DNA from: Gammaproteobacteria bacterium
Lineage (GTDB): Bacteria > Pseudomonadota > Gammaproteobacteria > Steroidobacterales > Woeseiaceae
Assembly: GCA_009937615.1 (NCBI GenBank)
Contig: JAACFB010000003.1
Location: 1-64,000, forward strand
DNA length: 64,000 nucleotides
Reading direction: 5' to 3'
Shown here: positions 1 to 64,000 of the stretch, piece by piece
Position numbering within the stretch: position 1 is the stretch's first letter
How the letters are laid out: each line of letters opens with the position of its first letter
Notes under the pieces: generated by a model
What the model saw: only the letters and a program-made list of their open reading frames with translations
What the model was told of the DNA's origin: nothing
Databases searched by the model: none
Translations under genes and position numbers: made by a program

Positions 1-2
1 CG

Positions 3-1829
<1,827 letters not shown>

Positions 1830-1832
<3 letters not shown>

Positions 1833-1848
1833 CCTGGCGGCAAGGCTA
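1830..1848. repeat. small inverted repeat at the lacZ stop codon
   Basis: TAGCCT and AGGCTA flank a 7-base loop and begin on the lacZ stop codon. RNA could fold into a short stem here. There is no T-run after it, so it is at best a weak terminator or processing hairpin. Confidence 0.35.
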
Positions 1849-1898
1849 TGATCGGGTTTCCCAGTCGTCACTATGTTGCGGACAAGCATGAACATGCC

Positions 1899-2531
1899 AT
1901 GGTCAAAAAATTGAAAGAGCTGGCAGCAGTATTGGGCCTTCTGGGTATGGCTGTCAGTGCAAATGCTCAGAATCTCGACACCGAATTCACCGCGTTCGGC
2001 GGTTATCGATTTGGCGGCACCTTCAATGTCAGTGACAGTGACGCCGCTTACGAACTCGAGGATGCAACGAGCTTCGGCCTGATCTGGAATCATCGCTACC
2101 AGGGTAATACGCAGTGGGAGATTTTTTACTCGACGCAGGATGCCGAAGCAAAAATCGACCAGCCTGCCGCCCCTGATCCGGCGGTCGATGTTGAAACGCA
2201 TATTCTGCAGTTTGGTGGAACCTATCTCTGGGACGGCGATTCGCTGCAGCCCTACCTGGTAGCAACCCTGGGTGGTACGCACGTCAAAGCCAGGTCGAGG
2301 GGTTCGGAAAGCGATACTTTTATATCAGGGTCCATCGGTCTCGGCGTCAAGGTGGCCCCGGCCTCTCGCCTGGGGCTGAGGCTCGAAGCGCGGGCTCATG
2401 GCGCACTCGTCAGAAAAAGCAGCAAGCTCTTTTGCGAAACAGGGCCGGATCTCAACGCGTGCGCGATCCAGATTGACGGGGACCTGTTCGGCCAGGTTGA
2501 GGCCTATGCCGGGATCGTCTTCAGGTTCTGA
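1899..2531 (+). CDS. small outer-membrane beta-barrel protein
   Basis: A secreted protein of about 210 residues. The proposed ATG at 1899 gives a signal peptide with a lysine-rich start, a hydrophobic core and an ANAQ cleavage site. An upstream in-frame ATG at 1848 would add 17 polar residues before the signal and is less likely. The mature part has alternating short beta-strand patterns and ends in a phenylalanine (GIVFRF), as outer-membrane barrels do for BAM recognition. It resembles OmpW/OmpA-like eight-stranded barrels in size. Two cysteines near the C-terminus (FCETGPDLNACA) could form a loop disulfide. The function and any ligand are unknown. Confidence 0.7.
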   Translation: MVKKLKELAAVLGLLGMAVSANAQNLDTEFTAFGGYRFGGTFNVSDSDAAYELEDATSFGLIWNHRYQGNTQWEIFYSTQDAEAKIDQPAAPDPAVDVETHILQFGGTYLWDGDSLQPYLVATLGGTHVKARSRGSESDTFISGSIGLGVKVAPASRLGLRLEARAHGALVRKSSKLFCETGPDLNACAIQIDGDLFGQVEAYAGIVFRF

Positions 2532-2555
2532 CCGCGGGACGGCTCGCCAGCAAGG

Positions 2556-4151
2556 CTAGTTGACTATTACCTGGAAGGAAAACGCGACGTCCGGTGAACC
2601 CGCACCGGCGTCTGCCGCAAACACGCCCTTGGGATTGATGCGGATATCGGTCACAGCCGGGTCGCAGCCCCCGGCACCTGCCGTGGGAGTGTAGTTATAG
2701 GTCAGGCCGGCGTCATTCGAGAACTCCAGGTCATCCGCTGTGCTGGCCAGGCTGACGAACGAATAGCTCAGGTTGCTGCTCGGGGAGCCGTCCTCGAAAT
2801 TGACGGGCCCGGAGCCGGCGCCACTGATATCGGTTACGACCATGCAACCACCACCCGGTACCGCATCCGTGATCTCGAATGAGTCGGTATCAACGGTGCC
2901 GCTGCCCTGGTTGCTGACCGTGATGGTGTAAAGAATCACGCTGCCGGGTATGGCCTTGGGGTTAACGCCGAGATTGATCGGGTCGCTGATTGTCGAAACC
3001 GACTTGATGACGAGAAGGTCGGGCGCTGCAACGACGTTGACCGTGTCCGCTACAGCGTCACTGATCAGCGGGCTGAAATTCGAGGTCGCCGTCGTCGCGA
3101 TGGCCGTGCTCTCGCCTGGAGCTGCGCCCGCGGGCACGCCGTAGGCGATCAGGATCGTAATCGACGCTGCAGCGGAGATCGGCCCGGTATCGGGATCGCC
3201 GTCACTGTCGGTATCGGTCAGCAGGGTATCGCCGGCGGTCAGCGTAGCGCTGCCGTCGGTATCCTCGTAGTAGCTGATCGTTGGTGTGAAGTCCCCGGCA
3301 ACGGAGGAGGTTAATTCGTAGCTGTCCGCGGCATTACCGGTGTTTGTCAGAGTATGCAGACCGGTCGCCAAATCACCCGCAAAACCCGCAATTGATCGAT
3401 CGGGTGTCATCGTCACGCCTGGAATGACGGTAGTACCAAGACCGCCGCCGCAGCCGCTCAGGTTGTCGTCGATTTGTGACGTAAAGCTGTTGGCACCGAG
3501 CGCGGCGTTGGAACTCGAGACATGGAACGAGAATGGTGAATTCGGCGCAAGCCCGAGATCCGCCCATTCGATGGCGAACTCCATCTGTGTGCCCGAGCCC
3601 CATTGCCCGCTATAGTCAGGGGAACCGGTCGGCGGGACATTGGCAAACGAGCCGGGAAGCGTATAGCCATCACCGAAGCCGCTGCCGTCGACCATCGGAT
3701 CGCCGCCCGGCGCAGCCGCTACATACGTAAACAGGTAAACGTTGACCTGCTGGTTATTGCCACTCCATGAGACGCCGATAACCGGTTCATTGGTTTCCAT
3801 CAGGCCATCGTTGTCGGTGTCCGCATAATAGACAAAGGACTGCGAATTGTTCGGCGAACCGGTGCGCTCGGTGAACAGGTAGATATACGTCGTATCCCAG
3901 GTATACGCCAGATGTGTCAGATCACGACCGGTAGACTGGGGCGAATCGCGATCGGTTAGCCCGCCGGCCGGCCCGTCGCATACGTTGTTGTCGGGATCCG
4001 CCTGCACAGGCCCCCAGTCGGCCATGTCCCCGTCGATACCGATCGTTGTCAGCGTAAACAGACCATCGCCAATGCCGCAGACGCACTGGGCTCCAGCCGT
4101 TACCGGTGCGGTCAGGACTAGCAGCAGCAAAAAGTTTCGATACCTGAGCAT
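2556..4151 (-). CDS. secreted DUF11-type repeat protein
   Basis: A 531-residue exported protein with a clear signal peptide (hydrophobic stretch ending TAGAQC). The first half (about residues 30-230) reads like a beta-rich domain describing a dated or calcium-loop-rich surface protein (DTDNDGLMETNEP). The middle has a second Asp-rich loop (DTDSDGDPDTG). Residues about 375-440 match the DUF11 conserved repeat (VLYTITVSNQGSGTVD), an Ig-like extracellular module. It is convergent with the barrel gene, 24 bases away. The role is probably surface or secreted adhesion or structure, and no catalytic residues are visible. Confidence 0.62.
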   Translation of the reverse strand: MLRYRNFLLLLVLTAPVTAGAQCVCGIGDGLFTLTTIGIDGDMADWGPVQADPDNNVCDGPAGGLTDRDSPQSTGRDLTHLAYTWDTTYIYLFTERTGSPNNSQSFVYYADTDNDGLMETNEPVIGVSWSGNNQQVNVYLFTYVAAAPGGDPMVDGSGFGDGYTLPGSFANVPPTGSPDYSGQWGSGTQMEFAIEWADLGLAPNSPFSFHVSSSNAALGANSFTSQIDDNLSGCGGGLGTTVIPGVTMTPDRSIAGFAGDLATGLHTLTNTGNAADSYELTSSVAGDFTPTISYYEDTDGSATLTAGDTLLTDTDSDGDPDTGPISAAASITILIAYGVPAGAAPGESTAIATTATSNFSPLISDAVADTVNVVAAPDLLVIKSVSTISDPINLGVNPKAIPGSVILYTITVSNQGSGTVDTDSFEITDAVPGGGCMVVTDISGAGSGPVNFEDGSPSSNLSYSFVSLASTADDLEFSNDAGLTYNYTPTAGAGGCDPAVTDIRINPKGVFAADAGAGSPDVAFSFQVIVN

Positions 4152-4236
4152 TGCTGCATTTTAAAGTGGTTGGTCCGCTAATTTGCCAACCTGGTTCAAC
4201 ATTTGGCCATTGACTGCCCCAAAAGCCGCAATTTTT

Positions 4237-4250
4237 GCGCCGATCGGCGC
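4237..4250. repeat. 14-base perfect palindrome between divergent genes
   Basis: GCGCCGATCGGCGC is fully self-complementary. It lies in the 197-base gap between the divergent DUF11 gene and the cytochrome lipoprotein gene, preceded by a T-run. It could be a protein-binding site. As a zero-loop palindrome it is a poor terminator. Confidence 0.35.
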
Positions 4251-4348
4251 TTAACCGGCAATGCCGCAGGCCTCTATGGGTTTTCCGCTATTCCGCGAAG
4301 CGGCGCCGCGGCAGACAATATAGCTTGGCCTTCTAGAGGCTTAACGTC

Positions 4349-4948
4349 ATGAAAAAAGGTCAATTTTTACTGTTGCCATGGCTCCTTATCTTCGGCTGCG
4401 CAGCGCCGTACGACCCATTGGGAGACTACGAGGCCCTCGACGCAACAACGATTCTCGATGCGCCGAAACCTGAACCCGGGAGCTATGCGCCAGCCAATCG
4501 CGGGCAGGTCGAGAGAGGGGAATACCTGGTCGAGCTGCTTGGCTGCGGCGTCTGCCACACCGAGGGGGCGTTGAACGGAAATGCGCTGACCGAACTTTCG
4601 CTGGCGGGCTCAAAAATCGGTATCGCCTACACGAATCCGCTCGAGCATCGTTATCCTGGCGTGGTTTACCCGCCAAACATTACGCCCGATGCTGAAACCG
4701 GAATCGGGTCATGGAGTGACCAGCAAATCGCCGACGCGATTCGGTCCGGAATTGGCGACCACGGCGATCGCACGATTTCAGTGATGCCGTGGCAGGGCTA
4801 TGCCGGCATTTCGGACGAGGATCTTGCCGCGTTGGTAAGTTATCTGCGCAGCATCAAGCCCGTGCGAAACCGGACGCCCGATGCCGTGCCGCCCGGTACG
4901 CAAGCACCGCGCCCCTACGTGCATTTCGGTATCTACCGCAGCCGGTAA
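4349..4948 (+). CDS. mono-haem c-type cytochrome lipoprotein
   Basis: A 199-residue lipoprotein cytochrome. Residues 1-17 form a type II signal with lipobox IFGC (Cys17 lipidated). A single haem site CGVCH lies at residues 66-70, and a downstream VMPW supplies a likely methionine ligand. The C-terminal half (SDEDLAALVSYLRSIKPV) is typical of the cytochrome c domain that accompanies alcohol or aldehyde dehydrogenases. It is probably anchored facing the periplasm and passes electrons to the respiratory chain. No dehydrogenase partner is adjacent. A GAGG Shine-Dalgarno sequence lies nine bases before ATG. Confidence 0.82.
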   Translation: MKKGQFLLLPWLLIFGCAAPYDPLGDYEALDATTILDAPKPEPGSYAPANRGQVERGEYLVELLGCGVCHTEGALNGNALTELSLAGSKIGIAYTNPLEHRYPGVVYPPNITPDAETGIGSWSDQQIADAIRSGIGDHGDRTISVMPWQGYAGISDEDLAALVSYLRSIKPVRNRTPDAVPPGTQAPRPYVHFGIYRSR

Positions 4949-4980
4949 GAAGCCGATGTAAATCTTGCGCCGGCGCTGCT

Positions 4981-5006
4981 GGCTTCTCGCGGCTTCTCGC
5001 GGCTTC
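4981..5006. repeat. 10-base tandem repeat, about 2.6 copies
   Basis: GGCTTCTCGC occurs twice in direct tandem (4981-4990, 4991-5000), followed by a partial third copy. It lies in the short gap between the converging cytochrome and 5'-nucleotidase genes. It looks like a simple slippage repeat with no evident role. Confidence 0.7.
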
Positions 5007-5021
5007 GAGACGGGTTATAGG

Positions 5022-6776
5022 CTACAACTTACAGGTTGCTGGCAGGGACTCGGGCAGATTCCACCGGCGAGCAGCAGCGCTGTCAAACTGGCTGGCGTGC
5101 AGAGCCCCCCGATGCCGCCGAAACCAGTCGGCGATAACGTCACGCATATACCGTGGATCCTGGACATAGTCGAAGCCACTGTCTGGCATCGCCGGCGTCA
5201 GAATATCGTCCCCTCTTGTCGCCAGGAAATCGTTAACCGCCACGCGAACCAGGTCGTCATTCCGCACCTCGGCGCCGTCATTTAGCCGCATCGTTACGTC
5301 GAGCTGGCCATCGGAACAACTCACGTCAACGCTCATCCCGGAGAATCCTGCTCGCCGGAGATGGTTGTGGGCCTGTTTCGCAATTACTTTGCGAAGGTCG
5401 CCGCCGGTCAACTCGAGAATAACGACCCGGTTGTCAAACGGGAACATCTCGAAAACGCTGCCATAGGTCAGATCGCCTGCGGGCAGATTCGCGCGCAAGC
5501 CGCCAGAGACGTTTAGTATCGAGACGTCTGCGTCGAGAGATTCCTGGAGAATGTCGGTGATCAAATTACCCAGCGACGATTCCGGATTGCCGTCCAGTGT
5601 GAACGCTGTCTTGAGAGTTGCTCCCAGCCTTTCTGTTTTCATTTCCGCCGCGATCGCAGCCGCCTGGTCGGCAATGGCTGCGACGGCTGGATCCGGCACG
5701 ACGGGGAAGCCTTCGTAGGTCGCGGCGGCCAGTGATTCGCGGCGCTCTTCGTCCCGGCTGCAGGTCTGCGTTCCGGGTTCGACCCATGGACACAGTGGCT
5801 GCGGTGGAAAGACCGTCACGTCGAGGACTTCGCCTGTTGCCCGGTCTAACGTGAAGTCCGCGCGCCCAAAATTACGTGCGTATGATGTGCCCGCCGTAAT
5901 AACGACACCGTTGACGATGTGTGCGATCGCGAACGACTCGTGGCCGCCAACGATATGGTTAACGAGGCCTGCGGGGAGCTCGCCTGCGACGCGCAGTATT
6001 TCGCGTGACAGGTCACAGGAAGACAGGTCATTGGGATCGCTGTAATCCGCACAGCGTCCGCCTGCATGGGCCGCGACGACGACGATCGACGCCCCATTTG
6101 CGCGTAGCTTTGTCGCTTCGCGAATGATCGCATCGGTCAGCGGGTCGATTCGCAGTCCGGCGAAGTTAGCCGAGATCGTCGTGTGCGGGGTGCTGCTGGT
6201 CAGAATACCGATGATGCCGATCTTTACGCCCGCGACGTCGACCATTGTCGACGGCTGAACGTTGTCCCAGGCCACCGGCTCGCCGGTGGCCTCGTCGATC
6301 AGGTTGGCCGCAAGCAGCGGGAACGAGGCCTCGCTTGCGCGCGCTTTCAGGTTGCCCTGCGGGTCGTCCGTTGACGACTCCGGCAGGGCCAGCGGACCCG
6401 CAGGACCGAAATCGAACTCGTGATTACCGATCGTGCTTGCGGCGTAACCCAGCGCATTGAACGCGGCGACCATCAGCGCCCCTTCATTGAGATTCGATTC
6501 GAGCGTGCCCTGCCACATGTCGCCGCCGTCGACGAGAAGAACGCCGCCGTCGTTTGCGCGCGCCATGCGCAGTGCCGAGACATAGCCCGACAGGGTAGTG
6601 ACACCGCCACGATTGCCGGCCGGCAAAAACTGTCCATGAATGTCATTGCTGCCCACTATCGAAATGACGACGGTTTCGTCACCGGCCCTGAGAGAGCTGC
6701 TTTGCTGCACGCAGGAAGTCAGGCACACGACTAGCATTGCGCTAAAAATTAGCCTATACAGGCGGGCTGGCGGCAT
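5022..6776 (-). CDS. 5'-nucleotidase / metallophosphoesterase lipoprotein
   Basis: A 584-residue periplasmic or surface nucleotidase related to UshA. The lipobox LTSC places the lipidated Cys at residue 22. The N-terminal calcineurin-like metallophosphoesterase domain shows the metal motifs GSNDIHG (about 42), DGGDMWQG (about 84), GNHEFDFG (about 117) and a GGHE motif (about 278). The C-terminal 5'-nucleotidase domain, from about 370, carries the substrate-binding NVSGGLRANLP stretch and FPFDN. It likely dephosphorylates extracellular nucleotides or UDP-sugars for phosphate and nucleoside salvage. It stands alone, convergent to the cytochrome gene and divergent from the DmdA-like gene. Confidence 0.88.
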   Translation of the reverse strand: MPPARLYRLIFSAMLVVCLTSCVQQSSSLRAGDETVVISIVGSNDIHGQFLPAGNRGGVTTLSGYVSALRMARANDGGVLLVDGGDMWQGTLESNLNEGALMVAAFNALGYAASTIGNHEFDFGPAGPLALPESSTDDPQGNLKARASEASFPLLAANLIDEATGEPVAWDNVQPSTMVDVAGVKIGIIGILTSSTPHTTISANFAGLRIDPLTDAIIREATKLRANGASIVVVAAHAGGRCADYSDPNDLSSCDLSREILRVAGELPAGLVNHIVGGHESFAIAHIVNGVVITAGTSYARNFGRADFTLDRATGEVLDVTVFPPQPLCPWVEPGTQTCSRDEERRESLAAATYEGFPVVPDPAVAAIADQAAAIAAEMKTERLGATLKTAFTLDGNPESSLGNLITDILQESLDADVSILNVSGGLRANLPAGDLTYGSVFEMFPFDNRVVILELTGGDLRKVIAKQAHNHLRRAGFSGMSVDVSCSDGQLDVTMRLNDGAEVRNDDLVRVAVNDFLATRGDDILTPAMPDSGFDYVQDPRYMRDVIADWFRRHRGALHASQFDSAAARRWNLPESLPATCKL

Positions 6777-6817
6777 GAGTTTGGGCTTCGCTGATTGACT
6801 GGAGGGACGATTTTAGT

Positions 6818-7984
6818 ATGAGCACTTCAACAAAAGCACCCCTGATTTCGATTGGACCACGAGTCCGCAAATCGCCGTTCTTCGATTCGACTTTGCGCGC
6901 CGGGGCCGCGGCATTCACGATATACAACCAGACGTATCTACCGGCGTCCTATGGTGACAACGTCGCCGACTACTGGAGCCTCGTCAACGATGTCACGCTT
7001 TGGGACGTGACCTGCCAGAGGCAGATCGAGGTGACCGGCCCTGATGCTTTTCGTTTTGTACAGTTCCTGACCCCTCGTGACATGTCCAAGTGTGCGGTGG
7101 GCCAGTGCCAGTACATGGTGCTGACAAACGAGGCGGGCGGCATCATTAATGACGCTGTTCTGTTGCGGGTTGAAGAGGGTCGTTTTTGGTTGTCTCCGGG
7201 CGATGGCGATACGTTGTGGTGGGTCATGGGCGTTGCCGTGAACAGCGGCATGGATGTGCACGTTGTCGAGCCCGATGTTTCACCGCTGCAGTTACAGGGT
7301 CCTAAATCGCCGCACGTTGCCAGGGACCTGTTCGGCGACTGGGCGCTACAGCTCAAGTACTACTGGCTCCGGGAAACGATACTGGACGGTATACCGTTGG
7401 TCGTTTCGAGAACGGGTTGGAGCGGGGAACTCGGCTACGAAATATATCTGCGCGACGGCCAGTACGGTGAGCAGCTTTGGGACCGCATTATGGAGGCCGG
7501 TAAGCCTTACAATATAGCGCCCATCGCGCCATCTACAATTCGCAGTGTCGAGGGCGGGTTGTTGTCTTACCGGTCCGACATCACTTTGGACGACAATCCC
7601 TTCACGATTGGCATGGGTCGCTTCGTTGACTTCAGTCAGCCGGAAGACTTCATCGGCAAGGCCGCCCTGCAGAAGATACAAGATGAAGGGCCTGCGCGGC
7701 GGTTAGTCGGCATAGAAATAGGCGGTGACCCGCTGGCCACGCCGAACGAGGATTTCTGGGACATCGTGGTCGACGGCGAGAAACGGGGCCACGTGACGCG
7801 CTGCGTATTTTCGCCAAGGCTCGAGAAAAATATCGGCTGGGCCAATGTGCCGACAAGCCTGTCAGATGTCGGCACAGCACTTGTCGTTGAAAACCGGGAC
7901 GGCAATCGGCCCGCCACGGTGTGTGACGCGCCATGGTTCCCGGCGCAAACCAGGATCCCCGACGAGTTGAAAAGCCAGGCTTAG
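6818..7984 (+). CDS. dmdA: DmdA-like/GcvT-family folate-dependent demethylase
   Basis: A 388-residue GcvT-fold protein. The family transfers one-carbon units to tetrahydrofolate. Features I recall from DMSP demethylase (DmdA) are present: WDVTCQRQIE near residue 63, LTPRDM, EPDVSPLQLQGPK (about 150) and VEGGLLSY (about 245), which separate DmdA-like proteins from plain glycine-cleavage T-proteins. DmdA converts DMSP plus THF to methylmercaptopropionate plus 5-methyl-THF. A GGAGGG Shine-Dalgarno sequence precedes the ATG. The gene ends three bases from the convergent DmdC-type acyl-CoA dehydrogenase, which fits a DMSP context. Alternative: a demethylase for another methylated onium or amine. 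GcvT fold is certain, DMSP specificity is not. Confidence 0.68.
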   Translation: MSTSTKAPLISIGPRVRKSPFFDSTLRAGAAAFTIYNQTYLPASYGDNVADYWSLVNDVTLWDVTCQRQIEVTGPDAFRFVQFLTPRDMSKCAVGQCQYMVLTNEAGGIINDAVLLRVEEGRFWLSPGDGDTLWWVMGVAVNSGMDVHVVEPDVSPLQLQGPKSPHVARDLFGDWALQLKYYWLRETILDGIPLVVSRTGWSGELGYEIYLRDGQYGEQLWDRIMEAGKPYNIAPIAPSTIRSVEGGLLSYRSDITLDDNPFTIGMGRFVDFSQPEDFIGKAALQKIQDEGPARRLVGIEIGGDPLATPNEDFWDIVVDGEKRGHVTRCVFSPRLEKNIGWANVPTSLSDVGTALVVENRDGNRPATVCDAPWFPAQTRIPDELKSQA

Positions 7985-7987
7985 ATC

Positions 7988-9763
7988 CTAGTCGGCGAAG
8001 TCGGCAACCTCGAAACTCGCCAGGGCGGCATAACCGCCTGTAATGATCGCGGCAATCGAAATTGTTTCGGGCAGCACCTGCTGCATGTAGAAAAGTGCTG
8101 TCTTGCGCTTGGCGGCGTAAAACTCGCCGTCCTTGTTGCGAATCGTAACGATGATCTGCACCCACAGGCAGGCGATCACGGTTAGCGCAAAAAGGCGCAG
8201 GTAGTGCGTCGCCGCACCCATGGCCACGGCTTTGTCGGTCGCCAGCTTGTCACGGACCCAGGCCGTCGTGTCCCGCAGCCGGTCCATGGCTGCCGATGCG
8301 GGCGCGAGATAGGCGGCAACGTCATCGTCTCCCTCATGGTTCGCGAGAAATCCCTGCAGGTTGTCGAAAAAGCGATCCGTGAACTCACCAGTACTGCCCG
8401 TCAGTTTGCGCGCCACGAGATCGAGCGCCTGCACTTCGTTCGTACCCTCATAAATCTGCCCGATCCTGGCGTCACGCACGAGCTGTTCCATGCCGTGCTC
8501 GTGGATATACCCGTGACCGCCGTAGACCTGCTGTGCCGAGAGCGCGCTTTCTACACCGAGATCCGTAAAATAGGATTTGACGACAGGCGTCAACAGCGCG
8601 ACGGTTTCCCTTGCATCCGCGCTAACAGCCTTGTCCGTCGCCTTCTCCATGATATCGGCATGCAGCCCGGCAAGAACCGCCAGTGCTCGCGCACCCTCGA
8701 CCTGTGAGCGAATCGTGAGCAGCCGCCGTTTGATCTCGGGTTGGTAGATGATCGGATCGGCCGCCTTGCTGTCGTCGGGCCGCTTGCCAGGCGCCTTGCT
8801 CTGGCGCCGGTCCAGCGCGTAGGCGAGGGCGTTCTGGTAGGCGATGTCGGCGAAACCGAGCCCCTGGATGCCGACAGTCAGGCGTTCGATGTTCATCATT
8901 TTGAACATGGCAGCGAGCCCATGATTTTCCTCGCCGATCAGGTAGCCTTTTGCACCGTCGAAATTGAGGGCACAGGTTGCAGAGCCGCGTATGCCCATCT
9001 TGTGTTCGATCGATGCGACGTTGACCGGATTGCGCTCTCCTAAGGTTCCGTCGTCGTTGACGAGGAACTTGGGTACGAGGAAGAGGCTGATGCCGTGGGT
9101 TCCCGGCGGCGCACCGTCAACGCGTGCGATCACGAGGTGCAGAATGTTCTCTGTCAGGTCGTGGTCGCCGGCGGTGATAAATATCTTTGCGCCATTGATA
9201 CTGTATGTGCCGTCTTCGGCGGGCGTCGCTCTTGTCGTGAGCAGCCCGAGATCTGTGCCGCTATGCGGCTCGGTCAGGCACATCGTACCGGACCAGGTAC
9301 CTTCGACCAGTTTTGGCAGGTAACGCGCTTTGATCTCATCCGATGCCGAATTGGCCAGCAAATGATAGGCGCCACGGCTCAGCTCGGCGTAAAGTTTGAA
9401 CGCGAGATTCGTCGCGGTCAGCGCCTCGTCGATCAGGATCTGCAGCAGCGTCGGCAGCCCCTGGCCGCCGTGCTCGGGCGCTGCATCGATGCCGGCCCAG
9501 CCGTTCTCGATGAATTGAGTGTAAGCCTCTTTGAAGCCGGGTGCCGTTTTTACGGCCCCATCACTGAGGGTTACCCCCTGTTCGTCGCCGACGGCATTGA
9601 GGGGCAACAGTTCAGTGCTGCAAAACTTGCCGGCTTCTTCGAGGACGGCCTCGAAGAGGTCGCTATCGACTTCTTCGTAGCCGGGCAAAGAGGTAATTCG
9701 GTCCATGCCCATCCATTCGTTTACGAGGAACAGCATGTCCTTGATCGGAGCTTCATAAATCAT
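7988..9763 (-). CDS. acyl-CoA dehydrogenase, long DmdC/FadE-like type
   Basis: A 591-residue flavoenzyme, longer than the usual 380 residues because of a C-terminal helical domain seen in 3-methylmercaptopropionyl-CoA dehydrogenase (DmdC) and related ACADs. It shows the N-terminal MIYEAPIKDM segment, FAD-binding CLTEPHSGTDLG (about 161) and the catalytic-base motif IYEGTNEVQALD (about 420). It makes an alpha,beta-double bond in an acyl-CoA and passes electrons to ETF. It is the last gene of the minus-strand operon, eight bases after the hydratase/dehydrogenase gene, so the two likely act in sequence. The substrate could be MMPA-CoA or an ordinary medium or long fatty acyl-CoA. Confidence 0.85.
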   Translation of the reverse strand: MIYEAPIKDMLFLVNEWMGMDRITSLPGYEEVDSDLFEAVLEEAGKFCSTELLPLNAVGDEQGVTLSDGAVKTAPGFKEAYTQFIENGWAGIDAAPEHGGQGLPTLLQILIDEALTATNLAFKLYAELSRGAYHLLANSASDEIKARYLPKLVEGTWSGTMCLTEPHSGTDLGLLTTRATPAEDGTYSINGAKIFITAGDHDLTENILHLVIARVDGAPPGTHGISLFLVPKFLVNDDGTLGERNPVNVASIEHKMGIRGSATCALNFDGAKGYLIGEENHGLAAMFKMMNIERLTVGIQGLGFADIAYQNALAYALDRRQSKAPGKRPDDSKAADPIIYQPEIKRRLLTIRSQVEGARALAVLAGLHADIMEKATDKAVSADARETVALLTPVVKSYFTDLGVESALSAQQVYGGHGYIHEHGMEQLVRDARIGQIYEGTNEVQALDLVARKLTGSTGEFTDRFFDNLQGFLANHEGDDDVAAYLAPASAAMDRLRDTTAWVRDKLATDKAVAMGAATHYLRLFALTVIACLWVQIIVTIRNKDGEFYAAKRKTALFYMQQVLPETISIAAIITGGYAALASFEVADFAD

Positions 9764-9771
9764 CGTTATTC

Positions 9772-12096
9772 TCAGTTTCGAAGCGGAGTGCCGTGCTCCA
9801 GCATGAATTCGATGCGCGCCCGCGTTTCGGGCGTTTGCGCCAGCGTCAGGAACGCCTTGCGTTCCAGTGCACAGATATCATTTTCCGACAGCTCGGTACC
9901 GGGATCCACATCGCCACCGGTAACGATCATGGCAATCTGGGCACCCGTTGTTACGTCATGCGGTGTCAGCCGGCCTTTTTCAAGTGCCTTTGCCAGCCAG
10001 TCCTGCATTTCGGACCACACGGAGCGACCGGCCACGGGCAACGGCGGCCGCTGAGTCGGCGCGTAACCGTCACGCAACTCCAGCACGGACTTTACGGCAG
10101 CGCCAAGCAGCCGGTCCCGGTTCATAATGTAGTCGTCAACACCGTGCCGGAACATGGCCAGCGGCTCGGCTTCCAGCGGGGAGCGAGCGGTCTTGCCATA
10201 GCCGATGTTCATAAAGGCGCTCCACGCGCCCTTGGTCACATCGCCGTGGCGTTCGGACCAGCGATACAGCATTTCCTTGACGCCTCCGCCTCCGGGAACG
10301 ACGCCGACCAGCGATTCGACCAGCCCGGTTACCGAGTTCGCGTGAAAAATCACCTTGTCGGCATGCAGCACGACCTCGAAGCCGCCGCCAAGGGACAGCC
10401 CGGACGGCGCCGCGACAACCGGAATCGGTGCGTGTTTCATCCCGAGGACGGTCTGCTGGAAATGGCCGAGGAAACGATCCAGCCCGGCCCAGTCCTCGCG
10501 AGTGATGAAACCGAGCACGCTTTCCAGGTTGACGCCACAGGAAAAGTGCTGCGCGTCGTTGTGAATGATCAGGCCTGCCAGCTTTTTGCTGGCGTGCCTG
10601 ACGGCGGACTCGAGCAGCTGCATCGACTCGCCGTCGAGCGTATTGGCCTTGCTGTGAAACTCGACAAGCCCGATGCCGGCGTCGAGTTCGAAGTAGCTGG
10701 CGACGGCATTTTGTTCGAGCGGGGTAAGTTTACGTCTCTCCTCAGTGAAGCGTATGACGCCCTCGGCTCGTTCGAGGTTCGTATAGCTGCCATCGGCAAG
10801 CAGGTACTGCAGATTGCGGCCTTTTACCCGATAAAATGATTCACCCGCAGCCGTTCGAAGGAAACGCGGCACGTCCCGGCCGTCCTGTTCGAGGCGCGCA
10901 ATGAATCGATCTACGCCGATCGCGTCGATCATCTCGAAAGGGCCCTGCAGCCAGTTGTAACCGAGTTTCATCGCGTCATCGATTGCGACGAGCGAATCGT
11001 TGACATTGGGTACCAGCTGCGCCGCGTAGCAGAGCGTGCCCGCGAGTATTTCCCAGGCGTACTGCCCGTATTTGTCGTCTGTTTCAAGCAGCACGGTAAA
11101 GTCGCCGGCGGCTTCGGCGTCTATCGCCACCTGTGGCCTGGCCGGGTCGAATTCCCGGTAGCTGAACGAATCGAAGTCGAGCGTCTTGCGACTGACGCCC
11201 CGCGCGGCATCTGCGGGCCTGTAGAATCCGCCGCTGTCGGACTTGTTGCCGATGTAGCCCTCGTCGATCATACGAACCATGACCGGTATCTCAGCCGAGA
11301 CACCGTGAAAACTGTCACTGTCGGGGAGTATCGATACGAGGCTGCTGGCGACATCGCTCATCAGGTCGATGCCGATCAGGTCGTACAACCCGAAAACGCC
11401 GGTCTTCGGAATACCCAGCGGCCGGCCGAAGATTGCGTCGGCTTCTTCGGGTTTCAGGCCCATTCGAAAAGCCGTGTGCAGGGCTGTCTGGATTGCAAAG
11501 ACGCCAACACGATTGCCGAGGAAGCCCGGGGTGTCGTTGCAGACGACAATACCCTTGCCCATTCGGGCGTCGTTGAACTGTGCAAGACAGTCGATCACCT
11601 CGGGCCGCGTATCTTTTCCGCGAACGAGTTCCAGAAGCCGCATGAACCGTACGGGGTTGAAAAAATGCGTGATCGCGAACTCGGCGCGAAACGACTCAGG
11701 CATGCCGTCGACGAGCAATGAAATCGGTATCGTCGACGTATTGGAGGAGACGATCGAGCCAGGCTTGCGCACGGCATCGATCTGCCGGTAAAGGGCTCTT
11801 TTGACATCCAGCCGTTCGACGACGGCCTCGGCTATCCAGTCGCGGTCCGACAGGAGACGCATGTCGTCCTCGATATTGCCGATTGTTATCCGCTCGACAA
11901 AATCCTTATGCAACAGTCCGGGCTGGTTTTCATCGAGCAGCCGCTCGAGCGCCCGCTCGGCGATCGCGTTGCGATTTTCACCATCCGAAGCGACATCGAG
12001 CAACACGACGTCAACCCCGGCATTGGCGAGCTGTCCGGCAATGCCGAGCCCCATCGTCCCGGCGCCTATCACGGCGGCTTTGTTGATTTCGTACAT
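9772..12096 (-). CDS. bifunctional 3-hydroxyacyl-CoA dehydrogenase / enoyl-CoA hydratase
   Basis: A 774-residue two-domain beta-oxidation enzyme with the dehydrogenase first. The Rossmann start VIGAGTMGLGIAGQLANAG binds NAD. The 3HCDH motif FNPVRFMRLLELV (about 145) and two C-terminal 3HCDH lobes reach to about residue 430. The last third is a crotonase domain (about 475-720) with the oxyanion-hole region SLGGGFEVVLHADKV. This order is the reverse of E. coli FadB and matches FadB-like proteins of many proteobacteria. It hydrates enoyl-CoA and oxidises the 3-hydroxyacyl product. It sits between the alpha/beta hydrolase (9 bases) and the acyl-CoA dehydrogenase (8 bases). Confidence 0.9.
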   Translation of the reverse strand: MYEINKAAVIGAGTMGLGIAGQLANAGVDVVLLDVASDGENRNAIAERALERLLDENQPGLLHKDFVERITIGNIEDDMRLLSDRDWIAEAVVERLDVKRALYRQIDAVRKPGSIVSSNTSTIPISLLVDGMPESFRAEFAITHFFNPVRFMRLLELVRGKDTRPEVIDCLAQFNDARMGKGIVVCNDTPGFLGNRVGVFAIQTALHTAFRMGLKPEEADAIFGRPLGIPKTGVFGLYDLIGIDLMSDVASSLVSILPDSDSFHGVSAEIPVMVRMIDEGYIGNKSDSGGFYRPADAARGVSRKTLDFDSFSYREFDPARPQVAIDAEAAGDFTVLLETDDKYGQYAWEILAGTLCYAAQLVPNVNDSLVAIDDAMKLGYNWLQGPFEMIDAIGVDRFIARLEQDGRDVPRFLRTAAGESFYRVKGRNLQYLLADGSYTNLERAEGVIRFTEERRKLTPLEQNAVASYFELDAGIGLVEFHSKANTLDGESMQLLESAVRHASKKLAGLIIHNDAQHFSCGVNLESVLGFITREDWAGLDRFLGHFQQTVLGMKHAPIPVVAAPSGLSLGGGFEVVLHADKVIFHANSVTGLVESLVGVVPGGGGVKEMLYRWSERHGDVTKGAWSAFMNIGYGKTARSPLEAEPLAMFRHGVDDYIMNRDRLLGAAVKSVLELRDGYAPTQRPPLPVAGRSVWSEMQDWLAKALEKGRLTPHDVTTGAQIAMIVTGGDVDPGTELSENDICALERKAFLTLAQTPETRARIEFMLEHGTPLRN

Positions 12097-12105
12097 CAGT
12101 ATGGC

Positions 12106-12915
12106 TCAGCGGGTTGGGTTGTTCTTGAATATGAAGTCGCGTAGCAGCTGCCGGCACCTGTCGGGTGCCTCCTGCGGCACCATGTGACCACTTTCCTCGA
12201 TGATCGTGACTTCCGGATCAGGCAGATGCGCAACGAGCTCGAGGCCCGCCTTGCGGGGAGCCATGCGGTCCTTGCCGGCCAGGATAACCTGCGCGGGTGC
12301 CTGGATCGCGGCCGCCGCCTGTTTACCGTTCTTGTATGCGTCACAGGCCCGCAGGTCGGCGGCCAGCTCGGCCGGCACATTACCGCGCATGACTTTGCGG
12401 CCGCCGGCAACCATCGAGTTGCCCGGTATCGGGCCCTGGTGCAACTGGCCTGCCGGGCCGAAGCCCCAGCCAAGCATCATGGCAATTGCCGCCTCGGGAT
12501 CGTTCTCGGCGGCGCTGATCAATGCCTCGTTCACAGGCGTCGCCAGGCCGCTCGCGATAAAGGACACTGACTTCAGCCGCTCGGGGAAGCGCGATGCGAA
12601 TTCCAGTGCATCGAGGCATCCCTGCGAGTGCGCGACAAGCGATATGTTATTGATGTCGAGTGTCTTGACGACGTCGTTGAGCCAGTCCGCGATGGCTTCG
12701 ATCGTTGTCAGCGGCGGTCCTTCGGAATTGGTGTGACCGGGCAGGTCGGGTACGAGCACAGAATAATTCCGGAACGCGAAAAAACGAGCGTGCAGGCCCC
12801 AGAACGTGTGATCCAGGCCACTGCCGTGCAGGAAGATGACCGTCGGCTTGCTGTTATCGAAGGGCTTGCCGCCGGTTGTTGCAAAAACCTGCTTGCCGTT
12901 GACCGCGAAGTACAT
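12106..12915 (-). CDS. alpha/beta hydrolase
   Basis: A 269-residue serine hydrolase without a signal peptide. The oxyanion region HGSGLDHTFW is near residue 30, the nucleophile elbow AHSQG near 115, a late Asp in VILAGKDRMAPR and the catalytic His in EESGHMVPQEAP. This is the complete Ser-Asp-His triad of the fold. Esterase, thioesterase or C-C hydrolase activity cannot be told apart from sequence. It starts two bases after metY and ends nine bases before the hydratase/dehydrogenase gene, so it may hydrolyse an ester, or a CoA or thiol ester, formed in that pathway. Confidence 0.82.
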   Translation of the reverse strand: MYFAVNGKQVFATTGGKPFDNSKPTVIFLHGSGLDHTFWGLHARFFAFRNYSVLVPDLPGHTNSEGPPLTTIEAIADWLNDVVKTLDINNISLVAHSQGCLDALEFASRFPERLKSVSFIASGLATPVNEALISAAENDPEAAIAMMLGWGFGPAGQLHQGPIPGNSMVAGGRKVMRGNVPAELAADLRACDAYKNGKQAAAAIQAPAQVILAGKDRMAPRKAGLELVAHLPDPEVTIIEESGHMVPQEAPDRCRQLLRDFIFKNNPTR

Positions 12916-12917
12916 GC

Positions 12918-14216
12918 TCAGCCTTTCGCAACACGTTTCGCCGCGCGGAACCCGGTTTCGAAATCGGCCTTGATGTCAGCGACGTCTTCGAGGCCCACCG
13001 ACAGGCGGATCATGTCTTCCGTAATGCCGGCTGCGACGAGCGCGTCGGCATCGATGCGTGAGTGCGTTGTCGTGGCGGGATGAATGATCAGGGTCTTCGC
13101 GTCACCGACGTTGGCGAGGTGCGAAGCGAGCTCGACATTCTCTATAAATGTCTTGCCAGCCTCGCGGCCGCCTTTGACGCCGAAGCTCACGATGGAGCCA
13201 GCGCCCTTGGGAAGGTACTTCTGTGCGAGTTTGTGGCTCGAGTGTGACGGCAGGCTGGGGTGACTGACCCACGAGACCTGCTCGTGTCCCGTCAGATAGT
13301 CGAGCAGTTCGGCCGTATTGGACAGGTGTTTATCCATTCTTAGCGACAGCGTCTCGATACCCTGCAGCAGCAGGAACGCGTTCATCGGGCTCATCGACGG
13401 GCCAATATCACGCATCGCCTCGGCGCGGATGCGGGTCGCGAACGCGCTGGGTCCGAACTCTTCCCAGAGGTTGATGCCAGAGAACGGCGCGTACGGCTCC
13501 GTGATCGTCGGATACTTGTCGGTCGCGCCCCAATCGAAGTTGCCGCCGTCGACGACGGCGCCGCCAATCGCCGCACCGTGACCGCCCATCCACTTCGTGA
13601 CCGAGTGCACGGTCACGTTGGCGCCATAATCGAAGCAGCGGCAAAGGTACGGCGTGTTAAATGTCGCGTCGACCATGAACGGTACGTGATGATCGCCGCC
13701 GATCTTCGCAATTGCCTCGAGGTCGAGAATGTCGAGACCGGGGTTGCCGATCAGTTCGCCGTATATCAGTCGCGTATTGTCCTGTATCGCGTCGCGAAAG
13801 CCCCCTGTATCCGTCGGATCGACAAAGGTTGCGGTAATGCCGAAGCGCGGCAGCGTGTTCTTCATCAGGCTGATGTTGCCGCCATACATTTGCGTGGATG
13901 CGACGATGTGATCGCCCTGACCGAGAATCGCGGTGATCGCGCAAAACGTCGCGGCCATGCCGGATGCCGTGCAGACCGCCGCCGAGCCGCCTTCGAGCGC
14001 CGCGATGCGCTGTTCCAGCACCCCAACCGTCGGGTTGGTTATGCGGCTGTAGGCATGGCCGCCTCGCTCGAGGTTGAAGATCGATGAGGCCGTATCGGTG
14101 TCGGGAAAGACATACGACGTGGTCTGGTAGATCGGCGTGGCCCGGGCTCCGAAGACCGGGTCGACGGTCTGGCCCGCATGCAGGCTCAGCGTGTCAAAAT
14201 TCAGAAATCGCGACAT
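12918..14216 (-). CDS. metY: O-acetyl/O-succinylhomoserine sulfhydrylase
   Basis: A 432-residue PLP enzyme of the Cys/Met metabolism family, in the longer MetY class. The N-terminus (LDTLSLHAGQ type, here FDTLSLHAGQTVDP) and YSRITNPTVGVLEQRIAALEGG are characteristic. The PLP lysine is in VHSVTKWMGGHG (about 208). It converts an activated homoserine ester plus sulfide to homocysteine, and family members also use methanethiol to make methionine directly. It lies 30 bases after the metB-like gene and 2 before the alpha/beta hydrolase. With metA upstream, the acyl donor is probably the homoserine ester made by MetA. Confidence 0.92.
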   Translation of the reverse strand: MSRFLNFDTLSLHAGQTVDPVFGARATPIYQTTSYVFPDTDTASSIFNLERGGHAYSRITNPTVGVLEQRIAALEGGSAAVCTASGMAATFCAITAILGQGDHIVASTQMYGGNISLMKNTLPRFGITATFVDPTDTGGFRDAIQDNTRLIYGELIGNPGLDILDLEAIAKIGGDHHVPFMVDATFNTPYLCRCFDYGANVTVHSVTKWMGGHGAAIGGAVVDGGNFDWGATDKYPTITEPYAPFSGINLWEEFGPSAFATRIRAEAMRDIGPSMSPMNAFLLLQGIETLSLRMDKHLSNTAELLDYLTGHEQVSWVSHPSLPSHSSHKLAQKYLPKGAGSIVSFGVKGGREAGKTFIENVELASHLANVGDAKTLIIHPATTTHSRIDADALVAAGITEDMIRLSVGLEDVADIKADFETGFRAAKRVAKG

Positions 14217-14246
14217 GGCGGCGGCTAATTCTGATCGGGTGCTCTG

Positions 14247-15398
14247 TCAAACCTGGTCGAGAGCAGCCGCCAGCGCATCGATCAGGTCCTCGGTGTCTTC
14301 GAGTCCGACCGATGCGCGAACAAGACCGTCAATGATCCCGACCCGCGCTCTCTCGGCGGGCTCGACGTCGGCATGCGTCATCGTCACCGGGTGCGTGATC
14401 AGCGACTCGACCGAACCCAGGTTTTCCGCGAGGCTCCAGACCTTGATGTTGTCCATGAGTTTCTTGCCTGCGGCAACGCCGCCGGTGACTTCGAACCATA
14501 GCATTGCGCCAAAGCCGGAGGCCTGGCGCTTGGACAGTTCGTGCTGCGCGAAAGACTCGAGGCCCGGATAGGCGACCTGCTCGACCTTGGGGTGTGCCTC
14601 TAGAAACTCGGCGATCGCCATGGCACTGGCCGACTGGTAGTCCATGCGGACGGACAGCGTCTTGCAGCCCTGTAGCGTGAGCCAGGCTACCTGCGGCGAC
14701 ATGATCGTGCCGGTGCTGTTCTGAATGAAGCGCACGGCCTCGGCATGCTCGTCGGTCTTGCTGACCACAGCGCCGCCGACCGTTGCGTTATGGCCGTCCA
14801 TGTACTTGGTCGTGCTGTGCAGCGATATGTCTGCACCGAGGTCGAGCGGCAGCTGGTAATAAGGGGTAAGGAACGTGTTGTCGACCACGTGCACGGCACC
14901 GGCCTTCGTCGCGATTTCCGAGATCGCGGCAATGTCGGAGCACTTCATCGTCGGGTTGGCCGGCGTCTCGGTGAAGATAAGCTTCGTGTTGTCGCGGACC
15001 GCCGCGGCTACCGCGTCCGGATCAGCCGTGTCCGCGAACGTGTAGTCAATGCCGAAGCGGCTCAGGATCTTGGTGCTGAGCCGGTAGGTGCCGCCGTAGG
15101 CGACGTCCGACACGATCGCATGCGCGCCGGCTTCCAGGAAAGCCAGCATCGTGGCCAATACGGCGCTCATGCCCGTGCCGAAGCAGGCGCAGTCGACGCC
15201 ACCCTCGAGATCGGCGATCTTGTTTTCGAGGGCCTTGACCGTCGGGTTGCCGGACCGCGAGTAGGTGAAGCCCTTGCTCAGGTACTCGTCCACCGAGGGC
15301 TGCACGTAGGTGGTTGACTGGTAGATCGGCGTCAGAATCGATCCCGTTATCGGATCCGGAGTAACGCCCGCATGAATTTGTCGGGTTCTAAAGCCCAT
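14247..15398 (-). CDS. metB: cystathionine gamma-synthase/lyase-type PLP enzyme
   Basis: A 383-residue Cys/Met-metabolism PLP enzyme of the shorter CGS/CGL class. It shows THAG-type start (RQIHAGVTPDP), YSRSGNPTVKALENKIADLE and the PLP lysine in LHSTTKYMDGHN (about 196). Cystathionine gamma-synthase joins cysteine to O-succinylhomoserine, and cystathionine gamma-lyase runs transsulfuration the other way. The two cannot be separated safely by eye. The position 52 bases after metA favours a synthesis role. Two different sulfur-incorporating enzymes in one operon suggest use of more than one sulfur donor. Confidence 0.87.
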   Translation of the reverse strand: MGFRTRQIHAGVTPDPITGSILTPIYQSTTYVQPSVDEYLSKGFTYSRSGNPTVKALENKIADLEGGVDCACFGTGMSAVLATMLAFLEAGAHAIVSDVAYGGTYRLSTKILSRFGIDYTFADTADPDAVAAAVRDNTKLIFTETPANPTMKCSDIAAISEIATKAGAVHVVDNTFLTPYYQLPLDLGADISLHSTTKYMDGHNATVGGAVVSKTDEHAEAVRFIQNSTGTIMSPQVAWLTLQGCKTLSVRMDYQSASAMAIAEFLEAHPKVEQVAYPGLESFAQHELSKRQASGFGAMLWFEVTGGVAAGKKLMDNIKVWSLAENLGSVESLITHPVTMTHADVEPAERARVGIIDGLVRASVGLEDTEDLIDALAAALDQV

Positions 15399-15450
15399 TA
15401 TTCGTATTCCTTATTGTGGTAAGTCGGCCTGCCCGTGACAGGACACAAGA

Positions 15451-16566
15451 TCATACATGGATCGGGGGGACCGCGGGAATGCCGACACGCTGGCCGCCTG
15501 CGCGGATGCCCAGCGGGTCGTCCCGGTCGATGCCCGGCATGAACTGCGATCTGCGGTCGAGGTTCGTAACCTGGTAAACGAGCCCCAGCCAGTTGTTGAC
15601 GATCGCGCGACCGGTGTCGCCCCAGGTGTTATCCGCGTAAGTCAGCAGCTCGTCTTCGGGGAAGGACAGGGACGTTTGCCCCTGTGCCCTGGCCCTCACA
15701 GCCGCTTCGATATGCGCTGCCGCGATCTCCTCGCCGGCGGCTGAAAAGTAATTCTCGGGGATGCGAGGTACGGCCTCCCGCTCGCCACGAAGATACCGTT
15801 CGACTTCCCGCTTGCACTCTTTCAGGAGGCTGATCGTGCTGTATTCGGGATGGCCCTGAAAGTACATGATCCGAAACTGGTCCGGGCTTACCGCAAGATG
15901 GACGCCGACCTCGGCGCTTTCCGCGAGCACCATGAGGCCGGCAGCTTCGAGCTGCTCCCTGGAAACGTCGTTATATCGAGAGTGCGGCGCGTCGAACCGG
16001 GTGTTGACGTCGCGTAAAAAGGGATGCTCGGGATGCGTAATCCGGTGGCTGTAAACACCCCATTGCTTGCGCGGAAGCCGGCGGCGATCGATGCCGTGGT
16101 AATGCTTGACCAGCGCGTGTGTAGCGAGGCACGAACAAAAGACGGAGGCCACATTGTCGTGCGCCCACTCGACTATGTTGATCAGCGGCTTCCAGAACGG
16201 CTCCTGTTCCAGTGCAGGGTTGCTCACATTGGCGCCCGTGATGATCAGCGCATCCAGGCCAAGCTCGGCGAGTTCGGCAAAGTCGAAATAGTGTTTCCGG
16301 ACGTGTTCGAGCGCCTTTTCACTGCGGTTCAGTTCGGGCAATGTGAACGGATAGACGTAGAACTGGGCAATCGGGTTACTGCTGCCGATGAGGCGGATGA
16401 ATTGCCGTTCGGTCGCAGTCAGCGCCGCGTCGGGCATCATGTTCAGGAAGCCTATGTGCAGCTCCCGGATGTCCTGTTCCCTCGCACGCTCGACCGTCAG
16501 CACGACCTCGCCGCGTTCCCGGAGAACGCGAAACGTCGGCAGTTCGTTATGGGCGACCAGGGGCAT
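15451..16566 (-). CDS. metA: homoserine O-acyltransferase, MetA family
   Basis: A 371-residue member of the MetA (homoserine O-succinyl/acetyl-transferase) family with a class-I glutamine-amidotransferase-like fold. It shows HIGFLNMMPDAALTATERQF near residue 37, ITGANVSNP, a Cys-containing nucleophile region SVFCSCLATHAL (about 143) and the His/Glu dyad in QGHPEYST (about 238). It activates homoserine for methionine synthesis. Acetyl versus succinyl use is not predictable from the family name alone. It starts two bases after the acetylpolyamine amidohydrolase stop, so the two are co-transcribed. It is longer than E. coli MetA (309) at the C-terminus. Confidence 0.9.
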   Translation of the reverse strand: MPLVAHNELPTFRVLRERGEVVLTVERAREQDIRELHIGFLNMMPDAALTATERQFIRLIGSSNPIAQFYVYPFTLPELNRSEKALEHVRKHYFDFAELAELGLDALIITGANVSNPALEQEPFWKPLINIVEWAHDNVASVFCSCLATHALVKHYHGIDRRRLPRKQWGVYSHRITHPEHPFLRDVNTRFDAPHSRYNDVSREQLEAAGLMVLAESAEVGVHLAVSPDQFRIMYFQGHPEYSTISLLKECKREVERYLRGEREAVPRIPENYFSAAGEEIAAAHIEAAVRARAQGQTSLSFPEDELLTYADNTWGDTGRAIVNNWLGLVYQVTNLDRRSQFMPGIDRDDPLGIRAGGQRVGIPAVPPIHV

Positions 16567-16568
16567 AG

Positions 16569-17603
16569 TCAGTCAGCGGTGCCGGCGGCGGAAATCAGCA
16601 CATTAACAGCATTTGTGCCGATATCGTCAATGGCATAGCCGCCTTCGAGAACGAAGAGCATCGGAATGTCGAGGCCGGCGATTCTCGAGCCCACCCGGAA
16701 ATAGTCCTCGCTTTCGAGGCGAAACTGCGAAATCGGATCATCGATATAGGTATCGACGCCGAGCGAGATGACGACACTGTCTGGTGCATAGCCGGCGATC
16801 AGTTTCAGTCCGGCATCGAGCGCGTTGAACCATTCGCTGGAGCTGCTCTGCCAGCGCAGGGGAAAATTGGCGTTGTACCCTTCGCCCGGGCCGGCGCCAC
16901 GCTCGTCGGCATGGCCCAGAAAATAGGGGTACTCCTGGAGCGGATCGCCATGAATCGACACGAACAACACGTCGTTGCGCTCGTAAAAAATCGATTGCGT
17001 GCCGTTGCCATGGTGGTAGTCGATGTCGAGAACGGCAATTCGCGATGCGCCATGGTCAAGCAGGTACTGGCTCGCTATCGCGGCATTATTGAGAAAGCAG
17101 TAGCCGCCCAGGTAATCGGCGGCAGCGTGGTGTCCGGGCGGGCGGCACAATGCGAAAACGCAGCCGTCACCGCCGTGCACTTTCGCGGCGCCGGTCAAAG
17201 CGACATTGGCGGCCGCGGCCACTGCGGTCCACGTCCCGGCCGTAATCGGCGTACCGGCATCGAACGAGAAGTAGGACAGCTTGCCGTCGATATGCTCGGG
17301 TTCTATCTGGCGCATGCCGCGCACGGCCCAGTTGATGGGCAGTGCGTCGCAGTCGCGCCCCTCGGCAGCCCACAGGTCCCAGGCCTGCTGCAGGAATTCG
17401 ACGTAGCGCGCGTTGTGGACGCGGCGCACCGGGTCGAGTCCGAAATCGTCCGGAGCAATAACGTCACCGAGTTTTGAGCGCAACACCGCGGCAAGGACGA
17501 GATCGGCGCGCTCCGGGCATTCGTAGCAGGGCTTGAGCTCACCCTCGGACAGTTCTCCCTTGCCATGATGCAGACGATGATCGTTGCTGTAGACCGTGAG
17601 CAT
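16569..17603 (-). CDS. histone-deacetylase-family acetylpolyamine amidohydrolase
   Basis: A 344-residue zinc hydrolase of the HDAC superfamily, closest in layout to bacterial acetylpolyamine amidohydrolases. These remove acetyl groups from acetylputrescine, acetylcadaverine or acetylspermidine. Key motifs are CRPPGHHA (about 147), the Zn ligands in DIDYHHGNGTQ (about 184) and a second Asp in SLGVDTYIDDP (about 283), then LEGGYAID. It is cytoplasmic. It leads the minus-strand operon into metA, an unusual pairing, and is divergent from a class-III aminotransferase that could act on the freed diamine. Confidence 0.86.
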   Translation of the reverse strand: MLTVYSNDHRLHHGKGELSEGELKPCYECPERADLVLAAVLRSKLGDVIAPDDFGLDPVRRVHNARYVEFLQQAWDLWAAEGRDCDALPINWAVRGMRQIEPEHIDGKLSYFSFDAGTPITAGTWTAVAAAANVALTGAAKVHGGDGCVFALCRPPGHHAAADYLGGYCFLNNAAIASQYLLDHGASRIAVLDIDYHHGNGTQSIFYERNDVLFVSIHGDPLQEYPYFLGHADERGAGPGEGYNANFPLRWQSSSSEWFNALDAGLKLIAGYAPDSVVISLGVDTYIDDPISQFRLESEDYFRVGSRIAGLDIPMLFVLEGGYAIDDIGTNAVNVLISAAGTAD

Positions 17604-17722
17604 ATCTGACGCGTCTCCTGCGGTTGTGGGCCGGACAGTATCCGAGCTCCATGATTATCGCTTGGTGTGCGCCGGGTCAATGTTCTTTATCATCGACCGG
17701 ATCTCAGGTACGGGACAGGTCG

Positions 17723-19012
17723 GTGAATTCGGATACATCCAGTCTACTGCGAAGAAGAGAGCGCCTGCTCGGCTCGGCCTACAGCCTCTTCTACCGGGAG
17801 CCGCTGCATCTCGTGCGCGGCGAGGGCGTCTGGCTTTACGATGCCAACGGCCGCAAATATCTCGACATGTACAACAACGTGCCACATGTCGGGCACTGTC
17901 ACCCGCGGGTCGTCGACGCCATGTGCGAGCAGGCGGCGCTGCTCAACACGCACACGCGGTATCTGCACGAGAACGTACTCGATTATGCTGAACGACTGAC
18001 GGCGAAACTGCCGGATGAGCTCGATACGGCAATGTTTTGCTGCACTGGCAGCGAGGCGAACGAACTGGCGCTGCGCATTGCGCGCTCGGTAACGGGGGCC
18101 AGGGGCGTGATCGTAACCGACTATGCTTACCACGGTAATTCCCAGGCGACCTGGGAAATCAGCCCCGAGGACTGTTCGGACGAGCATCGCCCGGACTATG
18201 TGGTAACGGTCCCGTCGCCGGATCGTTATCGCGGCCGCTACCGCGGTGACGACGCCGGCGAGCGGTATGCCGCACACGTGCAGGACGCCGTCGACGTCCT
18301 GGCGGAAAGAGGCATTAAGCCCGCCGCGTTCATCATCGACACCATTGTCTCGAGCGGCGGCGTCGTAGTTCCGCCGGTGGGCTATCTCAGTAAAGCGGCT
18401 GCAACCGTCAGACAGGCTGGCGGCCTGTTCATCGCCGACGAGGTTCAGCCCGGTTTCGGTCGCACAGGTAAGAACTTCTGGGGCTTCGCGGCCGAGCCAG
18501 TCGTTCCGGACATCGTCACAATGGGCAAGCCCATGGGTAACGGTCACCCCGTCGCGGGCGTCGTAACCCGCGCCGACCTGGCCGCGGCGCTCGCCGGCAA
18601 GGGTGGCTACTTCAACACCTTTGGCGGGAACCCGGTTTCCTGCGCGGCGGCGCTGGCTGTGCTCGATATCATCGAAGAGGAGGCGCTGCAGCAGAATGCG
18701 CTGCGGGTAGGTCAGCACATTGCCGACGCGCTGCGCAAACTCAGTGACCGCCACGAATGTATCGGTGACGTTCGGGGCAACGGGCTGTTCATCGCGCTCG
18801 AACTCGTTACGGATCGAGAGCAACGGCTGCCCGCGGCTGCGCTGGCCTCTGCGACGGTCAACGACCTGCGCGACCGCGGCGTGCTGACCGGCTCGATCGG
18901 GCCCGATAACAATGTACTCAAGCTGCGGCCCCCAATGGTTTTAAGCAGAGCCGACGCCGACTTCATGCTGGGTGTCCTGGATCGGTCGCTCGAGGCAGGT
19001 ACCGATATGTGA
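17723..19012 (+). CDS. class-III PLP aminotransferase (diamine/omega-amino acid type)
   Basis: An aminotransferase of about 430 residues. The GTG at 17723 is proposed as start: it has GACAGG just upstream, and the protein from there ([16 protein letters not shown]) leads straight into the family fold. Upstream ATGs at 17624 and 17651 add a stretch with no family look. It shows [49 protein letters not shown] (Asp contacting PLP) and the PLP lysine in [10 protein letters not shown]. Such enzymes move the amino group of putrescine, GABA or beta-alanine-like substrates to pyruvate or 2-oxoglutarate. Divergence from the acetylpolyamine amidohydrolase suggests diamine use, by inference. Confidence 0.86.
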
Positions 19013-19077
19013 CGGCAGTCACAGCGGGGCGAACCTCGGTGCCCTACCTTGAGGACAGGTCAATCGAGGTCAGGAAT

Positions 19078-19464
19078 ATGTTCAATAGAATTTCAGGCGT
19101 GCTCAGCCTGTGTGCGCTGCTGCTGCTTTCGCAGCCGGCGGCAGCCGCTGAAGCGGGCATCCAGGTGACATTCAGCGATCGCGAGATTTCGGTCATCAGG
19201 GCGTATTACACAGAACAGTTCTCTCAGCCTGTAGTGAGGACCAAGGGTCGCAAATCCCTGCCCCCGGGTATTGCGAAGAACCTCCAGCGAGGAAAGTCGC
19301 TGCCGCCGGGTATTGCCAAGCAGGTGTTGCCGACCGGGCTGGTCGATCTTTTGCCGCCGCCGCCACGCGGCTACGAGCGGCTCGAGGTCGCCGGCAAGGT
19401 GTTGCTCATCGAAGTCGCCACGCAGGTCATTCACGACGTTCTGGAAGACCTGATACTGGGCTAG
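19078..19464 (+). CDS. CigR/RcnB-like small secreted protein with duplicated motif
   Basis: A protein of about 128 residues with a signal peptide ending AAAAEA. ATG at 19078 is preferred because it starts the signal and has an AGG upstream. The GTG at 19009 would add 23 polar residues. After an N-terminal YYTEQF segment it carries two copies of KSLPPGIAK spaced 15 residues apart, then a PPPPRGY turn and a conserved C-terminal hydrophobic strand (VLLIEVATQVIHDVLEDL). This layout is that of the CigR/RcnB-like periplasmic family, whose biochemical role is poorly known. It sits 65 bases after the aminotransferase. Confidence 0.66.
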   Translation: MFNRISGVLSLCALLLLSQPAAAAEAGIQVTFSDREISVIRAYYTEQFSQPVVRTKGRKSLPPGIAKNLQRGKSLPPGIAKQVLPTGLVDLLPPPPRGYERLEVAGKVLLIEVATQVIHDVLEDLILG

Positions 19465-19500
19465 CCGGCGCCGCGATGACACGTCGGGTAGAATCCCGAC

Positions 19501-20292
19501 ATGTTCAAGCACCTGCACATTGTCGCCTGCTCGCCGCGCAGCGGCACAACGCTGCTGCACGAGGCCATGGTGACGTGTTTCAGGGCGGACAAGCATTACG
19601 ATCATGAGATCCGCTTTCATCTCGTCTCGGCCGACGATCATCAAATTGTTGTCACCAAGCGGCCGAAGGATACGATGTACATGCCGGCTGTCATCGACGA
19701 CCCGGAACTCTACGTTATTTACGTCATGCGCGACCCGCGCGACGTTATCGTCAGCCGTCACGGCAAGAACAAGGGGATGTATTACTCGAATATCCGTCTC
19801 TGGCGCGAGATGCACGGCTACGCGAAATCGTTGTACGGGCATGATCGTTTCCTCGCCGTTCGCTACGAGGATTTCGTGACGGATCCCGACGCGACGCAGG
19901 ACAAAATTGCGGCAAAATTTCCATGGTTAGAGAAGCTGCACAATTTCTCCGAATACCATGAACACGCACAGGTCTCGGAGAAATCAAGGCTGGCCATGCA
20001 TGACGTCCGGCCGATCGCGCCGACCAGCATCGGCGTCTGGAAGAACCACCTCGGGCGAATCAAGGGCCAGATGCTGATTCACGGATCGTTGACGCCCGAC
20101 CTTATCGAGTGCGGCTATGAAACGTCGGCCGACTGGGAGCGAGTCCTCGATACCGTAGAGCCGGATTTCTCCAGAAGCCGTTACCCGGAGAAAGTACGCT
20201 TCTGGTCCCGGGCCGCGCAGCGGATCGACGCCACACGCAAAGTGCGAACGTACCGCCGCCTGCGTGCGTCCGGCACGGCGAAAGGACGCTGA
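19501..20292 (+). CDS. sulfotransferase (PAPS-dependent)
   Basis: A 263-residue sulfotransferase domain protein. The 5'-phosphosulfate loop CSPRSGTTLLHEA is at residues 10-22 and the 3'-phosphate-binding motif MRDPRDVIVSRHGKN near 80. These bind PAPS and carry the sulfuryl group to a hydroxyl or amine acceptor. There is no signal peptide or membrane segment, so it is cytoplasmic. The acceptor is unknown, and surface glycans and lipids are typical in marine bacteria. It is 36 bases after the CigR-like gene. A second sulfotransferase and a methyltransferase lie next to it on the other strand. Confidence 0.85.
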   Translation: MFKHLHIVACSPRSGTTLLHEAMVTCFRADKHYDHEIRFHLVSADDHQIVVTKRPKDTMYMPAVIDDPELYVIYVMRDPRDVIVSRHGKNKGMYYSNIRLWREMHGYAKSLYGHDRFLAVRYEDFVTDPDATQDKIAAKFPWLEKLHNFSEYHEHAQVSEKSRLAMHDVRPIAPTSIGVWKNHLGRIKGQMLIHGSLTPDLIECGYETSADWERVLDTVEPDFSRSRYPEKVRFWSRAAQRIDATRKVRTYRRLRASGTAKGR

Positions 20293-20311
20293 CGCGCGAG
20301 CCCTAAAAGAT

Positions 20312-20324
20312 AGGCTGTGAGCCT
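20312..20324. terminator. weak hairpin between convergent genes
   Basis: AGGCT and AGCCT flank GTG, followed by a short TTT and preceded by AAAAG, so the stem can serve either direction. It lies in the 141-base gap between the convergent sulfotransferase and methyltransferase genes. The stem is short, so terminator function is only plausible. Confidence 0.35.
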
Positions 20325-20433
20325 TTAGTGGCGGCTTGCCGTGCCCGGCTTTGTCGGTTGCGGGCAGATTCCGGGTATTGCCTGGAGCCGGCAGGTACTC
20401 CCGAAGTAAGAATCCGTCCGGCGCCGGTCGCGG

Positions 20434-21201
20434 TCAGCGTCTTGCAAGGAAAGTGACGCGTTTGCCCCGGTAGTAACGAAACTCCAGTCCGCGCTCCCGG
20501 GGTTTGAGAATCTCCACTTTCGGAAAACCGAGCACGTCCAGCATCTCGACGACGGCCCTGACGTTCGGTTTGAACTGGCAGCGCTTTTCCGTGCGCCATA
20601 GTGCGGTCGTGGTCTTGTCGTCCGACTCGATCACCCTCGGCACAGTCATCTTCCACAGCGACTTGCGGCTGAACGGCGCCTGGTAGACGTTGGCATCGAT
20701 CAGCATGATGTCGCGCGTGACTGAAGCAAGTTTTTTCATCTCGTAAACGGGATTTTCGAGGTGGTACAGGATGCCGAAGCAGAAAGCGATATCGAACATG
20801 CCGATTTTCGCTTCGTCGCAGTCGGCCAGCGCCATCTTTCTGTACTCAACCTGTTCCAGGTCCAGCGCACGCTTGATGAAGTTTGCCTGGTCCAGGTAGC
20901 GATCCGCCACGTCGAAGCCGAGTACGTATTCAGCCCCGAGCCGGGCCGCTTCCACGGAGAAGCCGCCGGCGTTACACGCCACGTCGATGACGCGCTTTCC
21001 TTCCAGGGTGCCGCCACAGGCCTCGAGCAGCTTCGGGAACGCATGCCGTGTCAACGAGTCGAGACGGGTCTGCTCCCGGTGCCGCTGCGACGAACCCGGG
21101 TCATACGTCTTGAGCCCGTAAGGCAAGTCGACCTTGTGGTGAAACGGCGCGAGCCGCTGGATCTCGCCCTCCATTTCCTGCTTCGACATCTCGGTATTCA
21201 T
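20434..21201 (-). CDS. CmoB-like class-I SAM-dependent methyltransferase
   Basis: A 255-residue methyltransferase of the DUF1698/CmoB-like group. The SAM-binding motif I is VIDVACNAGGFSVEAARLGA (about 72-91), motif II LGFDV, and a later motif FDIAFCFGILYHLENP (about 134). CmoB itself carboxymethylates tRNA U34, but that protein is larger and uses carboxy-SAM. This shorter relative probably methylates a small molecule or glycan. It is 21 bases after a small sulfotransferase on the same strand, so the two may modify the same acceptor. The substrate is unknown. Confidence 0.78.
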   Translation of the reverse strand: MNTEMSKQEMEGEIQRLAPFHHKVDLPYGLKTYDPGSSQRHREQTRLDSLTRHAFPKLLEACGGTLEGKRVIDVACNAGGFSVEAARLGAEYVLGFDVADRYLDQANFIKRALDLEQVEYRKMALADCDEAKIGMFDIAFCFGILYHLENPVYEMKKLASVTRDIMLIDANVYQAPFSRKSLWKMTVPRVIESDDKTTTALWRTEKRCQFKPNVRAVVEMLDVLGFPKVEILKPRERGLEFRYYRGKRVTFLARR

Positions 21202-21222
21202 CGGTTCTCCATCTGCAAGGTA

Positions 21223-21804
21223 TCAGGGCTTCTGTTTCTTGAGCCAATTCTTCACACGGCGCGACAGGCTTGCTTTGTTGGCGTGCGGGAACGGCTCGTC
21301 CGGCACTTCGTGGCCAAGAAATTCGCAAAGCCGGGTCCAGTCGGCATCTTGCGGAATGTCCATGACGAGCAGGTCGCCCGGACGGTCTTTGAAATAATCG
21401 AGCACCTCGCTGTTATGCCGCTCATAGCGTGCGACATAAATTGCTTCGTTACCCTCCGGGCAACCGGCGTTCTCGCCGTATATCCAGCGGCGCATCGGTG
21501 TCTCGGAGCTCGCGAAATCCTTTACCTGGCTGCGAATCCAGTTCTCGGCAGGCCTTCGGGTCAGAATGAACTTGCTGCCCGGGAACCGCTCGTCCAGTTC
21601 CTTGTAGAGAACTGGCCACGGGTTGTCCTCGAACGCGTCGAACTCGGCCGCTTTGGCGTAGGCTAACTCGTGAACTTTGTCCGCAATGTCCGGGTCCCTG
21701 GTGCCGAACGAGCCGGCCACCCGGTAGCCGAGCCTCCGAAGCGCCATTTCGAGGCTCGTGGTACCGGTCTTGTGAAAGCCGATGCAAAAGATTTTGGGTT
21801 TCAT
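21223..21804 (-). CDS. small sulfotransferase-family protein
   Basis: A protein of about 193 residues of the short bacterial sulfotransferase family. The N-terminal FCIGFHKTGTTSLEMALRRLG is the PAPS 5'-binding loop, and FILTRRPAENWIRSQ supplies the 3'-phosphate contact. The start at 21804 (MKPKIFCIGFHK) is chosen over the longest frame because the 12 extra residues precede the beta-strand that opens the domain. The C-terminal part (LCEFLGHEVPDEPFPHANK) is typical of the family. It is upstream of the CmoB-like methyltransferase in the same operon. The acceptor is unknown. Confidence 0.8.
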   Translation of the reverse strand: MKPKIFCIGFHKTGTTSLEMALRRLGYRVAGSFGTRDPDIADKVHELAYAKAAEFDAFEDNPWPVLYKELDERFPGSKFILTRRPAENWIRSQVKDFASSETPMRRWIYGENAGCPEGNEAIYVARYERHNSEVLDYFKDRPGDLLVMDIPQDADWTRLCEFLGHEVPDEPFPHANKASLSRRVKNWLKKQKP

Positions 21805-21877
21805 GGCGGTCATGATAGCCCCGAAGATCCAGCGGAACACGGTGGCCGCAAGCGGTTTCCGATCGGGCGCAGGCGAC

Positions 21878-22252
21878 TCAGGTGAAAAACCGCTGATAGG
21901 CGATCGATGACCAGACGAGCAGCGTAAGCATCAGGCTCATGAATACCGCGGCCGACCCCAGGTCTTTCGCTCTGCCGGACAATTCGTGCTCCTCATTCCC
22001 ATGACGGTCGACTGCGGCTTCGACAGCGGAATTCAGAAACTCGACAATCAGTAAGATAAACAATACGCCAACGAGAGCGGCGCGCTCGAGAACAGTCTGC
22101 CCAAGCCACAATGCCGCGGGTGTCAGGACGACAGTCAGTGCAAGCTCCTGGCGAAAAGCAGCCTCGTGTTTCCAGGCGTGCCCAAAGCCCTGCGCCGAGT
22201 AAACCGTTGCGCGCAGAATTCTTCGAATGCCGGTATTGCCTGGTTTGTTCAA
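21878..22252 (-). CDS. dgkA: diacylglycerol kinase
   Basis: An integral membrane lipid kinase of about 124 residues that phosphorylates diacylglycerol to phosphatidic acid for phospholipid recycling. It shows the amphipathic N-terminal helix with AWKHEAAFRQE, three membrane helices, the catalytic IVEFLNSAVEAAVDR (about 69-83) and HELSGRAKDLGSAAVF. The open frame runs 97 codons further upstream, but family length and a GGAG at 22260-22263 placed seven bases before TTG at 22252 identify that TTG as the start. It is divergent from the membrane-protein gene at 22419. Family identity is clear. Confidence 0.9.
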   Translation of the reverse strand: MNKPGNTGIRRILRATVYSAQGFGHAWKHEAAFRQELALTVVLTPAALWLGQTVLERAALVGVLFILLIVEFLNSAVEAAVDRHGNEEHELSGRAKDLGSAAVFMSLMLTLLVWSSIAYQRFFT

Positions 22253-22418
22253 GATCGGACTCCGTCGCTTCTGCGCTGTCCTGAGTGGCAATTCTATATG
22301 AAAGACGAAAACACGGGGTGCCGATGTTCGCCGGATACTCATAAGGCCGTAACGCGTCGGCAGCTCCACTTGACGGATGCCGATTGCATCGGCTCCGGCT
22401 TTCGGATTTACTGCGGCC

Positions 22419-23081
22419 ATGTCCCACCTGACACGCACATCAATGTGGCAGCTTTGCGTGCTGATCCTGAGCCTTGCGTTTTGTGCCCGGCTCGCATCGG
22501 CGCACGGTGGCGTGGTCGAGGAAGATGATCGCTGCGTCATCAAGATCAGCTATCTCAAGGCACACTTCAAGGTATACCAGCCGCAACTCAGCGGACACGA
22601 CGACTTCTGTGAAGACCTGCCGGTTGCGGCCGAAACGGTTTTTGTCATGGAGTACCTGCACGATGAAATGGCACGGGTGCCGGTCGATTTCCGGATTATT
22701 CGCAACGTCACAGGCAAAGGTCGTTTCGCGCGCTGGTCGGATATTTCGGCAATCAGTGATCTGGACGAGGTGACGGTCTTTTACCAGGAACCAATCATCG
22801 AGCCGCATGTCTTTACGGTAATCCACGATTTTAAGGAAACAGGGGACTATGTTGGCATAGTCACGGCAACAACCGGCAACTCGGATCGGCTGCACATTGC
22901 GGTATTTCCGTTTGAGGTCGGATTTACCGGGCTTGGTTACTGGCCCTTTTTTGTAGGGTTGCTACTGCTCATCCAGGTTCAATACCTGTTTATGAGCGGC
23001 AGGATTGCGCGCTGGCGGGCTGAAAGAAAAGCCCGCAAGCCGGAACTGAAAGTCATACAGGGAGGCAACGATGCTCACTAA
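22419..23081 (+). CDS. exported protein with C-terminal membrane anchor, unrecognised
   Basis: A protein of about 220 residues that I do not recognise by name. It has an N-terminal signal (hydrophobic core, CARLASAHGG cleavage region), a periplasmic beta-rich domain with two cysteines (DRCVIKISY and DDFCEDLP), and one transmembrane helix near the C-terminus (YWPFFVGLLLLIQVQYLFM) followed by a basic cytoplasmic tail. Alternative starts exist at 22377 and 22443, and 22419 gives a balanced signal. It overlaps the next gene by 11 bases, so it is translationally linked with the YtkA-like protein and the di-haem peroxidase. Confidence 0.65.
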   Translation: MSHLTRTSMWQLCVLILSLAFCARLASAHGGVVEEDDRCVIKISYLKAHFKVYQPQLSGHDDFCEDLPVAAETVFVMEYLHDEMARVPVDFRIIRNVTGKGRFARWSDISAISDLDEVTVFYQEPIIEPHVFTVIHDFKETGDYVGIVTATTGNSDRLHIAVFPFEVGFTGLGYWPFFVGLLLLIQVQYLFMSGRIARWRAERKARKPELKVIQGGNDAH

Positions 23082-23499
23082 AATTGGCCGAACCGGCAGT
23101 GCTTTGGTTTGCCTGCTGATGTTTCTCATGAACCCGGCCGCAGGTGATGCAGCAGAGACGTCGGACGGATCCACACCAGTCGACTCCGAGCAGGGCCTGT
23201 TCAAGGTCTCTTACCGCAGCTCGCTGGAGCCGATTGTGATCAACGAGATGCATGAATGGGTTCTGCATGTCTCCACGCCGGACGGCCAGGCTGTCGACGA
23301 TGCTTCGATATCGATTGCTGGCGGCATGCCGGCACACAATCATGGTCTGCCGACCAACCCGCAGGTCACTGAGAATCTCGGGAACGGCAGCTACCGCGTC
23401 GAGGGACTGCGCTTTCATATGCGCGGCGATTGGGAAATCGTCATCGACATCAGCGCTGGCGAACAGGCAGACCGTGTCAGGATTGCGATAAGACTTTGA
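23071..23499 (+). CDS. YtkA/FixH-like periplasmic protein
   Basis: A 142-residue exported protein with a signal peptide ending near GDAAE. The domain from about residue 45 is Ig-like and has the pattern of the YtkA/FixH family: WVLHVSTPDGQ, GGMPAHNHGLPTNP and LRFHMRGDWEI. The histidine and methionine pair in MPAHNHG is a possible copper or metal contact. Its GGAGG Shine-Dalgarno lies five bases before ATG, inside the end of the previous gene. The stop overlaps the proposed TTG start of the peroxidase gene, so the three genes act as a unit. Confidence 0.75.
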   Translation: MLTKIGRTGSALVCLLMFLMNPAAGDAAETSDGSTPVDSEQGLFKVSYRSSLEPIVINEMHEWVLHVSTPDGQAVDDASISIAGGMPAHNHGLPTNPQVTENLGNGSYRVEGLRFHMRGDWEIVIDISAGEQADRVRIAIRL

Positions 23500-24809
23500 A
23501 TCGGAAACCATCTCACAACCGGCGCCGACCCCCGTCGGGCCCGGCAGCCTTGCTCGTGGCGCTGAGTTTGCTGCAGCCCGGTGCGGCGCTATCTGCGGAG
23601 TGGACGGCGCCAGAGGTCGACATACTGCGCTCCCTGTGGATAGGTACTCTGGGCCCGCCGCCGCCGGACCCGACGAATGCGGTAGCCGATGACCCCGATG
23701 CGGCCGCAATGGGGCACCGCCTCTTTTTCGATACGCGACTGAGTCGCGACGGCAATATTGCCTGCGCCACCTGTCATCGGCCCGAGCTGCGGTTTGCCGA
23801 CGGCCTGCCGAAAGGCGTGGCCATCGGGATGACGAAACGCAACACGCCGGGCATCATTGGTGCTGCCTACAGCCCCTGGCTTTACTGGGACGGTCGCCGC
23901 GACAGCCTTTGGTCGCAGGCGCTGTCGCCGCTCGAGGATCCGAACGAGCATGGCGGCAACCGCATGCAGTATGTGCACATCATCGCGAATGATCCTGGTT
24001 ATCGTCGTTCCTATGAGGCCCTGTTCGGAGCGCTGCCTGACCTCTCGGATGCCGGTCGATTTCCCGAAGACGCCAGCCCGCTCGGCAACGACACCTGGGC
24101 GGAAAACTGGCGGCAAATGACGGATGAGGACAGGGAAGCCGTCAATCGGGTATTCACCAATACCGCCAAGGCAGTGGCGGCCTACGAGCGGCTTTTGCTG
24201 CCGGCGCCATCGCGTTTCGACGAGTATGTTGCGGCTGTTACGGAAGAAAACGAGGAGCAGAAGAACGCCATTTTTTCAGATGCGGAAGTTGCCGGGTTGC
24301 GGCTTTTTCTCGGCGGCGGAAACTGCACCCAGTGTCATAACGGGCCGTTACTGACCAATTTCGAATTTCATAATACCGGCGTGATCTCGGCACCTGGCGA
24401 CGTGCCCGATAAAGGACGAATCGTCGGTGTCGACCAGGTGCGGGCGGATCCTTTCAACTGCCTGGGCGACTACAGCGATGCGGCAATAGAGAACTGCGCG
24501 GAACTCCGGTTTGTGCGCGCCGGCACAGAGCTGATCGGCGCAATGCGAACGCCTTCGCTGCGCAACCTCGAAAACACCGGGCCTTACATGCACCAGGGCC
24601 AGCTCGAAACGCTGGCGGACGTTCTGGCGCATTACAACGCGGCCCCCGAGGCGATGATCGGGCACAGCGATATTGAGCCACTCGGGCTGAGCGACCGGGA
24701 ACTCGAACAGCTCGAGGCTTTCCTGCTGACGCTGGCTGCGCCCGCGGCAACATCCGAGCGGTGGCTGAATCCGCCGGCAGCCGATACCCCGCATCCACAC
24801 GGGGACTAA
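23496..24809 (+). CDS. di-haem cytochrome c peroxidase / MauG family
   Basis: A periplasmic di-haem enzyme of about 437 residues. The proposed start is TTG at 23496, which overlaps the preceding TGA stop and gives a signal peptide (NRKPSHNRRR, then a hydrophobic core ending ALSAEW). The upstream frame from 23430 lies inside the previous gene. Two haem sites, CATCH and CTQCH, are about 190 residues apart as in bacterial CcpA/MauG proteins. It reduces hydrogen peroxide or oxidises a protein or small-molecule partner. The C-terminal ALRNLENTGPYMHQGQ-type motif is also present (SLRNLENTGPYMHQG). Which branch it belongs to is open. Confidence 0.85.
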   Translation: MNRKPSHNRRRPPSGPAALLVALSLLQPGAALSAEWTAPEVDILRSLWIGTLGPPPPDPTNAVADDPDAAAMGHRLFFDTRLSRDGNIACATCHRPELRFADGLPKGVAIGMTKRNTPGIIGAAYSPWLYWDGRRDSLWSQALSPLEDPNEHGGNRMQYVHIIANDPGYRRSYEALFGALPDLSDAGRFPEDASPLGNDTWAENWRQMTDEDREAVNRVFTNTAKAVAAYERLLLPAPSRFDEYVAAVTEENEEQKNAIFSDAEVAGLRLFLGGGNCTQCHNGPLLTNFEFHNTGVISAPGDVPDKGRIVGVDQVRADPFNCLGDYSDAAIENCAELRFVRAGTELIGAMRTPSLRNLENTGPYMHQGQLETLADVLAHYNAAPEAMIGHSDIEPLGLSDRELEQLEAFLLTLAAPAATSERWLNPPAADTPHPHGD

Positions 24810-25948
24810 GCCGGCGGCAATGCCTCGCTGGATTCGATCTGAACCACCGTGTCGCTGTAAAAGCCGTTGAAATCTGTGCGGCCACTCAGGCTGTAGGCGC
24901 CGATCGAGCCGAACTCGATGTGATCGCCGACGTCGATGGAGTCGGGCAGTTCGACCAGGCCGGGCAGGAAATCACCGGAGTCGCAGCTCGGACCATAAAG
25001 ACGAAATGCCCGGGTCGAATCCTGCAGGGGCTTGTCGCCTCGGAATACCCGCGCCGGATACCGTTTCTGCAGTTTGTAGCGCAGGTCCCAGAATGCCCCG
25101 TACATGCCATCGTTCAGGTACAGGCGATCGTCTTTTCGCAGCAGCACCTGGACGACGGCGGACATGCCGCGCGCGCTCAGGGCTCGTCCCGGTTCGGCAA
25201 GCAATTCGCCGTCCTCGGTAAGTGGCAATTGGACGCCTTCGCGGATGGCTGCGAAATAGTCTTCGAGCGGCGGGGCGGCAAATCCCGGGTAGGACTTCGG
25301 GTAGCCGCCGCCAATGTCAACGAGCCGCACGCGGAACGGGATCTGCTCGAGGACTGTCCTGGCAGTGTCCATTGCATGCACGAACGCATCGGGGCTCATC
25401 ACAACCGAGCCCACGTTGAATGCAAGAGCAGGTTCGGCGCCCGCATCTGCGATCGTCCGCAGCAGCGACTCGATCTCATCGGGCTTGGCGCCGAACTTGG
25501 TGGACAGATCGAAACTGGCTGTTTCATGGTGAACCGCCATGCGCGCAAAAACGATGGACTTGCCGGGGTCGATTTCGGTCAGCAAGGCCTCCAGGCCGCT
25601 GGGATTGTCGACAACAAAATGCCTGACGCCGTGTTCTTGCTGTGCGATGCGGGCTGCGTTTCGGATCCGGACCGGGTTCATCAGGTAGCAGACGGCGTCC
25701 TGACTGAGTGCGCGAACCTCCTCGATCTCGACGAGCGAGGCGCAGTCGAAGTCCCGAATACCTGCGTCCAGCAAAGCCCGGAGGACGAGCGGATGGTTGT
25801 TTGCTTTGACGGCATACAGGACGCGACCCGGGAAGCCTTCGATGAAGCGCTGGGTCGTTCGGCGGTAAACCAGCGGATAGATGCAGTACACCGGGTTGTC
25901 CGGCTGCAGTGTCCGCAGCATTTGCGGCACATCGCCAAAACTGAGCAT
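24806..25948 (-). CDS. type-III PLP decarboxylase, ornithine/DAP decarboxylase family
   Basis: A TIM-barrel plus beta-domain PLP enzyme of about 380 residues. The PLP lysine is in YAVKANNHP, the glycine-rich phosphate loop in VDIGGGYPKSYPGF, and the cross-subunit catalytic cysteine/aspartate in GPSCDSGDFLPG. FGSIGAYSLSGRTDFNGF closes the domain. The pattern is nearest ornithine decarboxylase, which makes putrescine. Start: ATG at 25948 has AAGGAA eight bases upstream, while the longer frame starts at TTG 25966. It is the last gene of a four-gene operon, 50 bases after the DUF1611-like gene, and overlaps the convergent peroxidase gene by four bases. The substrate could be another basic amino acid. 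Confidence 0.82.
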   Translation of the reverse strand: MLSFGDVPQMLRTLQPDNPVYCIYPLVYRRTTQRFIEGFPGRVLYAVKANNHPLVLRALLDAGIRDFDCASLVEIEEVRALSQDAVCYLMNPVRIRNAARIAQQEHGVRHFVVDNPSGLEALLTEIDPGKSIVFARMAVHHETASFDLSTKFGAKPDEIESLLRTIADAGAEPALAFNVGSVVMSPDAFVHAMDTARTVLEQIPFRVRLVDIGGGYPKSYPGFAAPPLEDYFAAIREGVQLPLTEDGELLAEPGRALSARGMSAVVQVLLRKDDRLYLNDGMYGAFWDLRYKLQKRYPARVFRGDKPLQDSTRAFRLYGPSCDSGDFLPGLVELPDSIDVGDHIEFGSIGAYSLSGRTDFNGFYSDTVVQIESSEALPPA

Positions 25949-25998
25949 GAGTGCGGTTCCTTGCAATGACGGGCGTCGGGTTCAGCCCGGGGCCAACT

Positions 25999-27024
25999 CT
26001 AGCAGGCTTTTGCGACCCCGGCTTCGAGCGCTTTGAACAAGAACCTGCTGAACTCTGGTTCCGATTCGGGATCGGCGATGTCGATGGAAGGCAGGCCTGT
26101 CAGCTTCCAGACCAGTTCGATCCCGGCGGATGTGTTCGTCGCGGGACCGGCGACGAAATCCGGCCTGAGTTCGAAGGCGTCCATGACGCCGACTACCGCA
26201 TAGGGGTCGGATGCGCTGAGGATCGTGCAGCAGATATGACCGCGCAGTTCGTCGATCGCGGCCTCGCCGTTGTAAGGCTCGAGCGGCGATGCGCCAGCCT
26301 CCGCAATAACAACGTCCGGCTTGTTAATGTCGACGTGATGCAGCAGCACCCGAATCGCCGATCGGAACTGGTCTTCGGGAACGACAGTCGACGGCAGGCC
26401 GACATCGACGAAGTCATAGACCTGTGCCGCACCGGCCCTCCTGAAACTCAGGATATCCCGGTAACGCCCGGCACCCGTCAGCTTGGTGCCGATGACTTTG
26501 AGCCCGTGCGACGACAACACCTTGCAGGCCAGTGTGCCGGCAATGGTCTTGCCCGAAGACATGGATGTACCGACCAGCAATACGGTGGGCACCGAGTAGC
26601 CATTGGCTTCGCCGCGCATCGCATAATCCATCATTCTCGTTTTGCTGCCGCCGCGGAAAATATGCCCCATATAGTCCAGTGACATTGGTTTGGGCAGGTA
26701 GGAGGACAACGAGGTAAAGGCGCCGAACAAACCGGCACTGGTCATTGCATGCATATGACCGTCGACGACATCGGTCCAGCTGCCGACACCCTCGAGCGTG
26801 GCGGCCCGATCGCCGAGCGCACCGACGATCAGTGTACCGGCCTGCACGGGAATCATGTCACCGTTGCAGTCCTCAATCTGATACAGCTCGGTCTTTTTGC
26901 CAATGACCTTGGCAATGACGTAATCGCCTGTTTCCCATTGCGCCTTTTCCAGGGGATTGACATCGAAAGCCGCCGTTTCGAAGTCGGCGATGCGTGCCAG
27001 CGAGCCTATGACGGTCCGGGTCAT
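25999..27024 (-). CDS. DUF1611-like P-loop protein
   Basis: A 341-residue protein with an N-terminal beta domain (about 1-100) and a C-terminal P-loop NTPase-like domain. The Walker A-like sequence GTSMSSGKTIAG is near residue 153, and a basic GTKLTGAGRYRD follows. This layout matches the DUF1611 family, some of whose members act in N-acyl amino acid metabolism (for example DgcN). I cannot assign a reaction. Its ATG overlaps the M20 peptidase stop as ATGA, which points to coupled translation and joint function. Downstream is the ornithine-decarboxylase-like gene. Confidence 0.65.
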   Translation of the reverse strand: MTRTVIGSLARIADFETAAFDVNPLEKAQWETGDYVIAKVIGKKTELYQIEDCNGDMIPVQAGTLIVGALGDRAATLEGVGSWTDVVDGHMHAMTSAGLFGAFTSLSSYLPKPMSLDYMGHIFRGGSKTRMMDYAMRGEANGYSVPTVLLVGTSMSSGKTIAGTLACKVLSSHGLKVIGTKLTGAGRYRDILSFRRAGAAQVYDFVDVGLPSTVVPEDQFRSAIRVLLHHVDINKPDVVIAEAGASPLEPYNGEAAIDELRGHICCTILSASDPYAVVGVMDAFELRPDFVAGPATNTSAGIELVWKLTGLPSIDIADPESEPEFSRFLFKALEAGVAKAC

Positions 27025-28199
27025 GACGCCATCTCCCGGCCGTCCAGTGCCGGCGAAAGCAGTAGCATCGTGAGTAACGCAGCCCGTTCAAGCGTCTTGT
27101 CGATGTACAGGTATTCGTGCTGGGCGTGTGCGCCATCGCCGACCGGGCCCAGTCCGTCGACGGTTGCCGTGAACTGAGATGTCGTGTTGCCGTCCGACCC
27201 GCCGCCGGCTTTAACAGCGTATAAATCCAGGCCGAGTTCCCGGCCGGCTGCCTGCGTCAGAGCCCACAGTCGCTGGTTTCGTGGTGTGGCCTCCATAGAA
27301 GGCCGGCCGATACGTCCCTCGACGCGCAGACGAACGCCGGGAGTCTCCGGCTCGAGGGCATGAATCGCCCGCTCAATCGCCTCACCGTCGGCCAGTGTCG
27401 GTACCCGGACGTCGACGACTGCAGTGCTGTGCGGGGCAATCACGTTGGGTTGTATGCCGCCGTCGACCGTACCGACATTGATCGTGATGCCCTTGTCGGC
27501 GTCGTTCATCGCAAAGAGTTTCTGGATGACGTGCGACAACTCGAGAATGGCGCTTGCTCCCGACTCCGGATCGAGTCCTGCATGCGCGGCCTTGCCGTAA
27601 ACCGTGATCGTGAATCTGCCAATGCCCTTGCGCTCGGTCTTGATGTGGCCGGAATCACCCATGGCAGGTTCCAGGACGAGGGCGCGATCCGCTCTTCGCG
27701 CAAGCATACGGATGTAACGACTCGACGATCGGCTGCCGATCTCTTCATCCGCATTGACGAAGACCACGGGTATTACCGACGGCTCTATGTCCAGGTCGCG
27801 TAAGGTCCTGAGGGCGAGAATTATCTGGACAAGTCCGCCTTTCATATCGAAGACGCCAGGCCCGCGGATGACGTTGCCGTCAACGCTGAACGGCCGTTTG
27901 CTGATCGTACCGACCGGCCAGACCGTATCGTAATGGCCGATCAGGAGCTGCATCGGCGACCCGCGGGCTCGCTTATCGGGCCGTGCATAGATATGTCGCG
28001 GTTGCCCTGGAAGCCCGGTCTCGTGCGCCCGATAGCCGGTCTCGCCGAGGGCTGCCATGAAAATGTGCCGCATCCGGGCATGCATCTGCGGGTTGGCTGA
28101 CGGTGACTCGGACTCGACGAGGCTCCCGAGCAGGCTCACCAGAAATCCTTCCTGGTGGCGAATGTGCCCGAGTACCCGATCTGCCAGTCCAGTAGTCAC
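27021..28199 (-). CDS. M20-family metallopeptidase (glutamate carboxypeptidase-like)
   Basis: A zinc peptidase or amidase of about 392 residues. The metal ligands appear in LIGHYDTVWP (His, Asp), FDMKGG (bridging Asp), NADEEIGS (catalytic and metal Glu), LEPAM and a C-terminal GGGSDGN/HAQHEY (His). A dimerisation lid domain with GKAAHAG lies between. Relatives release glutamate from folate-like or N-acyl substrates. The open frame runs 52 codons upstream, but those lie antisense-like inside the preceding gene. GTG at 28199, seven bases after that gene's stop, is the sensible start. There is no signal peptide, so it is cytoplasmic. Confidence 0.83.
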   Translation of the reverse strand: MTTGLADRVLGHIRHQEGFLVSLLGSLVESESPSANPQMHARMRHIFMAALGETGYRAHETGLPGQPRHIYARPDKRARGSPMQLLIGHYDTVWPVGTISKRPFSVDGNVIRGPGVFDMKGGLVQIILALRTLRDLDIEPSVIPVVFVNADEEIGSRSSSRYIRMLARRADRALVLEPAMGDSGHIKTERKGIGRFTITVYGKAAHAGLDPESGASAILELSHVIQKLFAMNDADKGITINVGTVDGGIQPNVIAPHSTAVVDVRVPTLADGEAIERAIHALEPETPGVRLRVEGRIGRPSMEATPRNQRLWALTQAAGRELGLDLYAVKAGGGSDGNTTSQFTATVDGLGPVGDGAHAQHEYLYIDKTLERAALLTMLLLSPALDGREMAS

Positions 28200-28206
28200 G
28201 GAGTGG

Positions 28207-28818
28207 CTACGTGTGCATGTCAGCGGGAAACGGGAATGCGTTGGAGTGATCGATCGTGGCGAATCGTCCCGGTGCAAGATAGGCGAGCAACGGCGATTCG
28301 TGTATGAGCTCCTGGTCATCGACCTCACTGTTACGCAGAAAGGCACTGTCGGCATACGCGGCGATGATCTCGCCCGTTATCAGGCAGTTTGCGCCGAAGC
28401 CATCGATGGTCTTGAAGTGCCGGCATTCAAAGTACAGGTAGGCTTCCTCGATAAACGTGCCATCGATCGTGCTTGCGGGAAACGTGGTGAAATAATCGAG
28501 TACCGGTTTTTGGCCGCCAGGCACGCGCGGGGACGCTGCGAGACTCGAATACAGTACCTGTGATGGCTTCGGGAAACTGACCGTAAATTCGCCCGTGCGG
28601 TCGATATTCGTACAGGTACGGTGTGCCGGTGTGCAGGCGAAACCGAAATAATTTTCCCAGCCGATCGGCGCAGCCATGTGCTTTGGAGCCAGGTCAAGCG
28701 ATCCATCGGGATCGGTGGTGCCGACCAGTATCAGCGGCGCAACGGTGTAAAAGCGGTTCCAGATTGCCTCGCCTGTGTCGATTTCGACCAGGCGACGTTT
28801 TTCGTTTGCCTGCTGCAC
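28207..28818 (-). CDS. flavin-reductase-like FMN-binding protein
   Basis: A 203-residue split-barrel flavoprotein of the flavin reductase-like family. It shows PLILVGTTDPDGSLDLAPKHM, GFACTPAHRTCTNIDRTGEFTVS and an internal YFECRHFKTIDG. Such proteins bind FMN and serve as reductases for monooxygenases, or as sensors or storage proteins. It starts at GTG 28818 with a strong GGAGGTG five bases upstream. It is the first gene of the operon with the M20 peptidase, DUF1611-like and decarboxylase-like genes. It is divergent from the Rieske oxygenase gene, 135 bases away, and whether it donates electrons to it is unknown. Confidence 0.78.
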   Translation of the reverse strand: MQQANEKRRLVEIDTGEAIWNRFYTVAPLILVGTTDPDGSLDLAPKHMAAPIGWENYFGFACTPAHRTCTNIDRTGEFTVSFPKPSQVLYSSLAASPRVPGGQKPVLDYFTTFPASTIDGTFIEEAYLYFECRHFKTIDGFGANCLITGEIIAAYADSAFLRNSEVDDQELIHESPLLAYLAPGRFATIDHSNAFPFPADMHT

Positions 28819-28953
28819 GGCTGCACCTCCGCATTGTCTTATTAACTTAAGCTACTCCCCCGTATGGACAGTGAGAATAAGTAGTTGGCGCAAGGCGGTG
28901 TGCTATCTTTGTGAGTTAGCGATTTCTTTGATGCGGACGGCGAGACACGCGAA

Positions 28954-30159
28954 ATGCGTCAGATCGAAAAAACGACGGAGCAGCTGATTGCTGCTCACCA
29001 ACCAGGGTATGCGCTCGATCGGCGCTTCTATGTGGATCCGGAGATTTATGCACTAGAGATCGACCGGATCATCATGCGCAACTGGATCGTTGCAGGCCAT
29101 CAGTCGGAGCTCCGGGAGCCGGGAGATTTCAAGATTCTGCGCGTGGCGAACGAATCGGCCATCATCGTTCGCGGATCCGACAATGAACTCAGGGCGTTCG
29201 CAAACGTTTGCCGGCATCGCGGGTCGGTCGTGTGCCTCAAGAACAAGGGCAGCACCAGTAAATTCAGGTGTCCCTATCACGGCTGGACGTATGACATCGA
29301 CGGCAATCTGACGGCAGCCCGCAATATGCCGGCAGAATTCGACAGGTCGAAGTTCGGCCTGGTACAGGTGTCGGTGCAGACCTTGCACGGGCTGATTCTC
29401 GTATGTTTTTGCAATGATCCGCCCTCGACAGTCGATGCCAGGCGAGAAATGGCGGCGCCGATGGCAATGTTCGGTTTCGAAAACCTCAAGGTCGCTGCCT
29501 TCAAGGAATATTCCATCGCCGCTAACTGGAAGCTCGCGATAGAGAATTACATGGAGTGCTATCACTGCGCCACGGCGCACCCGGATTACGCGAAGATGCA
29601 TACGCTGATGCTCGACGACGTCAAGCGTGAAAAGCTGCAGGAGCGCATGCGGCAGCGGATGAACGCCTGCGGACTGCGAGACCTGTTCATCAATGGTTTT
29701 AACGCGAGGGCCGAACCGGGCCAGCTGGGGTACAGCTACAGCAGGACGGCGTTGTTCAAGGGTTACAAGACCGGTAGTCGCGACGGCGCACCGGTTGCGC
29801 CGTTGCTCGGCGAATTGACGGACTATGATGGCGGCGCATCCGATTTGGCGATCGGTCCGTTCTCCTTTTTTCTGGCATACAGCGACCACGTTGTCTGCTA
29901 TGTATTCGTGCCCGTCGACATGGACCATTGCCGATGCGATATCTACTGGCTGGTACGAGACGATGCGAGGGAGGGCAGCGACTATAACGTTGATGAGTTG
30001 ACGTGGCTCTGGGACATTACCACCAAGGCGGACAAGGAAATCATCATGAACAACGGTCGGGGCGTCAGATCGCGCTTTTACGAGCCCGGCCAGTTGTCCG
30101 ATATGGAGTCCAGCGAGCGCAGCTACATCGAGTGGGTGCTCGAGCAGCTTGGCCGATGA
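28954..30159 (+). CDS. Rieske non-haem iron oxygenase, alpha subunit
   Basis: A 401-residue Rieske oxygenase. The Rieske [2Fe-2S] ligands are CRHRGS (about 86) and CPYHGWTYD (about 107). The mononuclear iron site lies in ENYMECYHCATAHPDY (about 195-210), with a later Asp expected as third ligand. This pattern is like the quaternary-amine demethylases/monooxygenases (GbcA, CntA-like) as well as aromatic-ring hydroxylases. Its reductase partner is not adjacent. It converges on potI with nine bases between stops, beside a BetI-regulated amine-type locus, which favours an N-methylated amine substrate by inference. Confidence 0.83.
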   Translation: MRQIEKTTEQLIAAHQPGYALDRRFYVDPEIYALEIDRIIMRNWIVAGHQSELREPGDFKILRVANESAIIVRGSDNELRAFANVCRHRGSVVCLKNKGSTSKFRCPYHGWTYDIDGNLTAARNMPAEFDRSKFGLVQVSVQTLHGLILVCFCNDPPSTVDARREMAAPMAMFGFENLKVAAFKEYSIAANWKLAIENYMECYHCATAHPDYAKMHTLMLDDVKREKLQERMRQRMNACGLRDLFINGFNARAEPGQLGYSYSRTALFKGYKTGSRDGAPVAPLLGELTDYDGGASDLAIGPFSFFLAYSDHVVCYVFVPVDMDHCRCDIYWLVRDDAREGSDYNVDELTWLWDITTKADKEIIMNNGRGVRSRFYEPGQLSDMESSERSYIEWVLEQLGR

Positions 30160-30168
30160 GTTTATTTC

Positions 30169-30969
30169 CTAGCGAATCCGCGATTTGCGCAGAGTCGCCC
30201 ACGCGATCAGCAGGCCCGTACTGACGATAAGAATAAATATTGACGCCAGCGCATTGATGTCCGGAGTCACACCCAGCTTCACTTTCGAAAAAATGTACAT
30301 CGGCAGCGTGCTGGCTCCCGGCCCGGAAACGAAGCTCGCAATGACAAGGTCGTCGAGCGACAGCGTGAACGCCAGCAGCCAGCCCGCGATCATCGCGGGC
30401 GCTATGAGCGGCAGGGTAATATCGAAGACGACGCGAAACGGCCTGCCGCCGAGATCCATGGCGGCTTCTTCCAGCGACTCATCCATGGCGGCAAGCCGGG
30501 ACCGCACGATGACGGCAACGTAAGCCATTGCGAACGTCGTGTGCGCGATCGTGATCGTTCCGAATCCCCGCTGATCCGGCCAACCGAAATACTGCTTCAG
30601 GCTCACGAAAAGGAGCAGCAGAGACAGACCAGTGATAACTTCCGGCATGACAAGCGGTGAGGTGATCATGCCCGAAAAAACCGTGCGGCCGCGGAAATTT
30701 CCGAAACGCGCCAACAGCAGGCCAGCCATCGTGCCGAGCACGGTTGCGAGCGTCGCGGCCGTTGCCGCAATGCGCAGGCTCAGAAACATCGCGTCAAGGA
30801 TCTGGTCGTTTCGAAATAGCTCGCCATACCAACGAGTCGAGAAACCGCCCCAGATCGTCGCCAGGTTGGAATCGTTGAACGAGTATATGACGACCGATAT
30901 CAGCGGTATGTACAGAAACGCGTAGCCGAAAGCGAGCGTAGAGAGGATGAACAGCGATCGCTTCTGCAT
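30169..30969 (-). CDS. potI: polyamine-type ABC transporter permease
   Basis: A 266-residue inner-membrane permease with six predicted helices, starting MQKRSLFILSTLAFGYAFLY. The coupling (EAA) loop is AAMDESLEEAAMDLGGRPFRV (about 160-180). It matches PotI/PotC, the second permease of putrescine or spermidine importers. Its ATG touches the end of potH (one-base overlap), so the permeases are translated together. It is the last gene in the minus-strand BetI-acyl-CoA dehydrogenase-PotFGHI operon. The transported compound may be a polyamine or a related amine. Confidence 0.88.
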   Translation of the reverse strand: MQKRSLFILSTLAFGYAFLYIPLISVVIYSFNDSNLATIWGGFSTRWYGELFRNDQILDAMFLSLRIAATAATLATVLGTMAGLLLARFGNFRGRTVFSGMITSPLVMPEVITGLSLLLLFVSLKQYFGWPDQRGFGTITIAHTTFAMAYVAVIVRSRLAAMDESLEEAAMDLGGRPFRVVFDITLPLIAPAMIAGWLLAFTLSLDDLVIASFVSGPGASTLPMYIFSKVKLGVTPDINALASIFILIVSTGLLIAWATLRKSRIR

Positions 30970-31859
30970 CAGGCGGCCCCTGTTTCCCGTGTTTGGCTTC
31001 TCTGCAGGAAGACGATCGGTACGACGAGCAGCAGGAGCAACATGACGGCAACCGCGGACGCCAGCGGCCAGTCGCGATTCACATAAAACTCATCGAACAG
31101 CACGCGCCCGATCAGCAGCGCGTCGGGCCCGCCAAGCAGGTACGGTATGACGTACTCACCCATCGCCGGGATAAAGACGAGCAAGCACCCGGCGATGACG
31201 CCCGGGCGGGCGAGCGGCCAGGTGATGTCCCAGAAGGCCCGGGTGCGTGACGCGCCGAGATCCAGGGCCGCCTCGACAAGATCCTCATCCATGCGCTCGA
31301 GCGTGGCGTAGACCGGCAACACCAGGAACGGCAGATAGGAATAGGTCAGGCCAATGAAGACCGCGAAGTCCGTATACATCATCTGAATCGGCTGATCGAT
31401 CAGGCCGAGCCAGAGCAGGGAATTGTTGATAACGCCGTGATTGTTCAGCAGGCCCATCCAGGCATAGACGCGCAGGAGAAACGAGATCCAGAAGGGCAGA
31501 ATGATCAGCAGCAGCAGCAGGCTCCGGGTTGCGGGGCTCGACCGGGCAATGCCGTAGGCGATCGGGAAACCAAGCGCCAGGCTCAAAATCGTTGCCGCCG
31601 CTGCAAGCAGTACGGACTTCAGGTAGGTGACCGCATAGAGTTTGTCGGTCAGCAAGAATAGAAAATTATCGGCAGTGATCGCCAGATCGCCGTGTTGATC
31701 GAAGCTCGGCGTAAACGGGGGCTGCGCGATAATCGGATCAGCCAGGCTGATCTTCAGAATAATTGCAAAGGGCAGCAGGAAGAAAACCAGCAACCACAGG
31801 TACGGAACCGCGATCGTAATGCGTTGCCAAAGCGTATCGTGTTGGGTAGCGCCAGCCAT
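30969..31859 (-). CDS. potH: polyamine-type ABC transporter permease
   Basis: A permease of about 296 residues with six helices and the coupling loop MDEDLVEAALDLGASRTRA. Long periplasmic residues after helix 1 (LADPIIAQPPFTP) are typical of PotH. The ATG at 31859 (MAGATQHDTLWQR) is preferred to the longer frame because the extra residues lie inside potG. It overlaps the end of potG's gap by a few bases only. Together with PotI it forms the membrane channel of the importer. Confidence 0.87.
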   Translation of the reverse strand: MAGATQHDTLWQRITIAVPYLWLLVFFLLPFAIILKISLADPIIAQPPFTPSFDQHGDLAITADNFLFLLTDKLYAVTYLKSVLLAAAATILSLALGFPIAYGIARSSPATRSLLLLLIILPFWISFLLRVYAWMGLLNNHGVINNSLLWLGLIDQPIQMMYTDFAVFIGLTYSYLPFLVLPVYATLERMDEDLVEAALDLGASRTRAFWDITWPLARPGVIAGCLLVFIPAMGEYVIPYLLGGPDALLIGRVLFDEFYVNRDWPLASAVAVMLLLLLVVPIVFLQRSQTRETGAA

Positions 31860-31867
31860 GTTTAGGG

Positions 31868-32971
31868 TCAGTCGACCAGGACCACGGCGCTGAGCGGCTG
31901 CCAGGATATCCAGATTTCGTCGTCCCACTCGACGAAACGTTTCGAGGAACGCCGGCGATTCTGACTGCTGACCTGGATCATTTTTCCGGATTCAAGCCGC
32001 ACACGGTACAGGGAAAGATTGCCGAGATAGCCCTGGTCGTCAACGATGCCCCGCAGCCGGGCGTCGTAAAGATCTTCGGGTTCGCTGCGGCTGATAAAGA
32101 TTTTCTCCGGTCGAACGGCAACCCCTACAGCCTGCCCGACGGCAACGGCGTAGTCGCCAACCGCCCGAAGCGTCGAGCCAAGCTCCTCGCACTGTATGGA
32201 AATACCGTCCGGATCGACGCTCGCCACAGTCCCTTCGAACGTATTGATCGTGCCGATGAAGTTGGCGACGAAACGGTTGCAGGGATATTCATAAATCTCC
32301 TTGGGCTCGCCAACCTGCAAAAACCGGCCTTCGTTCATGACGGCGATACGGGACGACAACGTCATTGCCTCTTCCTGGTCATGAGTCACGACGACGAACG
32401 TAATGCCGAGTTCATCCTGGATGTTCATGAGCTCGAACTGGGTCCGTTCCCGCAATTTCTTGTCGAGAGCGGCAAGCGGCTCGTCGAGCAACAGAACTTT
32501 GGGCCGCTTGATCAACGCCCGGGCCAGGGCGACACGCTGCAGCTGCCCGCCGGATAGCTGGTCAGTCTTGCGCTGCCGAAAGTCGCCGAGCTGCACGAGT
32601 TCCAGCATGTCGTCAACGCGTCGCGCGATCTCGTGTTTGCCAACACGGTCTTTGCGCAGACCGTAGGCAATATTCTTTTCCACGTTCATATGCGGAAAAA
32701 CCGCGTACGACTGGAACATCATGTTGACGGGACGTTCATAGGGCGGCAGGTGCGTCACATCAATGCCGTCGATTTCGACCTTGCCTGCAGAGGGCGTCTC
32801 GAAACCCGCGAGCATTCTCAGCAGCGTTGATTTGCCGCAGCCGGAGCCACCGAGAATCGAAAAAAGTTCACTGCGCCCGATGTCGAGGTGAATGTCGTCC
32901 ACGGCGACGAAATCGCCGAATGACTTACTCAGCCCCGCGATGCGTATCAGTGGATTCGCTGTATCCGTCAA
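31868..32971 (-). CDS. potG: polyamine-type ABC transporter ATP-binding protein
   Basis: An ATPase of about 367 residues. Walker A GGSGCGKSTLLRMLAG, Q-loop NMMFQSYAVFPHM, signature LSGGQLQRVALAR, Walker B VLLLDEPLAALDK and the H-loop VVTHDQEEAM are all intact. The C-terminal TOBE domain (GNLSLYRVRLESGKMI) closely follows E. coli PotG. The TTG at 32971 is proposed as start: AAGGTGAG lies six bases upstream and it clears the end of potF. The longer frame starts at TTG 33022, inside potF, with no such site. Confidence 0.88.
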   Translation of the reverse strand: MTDTANPLIRIAGLSKSFGDFVAVDDIHLDIGRSELFSILGGSGCGKSTLLRMLAGFETPSAGKVEIDGIDVTHLPPYERPVNMMFQSYAVFPHMNVEKNIAYGLRKDRVGKHEIARRVDDMLELVQLGDFRQRKTDQLSGGQLQRVALARALIKRPKVLLLDEPLAALDKKLRERTQFELMNIQDELGITFVVVTHDQEEAMTLSSRIAVMNEGRFLQVGEPKEIYEYPCNRFVANFIGTINTFEGTVASVDPDGISIQCEELGSTLRAVGDYAVAVGQAVGVAVRPEKIFISRSEPEDLYDARLRGIVDDQGYLGNLSLYRVRLESGKMIQVSSQNRRRSSKRFVEWDDEIWISWQPLSAVVLVD

Positions 32972-32993
32972 TGCAGGCTCACCTTTGACGTCG

Positions 32994-34115
32994 TCACCAA
33001 ATGCCGCTCTTCGCGCGGGCAAACGCGCGTGTTCGCGGGCGTTCTCGTTTCGGGTTAACGGTTTTCACCGGGTACAGAATGTCCCACAGGGCCGCGTCCG
33101 GAAATACCGCAGGATTCTCGAGCAGGTCAGCGCTCATCAACGGCCACGCCGCCGCATTCGCGGTTGCATAACGGGATTGGCTCGCGTTTGCCGCGGCAAC
33201 GTCGGGGCGCAGCATGAAGTTGAGGAACAGGTAGGCGTTATCCTTGTGCGGGGCATCGCTCGGAATGAACAGGCCGTCGACCCAAAGGCCCGAGCCTTCT
33301 TTCGGGGCCGTGTAGCGCAAATCGATTTCGATACCGGCCTCTTCGGCACGGGCGGCGGCGGCGGCATAGTCGCCGGACCAGCTCATCGCAACACAGACTT
33401 CCTTGTTGGGAAGGTCGGACATCATTTTCTGGTTGCTGAAGTAACGAATGTAAGGCCTTACCCGCTTGATCTGGGCCTCTGCCTTGGCGAGACTTTCGTC
33501 ATCAACGGCGTTCGGATCCAGGCCGAGGTACGCGAGGACCATCGGAAAAACGTCGGTCGGGCCGTCGAGCAGGCTGACGCCGCAATCCGCCAGCTTTGAG
33601 ACCACTTCAGGGTCGAAAAGTATGTCGGCGCCGTCCATCGGGTGACCGGGCAGCCGTTCGCGAACCAAATCGGCATTCCAGGCATACCCGGTCGAGCCCC
33701 AGTGATAGGGGACCTGGTAGTCGCGCACTTGCGGGTAATCGATTCGCCGCATCGTTTCCGCATCAAGATGACGCACGTTGTCCAGGCGCGAGAAATCGAG
33801 TTTCTCGAAGACGCCAATCGGCGCCAGCCGCGAAGAAAACTGGTTGCTGTGCACGACGACGTCGTAGCCGCTGTTACCGGCAAGCAATTTTACGTCGACG
33901 ACTTCTGACGAATCGTAGATGTCATAGTTGACCTTGATGCCGGTCTCGGTTTCGAATTTCCGAATAATACCCGGCGCGATGTAATCGGCCCAGTTGTAGA
34001 CATTGACGACCTCTTCGCCACGTTCACCGATATTTGGCCCGGTGCCACAAGCCGCCAATACCGTCAGCAGTAAAAGCAGGCAGTGCAGGGTCGCGCGTGT
34101 GTTTCTTCTCGTCAT
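32994..34115 (-). CDS. potF: polyamine-binding lipoprotein
   Basis: A 373-residue substrate-binding protein with lipobox LAAC (Cys23) of a type II signal. The mature part begins VNVYNWADYIAPGI, the hallmark of PotF/PotD/SpuD. It continues with FETETGIKVNYDIYDSSE and YHWGSTGYAWN. The acidic and aromatic residues expected to hold a diamine occur in these segments (Trp, Asp, Tyr, Glu), but ligand choice needs structure. It is lipid-anchored rather than free periplasmic. It follows the acyl-CoA dehydrogenase by 38 bases and begins the transporter genes. Confidence 0.88.
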   Translation of the reverse strand: MTRRNTRATLHCLLLLLTVLAACGTGPNIGERGEEVVNVYNWADYIAPGIIRKFETETGIKVNYDIYDSSEVVDVKLLAGNSGYDVVVHSNQFSSRLAPIGVFEKLDFSRLDNVRHLDAETMRRIDYPQVRDYQVPYHWGSTGYAWNADLVRERLPGHPMDGADILFDPEVVSKLADCGVSLLDGPTDVFPMVLAYLGLDPNAVDDESLAKAEAQIKRVRPYIRYFSNQKMMSDLPNKEVCVAMSWSGDYAAAAARAEEAGIEIDLRYTAPKEGSGLWVDGLFIPSDAPHKDNAYLFLNFMLRPDVAAANASQSRYATANAAAWPLMSADLLENPAVFPDAALWDILYPVKTVNPKRERPRTRAFARAKSGIW

Positions 34116-34153
34116 GCAGGGCTGATTTGAACACCCATTTGGCCCGGAGACAA

Positions 34154-35314
34154 TTACATCTCGTCCAGCCCGCGTTTCAGCAGGGACCTGGCGATAATCA
34201 GGCGCTGAATTTCGCTCGTTCCCTCCCAGATCCGGTCAACGCGCAGTTCGCGGAAGAAGCGTTCGGCAACGTTTTCCCGCATGTAGCCCCGCCCGCCGAA
34301 AATCTGCACGGCACGATCGGCGACACGATTCGCCATTTCTGAAACATACAGCTTAACCATCGAGCAGCGGCTGTGCTGGGCCTTGATGTTCTCACCCCGG
34401 TCCGTGGCTCTCGCTGCCTCATAGGTCATCAGCCGGGACGCATACAGCTCGGTGACGCTGTCTGCCAGCATGAACTGTATTGCCTGTTTTTCGCTCAATG
34501 GCGCGCCGTCGACCGTCCGTTCGCTGGCGAACGCCATGGCTTCCTCGATCAGCCGCGCAGCCGCACCGCAGCTGCGCGCGCCGATCATGAGTCGCTCATG
34601 ACGGAACCAGCTGCGCGTGAACGCCATGCCGTCACCGGGTTTGCCGACGCGCTGCGAAGCCTTAACGCGCACATCGGAAAAACGATAGGTCGGATGATGA
34701 GCAGCGTAGGTGTGACTGAACGCCGGTGTCGCGACGACGTCGATGCCGGCCGTGCCCTGGTCGACGAGAAACAAGGCATCTTCGTCCTCATCCGGCAGCC
34801 GCGCCTGGAACCAGAAAAAGTCGGCGAGATTGCCGCTGGTGACATACCACTTCTCGCCGTTGAGCACGTAGGCATTCCCGTCTTTGACCGCCGTGGCGTC
34901 AAGGCCTGCGACGTCGGACCCGGGACCCGACTCGGTGATGGCGTAACAGTCCTTGCGCTCGCCTCGCATCAGCGGCAGCACATAGCGCTGGATCTGTTCC
35001 TCCGAGCAGGCGTCGAACATCCACGACTGCGGTTCCGAAAAGCACCACGATAAGGCATTGGTGATGCGACCAAGCTGCTCCCAGATGGCGGCTTGTTCCT
35101 CCATCGAGAGTTCCAGCCCGCCATAGGCTTTGGGCACGTCGATCGCCGAGAAGCCCAGCTCGATGGCTCGCGCCTTGTTTCGTTCCGTAATCTCCGCGGG
35201 CAGTTCGCCGTTATTGAGCTCCGCCTCCACCTCGTGCGGCAGCAGGTATTCGTCGGCGTACTCGCGGGCGATGGCCTGCCACCTTAATGCGCTTTCACTG
35301 AGTTCGATTTGCAC
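34154..35314 (-). CDS. acyl-CoA dehydrogenase
   Basis: A 386-residue standard-length ACAD. It has YAITESGPGSDVAGLDATA (FAD binding, about 125), the QIFGGRGYMREN segment and the catalytic-base motif IWEGTSEIQRLIIARSLL (about 360). It oxidises an acyl-CoA to the enoyl-CoA using ETF. Start GTG at 35314 has GAGG six to seven bases upstream. The start lies 20 bases inside the end of the TetR gene, so the two are coupled. Its presence between a BetI-like regulator and PotFGHI suggests the imported compound ends as an acyl-CoA. Confidence 0.85.
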   Translation of the reverse strand: MQIELSESALRWQAIAREYADEYLLPHEVEAELNNGELPAEITERNKARAIELGFSAIDVPKAYGGLELSMEEQAAIWEQLGRITNALSWCFSEPQSWMFDACSEEQIQRYVLPLMRGERKDCYAITESGPGSDVAGLDATAVKDGNAYVLNGEKWYVTSGNLADFFWFQARLPDEDEDALFLVDQGTAGIDVVATPAFSHTYAAHHPTYRFSDVRVKASQRVGKPGDGMAFTRSWFRHERLMIGARSCGAAARLIEEAMAFASERTVDGAPLSEKQAIQFMLADSVTELYASRLMTYEAARATDRGENIKAQHSRCSMVKLYVSEMANRVADRAVQIFGGRGYMRENVAERFFRELRVDRIWEGTSEIQRLIIARSLLKRGLDEM

Positions 35315-35954
35315 GATAACCTCGCTGGTTGAAATGTTTGGGAAATACGCTCTTCAAATAGCTCATGACGGCGTCCATGGCCTCGCGCCGGTCCCAGCTC
35401 TGCGGACTGACCAGGCAGGATAGCCAGAGCCCGTTCGTCATTGATGTCAGCGCATTGGCAGCGGCCGAGGCTGAAACATGCGGGTACTCGCCCTCGGCAA
35501 TGATCGCCGTGCACAGTCCTTCGACGACTTCGTCGTAATACTGGTCGAACTCGTCGCAGATCTTGCGATAGGCAGGCCGCGATTTGACCTCACCCCAGAA
35601 CGCGAACCATAGCGCCAGCTTTTGCCGGTCGCAGATCGACGGCTTGAAATCCAGCTCCATGAGGGCATGCAGCTGATCAGCCGGATGGGGGCCCGCACGT
35701 GAAAGCGTCTTGTCGAAACGTCTTCTATATTCGTCGGCCAGATGCCTGAGCGTTTCATTGAGCAGGTTGTCCTTGCTCTCGAAGTGGAGATTGACGATGC
35801 CCTGCGACAGGCCGGCTTCCCTGGCGACGTCGCCCAGGGTGGTGCTGCTCATCCCCTTGCGCGCAATGCACTTCATCGTTGCATCGATCAGCTGCAGGCG
35901 CCGGGTCGCACGGGATGCGGTCCTGGGGTTATTGTGCTTTGCGGCTGCGGGCAT
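35295..35954 (-). CDS. TetR/AcrR-family regulator, BetI-like
   Basis: A regulator of about 219 residues. The N-terminal helix-turn-helix (IDATMKCIARKGMSSTTLGDVAREAGLSQGIVNLHF, in pieces) and the C-terminal KLALWFAFWGEV, NGLWLSCLVSPQSWDR are typical of BetI, the choline/betaine regulator. ATG at 35954 has AAGGT eight bases upstream, and the frame further up is out of family. It is divergent from the aminotransferase operon. A perfect TetR-type palindrome lies in the gap at 36024-36041, so it probably represses its own operon and the enzyme operon until a ligand binds. Confidence 0.84.
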   Translation of the reverse strand: MPAAAKHNNPRTASRATRRLQLIDATMKCIARKGMSSTTLGDVAREAGLSQGIVNLHFESKDNLLNETLRHLADEYRRRFDKTLSRAGPHPADQLHALMELDFKPSICDRQKLALWFAFWGEVKSRPAYRKICDEFDQYYDEVVEGLCTAIIAEGEYPHVSASAAANALTSMTNGLWLSCLVSPQSWDRREAMDAVMSYLKSVFPKHFNQRGYRANRTQ

Positions 35955-36023
35955 GTTGTTACCTTTTTGGCTGCCGGTAGCGGGCTGAAATGCTGCCGTA
36001 CGAGCAAGGATGATGCCATATGT

Positions 36024-36041
36024 TGAATGAATACTCATTCA
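36024..36041. promoter_or_regulatory. putative TetR/BetI operator
   Basis: TGAATGA and TCATTCA form a perfect 7-base inverted repeat around ATAC. It sits 70 bases upstream of the TetR start and 64 bases upstream of the aminotransferase start. The half-site resembles those of known TetR-family repressors. One site in the middle could serve both divergent promoters. Confidence 0.68.
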
Positions 36042-36104
36042 TTATTCTGGACCTGCGAGCCTGCTTCGTGAGACTCTATGGGGACCGGAAAACAGGGAGG
36101 ATCT

Positions 36105-37439
36105 ATGCGGTCTTTGAAGCGATCCAACGAACATTTCAAGAAAGCCAAAACAAAACTCCCGCTCGGGGTGTCCTCCAACTTCCGCTACTGGGGCGATGAC
36201 AAGACGATCTACGTCAAGCGCGGTAAGGGCGGGCGCATCTGGGACGTCGACGATAACGAGTACATCGATTATCGACTGGGATATGGCCCGATTATCCTGG
36301 GCTACGCGGACCCGCGCGTCGACGAGGCAGCGCGGCGCGGAATGGACGTTGGCGGCGTGTTCGCTCTGTCAACTGAACTGGAATACACGGTTGCTGAACG
36401 CATCTGTAAAATGGTGCCGAGTGCAGAAAAGGTGCGATTGTCGAATTCGGGAACCGAGGCCGTTATGGCGGCCCTGCGGGTTGCACGGGCGCATACCGGC
36501 AAGGACGGCCATATCATGCTCGAGGGCGGCTACCACGGCGTTTTCAACGAGGTCATGTGGTACTCCGAGGTCGAGGAGTGGGATCCGAAAGATGGTGCAC
36601 CCGAGGTATTACCGTACGGGGATGGCGTACCAGGCGTCACAAAGCGCCTGTTTCATAACGCGCCTCTCAACGACGCTAACGCCATTGAGGACCTGCTCAA
36701 GAAACACCACGCCAGTATCGGCGCCTTCCTGATTGAACCGATCATGGGCAACTGCTGCGGGATCACGGCACGGCGGCAGTACATGCGCGATGTCCGCGAA
36801 CTGTGCGACCGATTCGACGTGTTGCTGATCATCGACGAGGTTAAGACCGGGTTTCGCGTAGCGCGCGGCGGCGCGCAGGAGTTGTTCGATGTACGAGCCG
36901 ATCTGTGTACATTTGCCAAGGCGATGGGCAACGGCTATCCGATAGCCGCAGTCGCCGGGAGCAACGAGGCGATGAGCTGGATCGGCAGCGATGTTGTCCA
37001 TGGCGGTACCTTCACGGGCCACTCGGTTTCCCTGGCGGCTGCCGACAAGACACTCCAGGTCATCGACGAAACCGACGTGCTGCAGACCATCGAAAACTGT
37101 GGACTGCAGCTTCAGGAGGGACTCGGCCAGATACTGAAGGAGCGGGATATCCCGCACAGCTTCACAGGTCATCCCGCACTGATGGGCCTGTTCTTTTCGG
37201 ATGAGCCCCCGTTCGATTATCGCGGCTGGGTGGATTCGGATTACGCGTTTTACGATGCGCTCGCGCCCGAGCTGCATGAACAAGGCATACTGGTCGAGCC
37301 CGACTCGCGCGAACCCTGGTTCCTGTGCGAGGCGCATGCCGAAGGTTGCCTTGAGGAAACGCTGGACAAATTCACAAAGGCCGTAGACATTACGATGTCC
37401 AAGCTTGAGGCCACGCCGAGCCTGGCGGGCACTGCCTGA
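36105..37439 (+). CDS. class-III aminotransferase, glutamate-1-semialdehyde aminomutase-like
   Basis: A PLP enzyme of about 444 residues. ATG at 36105 has AGGGAGG just upstream and is preferred over the ATG at 36078. It shows LPLGVSSNFRYW, SNSGTEAVMAALRVAR, IDEVKTGFRVARGGAQ and the PLP lysine in TFAKAMGNGYPIAAVAG. The GSA-like N-terminus (pyroglycine loop) is common in aminomutases and in omega-amino transaminases. Haem biosynthesis is unlikely to be its role because the neighbours are catabolic. It is the first gene of the rightward operon and probably deaminates the imported amine. Confidence 0.83.
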   Translation: MRSLKRSNEHFKKAKTKLPLGVSSNFRYWGDDKTIYVKRGKGGRIWDVDDNEYIDYRLGYGPIILGYADPRVDEAARRGMDVGGVFALSTELEYTVAERICKMVPSAEKVRLSNSGTEAVMAALRVARAHTGKDGHIMLEGGYHGVFNEVMWYSEVEEWDPKDGAPEVLPYGDGVPGVTKRLFHNAPLNDANAIEDLLKKHHASIGAFLIEPIMGNCCGITARRQYMRDVRELCDRFDVLLIIDEVKTGFRVARGGAQELFDVRADLCTFAKAMGNGYPIAAVAGSNEAMSWIGSDVVHGGTFTGHSVSLAAADKTLQVIDETDVLQTIENCGLQLQEGLGQILKERDIPHSFTGHPALMGLFFSDEPPFDYRGWVDSDYAFYDALAPELHEQGILVEPDSREPWFLCEAHAEGCLEETLDKFTKAVDITMSKLEATPSLAGTA

Positions 37440-37478
37440 TAACGATACGAAAAATGCACATAAAGCGAGCCCTGATTA

Positions 37479-39095
37479 ATGAAAACCTATGACGCGATCA
37501 TCGTTGGCGCCGGACACAACGGCCTGACGACAGCGGCCTTCCTCGCCAAGTCCGGACTCGACGTCGTGTGCGTCGAGAAGAACGACTACATCGGCGGTGC
37601 CGCGGTCAGCCGGGAGCTATACAAGGACTGGATGTACTCAAACTGCTCGTATGTCTGCAGCCTGCTGCGGCCCGAGATATATCGTTCGCTTGAGCTGCAT
37701 AGGCACGGCCTGCAGGTTACTCCGTACGGCGGATCGGTCCAGTTCATGGAAAACGGCGACTACTACGGTTCCTATCACGACCCGGCGGTAGCGTACCGGG
37801 AGATGGCGCGGTTCTCGCGCCACGATGCCGACGCGTATGAGCGTTACTCGGCCGACACGATGCGCCAGTGCCGGTTTATTCGCGACACGCTGCTGCGCAC
37901 GGCGCCGGATCCCACGTCGTTCAAACCGAGGGACATCAAGGAGCTGATCGCGATCGGCAGTAAGTTCATGGAGATGGGTGAGGACCGGATGTACGAGACC
38001 ATCCGCTTCTGGACGATGAGCGTCGCCGAATACCTCGCAGAGTATTTCGAGACCGATGTCATCCGGACGGCGTTTTCGGGCAGCGGCATCATCGGCACCG
38101 CGCTCGGCGTGCATTCGCCGGGCACGGCCTACGTGCTATTGCATCACTACATGGGCGATGTCGATGGCAACGTCGGCACCTGGGGCGTCGCCCGCGGTGG
38201 CATGGGCGCCGTATCCAAATCCATTGCAGGCGCTTTCCAGGCTTACGGCGGTGAGCTGCGCACCGAGGCCGGCGTCGACAAGATCATCGTCAAGAACGGG
38301 CAGACCACCGGAGTGGCGCTCGAAAACGGCGAAGAGATTTCGGGACGGCTCGTCGTTTCCGCCATGGACGTCAAGCGGACTTTTCTAAACTGCATGGACA
38401 AGTCCGATCTGCCGGCGGCGTTTTACGACCGGGTAGCGAACTTCAAGATTCGCGGCTCGTCCGGAAAGGTCAACATAGCGCTCGATGGAATGCCGACATT
38501 TCCGGCCCTGCCCGAGGGCAGCACGCTCTATCACAGCGACATGCACTTTATCGATTCGATGGAACGCATGGAGCGCGCCTACGACGACTGGAAGGCCGGC
38601 ACCTGGTCGAAGGATCCATACATCGACATGGTTGTTCCGACCATGACCGATCCCACGATGGCGCCGCCCGGCAAGCACTTTATGAGCTGTTTCGTGCAGT
38701 ACTGCCCCTACGAGCTGGAAGGCCGAGCATGGACCGACCCCGAGCGCGAGGAATTTGCCAAGACCGTCATCAATCAGATCGCAAACTACAGCCCCGATTT
38801 CAAAGAGCTGATCCTGCACTACGAAGTGCGCACGCCGCAGGACATCGAGGACCAGATCGGCATAACCGAGGGCAATATTTTCCACGGCGAACTGACGATG
38901 GATCAGCTGCTGTTCAACCGCCCCGTGCCCGGCTATGCGCAGTACCGATCGCCGGTCCGCGGCCTTTACATGTGCGGCTCGAGCACCCACCCGGGAGGCG
39001 GTGTCATGGCAGCGCCCGGCGCAAATGCGGCAAGAGAGATACTTGCCGATCTGCGGCGCCCGAATACCGTTCCCGAAAACTTTGGCGATGACTGA
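37479..39095 (+). CDS. PYROXD2/phytoene-desaturase-like FAD oxidoreductase (copy 1)
   Basis: A 538-residue flavoprotein with N-terminal FAD Rossmann motif IVGAGHNGLTTAAFLAKSG and a C-terminal FAD contact LYMCGSSTHPGGGVMAAPGANAA. It belongs to the NAD(P)/FAD oxidoreductase group that includes phytoene desaturases and mitochondrial PYROXD2. No carotenoid genes lie nearby, so a carotenoid role is doubtful. It may oxidise an amine or a C-C bond in the locus's substrate. It starts 39 bases after the aminotransferase and is followed after five bases by a paralogue. Confidence 0.8.
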   Translation: MKTYDAIIVGAGHNGLTTAAFLAKSGLDVVCVEKNDYIGGAAVSRELYKDWMYSNCSYVCSLLRPEIYRSLELHRHGLQVTPYGGSVQFMENGDYYGSYHDPAVAYREMARFSRHDADAYERYSADTMRQCRFIRDTLLRTAPDPTSFKPRDIKELIAIGSKFMEMGEDRMYETIRFWTMSVAEYLAEYFETDVIRTAFSGSGIIGTALGVHSPGTAYVLLHHYMGDVDGNVGTWGVARGGMGAVSKSIAGAFQAYGGELRTEAGVDKIIVKNGQTTGVALENGEEISGRLVVSAMDVKRTFLNCMDKSDLPAAFYDRVANFKIRGSSGKVNIALDGMPTFPALPEGSTLYHSDMHFIDSMERMERAYDDWKAGTWSKDPYIDMVVPTMTDPTMAPPGKHFMSCFVQYCPYELEGRAWTDPEREEFAKTVINQIANYSPDFKELILHYEVRTPQDIEDQIGITEGNIFHGELTMDQLLFNRPVPGYAQYRSPVRGLYMCGSSTHPGGGVMAAPGANAAREILADLRRPNTVPENFGDD

Positions 39096-39100
39096 TAAAA

Positions 39101-40645
39101 ATGACTGACAAATACGATGCGATCATTGTAGGCGGGGGGCATAACGGGCTCGTGTGTGCCGGACTGCTCGCCAAATCCGGTAAGCGAGTGCTTGTGCTCG
39201 AGGCAAACGACCAGGTGGGCGGCGCCGCGGTGACGCGCGAGTTTGCCGACGGCTATTCCGTGTCGGCATGCGCGCACCTGCTCTACCAGCTGCAGCCCGC
39301 CGTCAGAAAAGACCTCAAGCTGAGCGTCAAGCTTGCGAGCGACGATATGACCACGATCGCGCTGGGTGACGACGGTGAGCACGTCCGAATGGTGGGGAAC
39401 AAGGCGTCCGGCGTCAGCGATGCCGACGCCCGCAGCTATCGCGGCTTTCGCAAACGCATGACGCGATTCGCCGACCTGCTCGGAACCTACTTCAACAGGC
39501 CGCCACCGCGGCTGGGCACCAAGGACTTCAAGGATGTCTCGGTGCTTGCGCGGCTGGGCCTCGATATACGCCGGCTGGGCAGGGGCGAAATGCAGGAATT
39601 CCTGCGGCTTATCGGCATGAACATTCACGACGAAGTTGTCGAGCGCTTTGAAAGTCCGCTGCTGAAAGGCGCAATCAGCCTGGATGCTGTCCTCGGCACG
39701 CACCTGGGGCCGCGCTCGCCCAACACCATCATGACCTACCTCTACCGGCAGGCTGGCAATCATGGCCGGATTGCCGCGCCGAAAGGCGGCATGAGCAGTG
39801 TCACCGAGGAGCTGGCGCACGTCGCACGCACTGCGGGTGCGACGATTCGCACGGGCATGGCCGTAACGCGCATCGTCGTCGAGAATGGTCGCGTTGCTGG
39901 TGTCGAAACCGAGGCGGGCGAGCGATTCGACAGCATGATAGTGATATCGAATGCGGATCCGAAACGCACGATCATGGAACTCGTTGGCGCACGTCATGTC
40001 GAGACGGGTTTCACGCACCGTGTCCATCACCTGCGATCGCGCGGCAATGCGGCGAAGCTGCACCTGGCGCTCGATGGGCTGCCGCAGATCGCGGGTCTGT
40101 CGAAAAAAGATTTCGCCGAACGACTCGTTATCGCGCCGGATGAACACTATGTTGAGCGCGCATTCAATCCCGCCAAATACGGCGCAAGTTCGCCGGAGCC
40201 GGTCGTTGAGATTACGTTCCCGAGCTTCCGTGACGAGACACTGGCGCCGACCGGCAAGCATGTCATGTCGGCAATCGTGCAGTACGCGCCCTATGCGCTG
40301 AAGGGCGGCTGGACTGATGCGGCGAAAGGTGAATTTGAAGCGGCAACCATCCGGGCGATCGAACGTTACGCGCCCGACATCGTGCAACGAATAACGGCCA
40401 GCGAGTTGTTGACGCCGGCGGACATCGAGCGGGAGTTCCATATCACGGGCGGACACTGGCATCACGGCGAGCTGACGCTGGACCAGTTCATGTTCGTGCG
40501 GCCGGTTGCGGGAGCCGCGCAATACCAGATGCCAATTGAAGGCCTGTACCTCTGCGGTGCCGGCACGCACCCGGGAGGCGGAGTCAGCGGCGCCGCGGGG
40601 CGCAACGCGGCGCGAGCCATTCTCGGCAGGGAGAAAGCAGCATGA
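39101..40645 (+). CDS. PYROXD2/phytoene-desaturase-like FAD oxidoreductase (copy 2)
   Basis: A 514-residue paralogue of the preceding gene. The FAD motif is IVGGGHNGLVCAGLLAKSGK, and the C-terminal FAD motif LYLCGAGTHPGGGVSGAAGRNAA. The central substrate region differs clearly from copy 1, suggesting a heteromeric pair or two successive steps. It is five bases after copy 1 and overlaps the GcvT-family gene by four bases (ATGA). It is cytoplasmic, with no signal. The reaction is unknown. Confidence 0.8.
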   Translation: MTDKYDAIIVGGGHNGLVCAGLLAKSGKRVLVLEANDQVGGAAVTREFADGYSVSACAHLLYQLQPAVRKDLKLSVKLASDDMTTIALGDDGEHVRMVGNKASGVSDADARSYRGFRKRMTRFADLLGTYFNRPPPRLGTKDFKDVSVLARLGLDIRRLGRGEMQEFLRLIGMNIHDEVVERFESPLLKGAISLDAVLGTHLGPRSPNTIMTYLYRQAGNHGRIAAPKGGMSSVTEELAHVARTAGATIRTGMAVTRIVVENGRVAGVETEAGERFDSMIVISNADPKRTIMELVGARHVETGFTHRVHHLRSRGNAAKLHLALDGLPQIAGLSKKDFAERLVIAPDEHYVERAFNPAKYGASSPEPVVEITFPSFRDETLAPTGKHVMSAIVQYAPYALKGGWTDAAKGEFEAATIRAIERYAPDIVQRITASELLTPADIEREFHITGGHWHHGELTLDQFMFVRPVAGAAQYQMPIEGLYLCGAGTHPGGGVSGAAGRNAARAILGREKAA

Positions 40646-41838
40646 CGATCCAGGAAGTTCCACAGGGGCGCCTGCGCACACCGTTCTACTCGCGCATGAG
40701 CGAGCTCGACACGGTAAACAGCTGGCACGAGTGGAAGGGTTACACGACGCCAGACGAGCTCTACTGCGCCGAAACCGAGTACTTCGCGATTCGAAACGCG
40801 ACCGGCGTGTTCGACCTGACGCCGATGACAAAATATCGCATCAGCGGTCCCGATTCGCTCGAATACATTAATCGCCTTGTCACGCGTGACATGGCAAAGA
40901 TCAAACCCGGACGTGTTGCCTACGCCGTGTGGTGCGACGATCGCGGCCAGGTCATCGACGACGGCACCATTTTCCATCTTCGGGAAGGGGAGTACCGCCT
41001 GTGTTCGCAGGAGCGTCATTTTGACTGGTTGATGGCATCTGCGATCGGCTTCGACGTGTCGGTCGTCGAGGAAACAGCCGAGGTCGCCGGTCTCGCCGTG
41101 CAGGGACCGACGTCTTATTCAGTACTGAGCAACATGGGTCTCGACGGGCTTGGCGAACTGAAGGTGTTCGGCCTGATGCACTTTGACTTCCAGGGCGCCG
41201 AACTGATGGTGTCGCGCACGGGGTTCACGGGCGATCTGGGTTACGAGCTCTGGATAGAGCCCGCAAAGGCGGAACAGCTCTGGGACGCGCTGTTCGAGGC
41301 GGGCAAGCTGCACGGCATTCGTGCAATCGGCGTGCACGCGCTCGAAATGGCGCGAGTCGAGGCGGGCTACCTGGCTGCTTACGAGGATTTCCTGCCGGCA
41401 AAAGCGACGCTGCGGACCGGCCGAACGCGTTCGCCGCTGGAGCTTGGTCTCGACTGGCTCGTGGATTTCAAGAAGCCGGTCTTCAATGGCCGTCGCGCGC
41501 TGGCTGAAGAGCAGCGTCGCGGTTCGACATGGCGCCTGGTCAAACTCGATATCGACGGCAACAAGACCGCACACCATTCCTATATCTATGCGAAGCCGAA
41601 AAACAACAAGCGCGAGATCGGTTTCGTTACCTCGGCCGTGTGGTCGCCGATCTGCAAGCAAAATGTTGCCATTGGCACGGTCAGGATGCCGCACGGGGAA
41701 ATCGGCAGTAACGTCTGGGTCGAGATTTACTATCAGCGAGAGATGCACTGGTCCAAGGCAATGGCCAAAGCCAGCGTTGTCGACAAGCCGTTCTGGTTCC
41801 CGCCGCGGCGCAGCGCGACGCCCCCGGGGCCTTACTAG
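40642..41838 (+). CDS. GcvT-family aminomethyl/demethylase protein (second copy)
   Basis: A 398-residue GcvT-fold protein, distinct from the DmdA-like one at 6818. It shows ATGVFDLTPMTKYRISGPDS, LVTRDMAKIKPGRVAY, LAVQGPTSY, SRTGFTGDLGYELWI (folate-binding Glu region) and a RVEAGYLAAYEDF variant of the VEGG(L)LSY motif. Such proteins take a methyl or aminomethyl group to THF. Here it likely demethylates a product made by the oxidoreductases. It overlaps copy 2 by four bases and precedes the acyl-CoA ligase gene by 32. Confidence 0.82.
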   Translation: MTIQEVPQGRLRTPFYSRMSELDTVNSWHEWKGYTTPDELYCAETEYFAIRNATGVFDLTPMTKYRISGPDSLEYINRLVTRDMAKIKPGRVAYAVWCDDRGQVIDDGTIFHLREGEYRLCSQERHFDWLMASAIGFDVSVVEETAEVAGLAVQGPTSYSVLSNMGLDGLGELKVFGLMHFDFQGAELMVSRTGFTGDLGYELWIEPAKAEQLWDALFEAGKLHGIRAIGVHALEMARVEAGYLAAYEDFLPAKATLRTGRTRSPLELGLDWLVDFKKPVFNGRRALAEEQRRGSTWRLVKLDIDGNKTAHHSYIYAKPKNNKREIGFVTSAVWSPICKQNVAIGTVRMPHGEIGSNVWVEIYYQREMHWSKAMAKASVVDKPFWFPPRRSATPPGPY

Positions 41839-41870
41839 AGAGATCCCGGGGCACGGCGGCCGGGTTAGTC

Positions 41871-43958
41871 ATGGCGCATCGGCTTGACGCACTGCTCCGG
41901 CCCCGGTCGGTTGCCGTCGTAGGCGCTTCGGCGAGGCCGGAGTCGATGGGCGAGTGGGCTCTGAAAAACCTGCTGAAAGGCGGTTACGAGGGCAGCATCT
42001 ATCCGGTCAATCCGGGCTATGACGAACTCCAGGATCTGCGATGTTTTCCGGATCTCGGCTCGCTTCCCGAGCGACCGGACCTCGTCGTGTTTGCCGTGGG
42101 TGACCAGCGTATCGAGGCGGCGCTGGACGCAGCAATCGCGATCGGCGTTCCGGCCGCGGTGATCATGTCCACGACTATCATCGACGACGACGGGGTGCCG
42201 CCGCTCAAGGATCGTCTGCAACGGAAAATCAACGCCGCAGGCATCGTGGTTTGCGGCAGCAATTGCATGGGTTTCTACAACGTTCGCGATCACGTCTGGG
42301 CCTGCGGATTCGACAGTGCCATGCACGAGGCACCCGGCAACATTACGCTGCTCAGCCATTCGGGCGCCGGCATGTCGGGCATCATCGACTGCGACGAGCG
42401 TGTCCGGGTGAACCTTGCCGTCTCTACCGGCAACGAACTCAGCGTGACGATGGATGAGTACCTGGATTTCGCGCTTGATCTGCCGGAGACGCGTGCTGTG
42501 GGCCTGTTCATCGAGACGGCGCGCAACCCGAAAGGATTTCGGGCGGCGCTGGAGAAGGCGAATCAACGCCATATCCCGGTCGTCGCGATCAAGGTGGGCA
42601 AGACGGAAAAGGCCGCGCGTCTCGCCGTATCGCACTCGGGCGCAATCGCCGGCAACGATGCGGCCTACGAGGCCTTGTTCGACCGCTTTGGCGTGCAGCG
42701 CGTGCTTGACATGGACGAGCTGGCGACCACGCTCATCCTGTTTGCCGAACTGCACCCCGTTGCAGCCGGCGGACTCGTCACCCTGCACGACTCCGGCGGC
42801 GAACGGCAGCTGCTGATCGATCTTGCCGATGAGGCTGGTGTGCCGCTTGCCGATCTCGGCAAAGAGACCGTCGTTGAGCTCGAGAAAATTCTTGACCCCG
42901 AGCTGCCGGCCGTAAATCCGCTCGACGCCTGGAGTCGCGGCGGCAGCAACTATGAACAGCAGATGACGCAGTGCCTGTCGCTGATGATGCAGGACGACGG
43001 CGCGGCGCTGGGCGCGGCGATGCTGAATCGCGCACCCGACGGCGTGATCTACCCGATTTACCTGAACTACGTGCAGCGGGCGCATGTGGAGTCGGGCAAG
43101 CCCGTCGCGCTGGTCGCAGCACGGCAAGGTACGGGCAGTGATGAGGTCGTTGTTACCAGCACGCATGCAGGGATCCCCGTCCTCGACAGCGTGCCCCTGT
43201 TCCTGAGCGGGGTGCGTGCACTGTTTGCCTACCGGGATTTTCTGCTACGCGACGACGATGCGCCTGTCGCGGTGGCCGAGAGGGCGGTCGCCGAATGGCG
43301 GTCCCGGCTGCGCCTGCCCGGCACGCTCGGCGAGGCCGGCGCGCTGGAGCTGCTGGCCGACTTCGGCCTTCCGGTCAGCCGCACGGTCCGGGTGAACGCC
43401 GGCAGCGAGCTCGATGAGGCCGCGGAGTCATGTGGATACCCGCTCGCCCTCAAGACCGCTGTGCGCGGGGTTGCGCACAAGTCGGATAGTGGCGGTGTCG
43501 TTCTGAATATCGGGGACGCGGCTCAGCTCGCCGAGGCCTACCGCAAGCTTGCGTCCAGCCTCGGCCCCGAGGCCATAGTGGCGCCGATGGCCGACGAGGG
43601 CGTCGAAATGATTCTCGGTGCCACACGGGACGAGCAGCTAGGCGCGATCGTGCTGCTCGGGTTCGGCGGCGTGTTGGCCGAAACCCTGCAGGATGTAAAG
43701 TTTGCCCTGCCACCGTTCGACGCGGCGCATGCGCGGCGCTGTGTCGACAGCCTGCGGCTGCGGCCGTTACTCGACGGCGTGCGCGGCAAACCGGCAGCGG
43801 ACATTGATTCGTTCTGCGATCTCGCTGCGCGGTTTTCGGCGATTGTCGACGCGCTTCGCGAGGAGATCGAGGAGGTGGATATCAACCCGGTCATCGTGCA
43901 CGAACGCGGCTGCACAATCGTCGACGCGCTGATTGCTTCGAAGCGTAAGCAGGCCTGA
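41871..43958 (+). CDS. NDP-forming acyl-CoA synthetase (acetate-CoA ligase ADP-forming type)
   Basis: A 695-residue fusion of the alpha and beta parts of ADP-forming acyl-CoA synthetases. An N-terminal CoA-binding domain (VAVVGASARPESMG) is followed by two succinyl-CoA-ligase-like flavodoxin domains. The phospho-histidine motif is AVSHSGAIAGND (about 245). The C-terminal ATP-grasp domain (about 480-695) has YPLALKTAVRGVAHKSDSGGVV. It joins an acid to CoA at the cost of ATP, or runs in reverse to make ATP. It shares one base with the start of the TIM-barrel gene. The acid is probably the chain left after deamination. Confidence 0.88.
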   Translation: MAHRLDALLRPRSVAVVGASARPESMGEWALKNLLKGGYEGSIYPVNPGYDELQDLRCFPDLGSLPERPDLVVFAVGDQRIEAALDAAIAIGVPAAVIMSTTIIDDDGVPPLKDRLQRKINAAGIVVCGSNCMGFYNVRDHVWACGFDSAMHEAPGNITLLSHSGAGMSGIIDCDERVRVNLAVSTGNELSVTMDEYLDFALDLPETRAVGLFIETARNPKGFRAALEKANQRHIPVVAIKVGKTEKAARLAVSHSGAIAGNDAAYEALFDRFGVQRVLDMDELATTLILFAELHPVAAGGLVTLHDSGGERQLLIDLADEAGVPLADLGKETVVELEKILDPELPAVNPLDAWSRGGSNYEQQMTQCLSLMMQDDGAALGAAMLNRAPDGVIYPIYLNYVQRAHVESGKPVALVAARQGTGSDEVVVTSTHAGIPVLDSVPLFLSGVRALFAYRDFLLRDDDAPVAVAERAVAEWRSRLRLPGTLGEAGALELLADFGLPVSRTVRVNAGSELDEAAESCGYPLALKTAVRGVAHKSDSGGVVLNIGDAAQLAEAYRKLASSLGPEAIVAPMADEGVEMILGATRDEQLGAIVLLGFGGVLAETLQDVKFALPPFDAAHARRCVDSLRLRPLLDGVRGKPAADIDSFCDLAARFSAIVDALREEIEEVDINPVIVHERGCTIVDALIASKRKQA

Positions 43959-44794
43959 TGCAGAAACTCGAAATCTATCAATCCCTGTGGGGGATGGAGT
44001 TGCGCAGTCCGCACGTGCCCGAACGGACCAACGACGAGTGCTTTGCGATGGTCGCTGACGCCGGCTTCGATGGCATGTGCATCGACCCGGCCGTGGATGA
44101 AGTGGCGGAACTTCGGCAGCTGCGGGATCTGTATCGCGCTTATGATCTCGGCTGCATGGTCAATGCATTTCCCGGTCACGAAGAAGACATGCGGCCGCTG
44201 CTCGAGTTTGCCGGCGAGATGGACGCTTGCATGGTGAACGTCATAAGCGGCGTCATGCCCATGCGGCCGGAGGACGCCGTCGCTGTCGTGCGCCGCTGGA
44301 TGGGTGAGGCCACGAGCGCCGGCGTGCCGTTGCTATTTGAAACGCATCGCGATGGCCTGCTCAACGACCTGTATTTCACGCTGCAGCTCATGGACCTCGT
44401 TCCCGACATGCGCCTGTGTGCGGACCTGTCCCATTTCGTTGTCGATCGCGAGATGCGCAACCCGATTTCAGAGCGTGACCAGGGCTACGTTACCTCGATC
44501 CTCGAACGGTCAGACTGCTTCCAGGGGCGCGTTGCCAACCGCGAGCAGGTGCAGATCCAGATCGGCTTCCCCCAGCACCAGGAATGGGTCGACATATTCA
44601 AGCGTTGGTGGAAGCAGGGCATGCAGGCCTGGCGCGCGCGCAGTCCCGATGACGCGACGCTCGTTTTCCTCTGCGAGCTTGGCCCGCCGCCCTATGCCAT
44701 TACCGATGCGGAGCAGCGCGAGCTCTCCGATCGGTGGCAGGAATCGCTGCAGATCCGCGACTGGGTCCTGGAGATCTGGGCGGACCTCGACTGA
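43958..44794 (+). CDS. sugar-phosphate isomerase/epimerase-like TIM-barrel protein
   Basis: A 278-residue xylose-isomerase-like TIM barrel (AP endonuclease 2 superfamily). Likely metal ligands are in LFETHRDG, CADLSHFV and LCELG, spaced as in the family. It has no signal. Its ATG uses the last base of the ligase stop codon (TGATG). The reaction is unknown, and relatives isomerise keto/aldose sugars or hydroxy acids. It closes the rightward operon. The next gene on this side runs the other way. Confidence 0.78.
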   Translation: MQKLEIYQSLWGMELRSPHVPERTNDECFAMVADAGFDGMCIDPAVDEVAELRQLRDLYRAYDLGCMVNAFPGHEEDMRPLLEFAGEMDACMVNVISGVMPMRPEDAVAVVRRWMGEATSAGVPLLFETHRDGLLNDLYFTLQLMDLVPDMRLCADLSHFVVDREMRNPISERDQGYVTSILERSDCFQGRVANREQVQIQIGFPQHQEWVDIFKRWWKQGMQAWRARSPDDATLVFLCELGPPPYAITDAEQRELSDRWQESLQIRDWVLEIWADLD

Positions 44795-44840
44795 GCCGCC
44801 CTGTCTCCTGATGGTTTGCCGCCGCGCAGAGAGGGCTCCG

Positions 44841-45986
44841 CTATGCGCGCTCCTCGATCGGGGGCAGGCCCAGCGCAAGCCGGCCTGAAAAACTCTGCTG
44901 GATCCGCTCGGGCAGCGGGTGGAAATGGAAGGCCCGCACGTCACGAACGATACGCTCCATGGGGTGACCGCGATAAAAGCCGCCGCCGCCGACTATCTCG
45001 GATGCGATCTCCACGACGTTCTTTACGCTGCGGGCAGCGATCGCTTTACGTGTAACAATGGCGTCCGTGATCGAGAGGTCGGGCGTAAAATCATAGTTAT
45101 CCACTGTGCTGATCATCTCGGCCAGTGCCATCTGCGCGACAGCGAGCTCGGTTTTCATTTCACCGATCGTCGCGGCCTGCCACGGTTTCCCGGTCGCCGA
45201 GTTGACGGCCATGTCGGCCGCGCTCTCGGCGAGCCCGACATAGCAGGAGACTATGATTGGCAGCGCGATCGGAACAATGACATCCCACATCGGGTGCCAG
45301 GTGCCAACCGGGCGCCTGGCGGCCACGGCTGCCTCCGGCACGAAGACATCGGTCATCAGGATGTCGTTCGAACCCGTGCCCCGCATGCCGAGCGTGTTCC
45401 AGTTACTCTGGATTTCGATGCCCTCGCTGGCCATCGGGATGGCAAAATGCAGTACCTCGGGCCCGTCGTCACCATCAAACACGGCGCTCGTGACAAACAC
45501 GTCGGCGCCCGGGCCTCCGCTTACAAATCGCTTGTGCGCATTGACGCGGAAGCCGCCTTCGACCTCGACTGCCTCGCCGTTCGAGGCGAGCCAGTCATTC
45601 GCTCCGGTCCCGGCAATAACCAGTTCACTGGCGGCCAGTTTTGTCAGCGCGCCTCGGGCCTGCTGGTCTCCGCGCCGGTACTTGAACACGTTGGCGGCGA
45701 CCGGGTGGCTGTGCATTGCAAACGACAGTGCCGTGGAGCCACAGGATTTGCCGAGCGTGCGGACGATTGCGCAGATGTCTGAGTGCGTGGCGTCACCGCC
45801 GCCGAGTTCGGCAGGAATGCCGGCCGAAAACAGCCGATGCTCCCGGAGCAGCGCGTAATTGTCGGCGACGAATGTGCCGTCGGCATCATGCTCGGCGGCT
45901 CGGGCCGCGAGGCGCCCGCCGAGTTTTGCGGCCAGGCCGTGCCAGTCGGTTTGGCGGGTTCGAATCTTGGTAGCGGTATTGATCAT
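44841..45986 (-). CDS. acyl-CoA-dehydrogenase-fold flavin monooxygenase (oxygenase component)
   Basis: A protein of about 381 residues with the ACAD fold but no catalytic EGTxE motif; instead it ends FHFHPLPERIQQSFSGRLALG. With ELGGGDATHSD, SCGSTALSFAMHSHPVA and HKRFVSGGPGADVF it resembles the class-D two-component monooxygenases (DszC/HpaB-like, SfnC-like). These use reduced flavin from a partner. That partner appears to be the flavin reductase encoded 42 bases upstream. ATG at 45986 has GGAG seven bases upstream, better than the ATG at 45998. Substrate: aromatic or organosulfur compound, uncertain. Confidence 0.78.
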   Translation of the reverse strand: MINTATKIRTRQTDWHGLAAKLGGRLAARAAEHDADGTFVADNYALLREHRLFSAGIPAELGGGDATHSDICAIVRTLGKSCGSTALSFAMHSHPVAANVFKYRRGDQQARGALTKLAASELVIAGTGANDWLASNGEAVEVEGGFRVNAHKRFVSGGPGADVFVTSAVFDGDDGPEVLHFAIPMASEGIEIQSNWNTLGMRGTGSNDILMTDVFVPEAAVAARRPVGTWHPMWDVIVPIALPIIVSCYVGLAESAADMAVNSATGKPWQAATIGEMKTELAVAQMALAEMISTVDNYDFTPDLSITDAIVTRKAIAARSVKNVVEIASEIVGGGGFYRGHPMERIVRDVRAFHFHPLPERIQQSFSGRLALGLPPIEERA

Positions 45987-46028
45987 GGTCGTCTCCATGC
46001 GGCTGTCAGCTTGGTGGACAGTCTGTGG

Positions 46029-46604
46029 TTACTGAAGGGTTCGCTCAAGTACGGAATCTGTACCTGTCGGGCAGGCCTTCCGGCCGAGTCGCGCGGCATA
46101 GCCATAATTACGCTCGCTGTAGAGCAGGGCGGGATCGTCCCCGGCGCTCGCGGTTTCTACGCTGCCCACGAAGATGGTATGGCTGCCTGACTCGAGCGCG
46201 GAAAGCAGCTTACAGTCAAAGAATGCGCTCGCATCGAGCAGCCGCGGCAGCCCCGATAAAGCGGCCCAATCGCCGCTATTGAACTCGTAGTGCCGGCCTG
46301 ACGGGCTCCGTCCCGCGAAAGTACTCGCGATCTGCTGCTGGTGGGCCGCGAGAGCGTTTATCGCGAACCGGCCGTTCTCGCGTATCGCATCGTGGGCAAC
46401 GCTGCTCCGATTGACACAGACGAGCAGCATCGGGGGTTCGGCGGAAACGGACGTCATCGAACTGACCGTCAGTCCGAAGCGGCCGTGGGGGCCGTTTGTC
46501 GTAACGATGCAGACGCCTGCGGCCGTGCGGCTCATCGCTTCGGTAAACGCCCTTATGTCAGCCTCGGGCGTTGCGCGGGTTTCTCTAAGTGTATGAATAT
46601 GCAT
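46029..46604 (-). CDS. flavin reductase (HpaC-like)
   Basis: A 191-residue flavin reductase domain protein. It shows FTEAMSRTAAGVCIVTTNGPHG, GLTVSSMTSVSAEPPMLLVCVN and a FDCKLLSALESGSHTIFVGSVE stretch, all typical of HpaC/flavin reductases. It supplies FADH2 or FMNH2 to a monooxygenase, most likely the ACAD-fold enzyme encoded just downstream. It starts at ATG 46604 and is divergent from an HxlR regulator. Two inverted repeats lie in the 109-base gap between them. Confidence 0.84.
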   Translation of the reverse strand: MHIHTLRETRATPEADIRAFTEAMSRTAAGVCIVTTNGPHGRFGLTVSSMTSVSAEPPMLLVCVNRSSVAHDAIRENGRFAINALAAHQQQIASTFAGRSPSGRHYEFNSGDWAALSGLPRLLDASAFFDCKLLSALESGSHTIFVGSVETASAGDDPALLYSERNYGYAARLGRKACPTGTDSVLERTLQ

Positions 46605-46636
46605 CGAAAAGTACCTCGACTTCCTCTGTGTATCCT

Positions 46637-46654
46637 GATCCTGGACACAGGATC
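46637..46654. promoter_or_regulatory. inverted repeat upstream of flavin reductase gene
   Basis: GATCCTG and CAGGATC are a perfect 7-base inverted repeat around GACA. It lies 33-50 bases before the flavin reductase start. It may be a second regulator site, or a hairpin in that gene's leader. Confidence 0.5.
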
Positions 46655-46676
46655 GCCGACTCGGCCACGGCCGCCA

Positions 46677-46693
46677 AGTACAAGATTTGTACT
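46677..46693. promoter_or_regulatory. putative HxlR operator
   Basis: AGTACAA and TTGTACT are a perfect 7-base inverted repeat around GAT. GTAC-containing half-sites are usual for HxlR regulators. A TATACT at 46701-46706 could be the -10 element of the HxlR gene, which places the palindrome between the -35 and -10 zones and implies a nearly leaderless transcript (ATG at 46714). Confidence 0.62.
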
Positions 46694-46713
46694 AGCGAGC
46701 TATACTTGGGGCC

Positions 46714-47403
46714 ATGCAGGGGTACGGTCAGTTTTGTCCCGTCGCCAAGGCGACGGAGGTTCTCGGCGAGCGGTGGACGCCGCTGATTATTCGCGAGCTG
46801 CTCTCGGGCGAGCAAAGTTTCAACGCGCTGCGCAAGGGCGTGCCGTTGATGTCGCCCTCGCTGCTGTCCAGCCGGCTCAAGTCGCTCGAGGCAACCGGTG
46901 TCATTCGCCGCGAAAAAACAGGGCGTGGCGTTACGTATTCACTGACGGACAGTGGCGAAGAACTGCGATCGATCATCGAGCAGCTCGGTGTCTGGGGACA
47001 GCGCTGGGCGCGCAGCGACATGAGCAAGAAAGACCTCGATCCGTCACTGCTGATGTGGGACATGCACCGGCGCATCGACACGTCTTACTTTGGCGATGAG
47101 CGCACGGTGTTGCGCTTCGAGTTCGTGGACTACCCGGCCAAGATGAGGCTCTGGTGGCTGGTCGTGACCGGCACCGAGGTCGACATCTGCCTGAAGGACC
47201 CGGGTCACGATGTGGATCTGCTGATTCAATCCACGCTCAAAACGATGACCCAGATCTGGATGGGAGACCTGAGCGTAACCCGCGCCCGGCGTGAGGGACT
47301 GCTGCGGGTGACCGGCAACTCGGTTCTGAACCGGAGTATGACGTCGTGGATCGGCTGCAGTTCGCTGGCGGCCGTCAAACCCGCGCGCAAACGCAGCGCC
47401 TGA
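46714..47403 (+). CDS. HxlR-family transcriptional regulator
   Basis: A 229-residue regulator. The N-terminal winged helix-turn-helix contains GQFCPVAKATEVLGERWTPLIIRELL with the conserved cysteine in CPVA, then SLLSSRLKSLEATGVIRREK. The conserved Cys can act as a redox or electrophile sensor in this family. The remaining 110 residues form a ligand-binding extension (SCP2-like pattern LRFEFVDYPAKMRLWWL), longer than typical HxlR. It is divergent from the flavin reductase/monooxygenase pair, which it likely controls. Confidence 0.82.
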   Translation: MQGYGQFCPVAKATEVLGERWTPLIIRELLSGEQSFNALRKGVPLMSPSLLSSRLKSLEATGVIRREKTGRGVTYSLTDSGEELRSIIEQLGVWGQRWARSDMSKKDLDPSLLMWDMHRRIDTSYFGDERTVLRFEFVDYPAKMRLWWLVVTGTEVDICLKDPGHDVDLLIQSTLKTMTQIWMGDLSVTRARREGLLRVTGNSVLNRSMTSWIGCSSLAAVKPARKRSA

Positions 47404-47416
47404 TTACCGCGAACAG

Positions 47417-49009
47417 CTAGGTGTTGCGCAATATCGCGTGCGCGGCATTGTAGCCTGGCGCTCCCGTGACGCCGCCACCGGGATGCGTGCCGGCGCCGCA
47501 CAGGTAGAGATTGCTTATCGGGGTTTTGTAGTGCGCCCATCCGGGCACAGGACGCATGTAGAACATCTGCTCGAGTGACAGGTCGCCGTGAAATATGTTG
47601 CCCTCGGTGATGCCGAAAGTGGATTCGAGGTCGGCGGGGGTGTAAACGCGCCGCGCGACGACCGAGTCGGGCACATTGGGCGCGTAGCGGCCGATCAGCT
47701 CGGTCACACGATCGCCCAGTTCCTCGCGACGCCCGGTCCAGCTGCCGTGCCGTAGATTGTAAGGCAGGTACTGCACAAAACACGTCAGCATATGCCGTCC
47801 CGCGGGCGCGAGCGTATCGTCGACGTTCGAGGCCAGCACGCAGTCAACCCACAGACGTTCCGGCAGCTCGCCGCGGCGGCAGCTCACGTAGTTGTCCTCG
47901 GCCTCGGCGAGCGTCGGTATCAGCGTGAACAAGGATCGCTGCGGCCTGGAACGGTCGCCCGGCATGCCGTTAACGCGCGGTTCTTCACCGAGCACGAAAT
48001 TCACCTTGCCGGCAGGCCCGTCCATGCGAATGTTTCCGATGTCGCGCCGGAACTCCTCACTGAGCTCGGCCGCATCCACGAGCCCGAGAAAAGTGCGTTT
48101 TGGATCGGCATTGCTGACGACGATCTTCGCGTCGAACGTTTTGCCGGAGGCAAGCGTCACGCCCGTGGCGCGGGTGTTCGTCACATTGATGCCGGCAACC
48201 GGCGAGTCGGTCAGGATTTCGACGCCGAGTTCTTCGCAGGCTGAGCGTAATGCCTGCGTGATCGCTCCCATGCCGCCGATCACGTGCCCCTGCCAGGCCT
48301 GCTGACCTGCGTCGCCCCCGCTCAGCAGGTGGAACAGAAGACCCATCGCGGTACCGGGCTGGTAAGGGCCGCCGTGCTTGCCGTAGAGGCTGTTTGCAAG
48401 AATCAGGCGTTTCAGTTTGTCGGACTCGAAGCGCCGGTCGAGAAATTCGCCCAGCGAACCCGTCAGGAAGCGGGTCAGGCCGCTGATATCGTCGCCCGAG
48501 ACGGTCCGAAATCGACGGTAGAGCCGCCACGACTGCCGCAGCTTCGCAAGACCTCGAGCGTCGGCATCCGGTGGCGGTTCGAGGAAGAACGGCTGCAGAT
48601 AGGCGGCAAGATGCTTGAGCTCCGAATCTGTCGCGAAGAACGTGTCGATGTCGGCGGGCGCGATGCGCTCGAGTTCACTACGCATTCTTTGTTCATCGGG
48701 CCACCAGCCGGCGACGTCGCCGTCCTCGAACGCGGCCTGCACGCTCGGATCGCAGGCGACCATCTTCAATCCGTACGAGGCGAGCTTGAGGTCCCGAATA
48801 ATTGTCGGCCGCAGCATGCTTGCGATGTAAGAAGCCGTCGAGACGCGGCAACCGGGCGCAAGCACCGGGTCGACTTCTTCGGTCACGGCGCAGCCGCCGA
48901 CGATATCCCGACGCTCGAGGACGAGCACTTTGCGTCCGGCCCTCGCCAGGTATGCCCCGGCCGTCAGGCCGTTGTGCCCGGCACCCACGATGATCGCGTC
49001 GTATTGCAT
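47417..49009 (-). CDS. PYROXD2/phytoene-desaturase-like FAD oxidoreductase (copy 3)
   Basis: A flavoprotein of about 530 residues. Start ATG at 49009 (MQYDAIIVGAGHNG) puts the FAD Rossmann motif at the N-terminus; the longer frame adds 13 residues of no value. The C-terminal FAD contact is LYLCGAGTHPGGGVTGAPGYNAAH. It is a third member of the family seen twice at 37479-40645, but alone and outside the operon. It is divergent from the PQQ dehydrogenase gene and converges on the HxlR gene. The substrate is unknown. Confidence 0.82.
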   Translation of the reverse strand: MQYDAIIVGAGHNGLTAGAYLARAGRKVLVLERRDIVGGCAVTEEVDPVLAPGCRVSTASYIASMLRPTIIRDLKLASYGLKMVACDPSVQAAFEDGDVAGWWPDEQRMRSELERIAPADIDTFFATDSELKHLAAYLQPFFLEPPPDADARGLAKLRQSWRLYRRFRTVSGDDISGLTRFLTGSLGEFLDRRFESDKLKRLILANSLYGKHGGPYQPGTAMGLLFHLLSGGDAGQQAWQGHVIGGMGAITQALRSACEELGVEILTDSPVAGINVTNTRATGVTLASGKTFDAKIVVSNADPKRTFLGLVDAAELSEEFRRDIGNIRMDGPAGKVNFVLGEEPRVNGMPGDRSRPQRSLFTLIPTLAEAEDNYVSCRRGELPERLWVDCVLASNVDDTLAPAGRHMLTCFVQYLPYNLRHGSWTGRREELGDRVTELIGRYAPNVPDSVVARRVYTPADLESTFGITEGNIFHGDLSLEQMFYMRPVPGWAHYKTPISNLYLCGAGTHPGGGVTGAPGYNAAHAILRNT

Positions 49010-49059
49010 ACCTGTGCTCAACCGGGTTGAATGGCGCAACAATAACAAGGGGGAATCAC

Positions 49060-51159
49060 TTGGTCGATATCGGCATACCCAGGATGGGCACCGCGGTTCC
49101 CGGTCTGCTCATGATTGCGTTAGTGGCTGTTTCGGTACCGCCGCCGGCCACGGCAAGCCCGAAGGCCGGCAACGTTACCGAAGAACGCCTGCAAAAGAGC
49201 CTCGAGGATGGCACGAACTGGCTCGTAAAAGGCGGCAATGTCCGTGGCCAGCACTACAGTGTCCTGGACCAGGTGAACACGTCCAACGTTGCCGGTCTCG
49301 GGTTAGCCTGGGCAACCGATATCCCTGTGCCCGACGGCGTCGCGGCCGTGCCGCTCATTGTCGACGGCGTGGTCTACCTGTCGGCAGCGTTTTCGCACGT
49401 TTTTGCGATCGACGCGAATAGCGGCGACATACTCTGGAGCCACGACCCGAGGGTCCGCGATCATTTCGCTGATCGACCCGGGCTGTCATGGACAGCGCGC
49501 GCGAGCCGCGGAATTGCTGTGTGGGGTGGCAAGATCCTCGCAACGACAGCGGACTGCCGCCTAATCGCGCTGGACGCCGGTTCGGGCAAGCCGCTCTGGA
49601 CACGCCAAACCTGCGATCCGGCACTGGGCTATGCGATTACGGATTCGCCCTATGTGGGCGGCAACAAGGTTTTTGTCGGCAACAGTGGCTCGGAGTCGGG
49701 TCAGAAAAACCGCGGCTACGTGTCGGCCTACGATGTCGACACGGGCGAATTATTGTGGCGGTTCTACACTGTTCCCAGCGACGAACCGGCCGAGAACGAC
49801 ACGCCGGCGATGAAAATGGCCGCTGCAACGTGGTCCGGCGGCGCCCTTGAAAAATACGGCGGCGGAGGTAGCGCGTGGAACGAAATGACCTACGACCCGG
49901 AGACGGGATTGCTGTTCTTCGGCACGGCCGGCGCGCTGCCCTATGTTCATGAGTTACGCAGCCCGAAAGGGGGAGACAGCCTGTTCCTGTCATCGGTAAT
50001 CGCACTCGTGGCCGATACCGGGGAGTATGTCTGGCACTACCAGACGGTTCCTGAGGACAGCTGGGAATACAACGCGACGATGAATATCGCGCTGGACGAG
50101 CTGGAGATCGGCGGGACCAGGCGCAAAGTCCTGATGATTGCTCCCAAGAATGGCTTCCACTATGTCCTCGACCGCGCGACCGGCGAACTGCTCGCTGCCG
50201 ACAAGTTTGCAAAGGTCAACTGGGCCTCGCACATCAACCTCGAGACAGGCCGGCCCGTCTATCTTCCCGAAGCTGAGTACTGGAGGAAGGATGCCGAGGC
50301 CGTGGTTTCAATCTGGCCGAACATGTGGGGCGCACACGGCTGGCACCCGATGGCCTGGCATCCCGGGCACAAACTCTCCTACATTCCCGTCATGGACGTG
50401 CCGTCAATGGTGAGCGAGTATGCCGACGGCGATTTCGCCGATACGCTGGAGATCGTCAGCGAGGTTGCGGGCCAGCCGTTCAGTCCCGGTAAACTGGTCG
50501 CGTTCGACCCGCTGTCCGGAGAACCCCGCTGGACGGTCGGGCACAGGCTGCCGTTTAACGGCGGCATAATGGCGACAGCCGGCAATCTCGTTTTCCAGGG
50601 CGACGCCGAAGGCGCCTTCTCGGCTTACGCGGCCGATACCGGAGAGAAACTCTGGTCGGTCCGGACGGGGTCTTCGATTACAGCAGCGCCGGCGACCTAT
50701 GCCCTGGACGGCAATCAATATGTCGTCATTCCGGTCGGGTCCGGCGGCGGCATCCAGTTTGTTTACCCGAAGCTCGGCTCGACTGAAGAGTCCCGCGGCC
50801 CGACGCGGCTGCTTGCTTTCACGCTCGAAGGCAGTGCCGCGATGCCGACGAAGCCGGTCGTCCCCCGGGAACTGCCCGAGCAGCCTGAGCTCCACGCCTC
50901 GCAGGAAACCATTGACACGGGCCGGCAGATTTACGCATGGGAGTGCGCCGGGTGTCACGGCAAGGATGCAGTCGCGCGCGTCGGCGGATCCGTGCCCGAT
51001 CTGCGTTATTCAGACAGCCAGGCACACGCGCGATGGCACGGAATAGTCATCGGCGGGGCAATGCGGGCAGGCGGAATGCCGGGGTACGAGGAACTCAGCG
51101 TCGAGGAGTCGGAAGCCTTGCGTGCCTATGCGCTGTCGCGCGCGGCGGAACTACGCTGA
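49060..51159 (+). CDS. PQQ-dependent alcohol dehydrogenase-like quinohaemoprotein
   Basis: A periplasmic protein of about 699 residues. The beta-propeller has repeated W-motifs (DSGDILWSHD-like, AGSGKPLWTR, DTGELLWRFYTVP, DTGEYVWHYQTVP). A C-terminal cytochrome c site CAGCH follows at about 640. TTG at 49060 is proposed as start, with AAGGGGG six bases upstream and a signal peptide after it. Oddities: the catalytic Asp of the family motif (W-D-Y/F) reads as WEYN here, and the vicinal Cys pair before the NRG/SRG motif is absent (TARASRG). The fold is clear, but the alcohol used and full activity are not. Confidence 0.84.
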   Translation: MVDIGIPRMGTAVPGLLMIALVAVSVPPPATASPKAGNVTEERLQKSLEDGTNWLVKGGNVRGQHYSVLDQVNTSNVAGLGLAWATDIPVPDGVAAVPLIVDGVVYLSAAFSHVFAIDANSGDILWSHDPRVRDHFADRPGLSWTARASRGIAVWGGKILATTADCRLIALDAGSGKPLWTRQTCDPALGYAITDSPYVGGNKVFVGNSGSESGQKNRGYVSAYDVDTGELLWRFYTVPSDEPAENDTPAMKMAAATWSGGALEKYGGGGSAWNEMTYDPETGLLFFGTAGALPYVHELRSPKGGDSLFLSSVIALVADTGEYVWHYQTVPEDSWEYNATMNIALDELEIGGTRRKVLMIAPKNGFHYVLDRATGELLAADKFAKVNWASHINLETGRPVYLPEAEYWRKDAEAVVSIWPNMWGAHGWHPMAWHPGHKLSYIPVMDVPSMVSEYADGDFADTLEIVSEVAGQPFSPGKLVAFDPLSGEPRWTVGHRLPFNGGIMATAGNLVFQGDAEGAFSAYAADTGEKLWSVRTGSSITAAPATYALDGNQYVVIPVGSGGGIQFVYPKLGSTEESRGPTRLLAFTLEGSAAMPTKPVVPRELPEQPELHASQETIDTGRQIYAWECAGCHGKDAVARVGGSVPDLRYSDSQAHARWHGIVIGGAMRAGGMPGYEELSVEESEALRAYALSRAAELR

Positions 51160-51783
51160 GGAGCCGGCGCCTCGATTAAAAAGCGCCTTGCGGGTCTCAG
51201 CCCGGCGTCCTGCCTGGCGTTTGCCGAGAATCTCGAGTTGCGCGGGAGGCATGTAGTCGAAGATGAACGTGATGCGGTCTTCCGTGCCCTTGTTCGAAAC
51301 GCTGTGATTCAACTGGTTGTTGATCTCATACGCCTTGCCGAGCTCGAACCGGTGCGGGCGGCCGTCAATCATGAAGCGAACGCGGTTATTGGTCGTTATG
51401 GGCACATGAATACGATGTCCCATATGGAACGAAGGATGTGAGTCCGTATGCGGAGTGATCGTTCCGCCTGCGAGGAGCTTGGCGGCCATTGCCCGCACAA
51501 TCGTCCCACCCTTGGGATAGAACCGGTCGATGATGTCGTGCATGACGGGCACGGCGACCTTGGCCAGTCGGTCCCAGCCGGGTTCCTTCAATACTTCGAG
51601 CCTGGGCCAGTTGTCGAGATTCACGAAGACGAGGACGATCGACTCGGTTGCGCGGTGGACTTCGAACTCCTCCTGCCGCAATTGTTCCTCACGCCAGGCC
51701 ACCTCGTCGAGCGCGAGAATGGCCTCAGCGAGTGGGGCGCTGTCGACTTCGCCGAGTTCCCGAAGACGCGTGTCGATATCCAT
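51151..51783 (-). CDS. aspartyl/asparaginyl beta-hydroxylase-like dioxygenase
   Basis: A 210-residue cupin-fold 2-oxoglutarate/Fe(II) dioxygenase of the Asp/Asn beta-hydroxylase type. The metal-binding His/Asp are in ITPHTDSHPSFHMGHRIHVPI and the distal His in NNQLNHSVSNKG. It would hydroxylate a protein side chain or small molecule. It overlaps the end of the convergent PQQ dehydrogenase gene by nine bases. There is no signal peptide. Substrate unknown. Confidence 0.8.
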   Translation of the reverse strand: MDIDTRLRELGEVDSAPLAEAILALDEVAWREEQLRQEEFEVHRATESIVLVFVNLDNWPRLEVLKEPGWDRLAKVAVPVMHDIIDRFYPKGGTIVRAMAAKLLAGGTITPHTDSHPSFHMGHRIHVPITTNNRVRFMIDGRPHRFELGKAYEINNQLNHSVSNKGTEDRITFIFDYMPPAQLEILGKRQAGRRAETRKALFNRGAGSSA

Positions 51784-51830
51784 TTCAGCTTCGCCCCGTT
51801 ACGAGCGGCCCGCTATCGGGCCGCGAATAA

Positions 51831-54440
51831 TTAGAAACGCTTTCTGAAACTGACGCCGATCTTACGCGGCTGGTTGACGCTGAGCCGCGTCTGCGCCCAC
51901 CGATCGTTGTAAAACTCTTCGGCGTACTCGTTGGTCGCGTTATTGACGTAAAGAGCCGCGCTCCAGGTTTCGCCGTCCAGGCCAACCCGAACATTGACGA
52001 GCGTATAGGCGCCTTGTTCACGAACGGGCTGATCGAACTCAACCGACTGGATGCCGGACAGGGAGCTGACCGATTCGCCGGTGTGGGCGACGCTGATGCC
52101 GAAGTTCGGTTGAGCATTCCACATTTTGGCGTTGAAATACTTCTCGATGCTCAGGCTGCCTTTCCAGTCCGGCGTCAGTGGCAGCCGGGTGCCCTTCTCG
52201 GCGGAGCGGTCAATCGGCGCACCTTCGACTTCGAGCGTTCCGGACTTGGAGAGCTCGGCATTGTTGATGCCCAGGTTGGCGGTAATGTTCCAGTCATTGC
52301 CGGGCCGCCAGTTCAGGAAGGCTTCGATACCGTCCAGCGTCGCCTCGGGGAAATTGACGATGCCGAGCGTGAACAGGTTCGGTGTCGGATCCTCGGCTTC
52401 GATCTGGATATCCTCCCAGACCATGCGGTAGGCCGTCAGGTTGAACTGCACCCGACCACCCGCCAGCGTCGTCTTGATACCGACCTCGGTGTTCTTCACG
52501 AGATCGGAGTCGAACTCGTTGTACGGCGGACGGCCGAAGATGGACCGGGGTTTCGCGGCATTGGCGCCGCCGCGCCGGAAGCCCTCTGAGTAGGTTCCGT
52601 AAATCAGCGCGTTGTCGCTGAAGTTCCAGGTGGCCGTGATCTTCGGCACGAAGCCGTCTTCCTGGGATGACGACACCGAGTCCTGGTAGCAAAGATCCGC
52701 GATTTTGGCGCCTGTATCGGGGTTGATCGGACCGTCGCATTCCGTTTCGCGGCCCAGCGTCCGGTAGTCGGTCAGGCCGCCGACGAGCGTTCCCTGCTGC
52801 AGTCGCCGGTCGATCTCGATGTCGTACCAGCGGCCGCCTGCCGTGATGTTGAAATTATCGGTAATGTCGAAGCCGATCTCGCCGAATACGGCCACCTGCT
52901 TCAAGGTGTCGTCGTAGACGCCGGTCCACCAGTTGACCGACGGCGCTACCGGGTCGGTGCAGTCGTTCGCATACTCAGGCCCGGTGCCGCAGTTGTAGTA
53001 GAACGCGATGTAGTTCAGGTAGAAGTGCGCGCCGCCGAAGTAATACGGGTATGGGGAGCCGTAAACCGGAAAATAGCCGATGGTCCCGCTCTGATCGAGG
53101 TCCTTGACGTTGGACGCGAAATGCGAGTGGCCCTCGGTCTTGTTGTAGAACGCGCCGATGATGCCCGACCAGCGGCTGTCCGAGTCGCTCGGCGTCGCGA
53201 TTCGTAACTCGACGCTGGTGCGTTCCGTGTTGTCGGTTTCGAACACCTGGGCGCGGGGATCCTGGTTCGGGTAAAAATCGTAAATCGCAAAGCACGGATA
53301 CGCGGCATAGAAGCAATCGTAGGGATCCGCCTGGTCGCTCCACTTGCCTGAATAGCGCTCCTGCCAGCCGCCGAGGTAGGTCGTTGCATCGGCCCGGAAA
53401 TTCGTTTCGCGGTCGAGGTAAGACGCCGCGAGTACGACGTCGGCGCCGCCGATCTTTCCTTCGAGGGTCAGTGCGAGCTGGTACCACTCATCGTCGAAGT
53501 CTTCCTCTTCATAGCGGGCCTGCTCCCACTTGCCGAAACTTTCGGCATCGAGGAAGCTCTCGTCCAGGTCCGTGTCGCCGAAGCCGTCTTCTTCACGCTG
53601 CTGGTAAATGGCGCCGATGTCCACCGTCCAGTCTTCAGTCGGATGCCACCGCAGCGTAGCCCTGGCGCCCTTCGAGGTGACGGAATTGACGTTGTCCTCG
53701 ACAAATTCCGAATTGTCGAACGTCCCGACGCCGCCTCGCGGATATACCGGTCCGACCGGGCTGCTACTCAGCACGTTGTCGATATAGCCGGCTTCCTCGG
53801 CCTGGAACCCGACCAGCCGTAATGCCGCCTTGCCCTCCGACAGCGGGATATTGACCATGGCCGCTACGTCGTAGCCCTCGTCACCTTCCGTGAGCGAGTG
53901 AGCGCCGAGATCGACCCAGGCGTCGAACGCATCCGGGTCCGGCTTATTGGTGATAATTCTCAGCGTGCCGCATTGCGAGGCATCGCCGAACAGCGACCCC
54001 TGGGGGCCGCTGAGTGCCTCGACCCGTTCGATATCAACCAGGCGGGGATCCGGGTTGAAGCCGGCGACCGTAATGGGCTGCTCGTCGAGATAAATGGCCG
54101 TCGTTGGATTGTCGCTGAACGCGATGCCGGAAACTGCGCAGCCGCGCATGACGACGTTGGATCCGCCCGGGTGCCGGGTGCCGAATGACAATGCCGGAAT
54201 CCGGACCGCGTAGTCTTCGAGCTGCTTGAAGCCCTCGCGAACGATATCATCGTCGCTGAAGGCCGTGATCGACATCGGTACGTCCTGGATGCTCGCCTGC
54301 CGCTTGGTCGCGGTGACGATGATCTCTTCGATGCCGAACTGCTCCTGCGCTTGCGCGGCTGGTACGCTTGCGCAGGCCGCCGAAACGGCAACGGCAACCG
54401 ACTTCCTAGAAAACTGCTGGTGCGAATTAGTGCTAGACAT
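51831..54440 (-). CDS. TonB-dependent receptor
   Basis: An outer-membrane receptor of about 869 residues. ATG at 54440, with a GGGGGG upstream, opens a signal peptide ending AAQAQ. The longer frame to 54950 only reads antisense to the next gene. A TonB box-like EEIIVTATKR is followed by the plug (QDVPMSITAFSDDDIV, MRGCAVSG, IYLDEQPI, QGSLFGDASQCGTLRIITNKPD). The barrel ends in phenylalanine (GVSFRKRF). This subfamily (IroN/BtuB-distant) is large in marine and soil proteobacteria and takes up unknown carbohydrates, lipids or siderophores. No nearby transporter shows the ligand. Confidence 0.9.
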   Translation of the reverse strand: MSSTNSHQQFSRKSVAVAVSAACASVPAAQAQEQFGIEEIIVTATKRQASIQDVPMSITAFSDDDIVREGFKQLEDYAVRIPALSFGTRHPGGSNVVMRGCAVSGIAFSDNPTTAIYLDEQPITVAGFNPDPRLVDIERVEALSGPQGSLFGDASQCGTLRIITNKPDPDAFDAWVDLGAHSLTEGDEGYDVAAMVNIPLSEGKAALRLVGFQAEEAGYIDNVLSSSPVGPVYPRGGVGTFDNSEFVEDNVNSVTSKGARATLRWHPTEDWTVDIGAIYQQREEDGFGDTDLDESFLDAESFGKWEQARYEEEDFDDEWYQLALTLEGKIGGADVVLAASYLDRETNFRADATTYLGGWQERYSGKWSDQADPYDCFYAAYPCFAIYDFYPNQDPRAQVFETDNTERTSVELRIATPSDSDSRWSGIIGAFYNKTEGHSHFASNVKDLDQSGTIGYFPVYGSPYPYYFGGAHFYLNYIAFYYNCGTGPEYANDCTDPVAPSVNWWTGVYDDTLKQVAVFGEIGFDITDNFNITAGGRWYDIEIDRRLQQGTLVGGLTDYRTLGRETECDGPINPDTGAKIADLCYQDSVSSSQEDGFVPKITATWNFSDNALIYGTYSEGFRRGGANAAKPRSIFGRPPYNEFDSDLVKNTEVGIKTTLAGGRVQFNLTAYRMVWEDIQIEAEDPTPNLFTLGIVNFPEATLDGIEAFLNWRPGNDWNITANLGINNAELSKSGTLEVEGAPIDRSAEKGTRLPLTPDWKGSLSIEKYFNAKMWNAQPNFGISVAHTGESVSSLSGIQSVEFDQPVREQGAYTLVNVRVGLDGETWSAALYVNNATNEYAEEFYNDRWAQTRLSVNQPRKIGVSFRKRF

Positions 54441-54566
54441 GCGAGCCCCCCAATGCAATACATGTTGCAACACGAGCCCGAGTCCAGCATGACTTTGGCC
54501 CATAACCTTCCAAATCCTAACCCAATCAGCTGTTTCAATCCACGCAAAATTTAGCCTGAACAGAAT

Positions 54567-55490
54567 ATGACAATATTGATCGCCACGTCCGTCGTCAGGG
54601 GCTCTCGCCAGGGAGAAAGCCATGGCGGCGTCTACCTGGTCGACCTCGACCACCAGCGGGTAGCGCAGGCCGTTGACTGGAATACGACGAACATCGACTG
54701 GCAGGGACGCGGCTGGGACCGCGGCCTTCGCGGGATTGCGTTCGATGGCGGCAAGGTTCTGATCGCCGCCAGCGACGAGCTGTTCGTCTACGACCGGGAT
54801 TTCAACAACCTGGCATCTTACCGCTCGCCGCATTTGAAGCACTGCCACGAGATATTCCGCTACAAGCGGCGGCTGTACCTGGCGTCCACTGGCTATGACT
54901 CGGTACTTGGCTTTGACCTCGATGAGCTCAAGTTTACCTGGGGCCTGCATATTGGCCCGGTAGCGGACGGATTTCGCGGACTGCCTTTTTTGCCCGGAGC
55001 CGTAGACGGACCGCCGCCCTCAAACGAGCTCCACATCAACAACGTGCACTGCACGCCCCAGGGGCTTTATATCAGCGGGATGCGAACGGGCGGATTGCTG
55101 CGCTACACGGGCAAGCGGATCGAAAAAGTCGTGTCGCTGCCGCCCGGAATCCACAACGCGCAGCCGTACCGTGACGGGGTGCTGTTTAACGATACATCTT
55201 CAGACCAGGTCAGGTTCATATCCGCGGACAAGCGGCGCGCTTTCCAGGTGCCGAGTTATGACCCGGAGTTCCTGACTCACACCGACTTCGATGATTCGAA
55301 GACGGCGCGCCAGGCCTTCGGGCGCGGCCTGTGCGACATCGGCAACGGCGTGATTGCCGCGGGATCGTCGCCGTCGACGATCACGCTGCACGACTTCGAG
55401 TCGATGAAGACGACGCTGAGCATCAACCTGACGATGGACATCCGCAATGCGATTCACGGCCTCGAGGTGTGGCCGTTCGATATGACATAA
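54567..55490 (+). CDS. DUF4915/TIGR03032-like beta-propeller protein
   Basis: A 307-residue protein without signal peptide. Short repeats of four-strand pattern (GGVYLVDLDHQRV, DELFVYDRDFNNLAS, GLYISGMRTGGLLRYTG) suggest a beta-propeller. Conserved-looking LKHCHEIFRYKRRLYLAS and NELHINNVHCTPQGLY match what I recall of the TIGR03032/DUF4915 family. That family is often encoded beside TPR-sulfotransferases, as it is here (10 bases between stops). Function unknown; it may assist modification of surface glycans. Confidence 0.66.
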   Translation: MTILIATSVVRGSRQGESHGGVYLVDLDHQRVAQAVDWNTTNIDWQGRGWDRGLRGIAFDGGKVLIAASDELFVYDRDFNNLASYRSPHLKHCHEIFRYKRRLYLASTGYDSVLGFDLDELKFTWGLHIGPVADGFRGLPFLPGAVDGPPPSNELHINNVHCTPQGLYISGMRTGGLLRYTGKRIEKVVSLPPGIHNAQPYRDGVLFNDTSSDQVRFISADKRRAFQVPSYDPEFLTHTDFDDSKTARQAFGRGLCDIGNGVIAAGSSPSTITLHDFESMKTTLSINLTMDIRNAIHGLEVWPFDMT

Positions 55491-55499
55491 TCCCGCGGG

Positions 55500-57509
55500 C
55501 TATTTGTTGATGTACTCGTACTGCGCGTAGCGGCCGAGTATCGGGCTCAGCACCTCGGCGAGTTCGCCCAGGTTTTTCTCGTGATTGCGCCAGAAGTGAA
55601 CGGACTTCGTGTAGACGGGCTGGCGGACCTGCTCCGAACTCGCCGTGCGCACAGGACGGTCGGTCTCGTGATAACGAAGACAGCTGTCTTCCCAGGGCAG
55701 CTCGCAGTAGTCCAGTAAGCGCCTCACCTGGTTCTCGAAGTCGGTGACGACGTCCTCGTACTGCACGGTGAGCACGCGCCCGGGCAGCACCTCGTGCCAG
55801 TGATCCATCAGGCGCTGGTATTCGAGGAAGTACTCGCCGATGTCCGTGAGGTCGTAGGTGAACGGCTGGCCTTGCCCGTACAGCTGGCGGAAATTGCTCA
55901 GACAGGAGTCGAGCGGGTAACGCCTGGCGTCGATAATCTTTGCGTTGGGCAGGATCAGGTGGATCAGGCCGACGGCCGGAAAATTGTTCGGCATCTTGTC
56001 GATGAAGCGCGGCGCTCCCTCCGTCCGATGCATTTGGGCGCCATCCAGGTAGTCCTGGCCCAGCGATTTGAAGTTCGGCTCGCGGAGCTCCCTTACGGCC
56101 TCGGGATAGTTGACGCCATCGACGCGGTTCTTGCTCAGCGAGTGTTCAACTCGCCGTATGTACACGAGTTCCGCCGTGCCTTCGACCATGCTGTGGCTCG
56201 CGAGGATCTGCTCGAGCAGCGTGGACCCGGATCGAGGCAGGCCGATGATGAATATCGGCGACGGGTCGGGGTTGCCCAGATTCGTGTTCTCCTCGAGGAA
56301 TTTCTTGTCGAATACGTTGATGATCGCATCGTTACGCATTTCGAAGCGCACGGGATCGTAGTGCTCGAGCATGCGTCGCTTGGCATTGCCTTCCACGTAG
56401 TACTCCCAGCCGCGGTCGTAGTCCCCCCGGTCCTCATACGCTTTTGCCAGGGCGAACAGGAAGTTGACGTGTGACTCGTCGGTCAGCTCGCCACCGGTCA
56501 CGCGGGTTTCCATCTCGGCGATATCCTCGTCGGACAGGCGATAGGTCTTGAGATTGGCAAGGCTCCAGTAAACCTCGCCCCGATCAGGCTTGGCGGCAAT
56601 GCATTTGCGATACGACTCGACGGCTTCTTCCTGGCGCCCCATGGTCTTCAGGACGTGCCCCAGGCCGAGCAGCGCGCCGCCATGTTTTGGCCGCAGCTCC
56701 AATACCTTCTCGTACGAGTCGATCGCTTCGTTGGACAGCGCGGCAGGCGACAGTATTTGGGCAAGCTGGTAGTGCGCCTTGATGTTCTTCGGCTCGAGCT
56801 TCGTTGCCTGGCGAAAACACTCGATCGCCTCTTCGATGCGGCTCTGTTCCTTGAGCGCGAGGCCGAGGTCGATGATGGCATTGACGAAATCAGGTGCCGC
56901 AGCCACGGCACGCCGTAACAGTCGCTCCGCCTCGTCGATATTGCCTTCCCCGAATGCGAGCACCCCGAGCATCCTGAGAGCGTCTACGTTTTTCGGGTTG
57001 TTTCGCAATACTTCGCGGTACAGCGTTGCGGCCTCTTCGTGTCGGCCCTCTTTCTGATGCTCGGCGGCAAGCGCGAGCTTCTTGCGCACCGGGTTTAAGG
57101 CGAACGACTTTTCGAACGCCTCGTCCGCTTCCTTGCCCCTGCCGATCATGGCCAGCGACTTGCCGAGATTCAGGTGCGCCAGTTCGAGCGAGGGGTCCAG
57201 TCGTGTTGCGTTCAGCAAGGCGTCGATGGCTTCCTTCGGGCGTCCCTGTTGCAAAAGCGCGTAGCCGAGGTCTTCGTAGGGCTTTGCGAACGACGGCGCA
57301 AGCTCGGTTGCCTTGCGCAGCCAGCCCTCGGCTTCCGAAAGGTGTCTTTTCTTGACAAGGATCGCGCCCAGAAGCGCAATTATGTTGGTGTCTTCAGGAA
57401 ATTTTTGGAGCGCTTCACGGCAGACGGTTTCCGCTTCGTCGGCGCGACCTTCGTTAATAAGGTCTATCGCCTCACTGAAAGTCGCTCGCAGCGCAGCAGC
57501 ATTTCGCAT
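55500..57509 (-). CDS. TPR-repeat sulfotransferase
   Basis: A 669-residue two-part protein. Residues about 1-370 are roughly ten tetratricopeptide repeats (patterns A-x-x-x-Y/L-x-A-L...P). The C-terminal sulfotransferase domain starts at PIFIIGLPRSGSTLLEQILASH (PAPS loop, about 425) and continues with DARRYPLDSCLSNFRQLY (3'-phosphate site) and VQYEDVVTDFENQ. The TPR part probably holds a partner or acceptor protein. No signal is present, so the sulfation is cytoplasmic. It is convergent to the propeller gene, with which it may cooperate. Confidence 0.88.
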   Translation of the reverse strand: MRNAAALRATFSEAIDLINEGRADEAETVCREALQKFPEDTNIIALLGAILVKKRHLSEAEGWLRKATELAPSFAKPYEDLGYALLQQGRPKEAIDALLNATRLDPSLELAHLNLGKSLAMIGRGKEADEAFEKSFALNPVRKKLALAAEHQKEGRHEEAATLYREVLRNNPKNVDALRMLGVLAFGEGNIDEAERLLRRAVAAAPDFVNAIIDLGLALKEQSRIEEAIECFRQATKLEPKNIKAHYQLAQILSPAALSNEAIDSYEKVLELRPKHGGALLGLGHVLKTMGRQEEAVESYRKCIAAKPDRGEVYWSLANLKTYRLSDEDIAEMETRVTGGELTDESHVNFLFALAKAYEDRGDYDRGWEYYVEGNAKRRMLEHYDPVRFEMRNDAIINVFDKKFLEENTNLGNPDPSPIFIIGLPRSGSTLLEQILASHSMVEGTAELVYIRRVEHSLSKNRVDGVNYPEAVRELREPNFKSLGQDYLDGAQMHRTEGAPRFIDKMPNNFPAVGLIHLILPNAKIIDARRYPLDSCLSNFRQLYGQGQPFTYDLTDIGEYFLEYQRLMDHWHEVLPGRVLTVQYEDVVTDFENQVRRLLDYCELPWEDSCLRYHETDRPVRTASSEQVRQPVYTKSVHFWRNHEKNLGELAEVLSPILGRYAQYEYINK

Positions 57510-57617
57510 CGTTGTTGCCCGTGTATTGTTGTGGCGTATGGCCCGGATGATTTTGTTACATTACTGAAATTCAGCCTTAAAAGACACCGCGTTTTGCGGT
57601 ACTCCGAAGGACACGAG

Positions 57618-58475
57618 TTGCATACTTTTCGACAGGCGTTGCGGATCCGCGAGTTCACGCTGACAGCGGAACTTGTCCTCGATTCGCATTCGGACAGCGC
57701 GTCTTTAATTGGACAGGCAAAGATACTGGCCGAGCAGGTGGACGCCATACAGGTCCCCGAGAATTCGGGGAACCAGGTGCACATGTCTCCCCTTGCCGCC
57801 GCTGCCATCCTGCTCGGTGCGGGCATCGATCCGGTGCTGCACATGAATTGCCGTGACCGAAACAGCCTTGCCCTGCGCGGCGACCTGCTCGGGGCGGCGT
57901 CATTGGGCGTGTCCAGCCTCTTGCTGATGCGGGGCAAGGAGTTCTCGGCCGCCGCCCGACCGCGTATCCAGCCGGTTTATGAGTGGGGGGCCCGCAGGCT
58001 GATCGCCTGCGCCAGCAAGATGCAGGGCGCCGAGTTCCTGCTCGGCTCCATCGCTACCGTGTTCAAGCCGGACAGGAACTGGCAGCCCGAGAAGATCGTC
58101 ACCAAGGCCGATGCCGGCGCAAGGTTTATCCAGACCCAGCTCTGCTTCGACATCGACGTGTTGCGGCACTACATGGCCCGGCTCGTCGAAGAGAAGCTGA
58201 TCGAGCGCGTCAATGTCATCGTCGCGCTCGGAACCCTGCCCTCCGCCGACATTGCACACTGGCTCGGCAAGTCGCTGCGCGGTGCGGCGGTGCCGGCCAG
58301 GCTCGTCAAGCGGCTCCGGCAGGCCTCCGATCCCGAGCAGGAGGGCATTAAGATCTGCGCGGAGCTGCTCCAGGCCGTTGCTGAAATTCCCGGCACATCG
58401 GGCGCACACCTGACCGGTTTCGGCAACCAGGAAGCGGTTGCCGAGGCGGTGCGACAATCCGGCGTGCGTGGCTGA
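57618..58475 (+). CDS. metF: methylenetetrahydrofolate reductase-like protein
   Basis: A TIM-barrel protein of about 285 residues that interconverts methylene-THF and methyl-THF with FAD. It shows IREFTLTAELVLDSHSDS, DAIQVPENSGNQVHMSPLAAA, the family signature HMNCRDRNSLALRGDLLGA, LLLMRG and GARFIQTQLCFD. TTG at 57618 is the likely start, with AAGGA six bases upstream. The frame continues far upstream but there reads antisense to the TPR gene. It differs from E. coli MetF (e.g. short N-terminus), so it may belong to catabolic MTHFRs that oxidise methyl-THF from demethylases such as the GcvT/DmdA proteins in this window. Confidence 0.8.
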   Translation: MHTFRQALRIREFTLTAELVLDSHSDSASLIGQAKILAEQVDAIQVPENSGNQVHMSPLAAAAILLGAGIDPVLHMNCRDRNSLALRGDLLGAASLGVSSLLLMRGKEFSAAARPRIQPVYEWGARRLIACASKMQGAEFLLGSIATVFKPDRNWQPEKIVTKADAGARFIQTQLCFDIDVLRHYMARLVEEKLIERVNVIVALGTLPSADIAHWLGKSLRGAAVPARLVKRLRQASDPEQEGIKICAELLQAVAEIPGTSGAHLTGFGNQEAVAEAVRQSGVRG

Positions 58476-58527
58476 GAATGCCGCGGCGTTGGTTTTTACA
58501 TCGACCCAGGGTCCGCATGGTTATGAT

Positions 58528-58585
58528 GCAACGACGATCCTCACTGACTGCTTGCACCGCCATGCACCGTCAATGTCGTCGTTGC
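58528..58585. promoter_or_regulatory. long-spaced inverted repeat upstream of DAO gene
   Basis: GCAACGACGA at 58528-58537 and TCGTCGTTGC at 58576-58585 are perfect 10-base complements with a 38-base loop. The second arm ends 11 bases before the ATG of the DAO-family gene. It may be a leader hairpin that covers the ribosome-binding site, or paired protein sites. Confidence 0.5.
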
Positions 58586-58596
58586 GCAAATAGCTC

Positions 58597-59955
58597 ATGA
58601 ACGAATCGATGCCCGCAGATCTCGTTTCGCAATCCTGGACGCGTCCATTTCACCCGCCGACTTCGATACCGGCATCCGCCGAGGTTGTCATCATCGGCGC
58701 CGGGATCATCGGGATATCTACCGCGTGGTTTCTTGCAAAGCAGGGCGTCGATGTCGTCGTGTGTGAAAAGGGCCACATCGCCGGCGAGCAGTCGGGGCGC
58801 AACTGGGGCTGGGTGCGCCAGCAAGGCCGGGACAGCCGCGAGATGCCGATGATCGTCGAGAGTCTGCGCATCTGGCGCGGCCTCGAAGCGGATATCGGCG
58901 AGGACGTGGGCTTCAGCGAGCAGGGCGTGCTGTTCGCCGCTGCGACCGACAAACAGGTCAGGCAGTATTGCGACTGGGTCGAAACGGCGCGCGAACACGG
59001 TGTCGACACGCGAATGCTGGATGCCGCGGAACTCAGGCGTCTCGTTCGCGGCTCTACGGCCACCTGGAAGGGTGCCCTGTACACGGCCAGCGACGGCCGT
59101 GCGGAACCGCACAAGGCAACGGCGGCGATCGCCCGTGCAGCCGTTCGCGGCGGCGCGTCGGTACTAACGGCCTGCGCCGTGCGCGGTATCGATACTTCGG
59201 CCGGCCGGGTGTCGGCGGTCGTTACCGAGCACGGAACGATCAAGGCGCCGCTCGTGCTCTGCGCCGCCGGTGCCTGGACCTCGTTGTTCTGCCGATCGCT
59301 CGGCATTACGGTGCCGCAGCTCAAGGTTCGCGGAACCGTCGCCCGAACGGCACCGGCCGAGAACGTCTGTGACAGCAACTTGTTCGACGACAGGCTTGCG
59401 ATCCGGCGCCGGCAGGACGGCGGCTATACACTGGCAAATGGATTGATATTCGATCATCCGATCACGCCGTCCACGTTTCGGTTCGCCGCCAAGTTTGCAC
59501 GGGCGCTGCTCATGGAGCCGGAGGCCATGCGCCTGTCGATCGGTCGCGAGTTTTTCGAGGAATGGTCGATGCCGGAACGATGGCCGCTGGATGCCGTGTC
59601 GCCCTTCGAAAGAACGCGAGTCCTGAACCCTAAGCCCAATCCGAGGGTTCTGAAGGGCATTCGCAGGAACGTCGCCGCCATGTTCCCGCAGCTTGCGGTT
59701 GCGCCGATCGTCGAGACCTGGGCGGGCATGATAGAGACGACTCCCGATGTGATCCCGGTCATCGACGAGGCTGAAGCTTTGCCGGGCTTCCATATCGCAA
59801 CCGGTTTCAGCGGCCATGGTTTCGGCATCGGCCCGGGTGCGGGCAAGGCGATCGCGGGCTTGCTGACCGGCAAGGACTCCGGGATCGACCTCGAGGATTT
59901 TCGGCTCAGCCGATTCTTCGACGGCACGCCAATTCGTCCGCAGTCCAGCGTCTGA
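58597..59955 (+). CDS. DAO-family FAD-dependent oxidoreductase
   Basis: A 452-residue flavoprotein of the D-amino-acid/glycine oxidase superfamily. The FAD motif is VVIIGAGIIGISTAWFLAKQG (residues 31-51), followed by the flavin contact GEQSGRNWGWVRQQGRD with the SGRNxG motif usual in sarcosine/amine oxidase and PuuB-like proteins. The C-terminal FAD contact is HIATGFSGHGFGIGPGAGKAIAGLL. It would oxidise a secondary or primary amine, such as N-methyl amino acid. It is monocistronic between MTHFR and the convergent intradiol dioxygenase. Substrate not predictable. Confidence 0.84.
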   Translation: MNESMPADLVSQSWTRPFHPPTSIPASAEVVIIGAGIIGISTAWFLAKQGVDVVVCEKGHIAGEQSGRNWGWVRQQGRDSREMPMIVESLRIWRGLEADIGEDVGFSEQGVLFAAATDKQVRQYCDWVETAREHGVDTRMLDAAELRRLVRGSTATWKGALYTASDGRAEPHKATAAIARAAVRGGASVLTACAVRGIDTSAGRVSAVVTEHGTIKAPLVLCAAGAWTSLFCRSLGITVPQLKVRGTVARTAPAENVCDSNLFDDRLAIRRRQDGGYTLANGLIFDHPITPSTFRFAAKFARALLMEPEAMRLSIGREFFEEWSMPERWPLDAVSPFERTRVLNPKPNPRVLKGIRRNVAAMFPQLAVAPIVETWAGMIETTPDVIPVIDEAEALPGFHIATGFSGHGFGIGPGAGKAIAGLLTGKDSGIDLEDFRLSRFFDGTPIRPQSSV

Positions 59956-59980
59956 TCGCCGGGCGCCTGTCAGGGTCTCC

Positions 59981-60637
59981 CTACGCCAACGAAATATCGA
60001 AGCGGTGAACGGGAATACCGGTCTCCGGATCGGCTTCTGGCACCGTAACCAGCAGGTGGCGCTCTTCTGCCGGTGCCGCCTTGAACGCCAGGTCGTCTTT
60101 CAGCAACGGGTCACCTTCGAAATACATTTGCGTTATCAGTTTGCGGCCTGCTGCATCCGCAACCTTGAAGTGAATGTGCCGCGCGCGCCAGCCTGAATCG
60201 CCGAGCGCCGATAAAGGATAGGCAGCGGGTTTAATGGTTTTGAAGCCATACCTGCCATTCTCGTCCGTGCGCGCGATGCCGATACCCTGGAAATTCGGGT
60301 CCAGCGGCGCCGTGTTCGGGTCCTCCGGGTGCGTGTAGCGGCCCCAGTGATTCGCCTGCCAGATGTCGACGCGTACGTTTGCAAGCGCATTGCCCCGGGT
60401 ATCGGTTACGCGGCCCCGAACATAGATGATTTCACCTGCAGCGGGCTCCTCGTGGCCGGCAAGAACCGTCAGGTCGACGTCGTTCTCGACATGCGGTTCT
60501 GGCGGATAGAACGGTCCTTCTACCTGCTCGGGTGTTGCTACCAAAGCCTGTGCGGCGCCGGGCCCAAGAATCGACGCCGTGCCGGTGATAAGCCCCAGCT
60601 GTTTCGCGAGCATCCGCCGCGAGATTTTCTTCATCAT
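59981..60637 (-). CDS. exported intradiol ring-cleavage dioxygenase-like protein
   Basis: A protein of about 218 residues with the protocatechuate/catechol intradiol dioxygenase fold. EGPFYPPEPHVENDVDLT, the DIWQANHWGRYTHP segment (iron Tyr) and RARHIHFKV (two iron His) are the expected iron-site motifs. The N-terminus MMKKISRRMLAKQLGLITG followed by a hydrophobic stretch ending AAQAL is a Tat-type signal, unusual for this otherwise cytoplasmic family. ATG at 60637 (or 60634) is the start. It lies 53 bases after the GMC oxidoreductase gene in one operon. Confidence 0.8.
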   Translation of the reverse strand: MMKKISRRMLAKQLGLITGTASILGPGAAQALVATPEQVEGPFYPPEPHVENDVDLTVLAGHEEPAAGEIIYVRGRVTDTRGNALANVRVDIWQANHWGRYTHPEDPNTAPLDPNFQGIGIARTDENGRYGFKTIKPAAYPLSALGDSGWRARHIHFKVADAAGRKLITQMYFEGDPLLKDDLAFKAAPAEERHLLVTVPEADPETGIPVHRFDISLA

Positions 60638-60690
60638 GATTGTTTGCCCCCATAACCGGACGGCCAAATGCAGATCGGCCGTAAAACCTG

Positions 60691-62223
60691 TCAAAGAGTC
60701 CTGGCTTGCATCCGCTCCGCAATGTGATCGGCCTGGCGAATGGCCAGGGCGACGATTGTCAGCGTCGGATTGGCGGCCGCACTCGTGCTGAAGACGCTGC
60801 CGTCACTGACGAACAAATTGGGAATGTCGTGAGCCTGGCCCCAGCGATTGGTTACGCCGTCGTCTGGATTTGCGCTCATGCGGGCCACGCCCATGTTGTG
60901 TGCGCCGACCGGGATATCGCTGCCGGTAAAGTCGGTCGCGCCCAGTGATTCGTAGATTGCCCGGCTCATCTTCAGCGAGTGCTCGCGCATCGCCAGCGTG
61001 TTCGGGTGATCGCGGTACTCGATGACCGGCACGGGCAGGCCATTTTCGTCACGTTCGCTGGGATGCAGAGAGATTCGGTTGACGGACTCGGGGGGGTCCT
61101 CGCCCGTGATGAATATGCCCGCGAGTTTCGTGTAGTCGTCGGTGAATGCCGTGTTACCTGGCCCCCATCCGCCCGCCCAGGTCGACACGTTCCACGGATC
61201 CAGGCTCAGGGTTTCGATGATGTAGCCGCCCGCGAAACCCCGCTCGGGTTTGTGGTACTGCTCATCGAGAATGATGCCGGACTGGCGCGTGCCGCGATGG
61301 TAGTTGACGGGCTTCGGCATTACGGCCATGGCCTGCCCGAAGGTGTGCCGCGTATAGTGTCTGCCGACATTGCCCGTCGAGTTGGCCAGCCCGTCAGGAA
61401 ACAGCGACGATTCGGAATTCAGCAGGATGCGCGCTGTCTCGACCACGTTGCCGGCGACGCAGACCGCGCGAGCTTTCTGCTCGTGCATTGCGCCATCAGC
61501 ATCGGCATAGACGACGCCGGTGATGCGCCCCGACTTATCGTGATTGATGCGTACGGCCATCGCTTGCGTTCTAAGCTCGAAATGCCCGGTCAGCTCCGCG
61601 GCCGGGACCTCGGTATACAAGGTCGACCACTTGGCACCAACTGCGCATCCGGAATTGCAGAAACCGATCTGCTGACAACCCGGCCGCCCGGCGCGCGCCA
61701 CCGGGTTGATCGCGGTCCGGGCACTCGTGATCTCCTTGTAGCCGATTCGCTTGCCGCCGGCCTTCAGTACCTTGTAGTTATTGGTTTCGGCCGACGGCGG
61801 GATGTCATGAGTGCCCGACACCCCCATCTTGTCCTCGGCCTTGTCGTAATAGGGCAGCAGCTCCTCGAGCGTCAGCGGCCAGTCGATGAGGGTCGTGCCC
61901 TTGTCGAGCTGCCCGTAGGTCGACAGCGCTCTAAACTCGTGTTCCTGAATCCGTGGCGCGACGCCGGACCAGCGCATCGTCGTCCCGCCGACGGTTTTGC
62001 AGACCCAGACCATCGGGCCGATGCGCTTGTCGTGCCAGCCCATCAGGCCATCCATGGTCGGCGGGTGGTTCACGACGTCGGCCAACGTCATTCGCGATCC
62101 GGCCTCCAGGCAGACGACGTCGATACCCTTCTGCGCCAGCTCGTTGGCGACGGTTCCGCCCCCGGCGCCCGAACCGATGACGACGACGACCGATGAATCA
62201 CTGAGCTCGTATTGCCGCGTCAT
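60691..62223 (-). CDS. GMC-family oxidoreductase
   Basis: A flavoenzyme of about 510 residues. The FAD motif VVVIGSGAGGGTVANELAQKG begins near residue 11, and the GMC segments GGTTMRWSGVAPR and the catalytic region GAHNMGVARMS (His) and AAANPTLTIVAL (Asn) are intact. It oxidises an alcohol or sugar. ATG at 62223 shares bases with the stop of the subunit-3-like gene (ATGA) and has GGGAG upstream. It lacks its own signal, so it is probably exported with the Tat-tagged subunit-3 partner, as known for gluconate dehydrogenase. Confidence 0.86.
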   Translation of the reverse strand: MTRQYELSDSSVVVVIGSGAGGGTVANELAQKGIDVVCLEAGSRMTLADVVNHPPTMDGLMGWHDKRIGPMVWVCKTVGGTTMRWSGVAPRIQEHEFRALSTYGQLDKGTTLIDWPLTLEELLPYYDKAEDKMGVSGTHDIPPSAETNNYKVLKAGGKRIGYKEITSARTAINPVARAGRPGCQQIGFCNSGCAVGAKWSTLYTEVPAAELTGHFELRTQAMAVRINHDKSGRITGVVYADADGAMHEQKARAVCVAGNVVETARILLNSESSLFPDGLANSTGNVGRHYTRHTFGQAMAVMPKPVNYHRGTRQSGIILDEQYHKPERGFAGGYIIETLSLDPWNVSTWAGGWGPGNTAFTDDYTKLAGIFITGEDPPESVNRISLHPSERDENGLPVPVIEYRDHPNTLAMREHSLKMSRAIYESLGATDFTGSDIPVGAHNMGVARMSANPDDGVTNRWGQAHDIPNLFVSDGSVFSTSAAANPTLTIVALAIRQADHIAERMQARTL

Positions 62224-62741
62224 GATACATCTCCCGGGAGCCAGTCGATGTCGTCGAAGCCCCGGTGCTTGTAGCCGCCGAATTCTTTTGACGAACCGGG
62301 ATAGCCGATGTGTTCCCAAACCTGCGGATGGTTGTAGAAGACGCCGCGCACGGCCCCGAGAATCGCCGCGAAGAAGGCCTCGCCCTGTATCTCCGCGACG
62401 GCGGCAACCTGGTCGACCTCGCCCAGTTCGACCCAGGGTCTGCCGCGGCGCGCATCCAGCGCCTTTTCGGCCGCGTCGACGAGGCCTGCCGAATCGGGAC
62501 TGGCGGCCAGGGCCGCAAGGACATCACCCATTACCGCGCGGTAGGTACTGTCCGGCATGCCGGCATGTGGAAACAGAAGGCGCGCAAGCCGAATCATCGC
62601 GGGGCTTGCCGAATCGTCGTCCGCTTTGGCCCAGGCCTCGCTGGATTTCAGCCAGGAGATGCCGGGCATGTTGGTGGCCACTGCAGAAAATGTCAGTGCA
62701 GCCACAATAAACCGGCGCCGTGTCGTCTGCTTATCGTTCAT
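62220..62741 (-). CDS. gluconate 2-dehydrogenase subunit 3-like protein
   Basis: A 173-residue protein with a Tat signal (TTRRRFIVAALTFSAVATN). The mature helical domain (LARLLFPHAGMPDSTYRAVM) matches the gluconate 2-dehydrogenase subunit 3 family. Such subunits pair with a GMC flavoprotein and help export and electron transfer to a cytochrome. Its stop overlaps the GMC start by four bases, so the two are co-translated. No cytochrome subunit is encoded here, so an electron acceptor elsewhere is needed. It begins the three-gene minus operon. Confidence 0.82.
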   Translation of the reverse strand: MNDKQTTRRRFIVAALTFSAVATNMPGISWLKSSEAWAKADDDSASPAMIRLARLLFPHAGMPDSTYRAVMGDVLAALAASPDSAGLVDAAEKALDARRGRPWVELGEVDQVAAVAEIQGEAFFAAILGAVRGVFYNHPQVWEHIGYPGSSKEFGGYKHRGFDDIDWLPGDVS

Positions 62742-62804
62742 CGGAGAGTACTCCGTTATTATTGGCGGCGAACGGATTCACTATAGCAGTTACAGAGGTC
62801 TTCG

Positions 62805-64000
62805 ATGTCAGCAGGATATCCGCAGAGCTACTATGCCGCGACCGCGTCCGGAATTGCGGATTATCCGAGTCTCCGGGAGAATCTCCGCGCCGACGTCTGC
62901 GTCATCGGCGGCGGATTCACGGGACTGTCGGCGGCACTGAACCTCGCGGAACAGGGCATGGACGTCGTTCTTCTCGAGGCCGAGCGCATAGGCTTCGGTG
63001 CGTCCGGGCGCAATGGCGGCCTGATCGGCAGCGGCCAGCGCAAGGACGTACTCGAAATGGAGAAGCAGTTCGGGCTGCAGCGCTCGCGCGACTTCTGGGA
63101 TTTTGCGGAAGCCGGCAAGGCCGAGATTCGCGACCGGGTTGCGCGCCACAATATCCCCTGCGACCTGCAGTACGGCCAGCTCGAAGGTGTGCACAAGAAG
63201 AGCTACGTCGGGATGGCCGCCGAAATTGCCGCCGCGCTTGCGGAGCGTTACGACTATCCACACGCGCGAGCGACCGACAGGGAAGAGACCAGGAGTCTCG
63301 TTGCGACCGATGATTTTCTCGAGGGCTTGTTCGACGAGCAGGCGATGACGATACACCCGTTGAACTATGCGCTTGGCCTGGCCGCGGCGGCGCGCGCAGC
63401 GGGAGTGCGAATATTCGAGGACTCGCGCGTGCTCGGCTACACGCGAACGGATCCGGCGTCGGTCAGGACAGCGACCGGCTCGGTCGATGCGTCATTCATC
63501 GTGCTTGCCTGCAACGGTTATCTCGGCAAGCTCGAGCGGCGCGTCGCCGGCAAAATCATGCCCATTAATAATTTCATGCTCGCGACGGAGCCGCTCGGCG
63601 AGGAGCGCGCCCGGGAGCTGATTGCTGGCCGCTTCGGTGTTCACGACACGCGCTTCGTCGTGAACTACTTCCGGCGCAGCGGCGAGCATCGGCTGCTATA
63701 TGGCGGCGGCGAAAACTACCGCCCGGGATTTCCCAGGAACATCGCGGCTTTTGTACGCCCGTACATGCTCGAGCTGTTTCCGCAGCTGTCCGACGTGCGC
63801 ATCGATTACGCGTGGGGCGGCACTCTGTCGGTGACGGTCAATCGCCTGCCGCACGTCGGCCGTTTGTCACCGAATCTCTATTTCGCGCAGGGATACTCGG
63901 GGCACGGCTTATCCACGGCCAACTTTGCGGGCAAGATCATTGCGGAAGCGATTACCGGAACGGCCTCTCGCTTCGATGTGTTTGCGAGTCTGCCGATTCA
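62805..64000 (+). CDS. puuB: PuuB-like gamma-glutamylputrescine oxidase (3' truncated by window edge)
   Basis: The first 398 codons of a flavoprotein that continues past the window. It closely follows E. coli PuuB: N-terminal SYYAATASG, the FAD motif VCVIGGGFTGLSAALNLAEQG, GFGASGRNGG, HPLNYALGLAAA and LLYGGGENYRPG, then FAQGYSGHGLSTANFAGK. PuuB oxidises gamma-glutamylputrescine in putrescine breakdown. Its ATG at 62805 has AGAGG upstream. It is divergent from the subunit-3-like gene, 63 bases away. Other amines with the same reaction type are possible. Confidence 0.86.
   Translation, partial: MSAGYPQSYYAATASGIADYPSLRENLRADVCVIGGGFTGLSAALNLAEQGMDVVLLEAERIGFGASGRNGGLIGSGQRKDVLEMEKQFGLQRSRDFWDFAEAGKAEIRDRVARHNIPCDLQYGQLEGVHKKSYVGMAAEIAAALAERYDYPHARATDREETRSLVATDDFLEGLFDEQAMTIHPLNYALGLAAAARAAGVRIFEDSRVLGYTRTDPASVRTATGSVDASFIVLACNGYLGKLERRVAGKIMPINNFMLATEPLGEERARELIAGRFGVHDTRFVVNYFRRSGEHRLLYGGGENYRPGFPRNIAAFVRPYMLELFPQLSDVRIDYAWGGTLSVTVNRLPHVGRLSPNLYFAQGYSGHGLSTANFAGKIIAEAITGTASRFDVFASLPI

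What the first reader, a model, noticed from the sequence alone, without database searches (positions are those of the whole stretch)
30169..44794. Divergent catabolic locus with an unusual enzyme set
One gap separates TetR/BetI-acyl-CoA dehydrogenase-PotFGHI (leftward) from class-III aminotransferase-PYROXD2-PYROXD2-GcvT-acyl-CoA ligase (NDP-forming)-TIM barrel (rightward). Spacing is tight (overlaps of 4 and 1 bases, gaps of 5-39), and a TetR palindrome lies between. The sum reads as uptake of a polyamine-like or N-methylated compound, deamination, flavin oxidation, methyl transfer to THF and CoA-linked chain breakdown. I know of no described pathway with this gene set. The substrate is inference.
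Basis: partly seen in the sequence, partly recalled or inferred. Interest (0 to 1): 0.8.

Follow-up and report, generated by a model that had tools for sequence, protein, structure and literature searches.

The report
Probable methylated-polyamine breakdown gene cluster
A bacterium, probably of the sediment family Woeseiaceae, carries a conserved, switch-controlled gene set that probably imports a polyamine-like compound and strips methyl groups from it with an unusual pair of flavin enzymes and a folate-binding partner; the exact substrate is not known.

Summary
PotIHGF, acyl-CoA dehydrogenase and a BetI-like TetR run leftward; a class-III aminotransferase, two PYROXD2-type flavoproteins (PX1, PX2), GcvT, an NDP-forming acyl-CoA ligase and a TIM barrel run rightward. 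A GbcA/Stc2-like Rieske oxygenase just outside the coordinates belongs with them. The condition "no conserved neighbourhood" is not met: PX1-PX2-GcvT stand together in 112 of 120 loci chosen by PX1. The TetR palindrome is exact in 40 of 58 divergent gaps and single-copy in the genome. Rieske and PX2 co-occur in 76 and are both absent in 15 of 107 family genomes. In relatives, putrescine-type genes lie beside the trio. Best reading: import of a polyamine-like cation; the Rieske enzyme removes a methyl from the quaternary state; PX1/PX2 oxidise remaining N-methyls and GcvT passes the carbon to folate; the amine is transaminated; the chain goes through CoA thioesters. N-demethylation and polyamine chemistry are inferred from families, residues and neighbours; nothing was assayed. 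New variant of a known kind. The listings that I saw of ten literature searches show no description, but a 2026 homarine paper could not be read.

The parts
28954..30159 (+). Rieske non-haem iron oxygenase, GbcA/Stc2/CntA-like (candidate first N-demethylase of a quaternary ammonium)
   Evidence: PF00355+PF00848; best NCBIfam GbcA 289.5 bits, below its 670 cut-off; nearest solved structures 3n0q, then 3vca and 4qup (4qup titled 'Monoxygenase; demethylase'), then carnitine monooxygenase 6y8j; bridging Glu in 19 of 19 aligned
30169..30969 (-). PotI-like ABC permease
   Evidence: PF00528
30969..31928 (-). PotH-like ABC permease (true start may lie further in, near 31901)
   Evidence: PF00528
31868..33022 (-). 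PotG-like ABC ATPase
   Evidence: NCBIfam PotG 465 bits, cut-off 613; polyamine-ATPase subfamily potA 408 bits, above its 355.6 cut-off
32994..34115 (-). PotF-like solute-binding protein with the Trp/Asp positions of the diamine site kept
   Evidence: NCBIfam PotF 317 bits, cut-off 636; PDB SpuD 3.7e-90, PotF 1e-88; W42, D44, W246, D249, W278, D280, Y316 kept in 13 of 13, but the position of the PotF Glu (here D188) and a Ser vary
34154..35314 (-). acyl-CoA dehydrogenase
   Evidence: PF00441/02770/02771; EGTSEIQ motif present
35295..35957 (-). BetI-like TetR regulator
   Evidence: PF13977, PF00440; NCBIfam BetI 115.1 bits against cut-off 118
36024..36041 (.). operator palindrome TGAATGAATACTCATTCA
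   Evidence: exact in 40 of 58 TetR/AT-or-PX1 gaps measured; only exact copy in the 3.36-Mb assembly
36105..37439 (+). class-III aminotransferase of the GSA/GntE type
   Evidence: PF00202; GntE 458 bits, below cut-off 525
37479..39095 (+). PX1, flavoprotein of the CrtI/MAO superfamily (PYROXD2-type, label recalled)
   Evidence: Pfam; model pLDDT 79; fold
39101..40645 (+). PX2, second flavoprotein, 35% identical to PX1
   Evidence: Pfam; model pLDDT 85; fold; identity
40642..41838 (+). stand-alone GcvT/aminomethyltransferase-family folate enzyme
   Evidence: PF01571+PF08669; nearest solved TMAO demethylase 9q59/9q5a, then GcvT; DD motif kept in 14 of 14
41871..43958 (+). NDP-forming acyl-CoA ligase
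   Evidence: PF13380, PF13607, PF13549; two SHSG motifs
43958..44794 (+). TIM-barrel protein (AP_endonuc_2 superfamily), role unclear
   Evidence: PF01261 31.5 bits, cut-off 31.1; at 60% identity or more in only 14 of 120 loci

Best explanation
A TetR-controlled catabolic unit for an N-methylated, polyamine-like cation. PotFGHI imports it. The Rieske oxygenase hydroxylates an N-methyl of the quaternary form, which leaves as formaldehyde. PX1 and PX2, acting together, oxidise remaining N-methyl groups to the iminium level, and GcvT captures the one-carbon unit on tetrahydrofolate. This is the job done by the fused or heteromeric dimethylglycine/sarcosine enzymes, but built from CrtI/MAO-type flavoproteins and a separate GcvT. 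The freed primary amine is removed by the aminotransferase (in relatives by SpuC-type or gamma-glutamylation enzymes), the aldehyde is oxidised, and the acid is processed as a CoA thioester by the ligase and dehydrogenase. Shown: gene content, operon-like order, conservation, operator, co-occurrence, conserved residues, folds. Inferred: substrate, reaction order, PX1-PX2-GcvT as one enzyme, the fate of the carbon.
For: Trio PX1-PX2-GcvT on one strand in 112 of 120 loci selected by PX1; of the other 8, L056 has the trio with a wider gap, L119, L120, L121 and L144 have under 1.9 kb of contig left after PX1, and L090-L092 have PX1 alone. Distances of the three proteins co-vary over 107 sets (r 0.86, 0.89, 0.92; permutation maxima 0.13-0.18), and PX1 and PX2 each form a clade in a tree of 54 of those 107 sets. 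In 80 loci of 18 kb or more: any Pot 42, Rieske 50, Pot or Rieske 62, AT 37; 0 of 20 arbitrary 19.5-kb stretches hold any marker at the thresholds, three show weak hits below them. Rieske and PX2 in 107 family genomes: 76 both, 15 neither, 14 PX2 only, 2 Rieske only (tallied by hand; Fisher p=1e-8). The Rieske gene is directly upstream of PX1 in 10 loci; its bridging Glu is kept in 19 of 19, PotF Trp/Asp positions in 13 of 13, GcvT DD in 14 of 14. Relatives add clusters whose one tested representative is PuuC/BADH-like ALDH (27 of 120), gamma-glutamylputrescine-synthetase-like GlnA (23), DAO oxidase (22), SpuC-type aminotransferase (13), enoyl-CoA hydratase (11). Four of four alphaproteobacterial plasmid loci that I opened (of 31 records found) pair the trio with TetR, ABC transporter, aminotransferase and Rieske. 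A human mQTL at PYROXD2 concerns mono- and dimethyllysine (PMC9730628, passages).
Against: No assay, expression or ligand data. Curated cut-offs for PotF, PotG, GbcA, BetI, GcvT and GntE are all missed, so specificities may differ. The PotF glutamate position and a serine of the site vary between loci. 38 of 80 long loci have no Pot gene and 30 of 80 no Rieske at the thresholds used, and 14 of 90 family genomes with PX2 have no Rieske match, among them two listed as 97% and 100% complete (G101, G056). The palindrome is not kept in the four alphaproteobacterial loci (2 to 5 mismatches). Three loci have PX1 alone. The nearest folds of PX1 and PX2 are carotenoid desaturases, ahead of amine oxidases. 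No aldehyde dehydrogenase was among the genes scanned at the locus, and a Rieske reductase was not searched for. Family members are related, so counts are not independent events.
Confidence: 0.52

Rival explanations
1. The same N-demethylation machinery, but the substrate is a methylated amino acid or betaine (trimethyl-/dimethyllysine, gamma-butyrobetaine, beta-alanine betaine or similar) rather than a di- or polyamine; Pot-type importers then carry a lysine-like cation.
For: Human PYROXD2 genotype associates with N6-methyllysine and dimethyllysine. Solved Rieske relatives include carnitine monooxygenase and the demethylase 4qup (proline betaine, recalled). Some loci without Pot genes hold the Rieske directly before PX1-PX2-GcvT. 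The acyl-CoA dehydrogenase has a weak match to crotonobetainyl-CoA dehydrogenase (168.7 bits, cut-off 540).
Against: PotF keeps the Trp/Asp positions of the diamine site, and gamma-glutamylputrescine-synthetase-like, PuuC-like and SpuC-like genes recur, which point to diamines.
Confidence: 0.22
2. Ordinary polyamine (putrescine/spermidine/cadaverine) catabolism with an unrecognised flavin oxidase pair; GcvT and Rieske act on something unrelated or have changed function.
For: Pot transporter, SpuC/PuuA/PuuC-like neighbours; putrescine oxidase and a putrescine-bound MAO are among the fold matches.
Against: GcvT stands with the pair in 112 of 120 loci and keeps its DD motif in the 14 rows aligned; a GbcA-type Rieske co-occurs across genomes, in G090 about 1 Mb away on the same contig. 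Unmethylated polyamines need neither, as far as I recall.
Confidence: 0.13
3. Part of homarine (N-methylpicolinate) or another N-methyl heterocycle pathway already described in 2026.
For: A conserved homarine pathway in environmental bacteria was published (one discussion sentence and the reference seen in PMC13390433); homarine is an N-methyl compound.
Against: The citing sentence ties homarine to Mgd, for which I made no search; no ring-opening enzyme was recognised among the genes scanned. The homarine paper itself was not held, so this is a weak argument.
Confidence: 0.06

Closest known systems
Glycine betaine demethylation (GbcAB, DgcAB or DMGDH, SoxBDAG / DMGO; recalled)
   Same: Rieske oxygenase for the quaternary amine, then flavin oxidation of N-methyls with a GcvT-type folate domain; regulator and Rieske are of the same broad kind
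   Different: The flavoproteins are CrtI/MAO-type and come as a pair; GcvT is a free protein; a polyamine-type importer and aminotransferase replace glycine metabolism
Polyamine catabolism by transamination or gamma-glutamylation (Spu/Puu/Pau; recalled)
   Same: PotFGHI-type import, class-III aminotransferase; relatives carry PuuA-, PuuC- and SpuC-like genes beside the trio
   Different: Those routes, as I recall them, contain no GcvT, Rieske or PYROXD2-type genes
DMSP demethylation (DmdA-DmdB-DmdC; recalled)
   Same: GcvT paralogue plus acyl-CoA ligase plus acyl-CoA dehydrogenase
   Different: DmdA model far below cut-off (159.5 against 410 bits); the ligase is of the NDP-forming type; flavin oxidases and Rieske are added
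TMAO demethylase (Tdm)
   Same: Closest solved relative of this GcvT is the C-terminal part (411-758 of 793) of Tdm
   Different: Tdm has a separate N-terminal part in the same chain; none here
Human PYROXD2
   Same: Presumed family of PX1/PX2 (recalled); linked to methyl-lysine levels by mQTL
   Different: Single protein without a folate partner known to me; homology was not tested here

Membership tests
PotFGHI polyamine ABC importer | PotF-family binding protein with the diamine-binding Trp/Asp residues (residue roles recalled from PotF structures) | tested here: met
   3.7e-90 to SpuD, 1e-88 to PotF; Trp/Asp/Tyr positions kept in 13 of 13; the Glu and a Ser position vary
PotFGHI polyamine ABC importer | Curated equivalog score for PotF and PotG | tested here: not met
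   PotF 317 of 636; PotG 465 of 613; the broader potA subfamily cut-off is met, 408 of 355.6
PotFGHI polyamine ABC importer | Binding of a polyamine | not testable with these tools
   needs protein
Quaternary-ammonium Rieske N-demethylase (GbcA/CntA/Stc2) | Rieske CxH/CxxH cluster and catalytic domain | tested here: met
   PF00355 and PF00848; motif shown
Quaternary-ammonium Rieske N-demethylase (GbcA/CntA/Stc2) | Glu instead of Asp as the residue between Rieske and mononuclear iron (distinction recalled) | tested here: met
   Glu in 19 of 19 rows
Quaternary-ammonium Rieske N-demethylase (GbcA/CntA/Stc2) | Partner reductase | not tested
   not searched for in the genome
Glycine betaine monooxygenase GbcA | Curated equivalog score | tested here: not met
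   289.5 against 670
GcvT/DMGDH-type one-carbon transfer to THF | GCV_T and GCV_T_C domains, catalytic Asp region (role recalled) | tested here: met
   DD in 14 of 14
Glycine cleavage T-protein | Curated GcvT score | tested here: not met
   221.7 against 300 and 172.6 against 235.9; a better GCV_T match lies at G000:C61
DMSP demethylase DmdA | Curated equivalog score | tested here: not met
   159.5 against 410
BetI | Curated score | tested here: not met
   115.1 against 118; 114.1 against 201.3
Puu/Pau gamma-glutamylation pathway | gamma-glutamylpolyamine synthetase in the same cluster | tested here: not met
   none among the genes of window 28954-44794; a cluster with such a representative is present in 23 of 120 related loci
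PYROXD2 | Sequence similarity to human PYROXD2 | not tested
   no human sequence in the tools; label recalled
CrtI/MAO flavoprotein superfamily | Two-domain FAD fold | tested here: met

The most novel reading that the evidence does not exclude
PX1-PX2-GcvT is a previously undescribed, widespread folate-coupled N-demethylase made of two PYROXD2-type flavoproteins and a free aminomethyltransferase. With the Rieske oxygenase and Pot importer it lets Woeseiaceae and many other Proteobacteria mineralise N-methylated polyamines, for example those left in diatom biosilica in marine sediments. It would also give the human enzyme PYROXD2, linked genetically to mono- and dimethyllysine, a chemistry.
Probability: 0.27. 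Interest if true: 0.85.

Novelty: new variant of a known kind. Interest (0 to 1): 0.62.

Why it matters
Woeseiaceae are, as I recall, common in marine sediments, and methylated amines are an important part of marine dissolved organic nitrogen (abstract of PMC13390433). A dedicated pathway for methylated polyamines would fill a gap between polyamine and betaine turnover, name the chemistry of a flavoprotein family that includes a poorly understood human gene (family label recalled), and give marker genes for environmental surveys. The conserved operator makes the inducer directly testable.

Tried and rejected
DMSP-like demethylation was considered because GcvT, acyl-CoA ligase and dehydrogenase occur together; rejected as membership because DmdA scores far below cut-off and the extra flavin/Rieske genes have no place in it.

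Plain glycine betaine catabolism was considered because of BetI- and GbcA-like genes; not favoured because of the Pot importer, the aminotransferase and the recurring Puu/Spu-like genes, and because the genome holds six other GcvT-containing frames of 815-1059 codons, of the size of dimethylglycine/sarcosine enzymes, whose identity was not tested.

Fold search gave no discrimination: PX1 matches carotenoid desaturases first, then renalase, Rab-GDI and putrescine oxidase; PX2 matches carotenoid desaturase and two uncharacterised oxidoreductases, then renalase and putrescine oxidase at nearly equal Z. The PDB sequence search found no close relative of PX1 (best 8.7e-17, phytoene dehydrogenase).

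Literature: searches for PYROXD2 with GcvT or aminotransferase, PYROXD2 with methyllysine (11), homarine, long-chain polyamines (46), Rieske with aminomethyltransferase and polyamine, N-methylputrescine/trimethyllysine and Woeseia/polyamine (57): no listed row describes this gene set. I judged from titles and starts of abstracts; searches list 20, 20, 15 and 15 of 98, 81, 1,655 and 1,763 papers. The SAR11 polyamine paper PMC8437039 (passages only) names puu/spu genes and has no occurrence of 'aminomethyl'. The homarine paper PMC13236597 was not held.

Rows dropped before counting: of loci L039-L180 (142), 137 were longer than 6 kb and carried PX1 at 57% or more; 17 with the same PX1 stretch were removed, leaving 120. 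Neighbour clusters were reported only if present in 6 or more loci, and each was named from one representative. In the operator count 2 of 60 gaps were set aside for size. The count of trio loci by clustering mixes PX1 and PX2 in one cluster, so one search is used. Nine of the 29 genomes without a Rieske match are not listed; their place in the two-by-two table follows from the totals.
Full report
What is there. The window lies in contig C32 of a 3.36-Mb, 94-contig assembly. The closest named relatives are metagenome assemblies labelled Woeseiaceae or, unspecifically, Gammaproteobacteria, Proteobacteria or Chromatiales; that this one is a Woeseiaceae is my inference from them. Spacings are as described. 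Two additions: a Rieske oxygenase ends 9 bases from potI, and a third PX paralogue lies at 47417-49006. A profile search of the whole assembly at E<=1e-20 finds only three PX-type proteins, all in this window.

Is the neighbourhood real? Four annotated plasmid records, of 31 found, were opened. After removing short loci and duplicates 120 loci remained. PX1, PX2 and GcvT stand together on one strand in 112 of 120. Of the eight others, one (L056) has the trio with a wider gap, four have under 1.9 kb of contig left after PX1, and three (L090-L092) have PX1 alone. The median PX1-PX2 spacing is a 4-base overlap. Pairwise distances of the three proteins correlate at 0.86-0.92 over 107 sets, against at most 0.18 in 300 permutations. 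Among 80 loci of at least 18 kb, 37 have the aminotransferase, 42 some Pot gene, 32 the dehydrogenase, 32 the ligase, 42 the TetR and 50 a Rieske at 28% identity or more. Twenty arbitrary 19.5-kb stretches from twelve of the same genomes hold none of these above the same thresholds; three show weak hits below them. So the trio is the fixed core; import, deamination and CoA genes are a common but variable outer part. The TIM barrel is mostly local (14 of 120).

The switch. The palindrome at 36024 is exact in 40 of 58 divergent TetR/aminotransferase-or-PX1 gaps, with one mismatch in 9 more. Only 43 exact copies exist in 2.13 Mb of all 120 loci; two of the other three lie just upstream of PX1 or the aminotransferase (L122, L180) and one elsewhere (L150). 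In the four alphaproteobacterial loci it is not kept (2 to 5 mismatches). In the own assembly it is the only exact copy; one 1-mismatch copy lies about 87 kb away on the same contig. The regulator therefore seems dedicated to this divergent promoter. The window has no second site, so co-regulation of the Rieske gene is not shown.

The N-methyl evidence. (a) The Rieske protein's nearest solved relatives are 3n0q, 3vca and 4qup (the latter two recalled as proline-betaine demethylase Stc2) and carnitine monooxygenase, and its bridging residue is Glu in 19 of 19 rows; that Glu marks ammonium-type Rieske enzymes is recalled. (b) In 107 family genomes Rieske and PX2 are both present in 76, both absent in 15, PX2 only in 14 and Rieske only in 2 (tallied by hand; Fisher p=1e-8). 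The genomes are related and partly incomplete, so p overstates independence; one of the two Rieske-only genomes (G222) has PX1 at a contig end, while two genomes with PX2 but no Rieske (G101, G056) are listed as 97% and 100% complete. In G090 the two genes are about 1 Mb apart on one contig and still both present. (c) Counting Rieske genes at 37% or more, they are immediately upstream of PX1 in 10 of 120 loci, convergent with the Pot operon in 15, downstream of the trio in 15, on the divergent side in 5, elsewhere in 7, and absent in 68, short loci included. (d) GcvT is closest to the C-terminal part of TMAO demethylase and to T-proteins, and the DD motif is kept in 14 of 14. (e) Six loci have a homocysteine S-methyltransferase nearby, in L048 directly behind GcvT. 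(f) For humans, PMC9730628 reports PYROXD2 variants as the strongest association, for dimethyllysine, and also for methyllysine (passages). The link from PX1/PX2 to PYROXD2 is recalled, not tested.

The polyamine evidence. PotF is a clear SpuD/PotF relative and keeps the Trp and Asp positions that hold diamines in PotF in 13 of 13 rows, while the Glu and one Ser position vary (roles recalled). In relatives the trio is accompanied by clusters whose tested representatives are a PuuC/betaine-aldehyde-type aldehyde dehydrogenase (27 of 120), a gamma-glutamylputrescine-synthetase-like GlnA (23), a DAO-type oxidase (22), a SpuC-type aminotransferase (13; PRK07480 subfamily score above cut-off, its link to SpuC recalled), an enoyl-CoA hydratase (11) and a glutamine amidotransferase (8). 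Four of four opened alphaproteobacterial plasmid loci combine TetR, trio, aminotransferase, Rieske and a Pot-type transporter.

Model. Import; Rieske demethylation of a quaternary ammonium; flavin oxidation of tertiary and secondary N-methyls with one-carbon transfer to folate; transamination; oxidation to an acid; CoA activation and dehydrogenation. The order and the substrate are inferred. That diatom long-chain polyamines are N-methylated is recalled; their occurrence in diatom biosilica is in passages of PMC12206195, and their presence in Southern Ocean and diatom-rich sediments is the title of papers that I saw only in its reference list. A link to Woeseiaceae is my inference.

Against it. 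Specific curated models are missed for most genes, many loci lack Pot or Rieske nearby, no aldehyde dehydrogenase was among the genes scanned at the locus, a Rieske reductase was not searched for, and nothing is biochemically shown. A lysine-type substrate is the strongest rival.

Known or new. Each part belongs to a known family; the combination, and the use of two CrtI/MAO-type flavoproteins with a free GcvT, appears in no row that I saw of the ten literature searches. The library lacks most subscription papers and the 2026 homarine paper, so the claim of novelty is provisional.

Noticed in passing
window 44841-49006: A second small cluster: acyl-CoA-dehydrogenase-like protein, flavin reductase, HxlR regulator and a third PX flavoprotein; in a Chromatiales-labelled locus (L137, apparently the same contig as L094) a 64% relative of that third PX directly follows the trio.
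   Followed up: partly
window 28207-28818: Flavin-reductase-like protein divergent from the Rieske gene, 66-73% conserved next to it in L039, L040 (apparently the same contig as L103) and L046; possible partner, unknown.
   Followed up: no
window 6818-7984: A further GcvT-family protein between a 5'-nucleotidase-like gene and a fatty-acid oxidation pair.
   Followed up: no
window 12918-16566: Methionine-type genes: two Cys/Met PLP enzymes and a homoserine O-succinyltransferase.
   Followed up: no
L107, L146, L167, L177; G046: Some genomes carry two PX1-PX2 sets (with GcvT in L107, L167 and L177), in places facing each other, suggesting duplicated substrate ranges.
   Followed up: no
L090, L091, L092: Three loci of the same family with a solitary PX1 (71-75% identity) lacking PX2 and GcvT.
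   Followed up: no
e.g. L044:16714-17268, 18 of 120 loci: A protein cluster whose representative is Asp_Arg_Hydrox (2-oxoglutarate oxygenase-like) recurs near the trio.
   Followed up: no
L082:8778-10382: PX1 reading frame with an in-frame stop codon; left as it is.
   Followed up: no
G000:C32:123205-123222: A one-mismatch copy of the operator on the same contig, outside the window.
   Followed up: no
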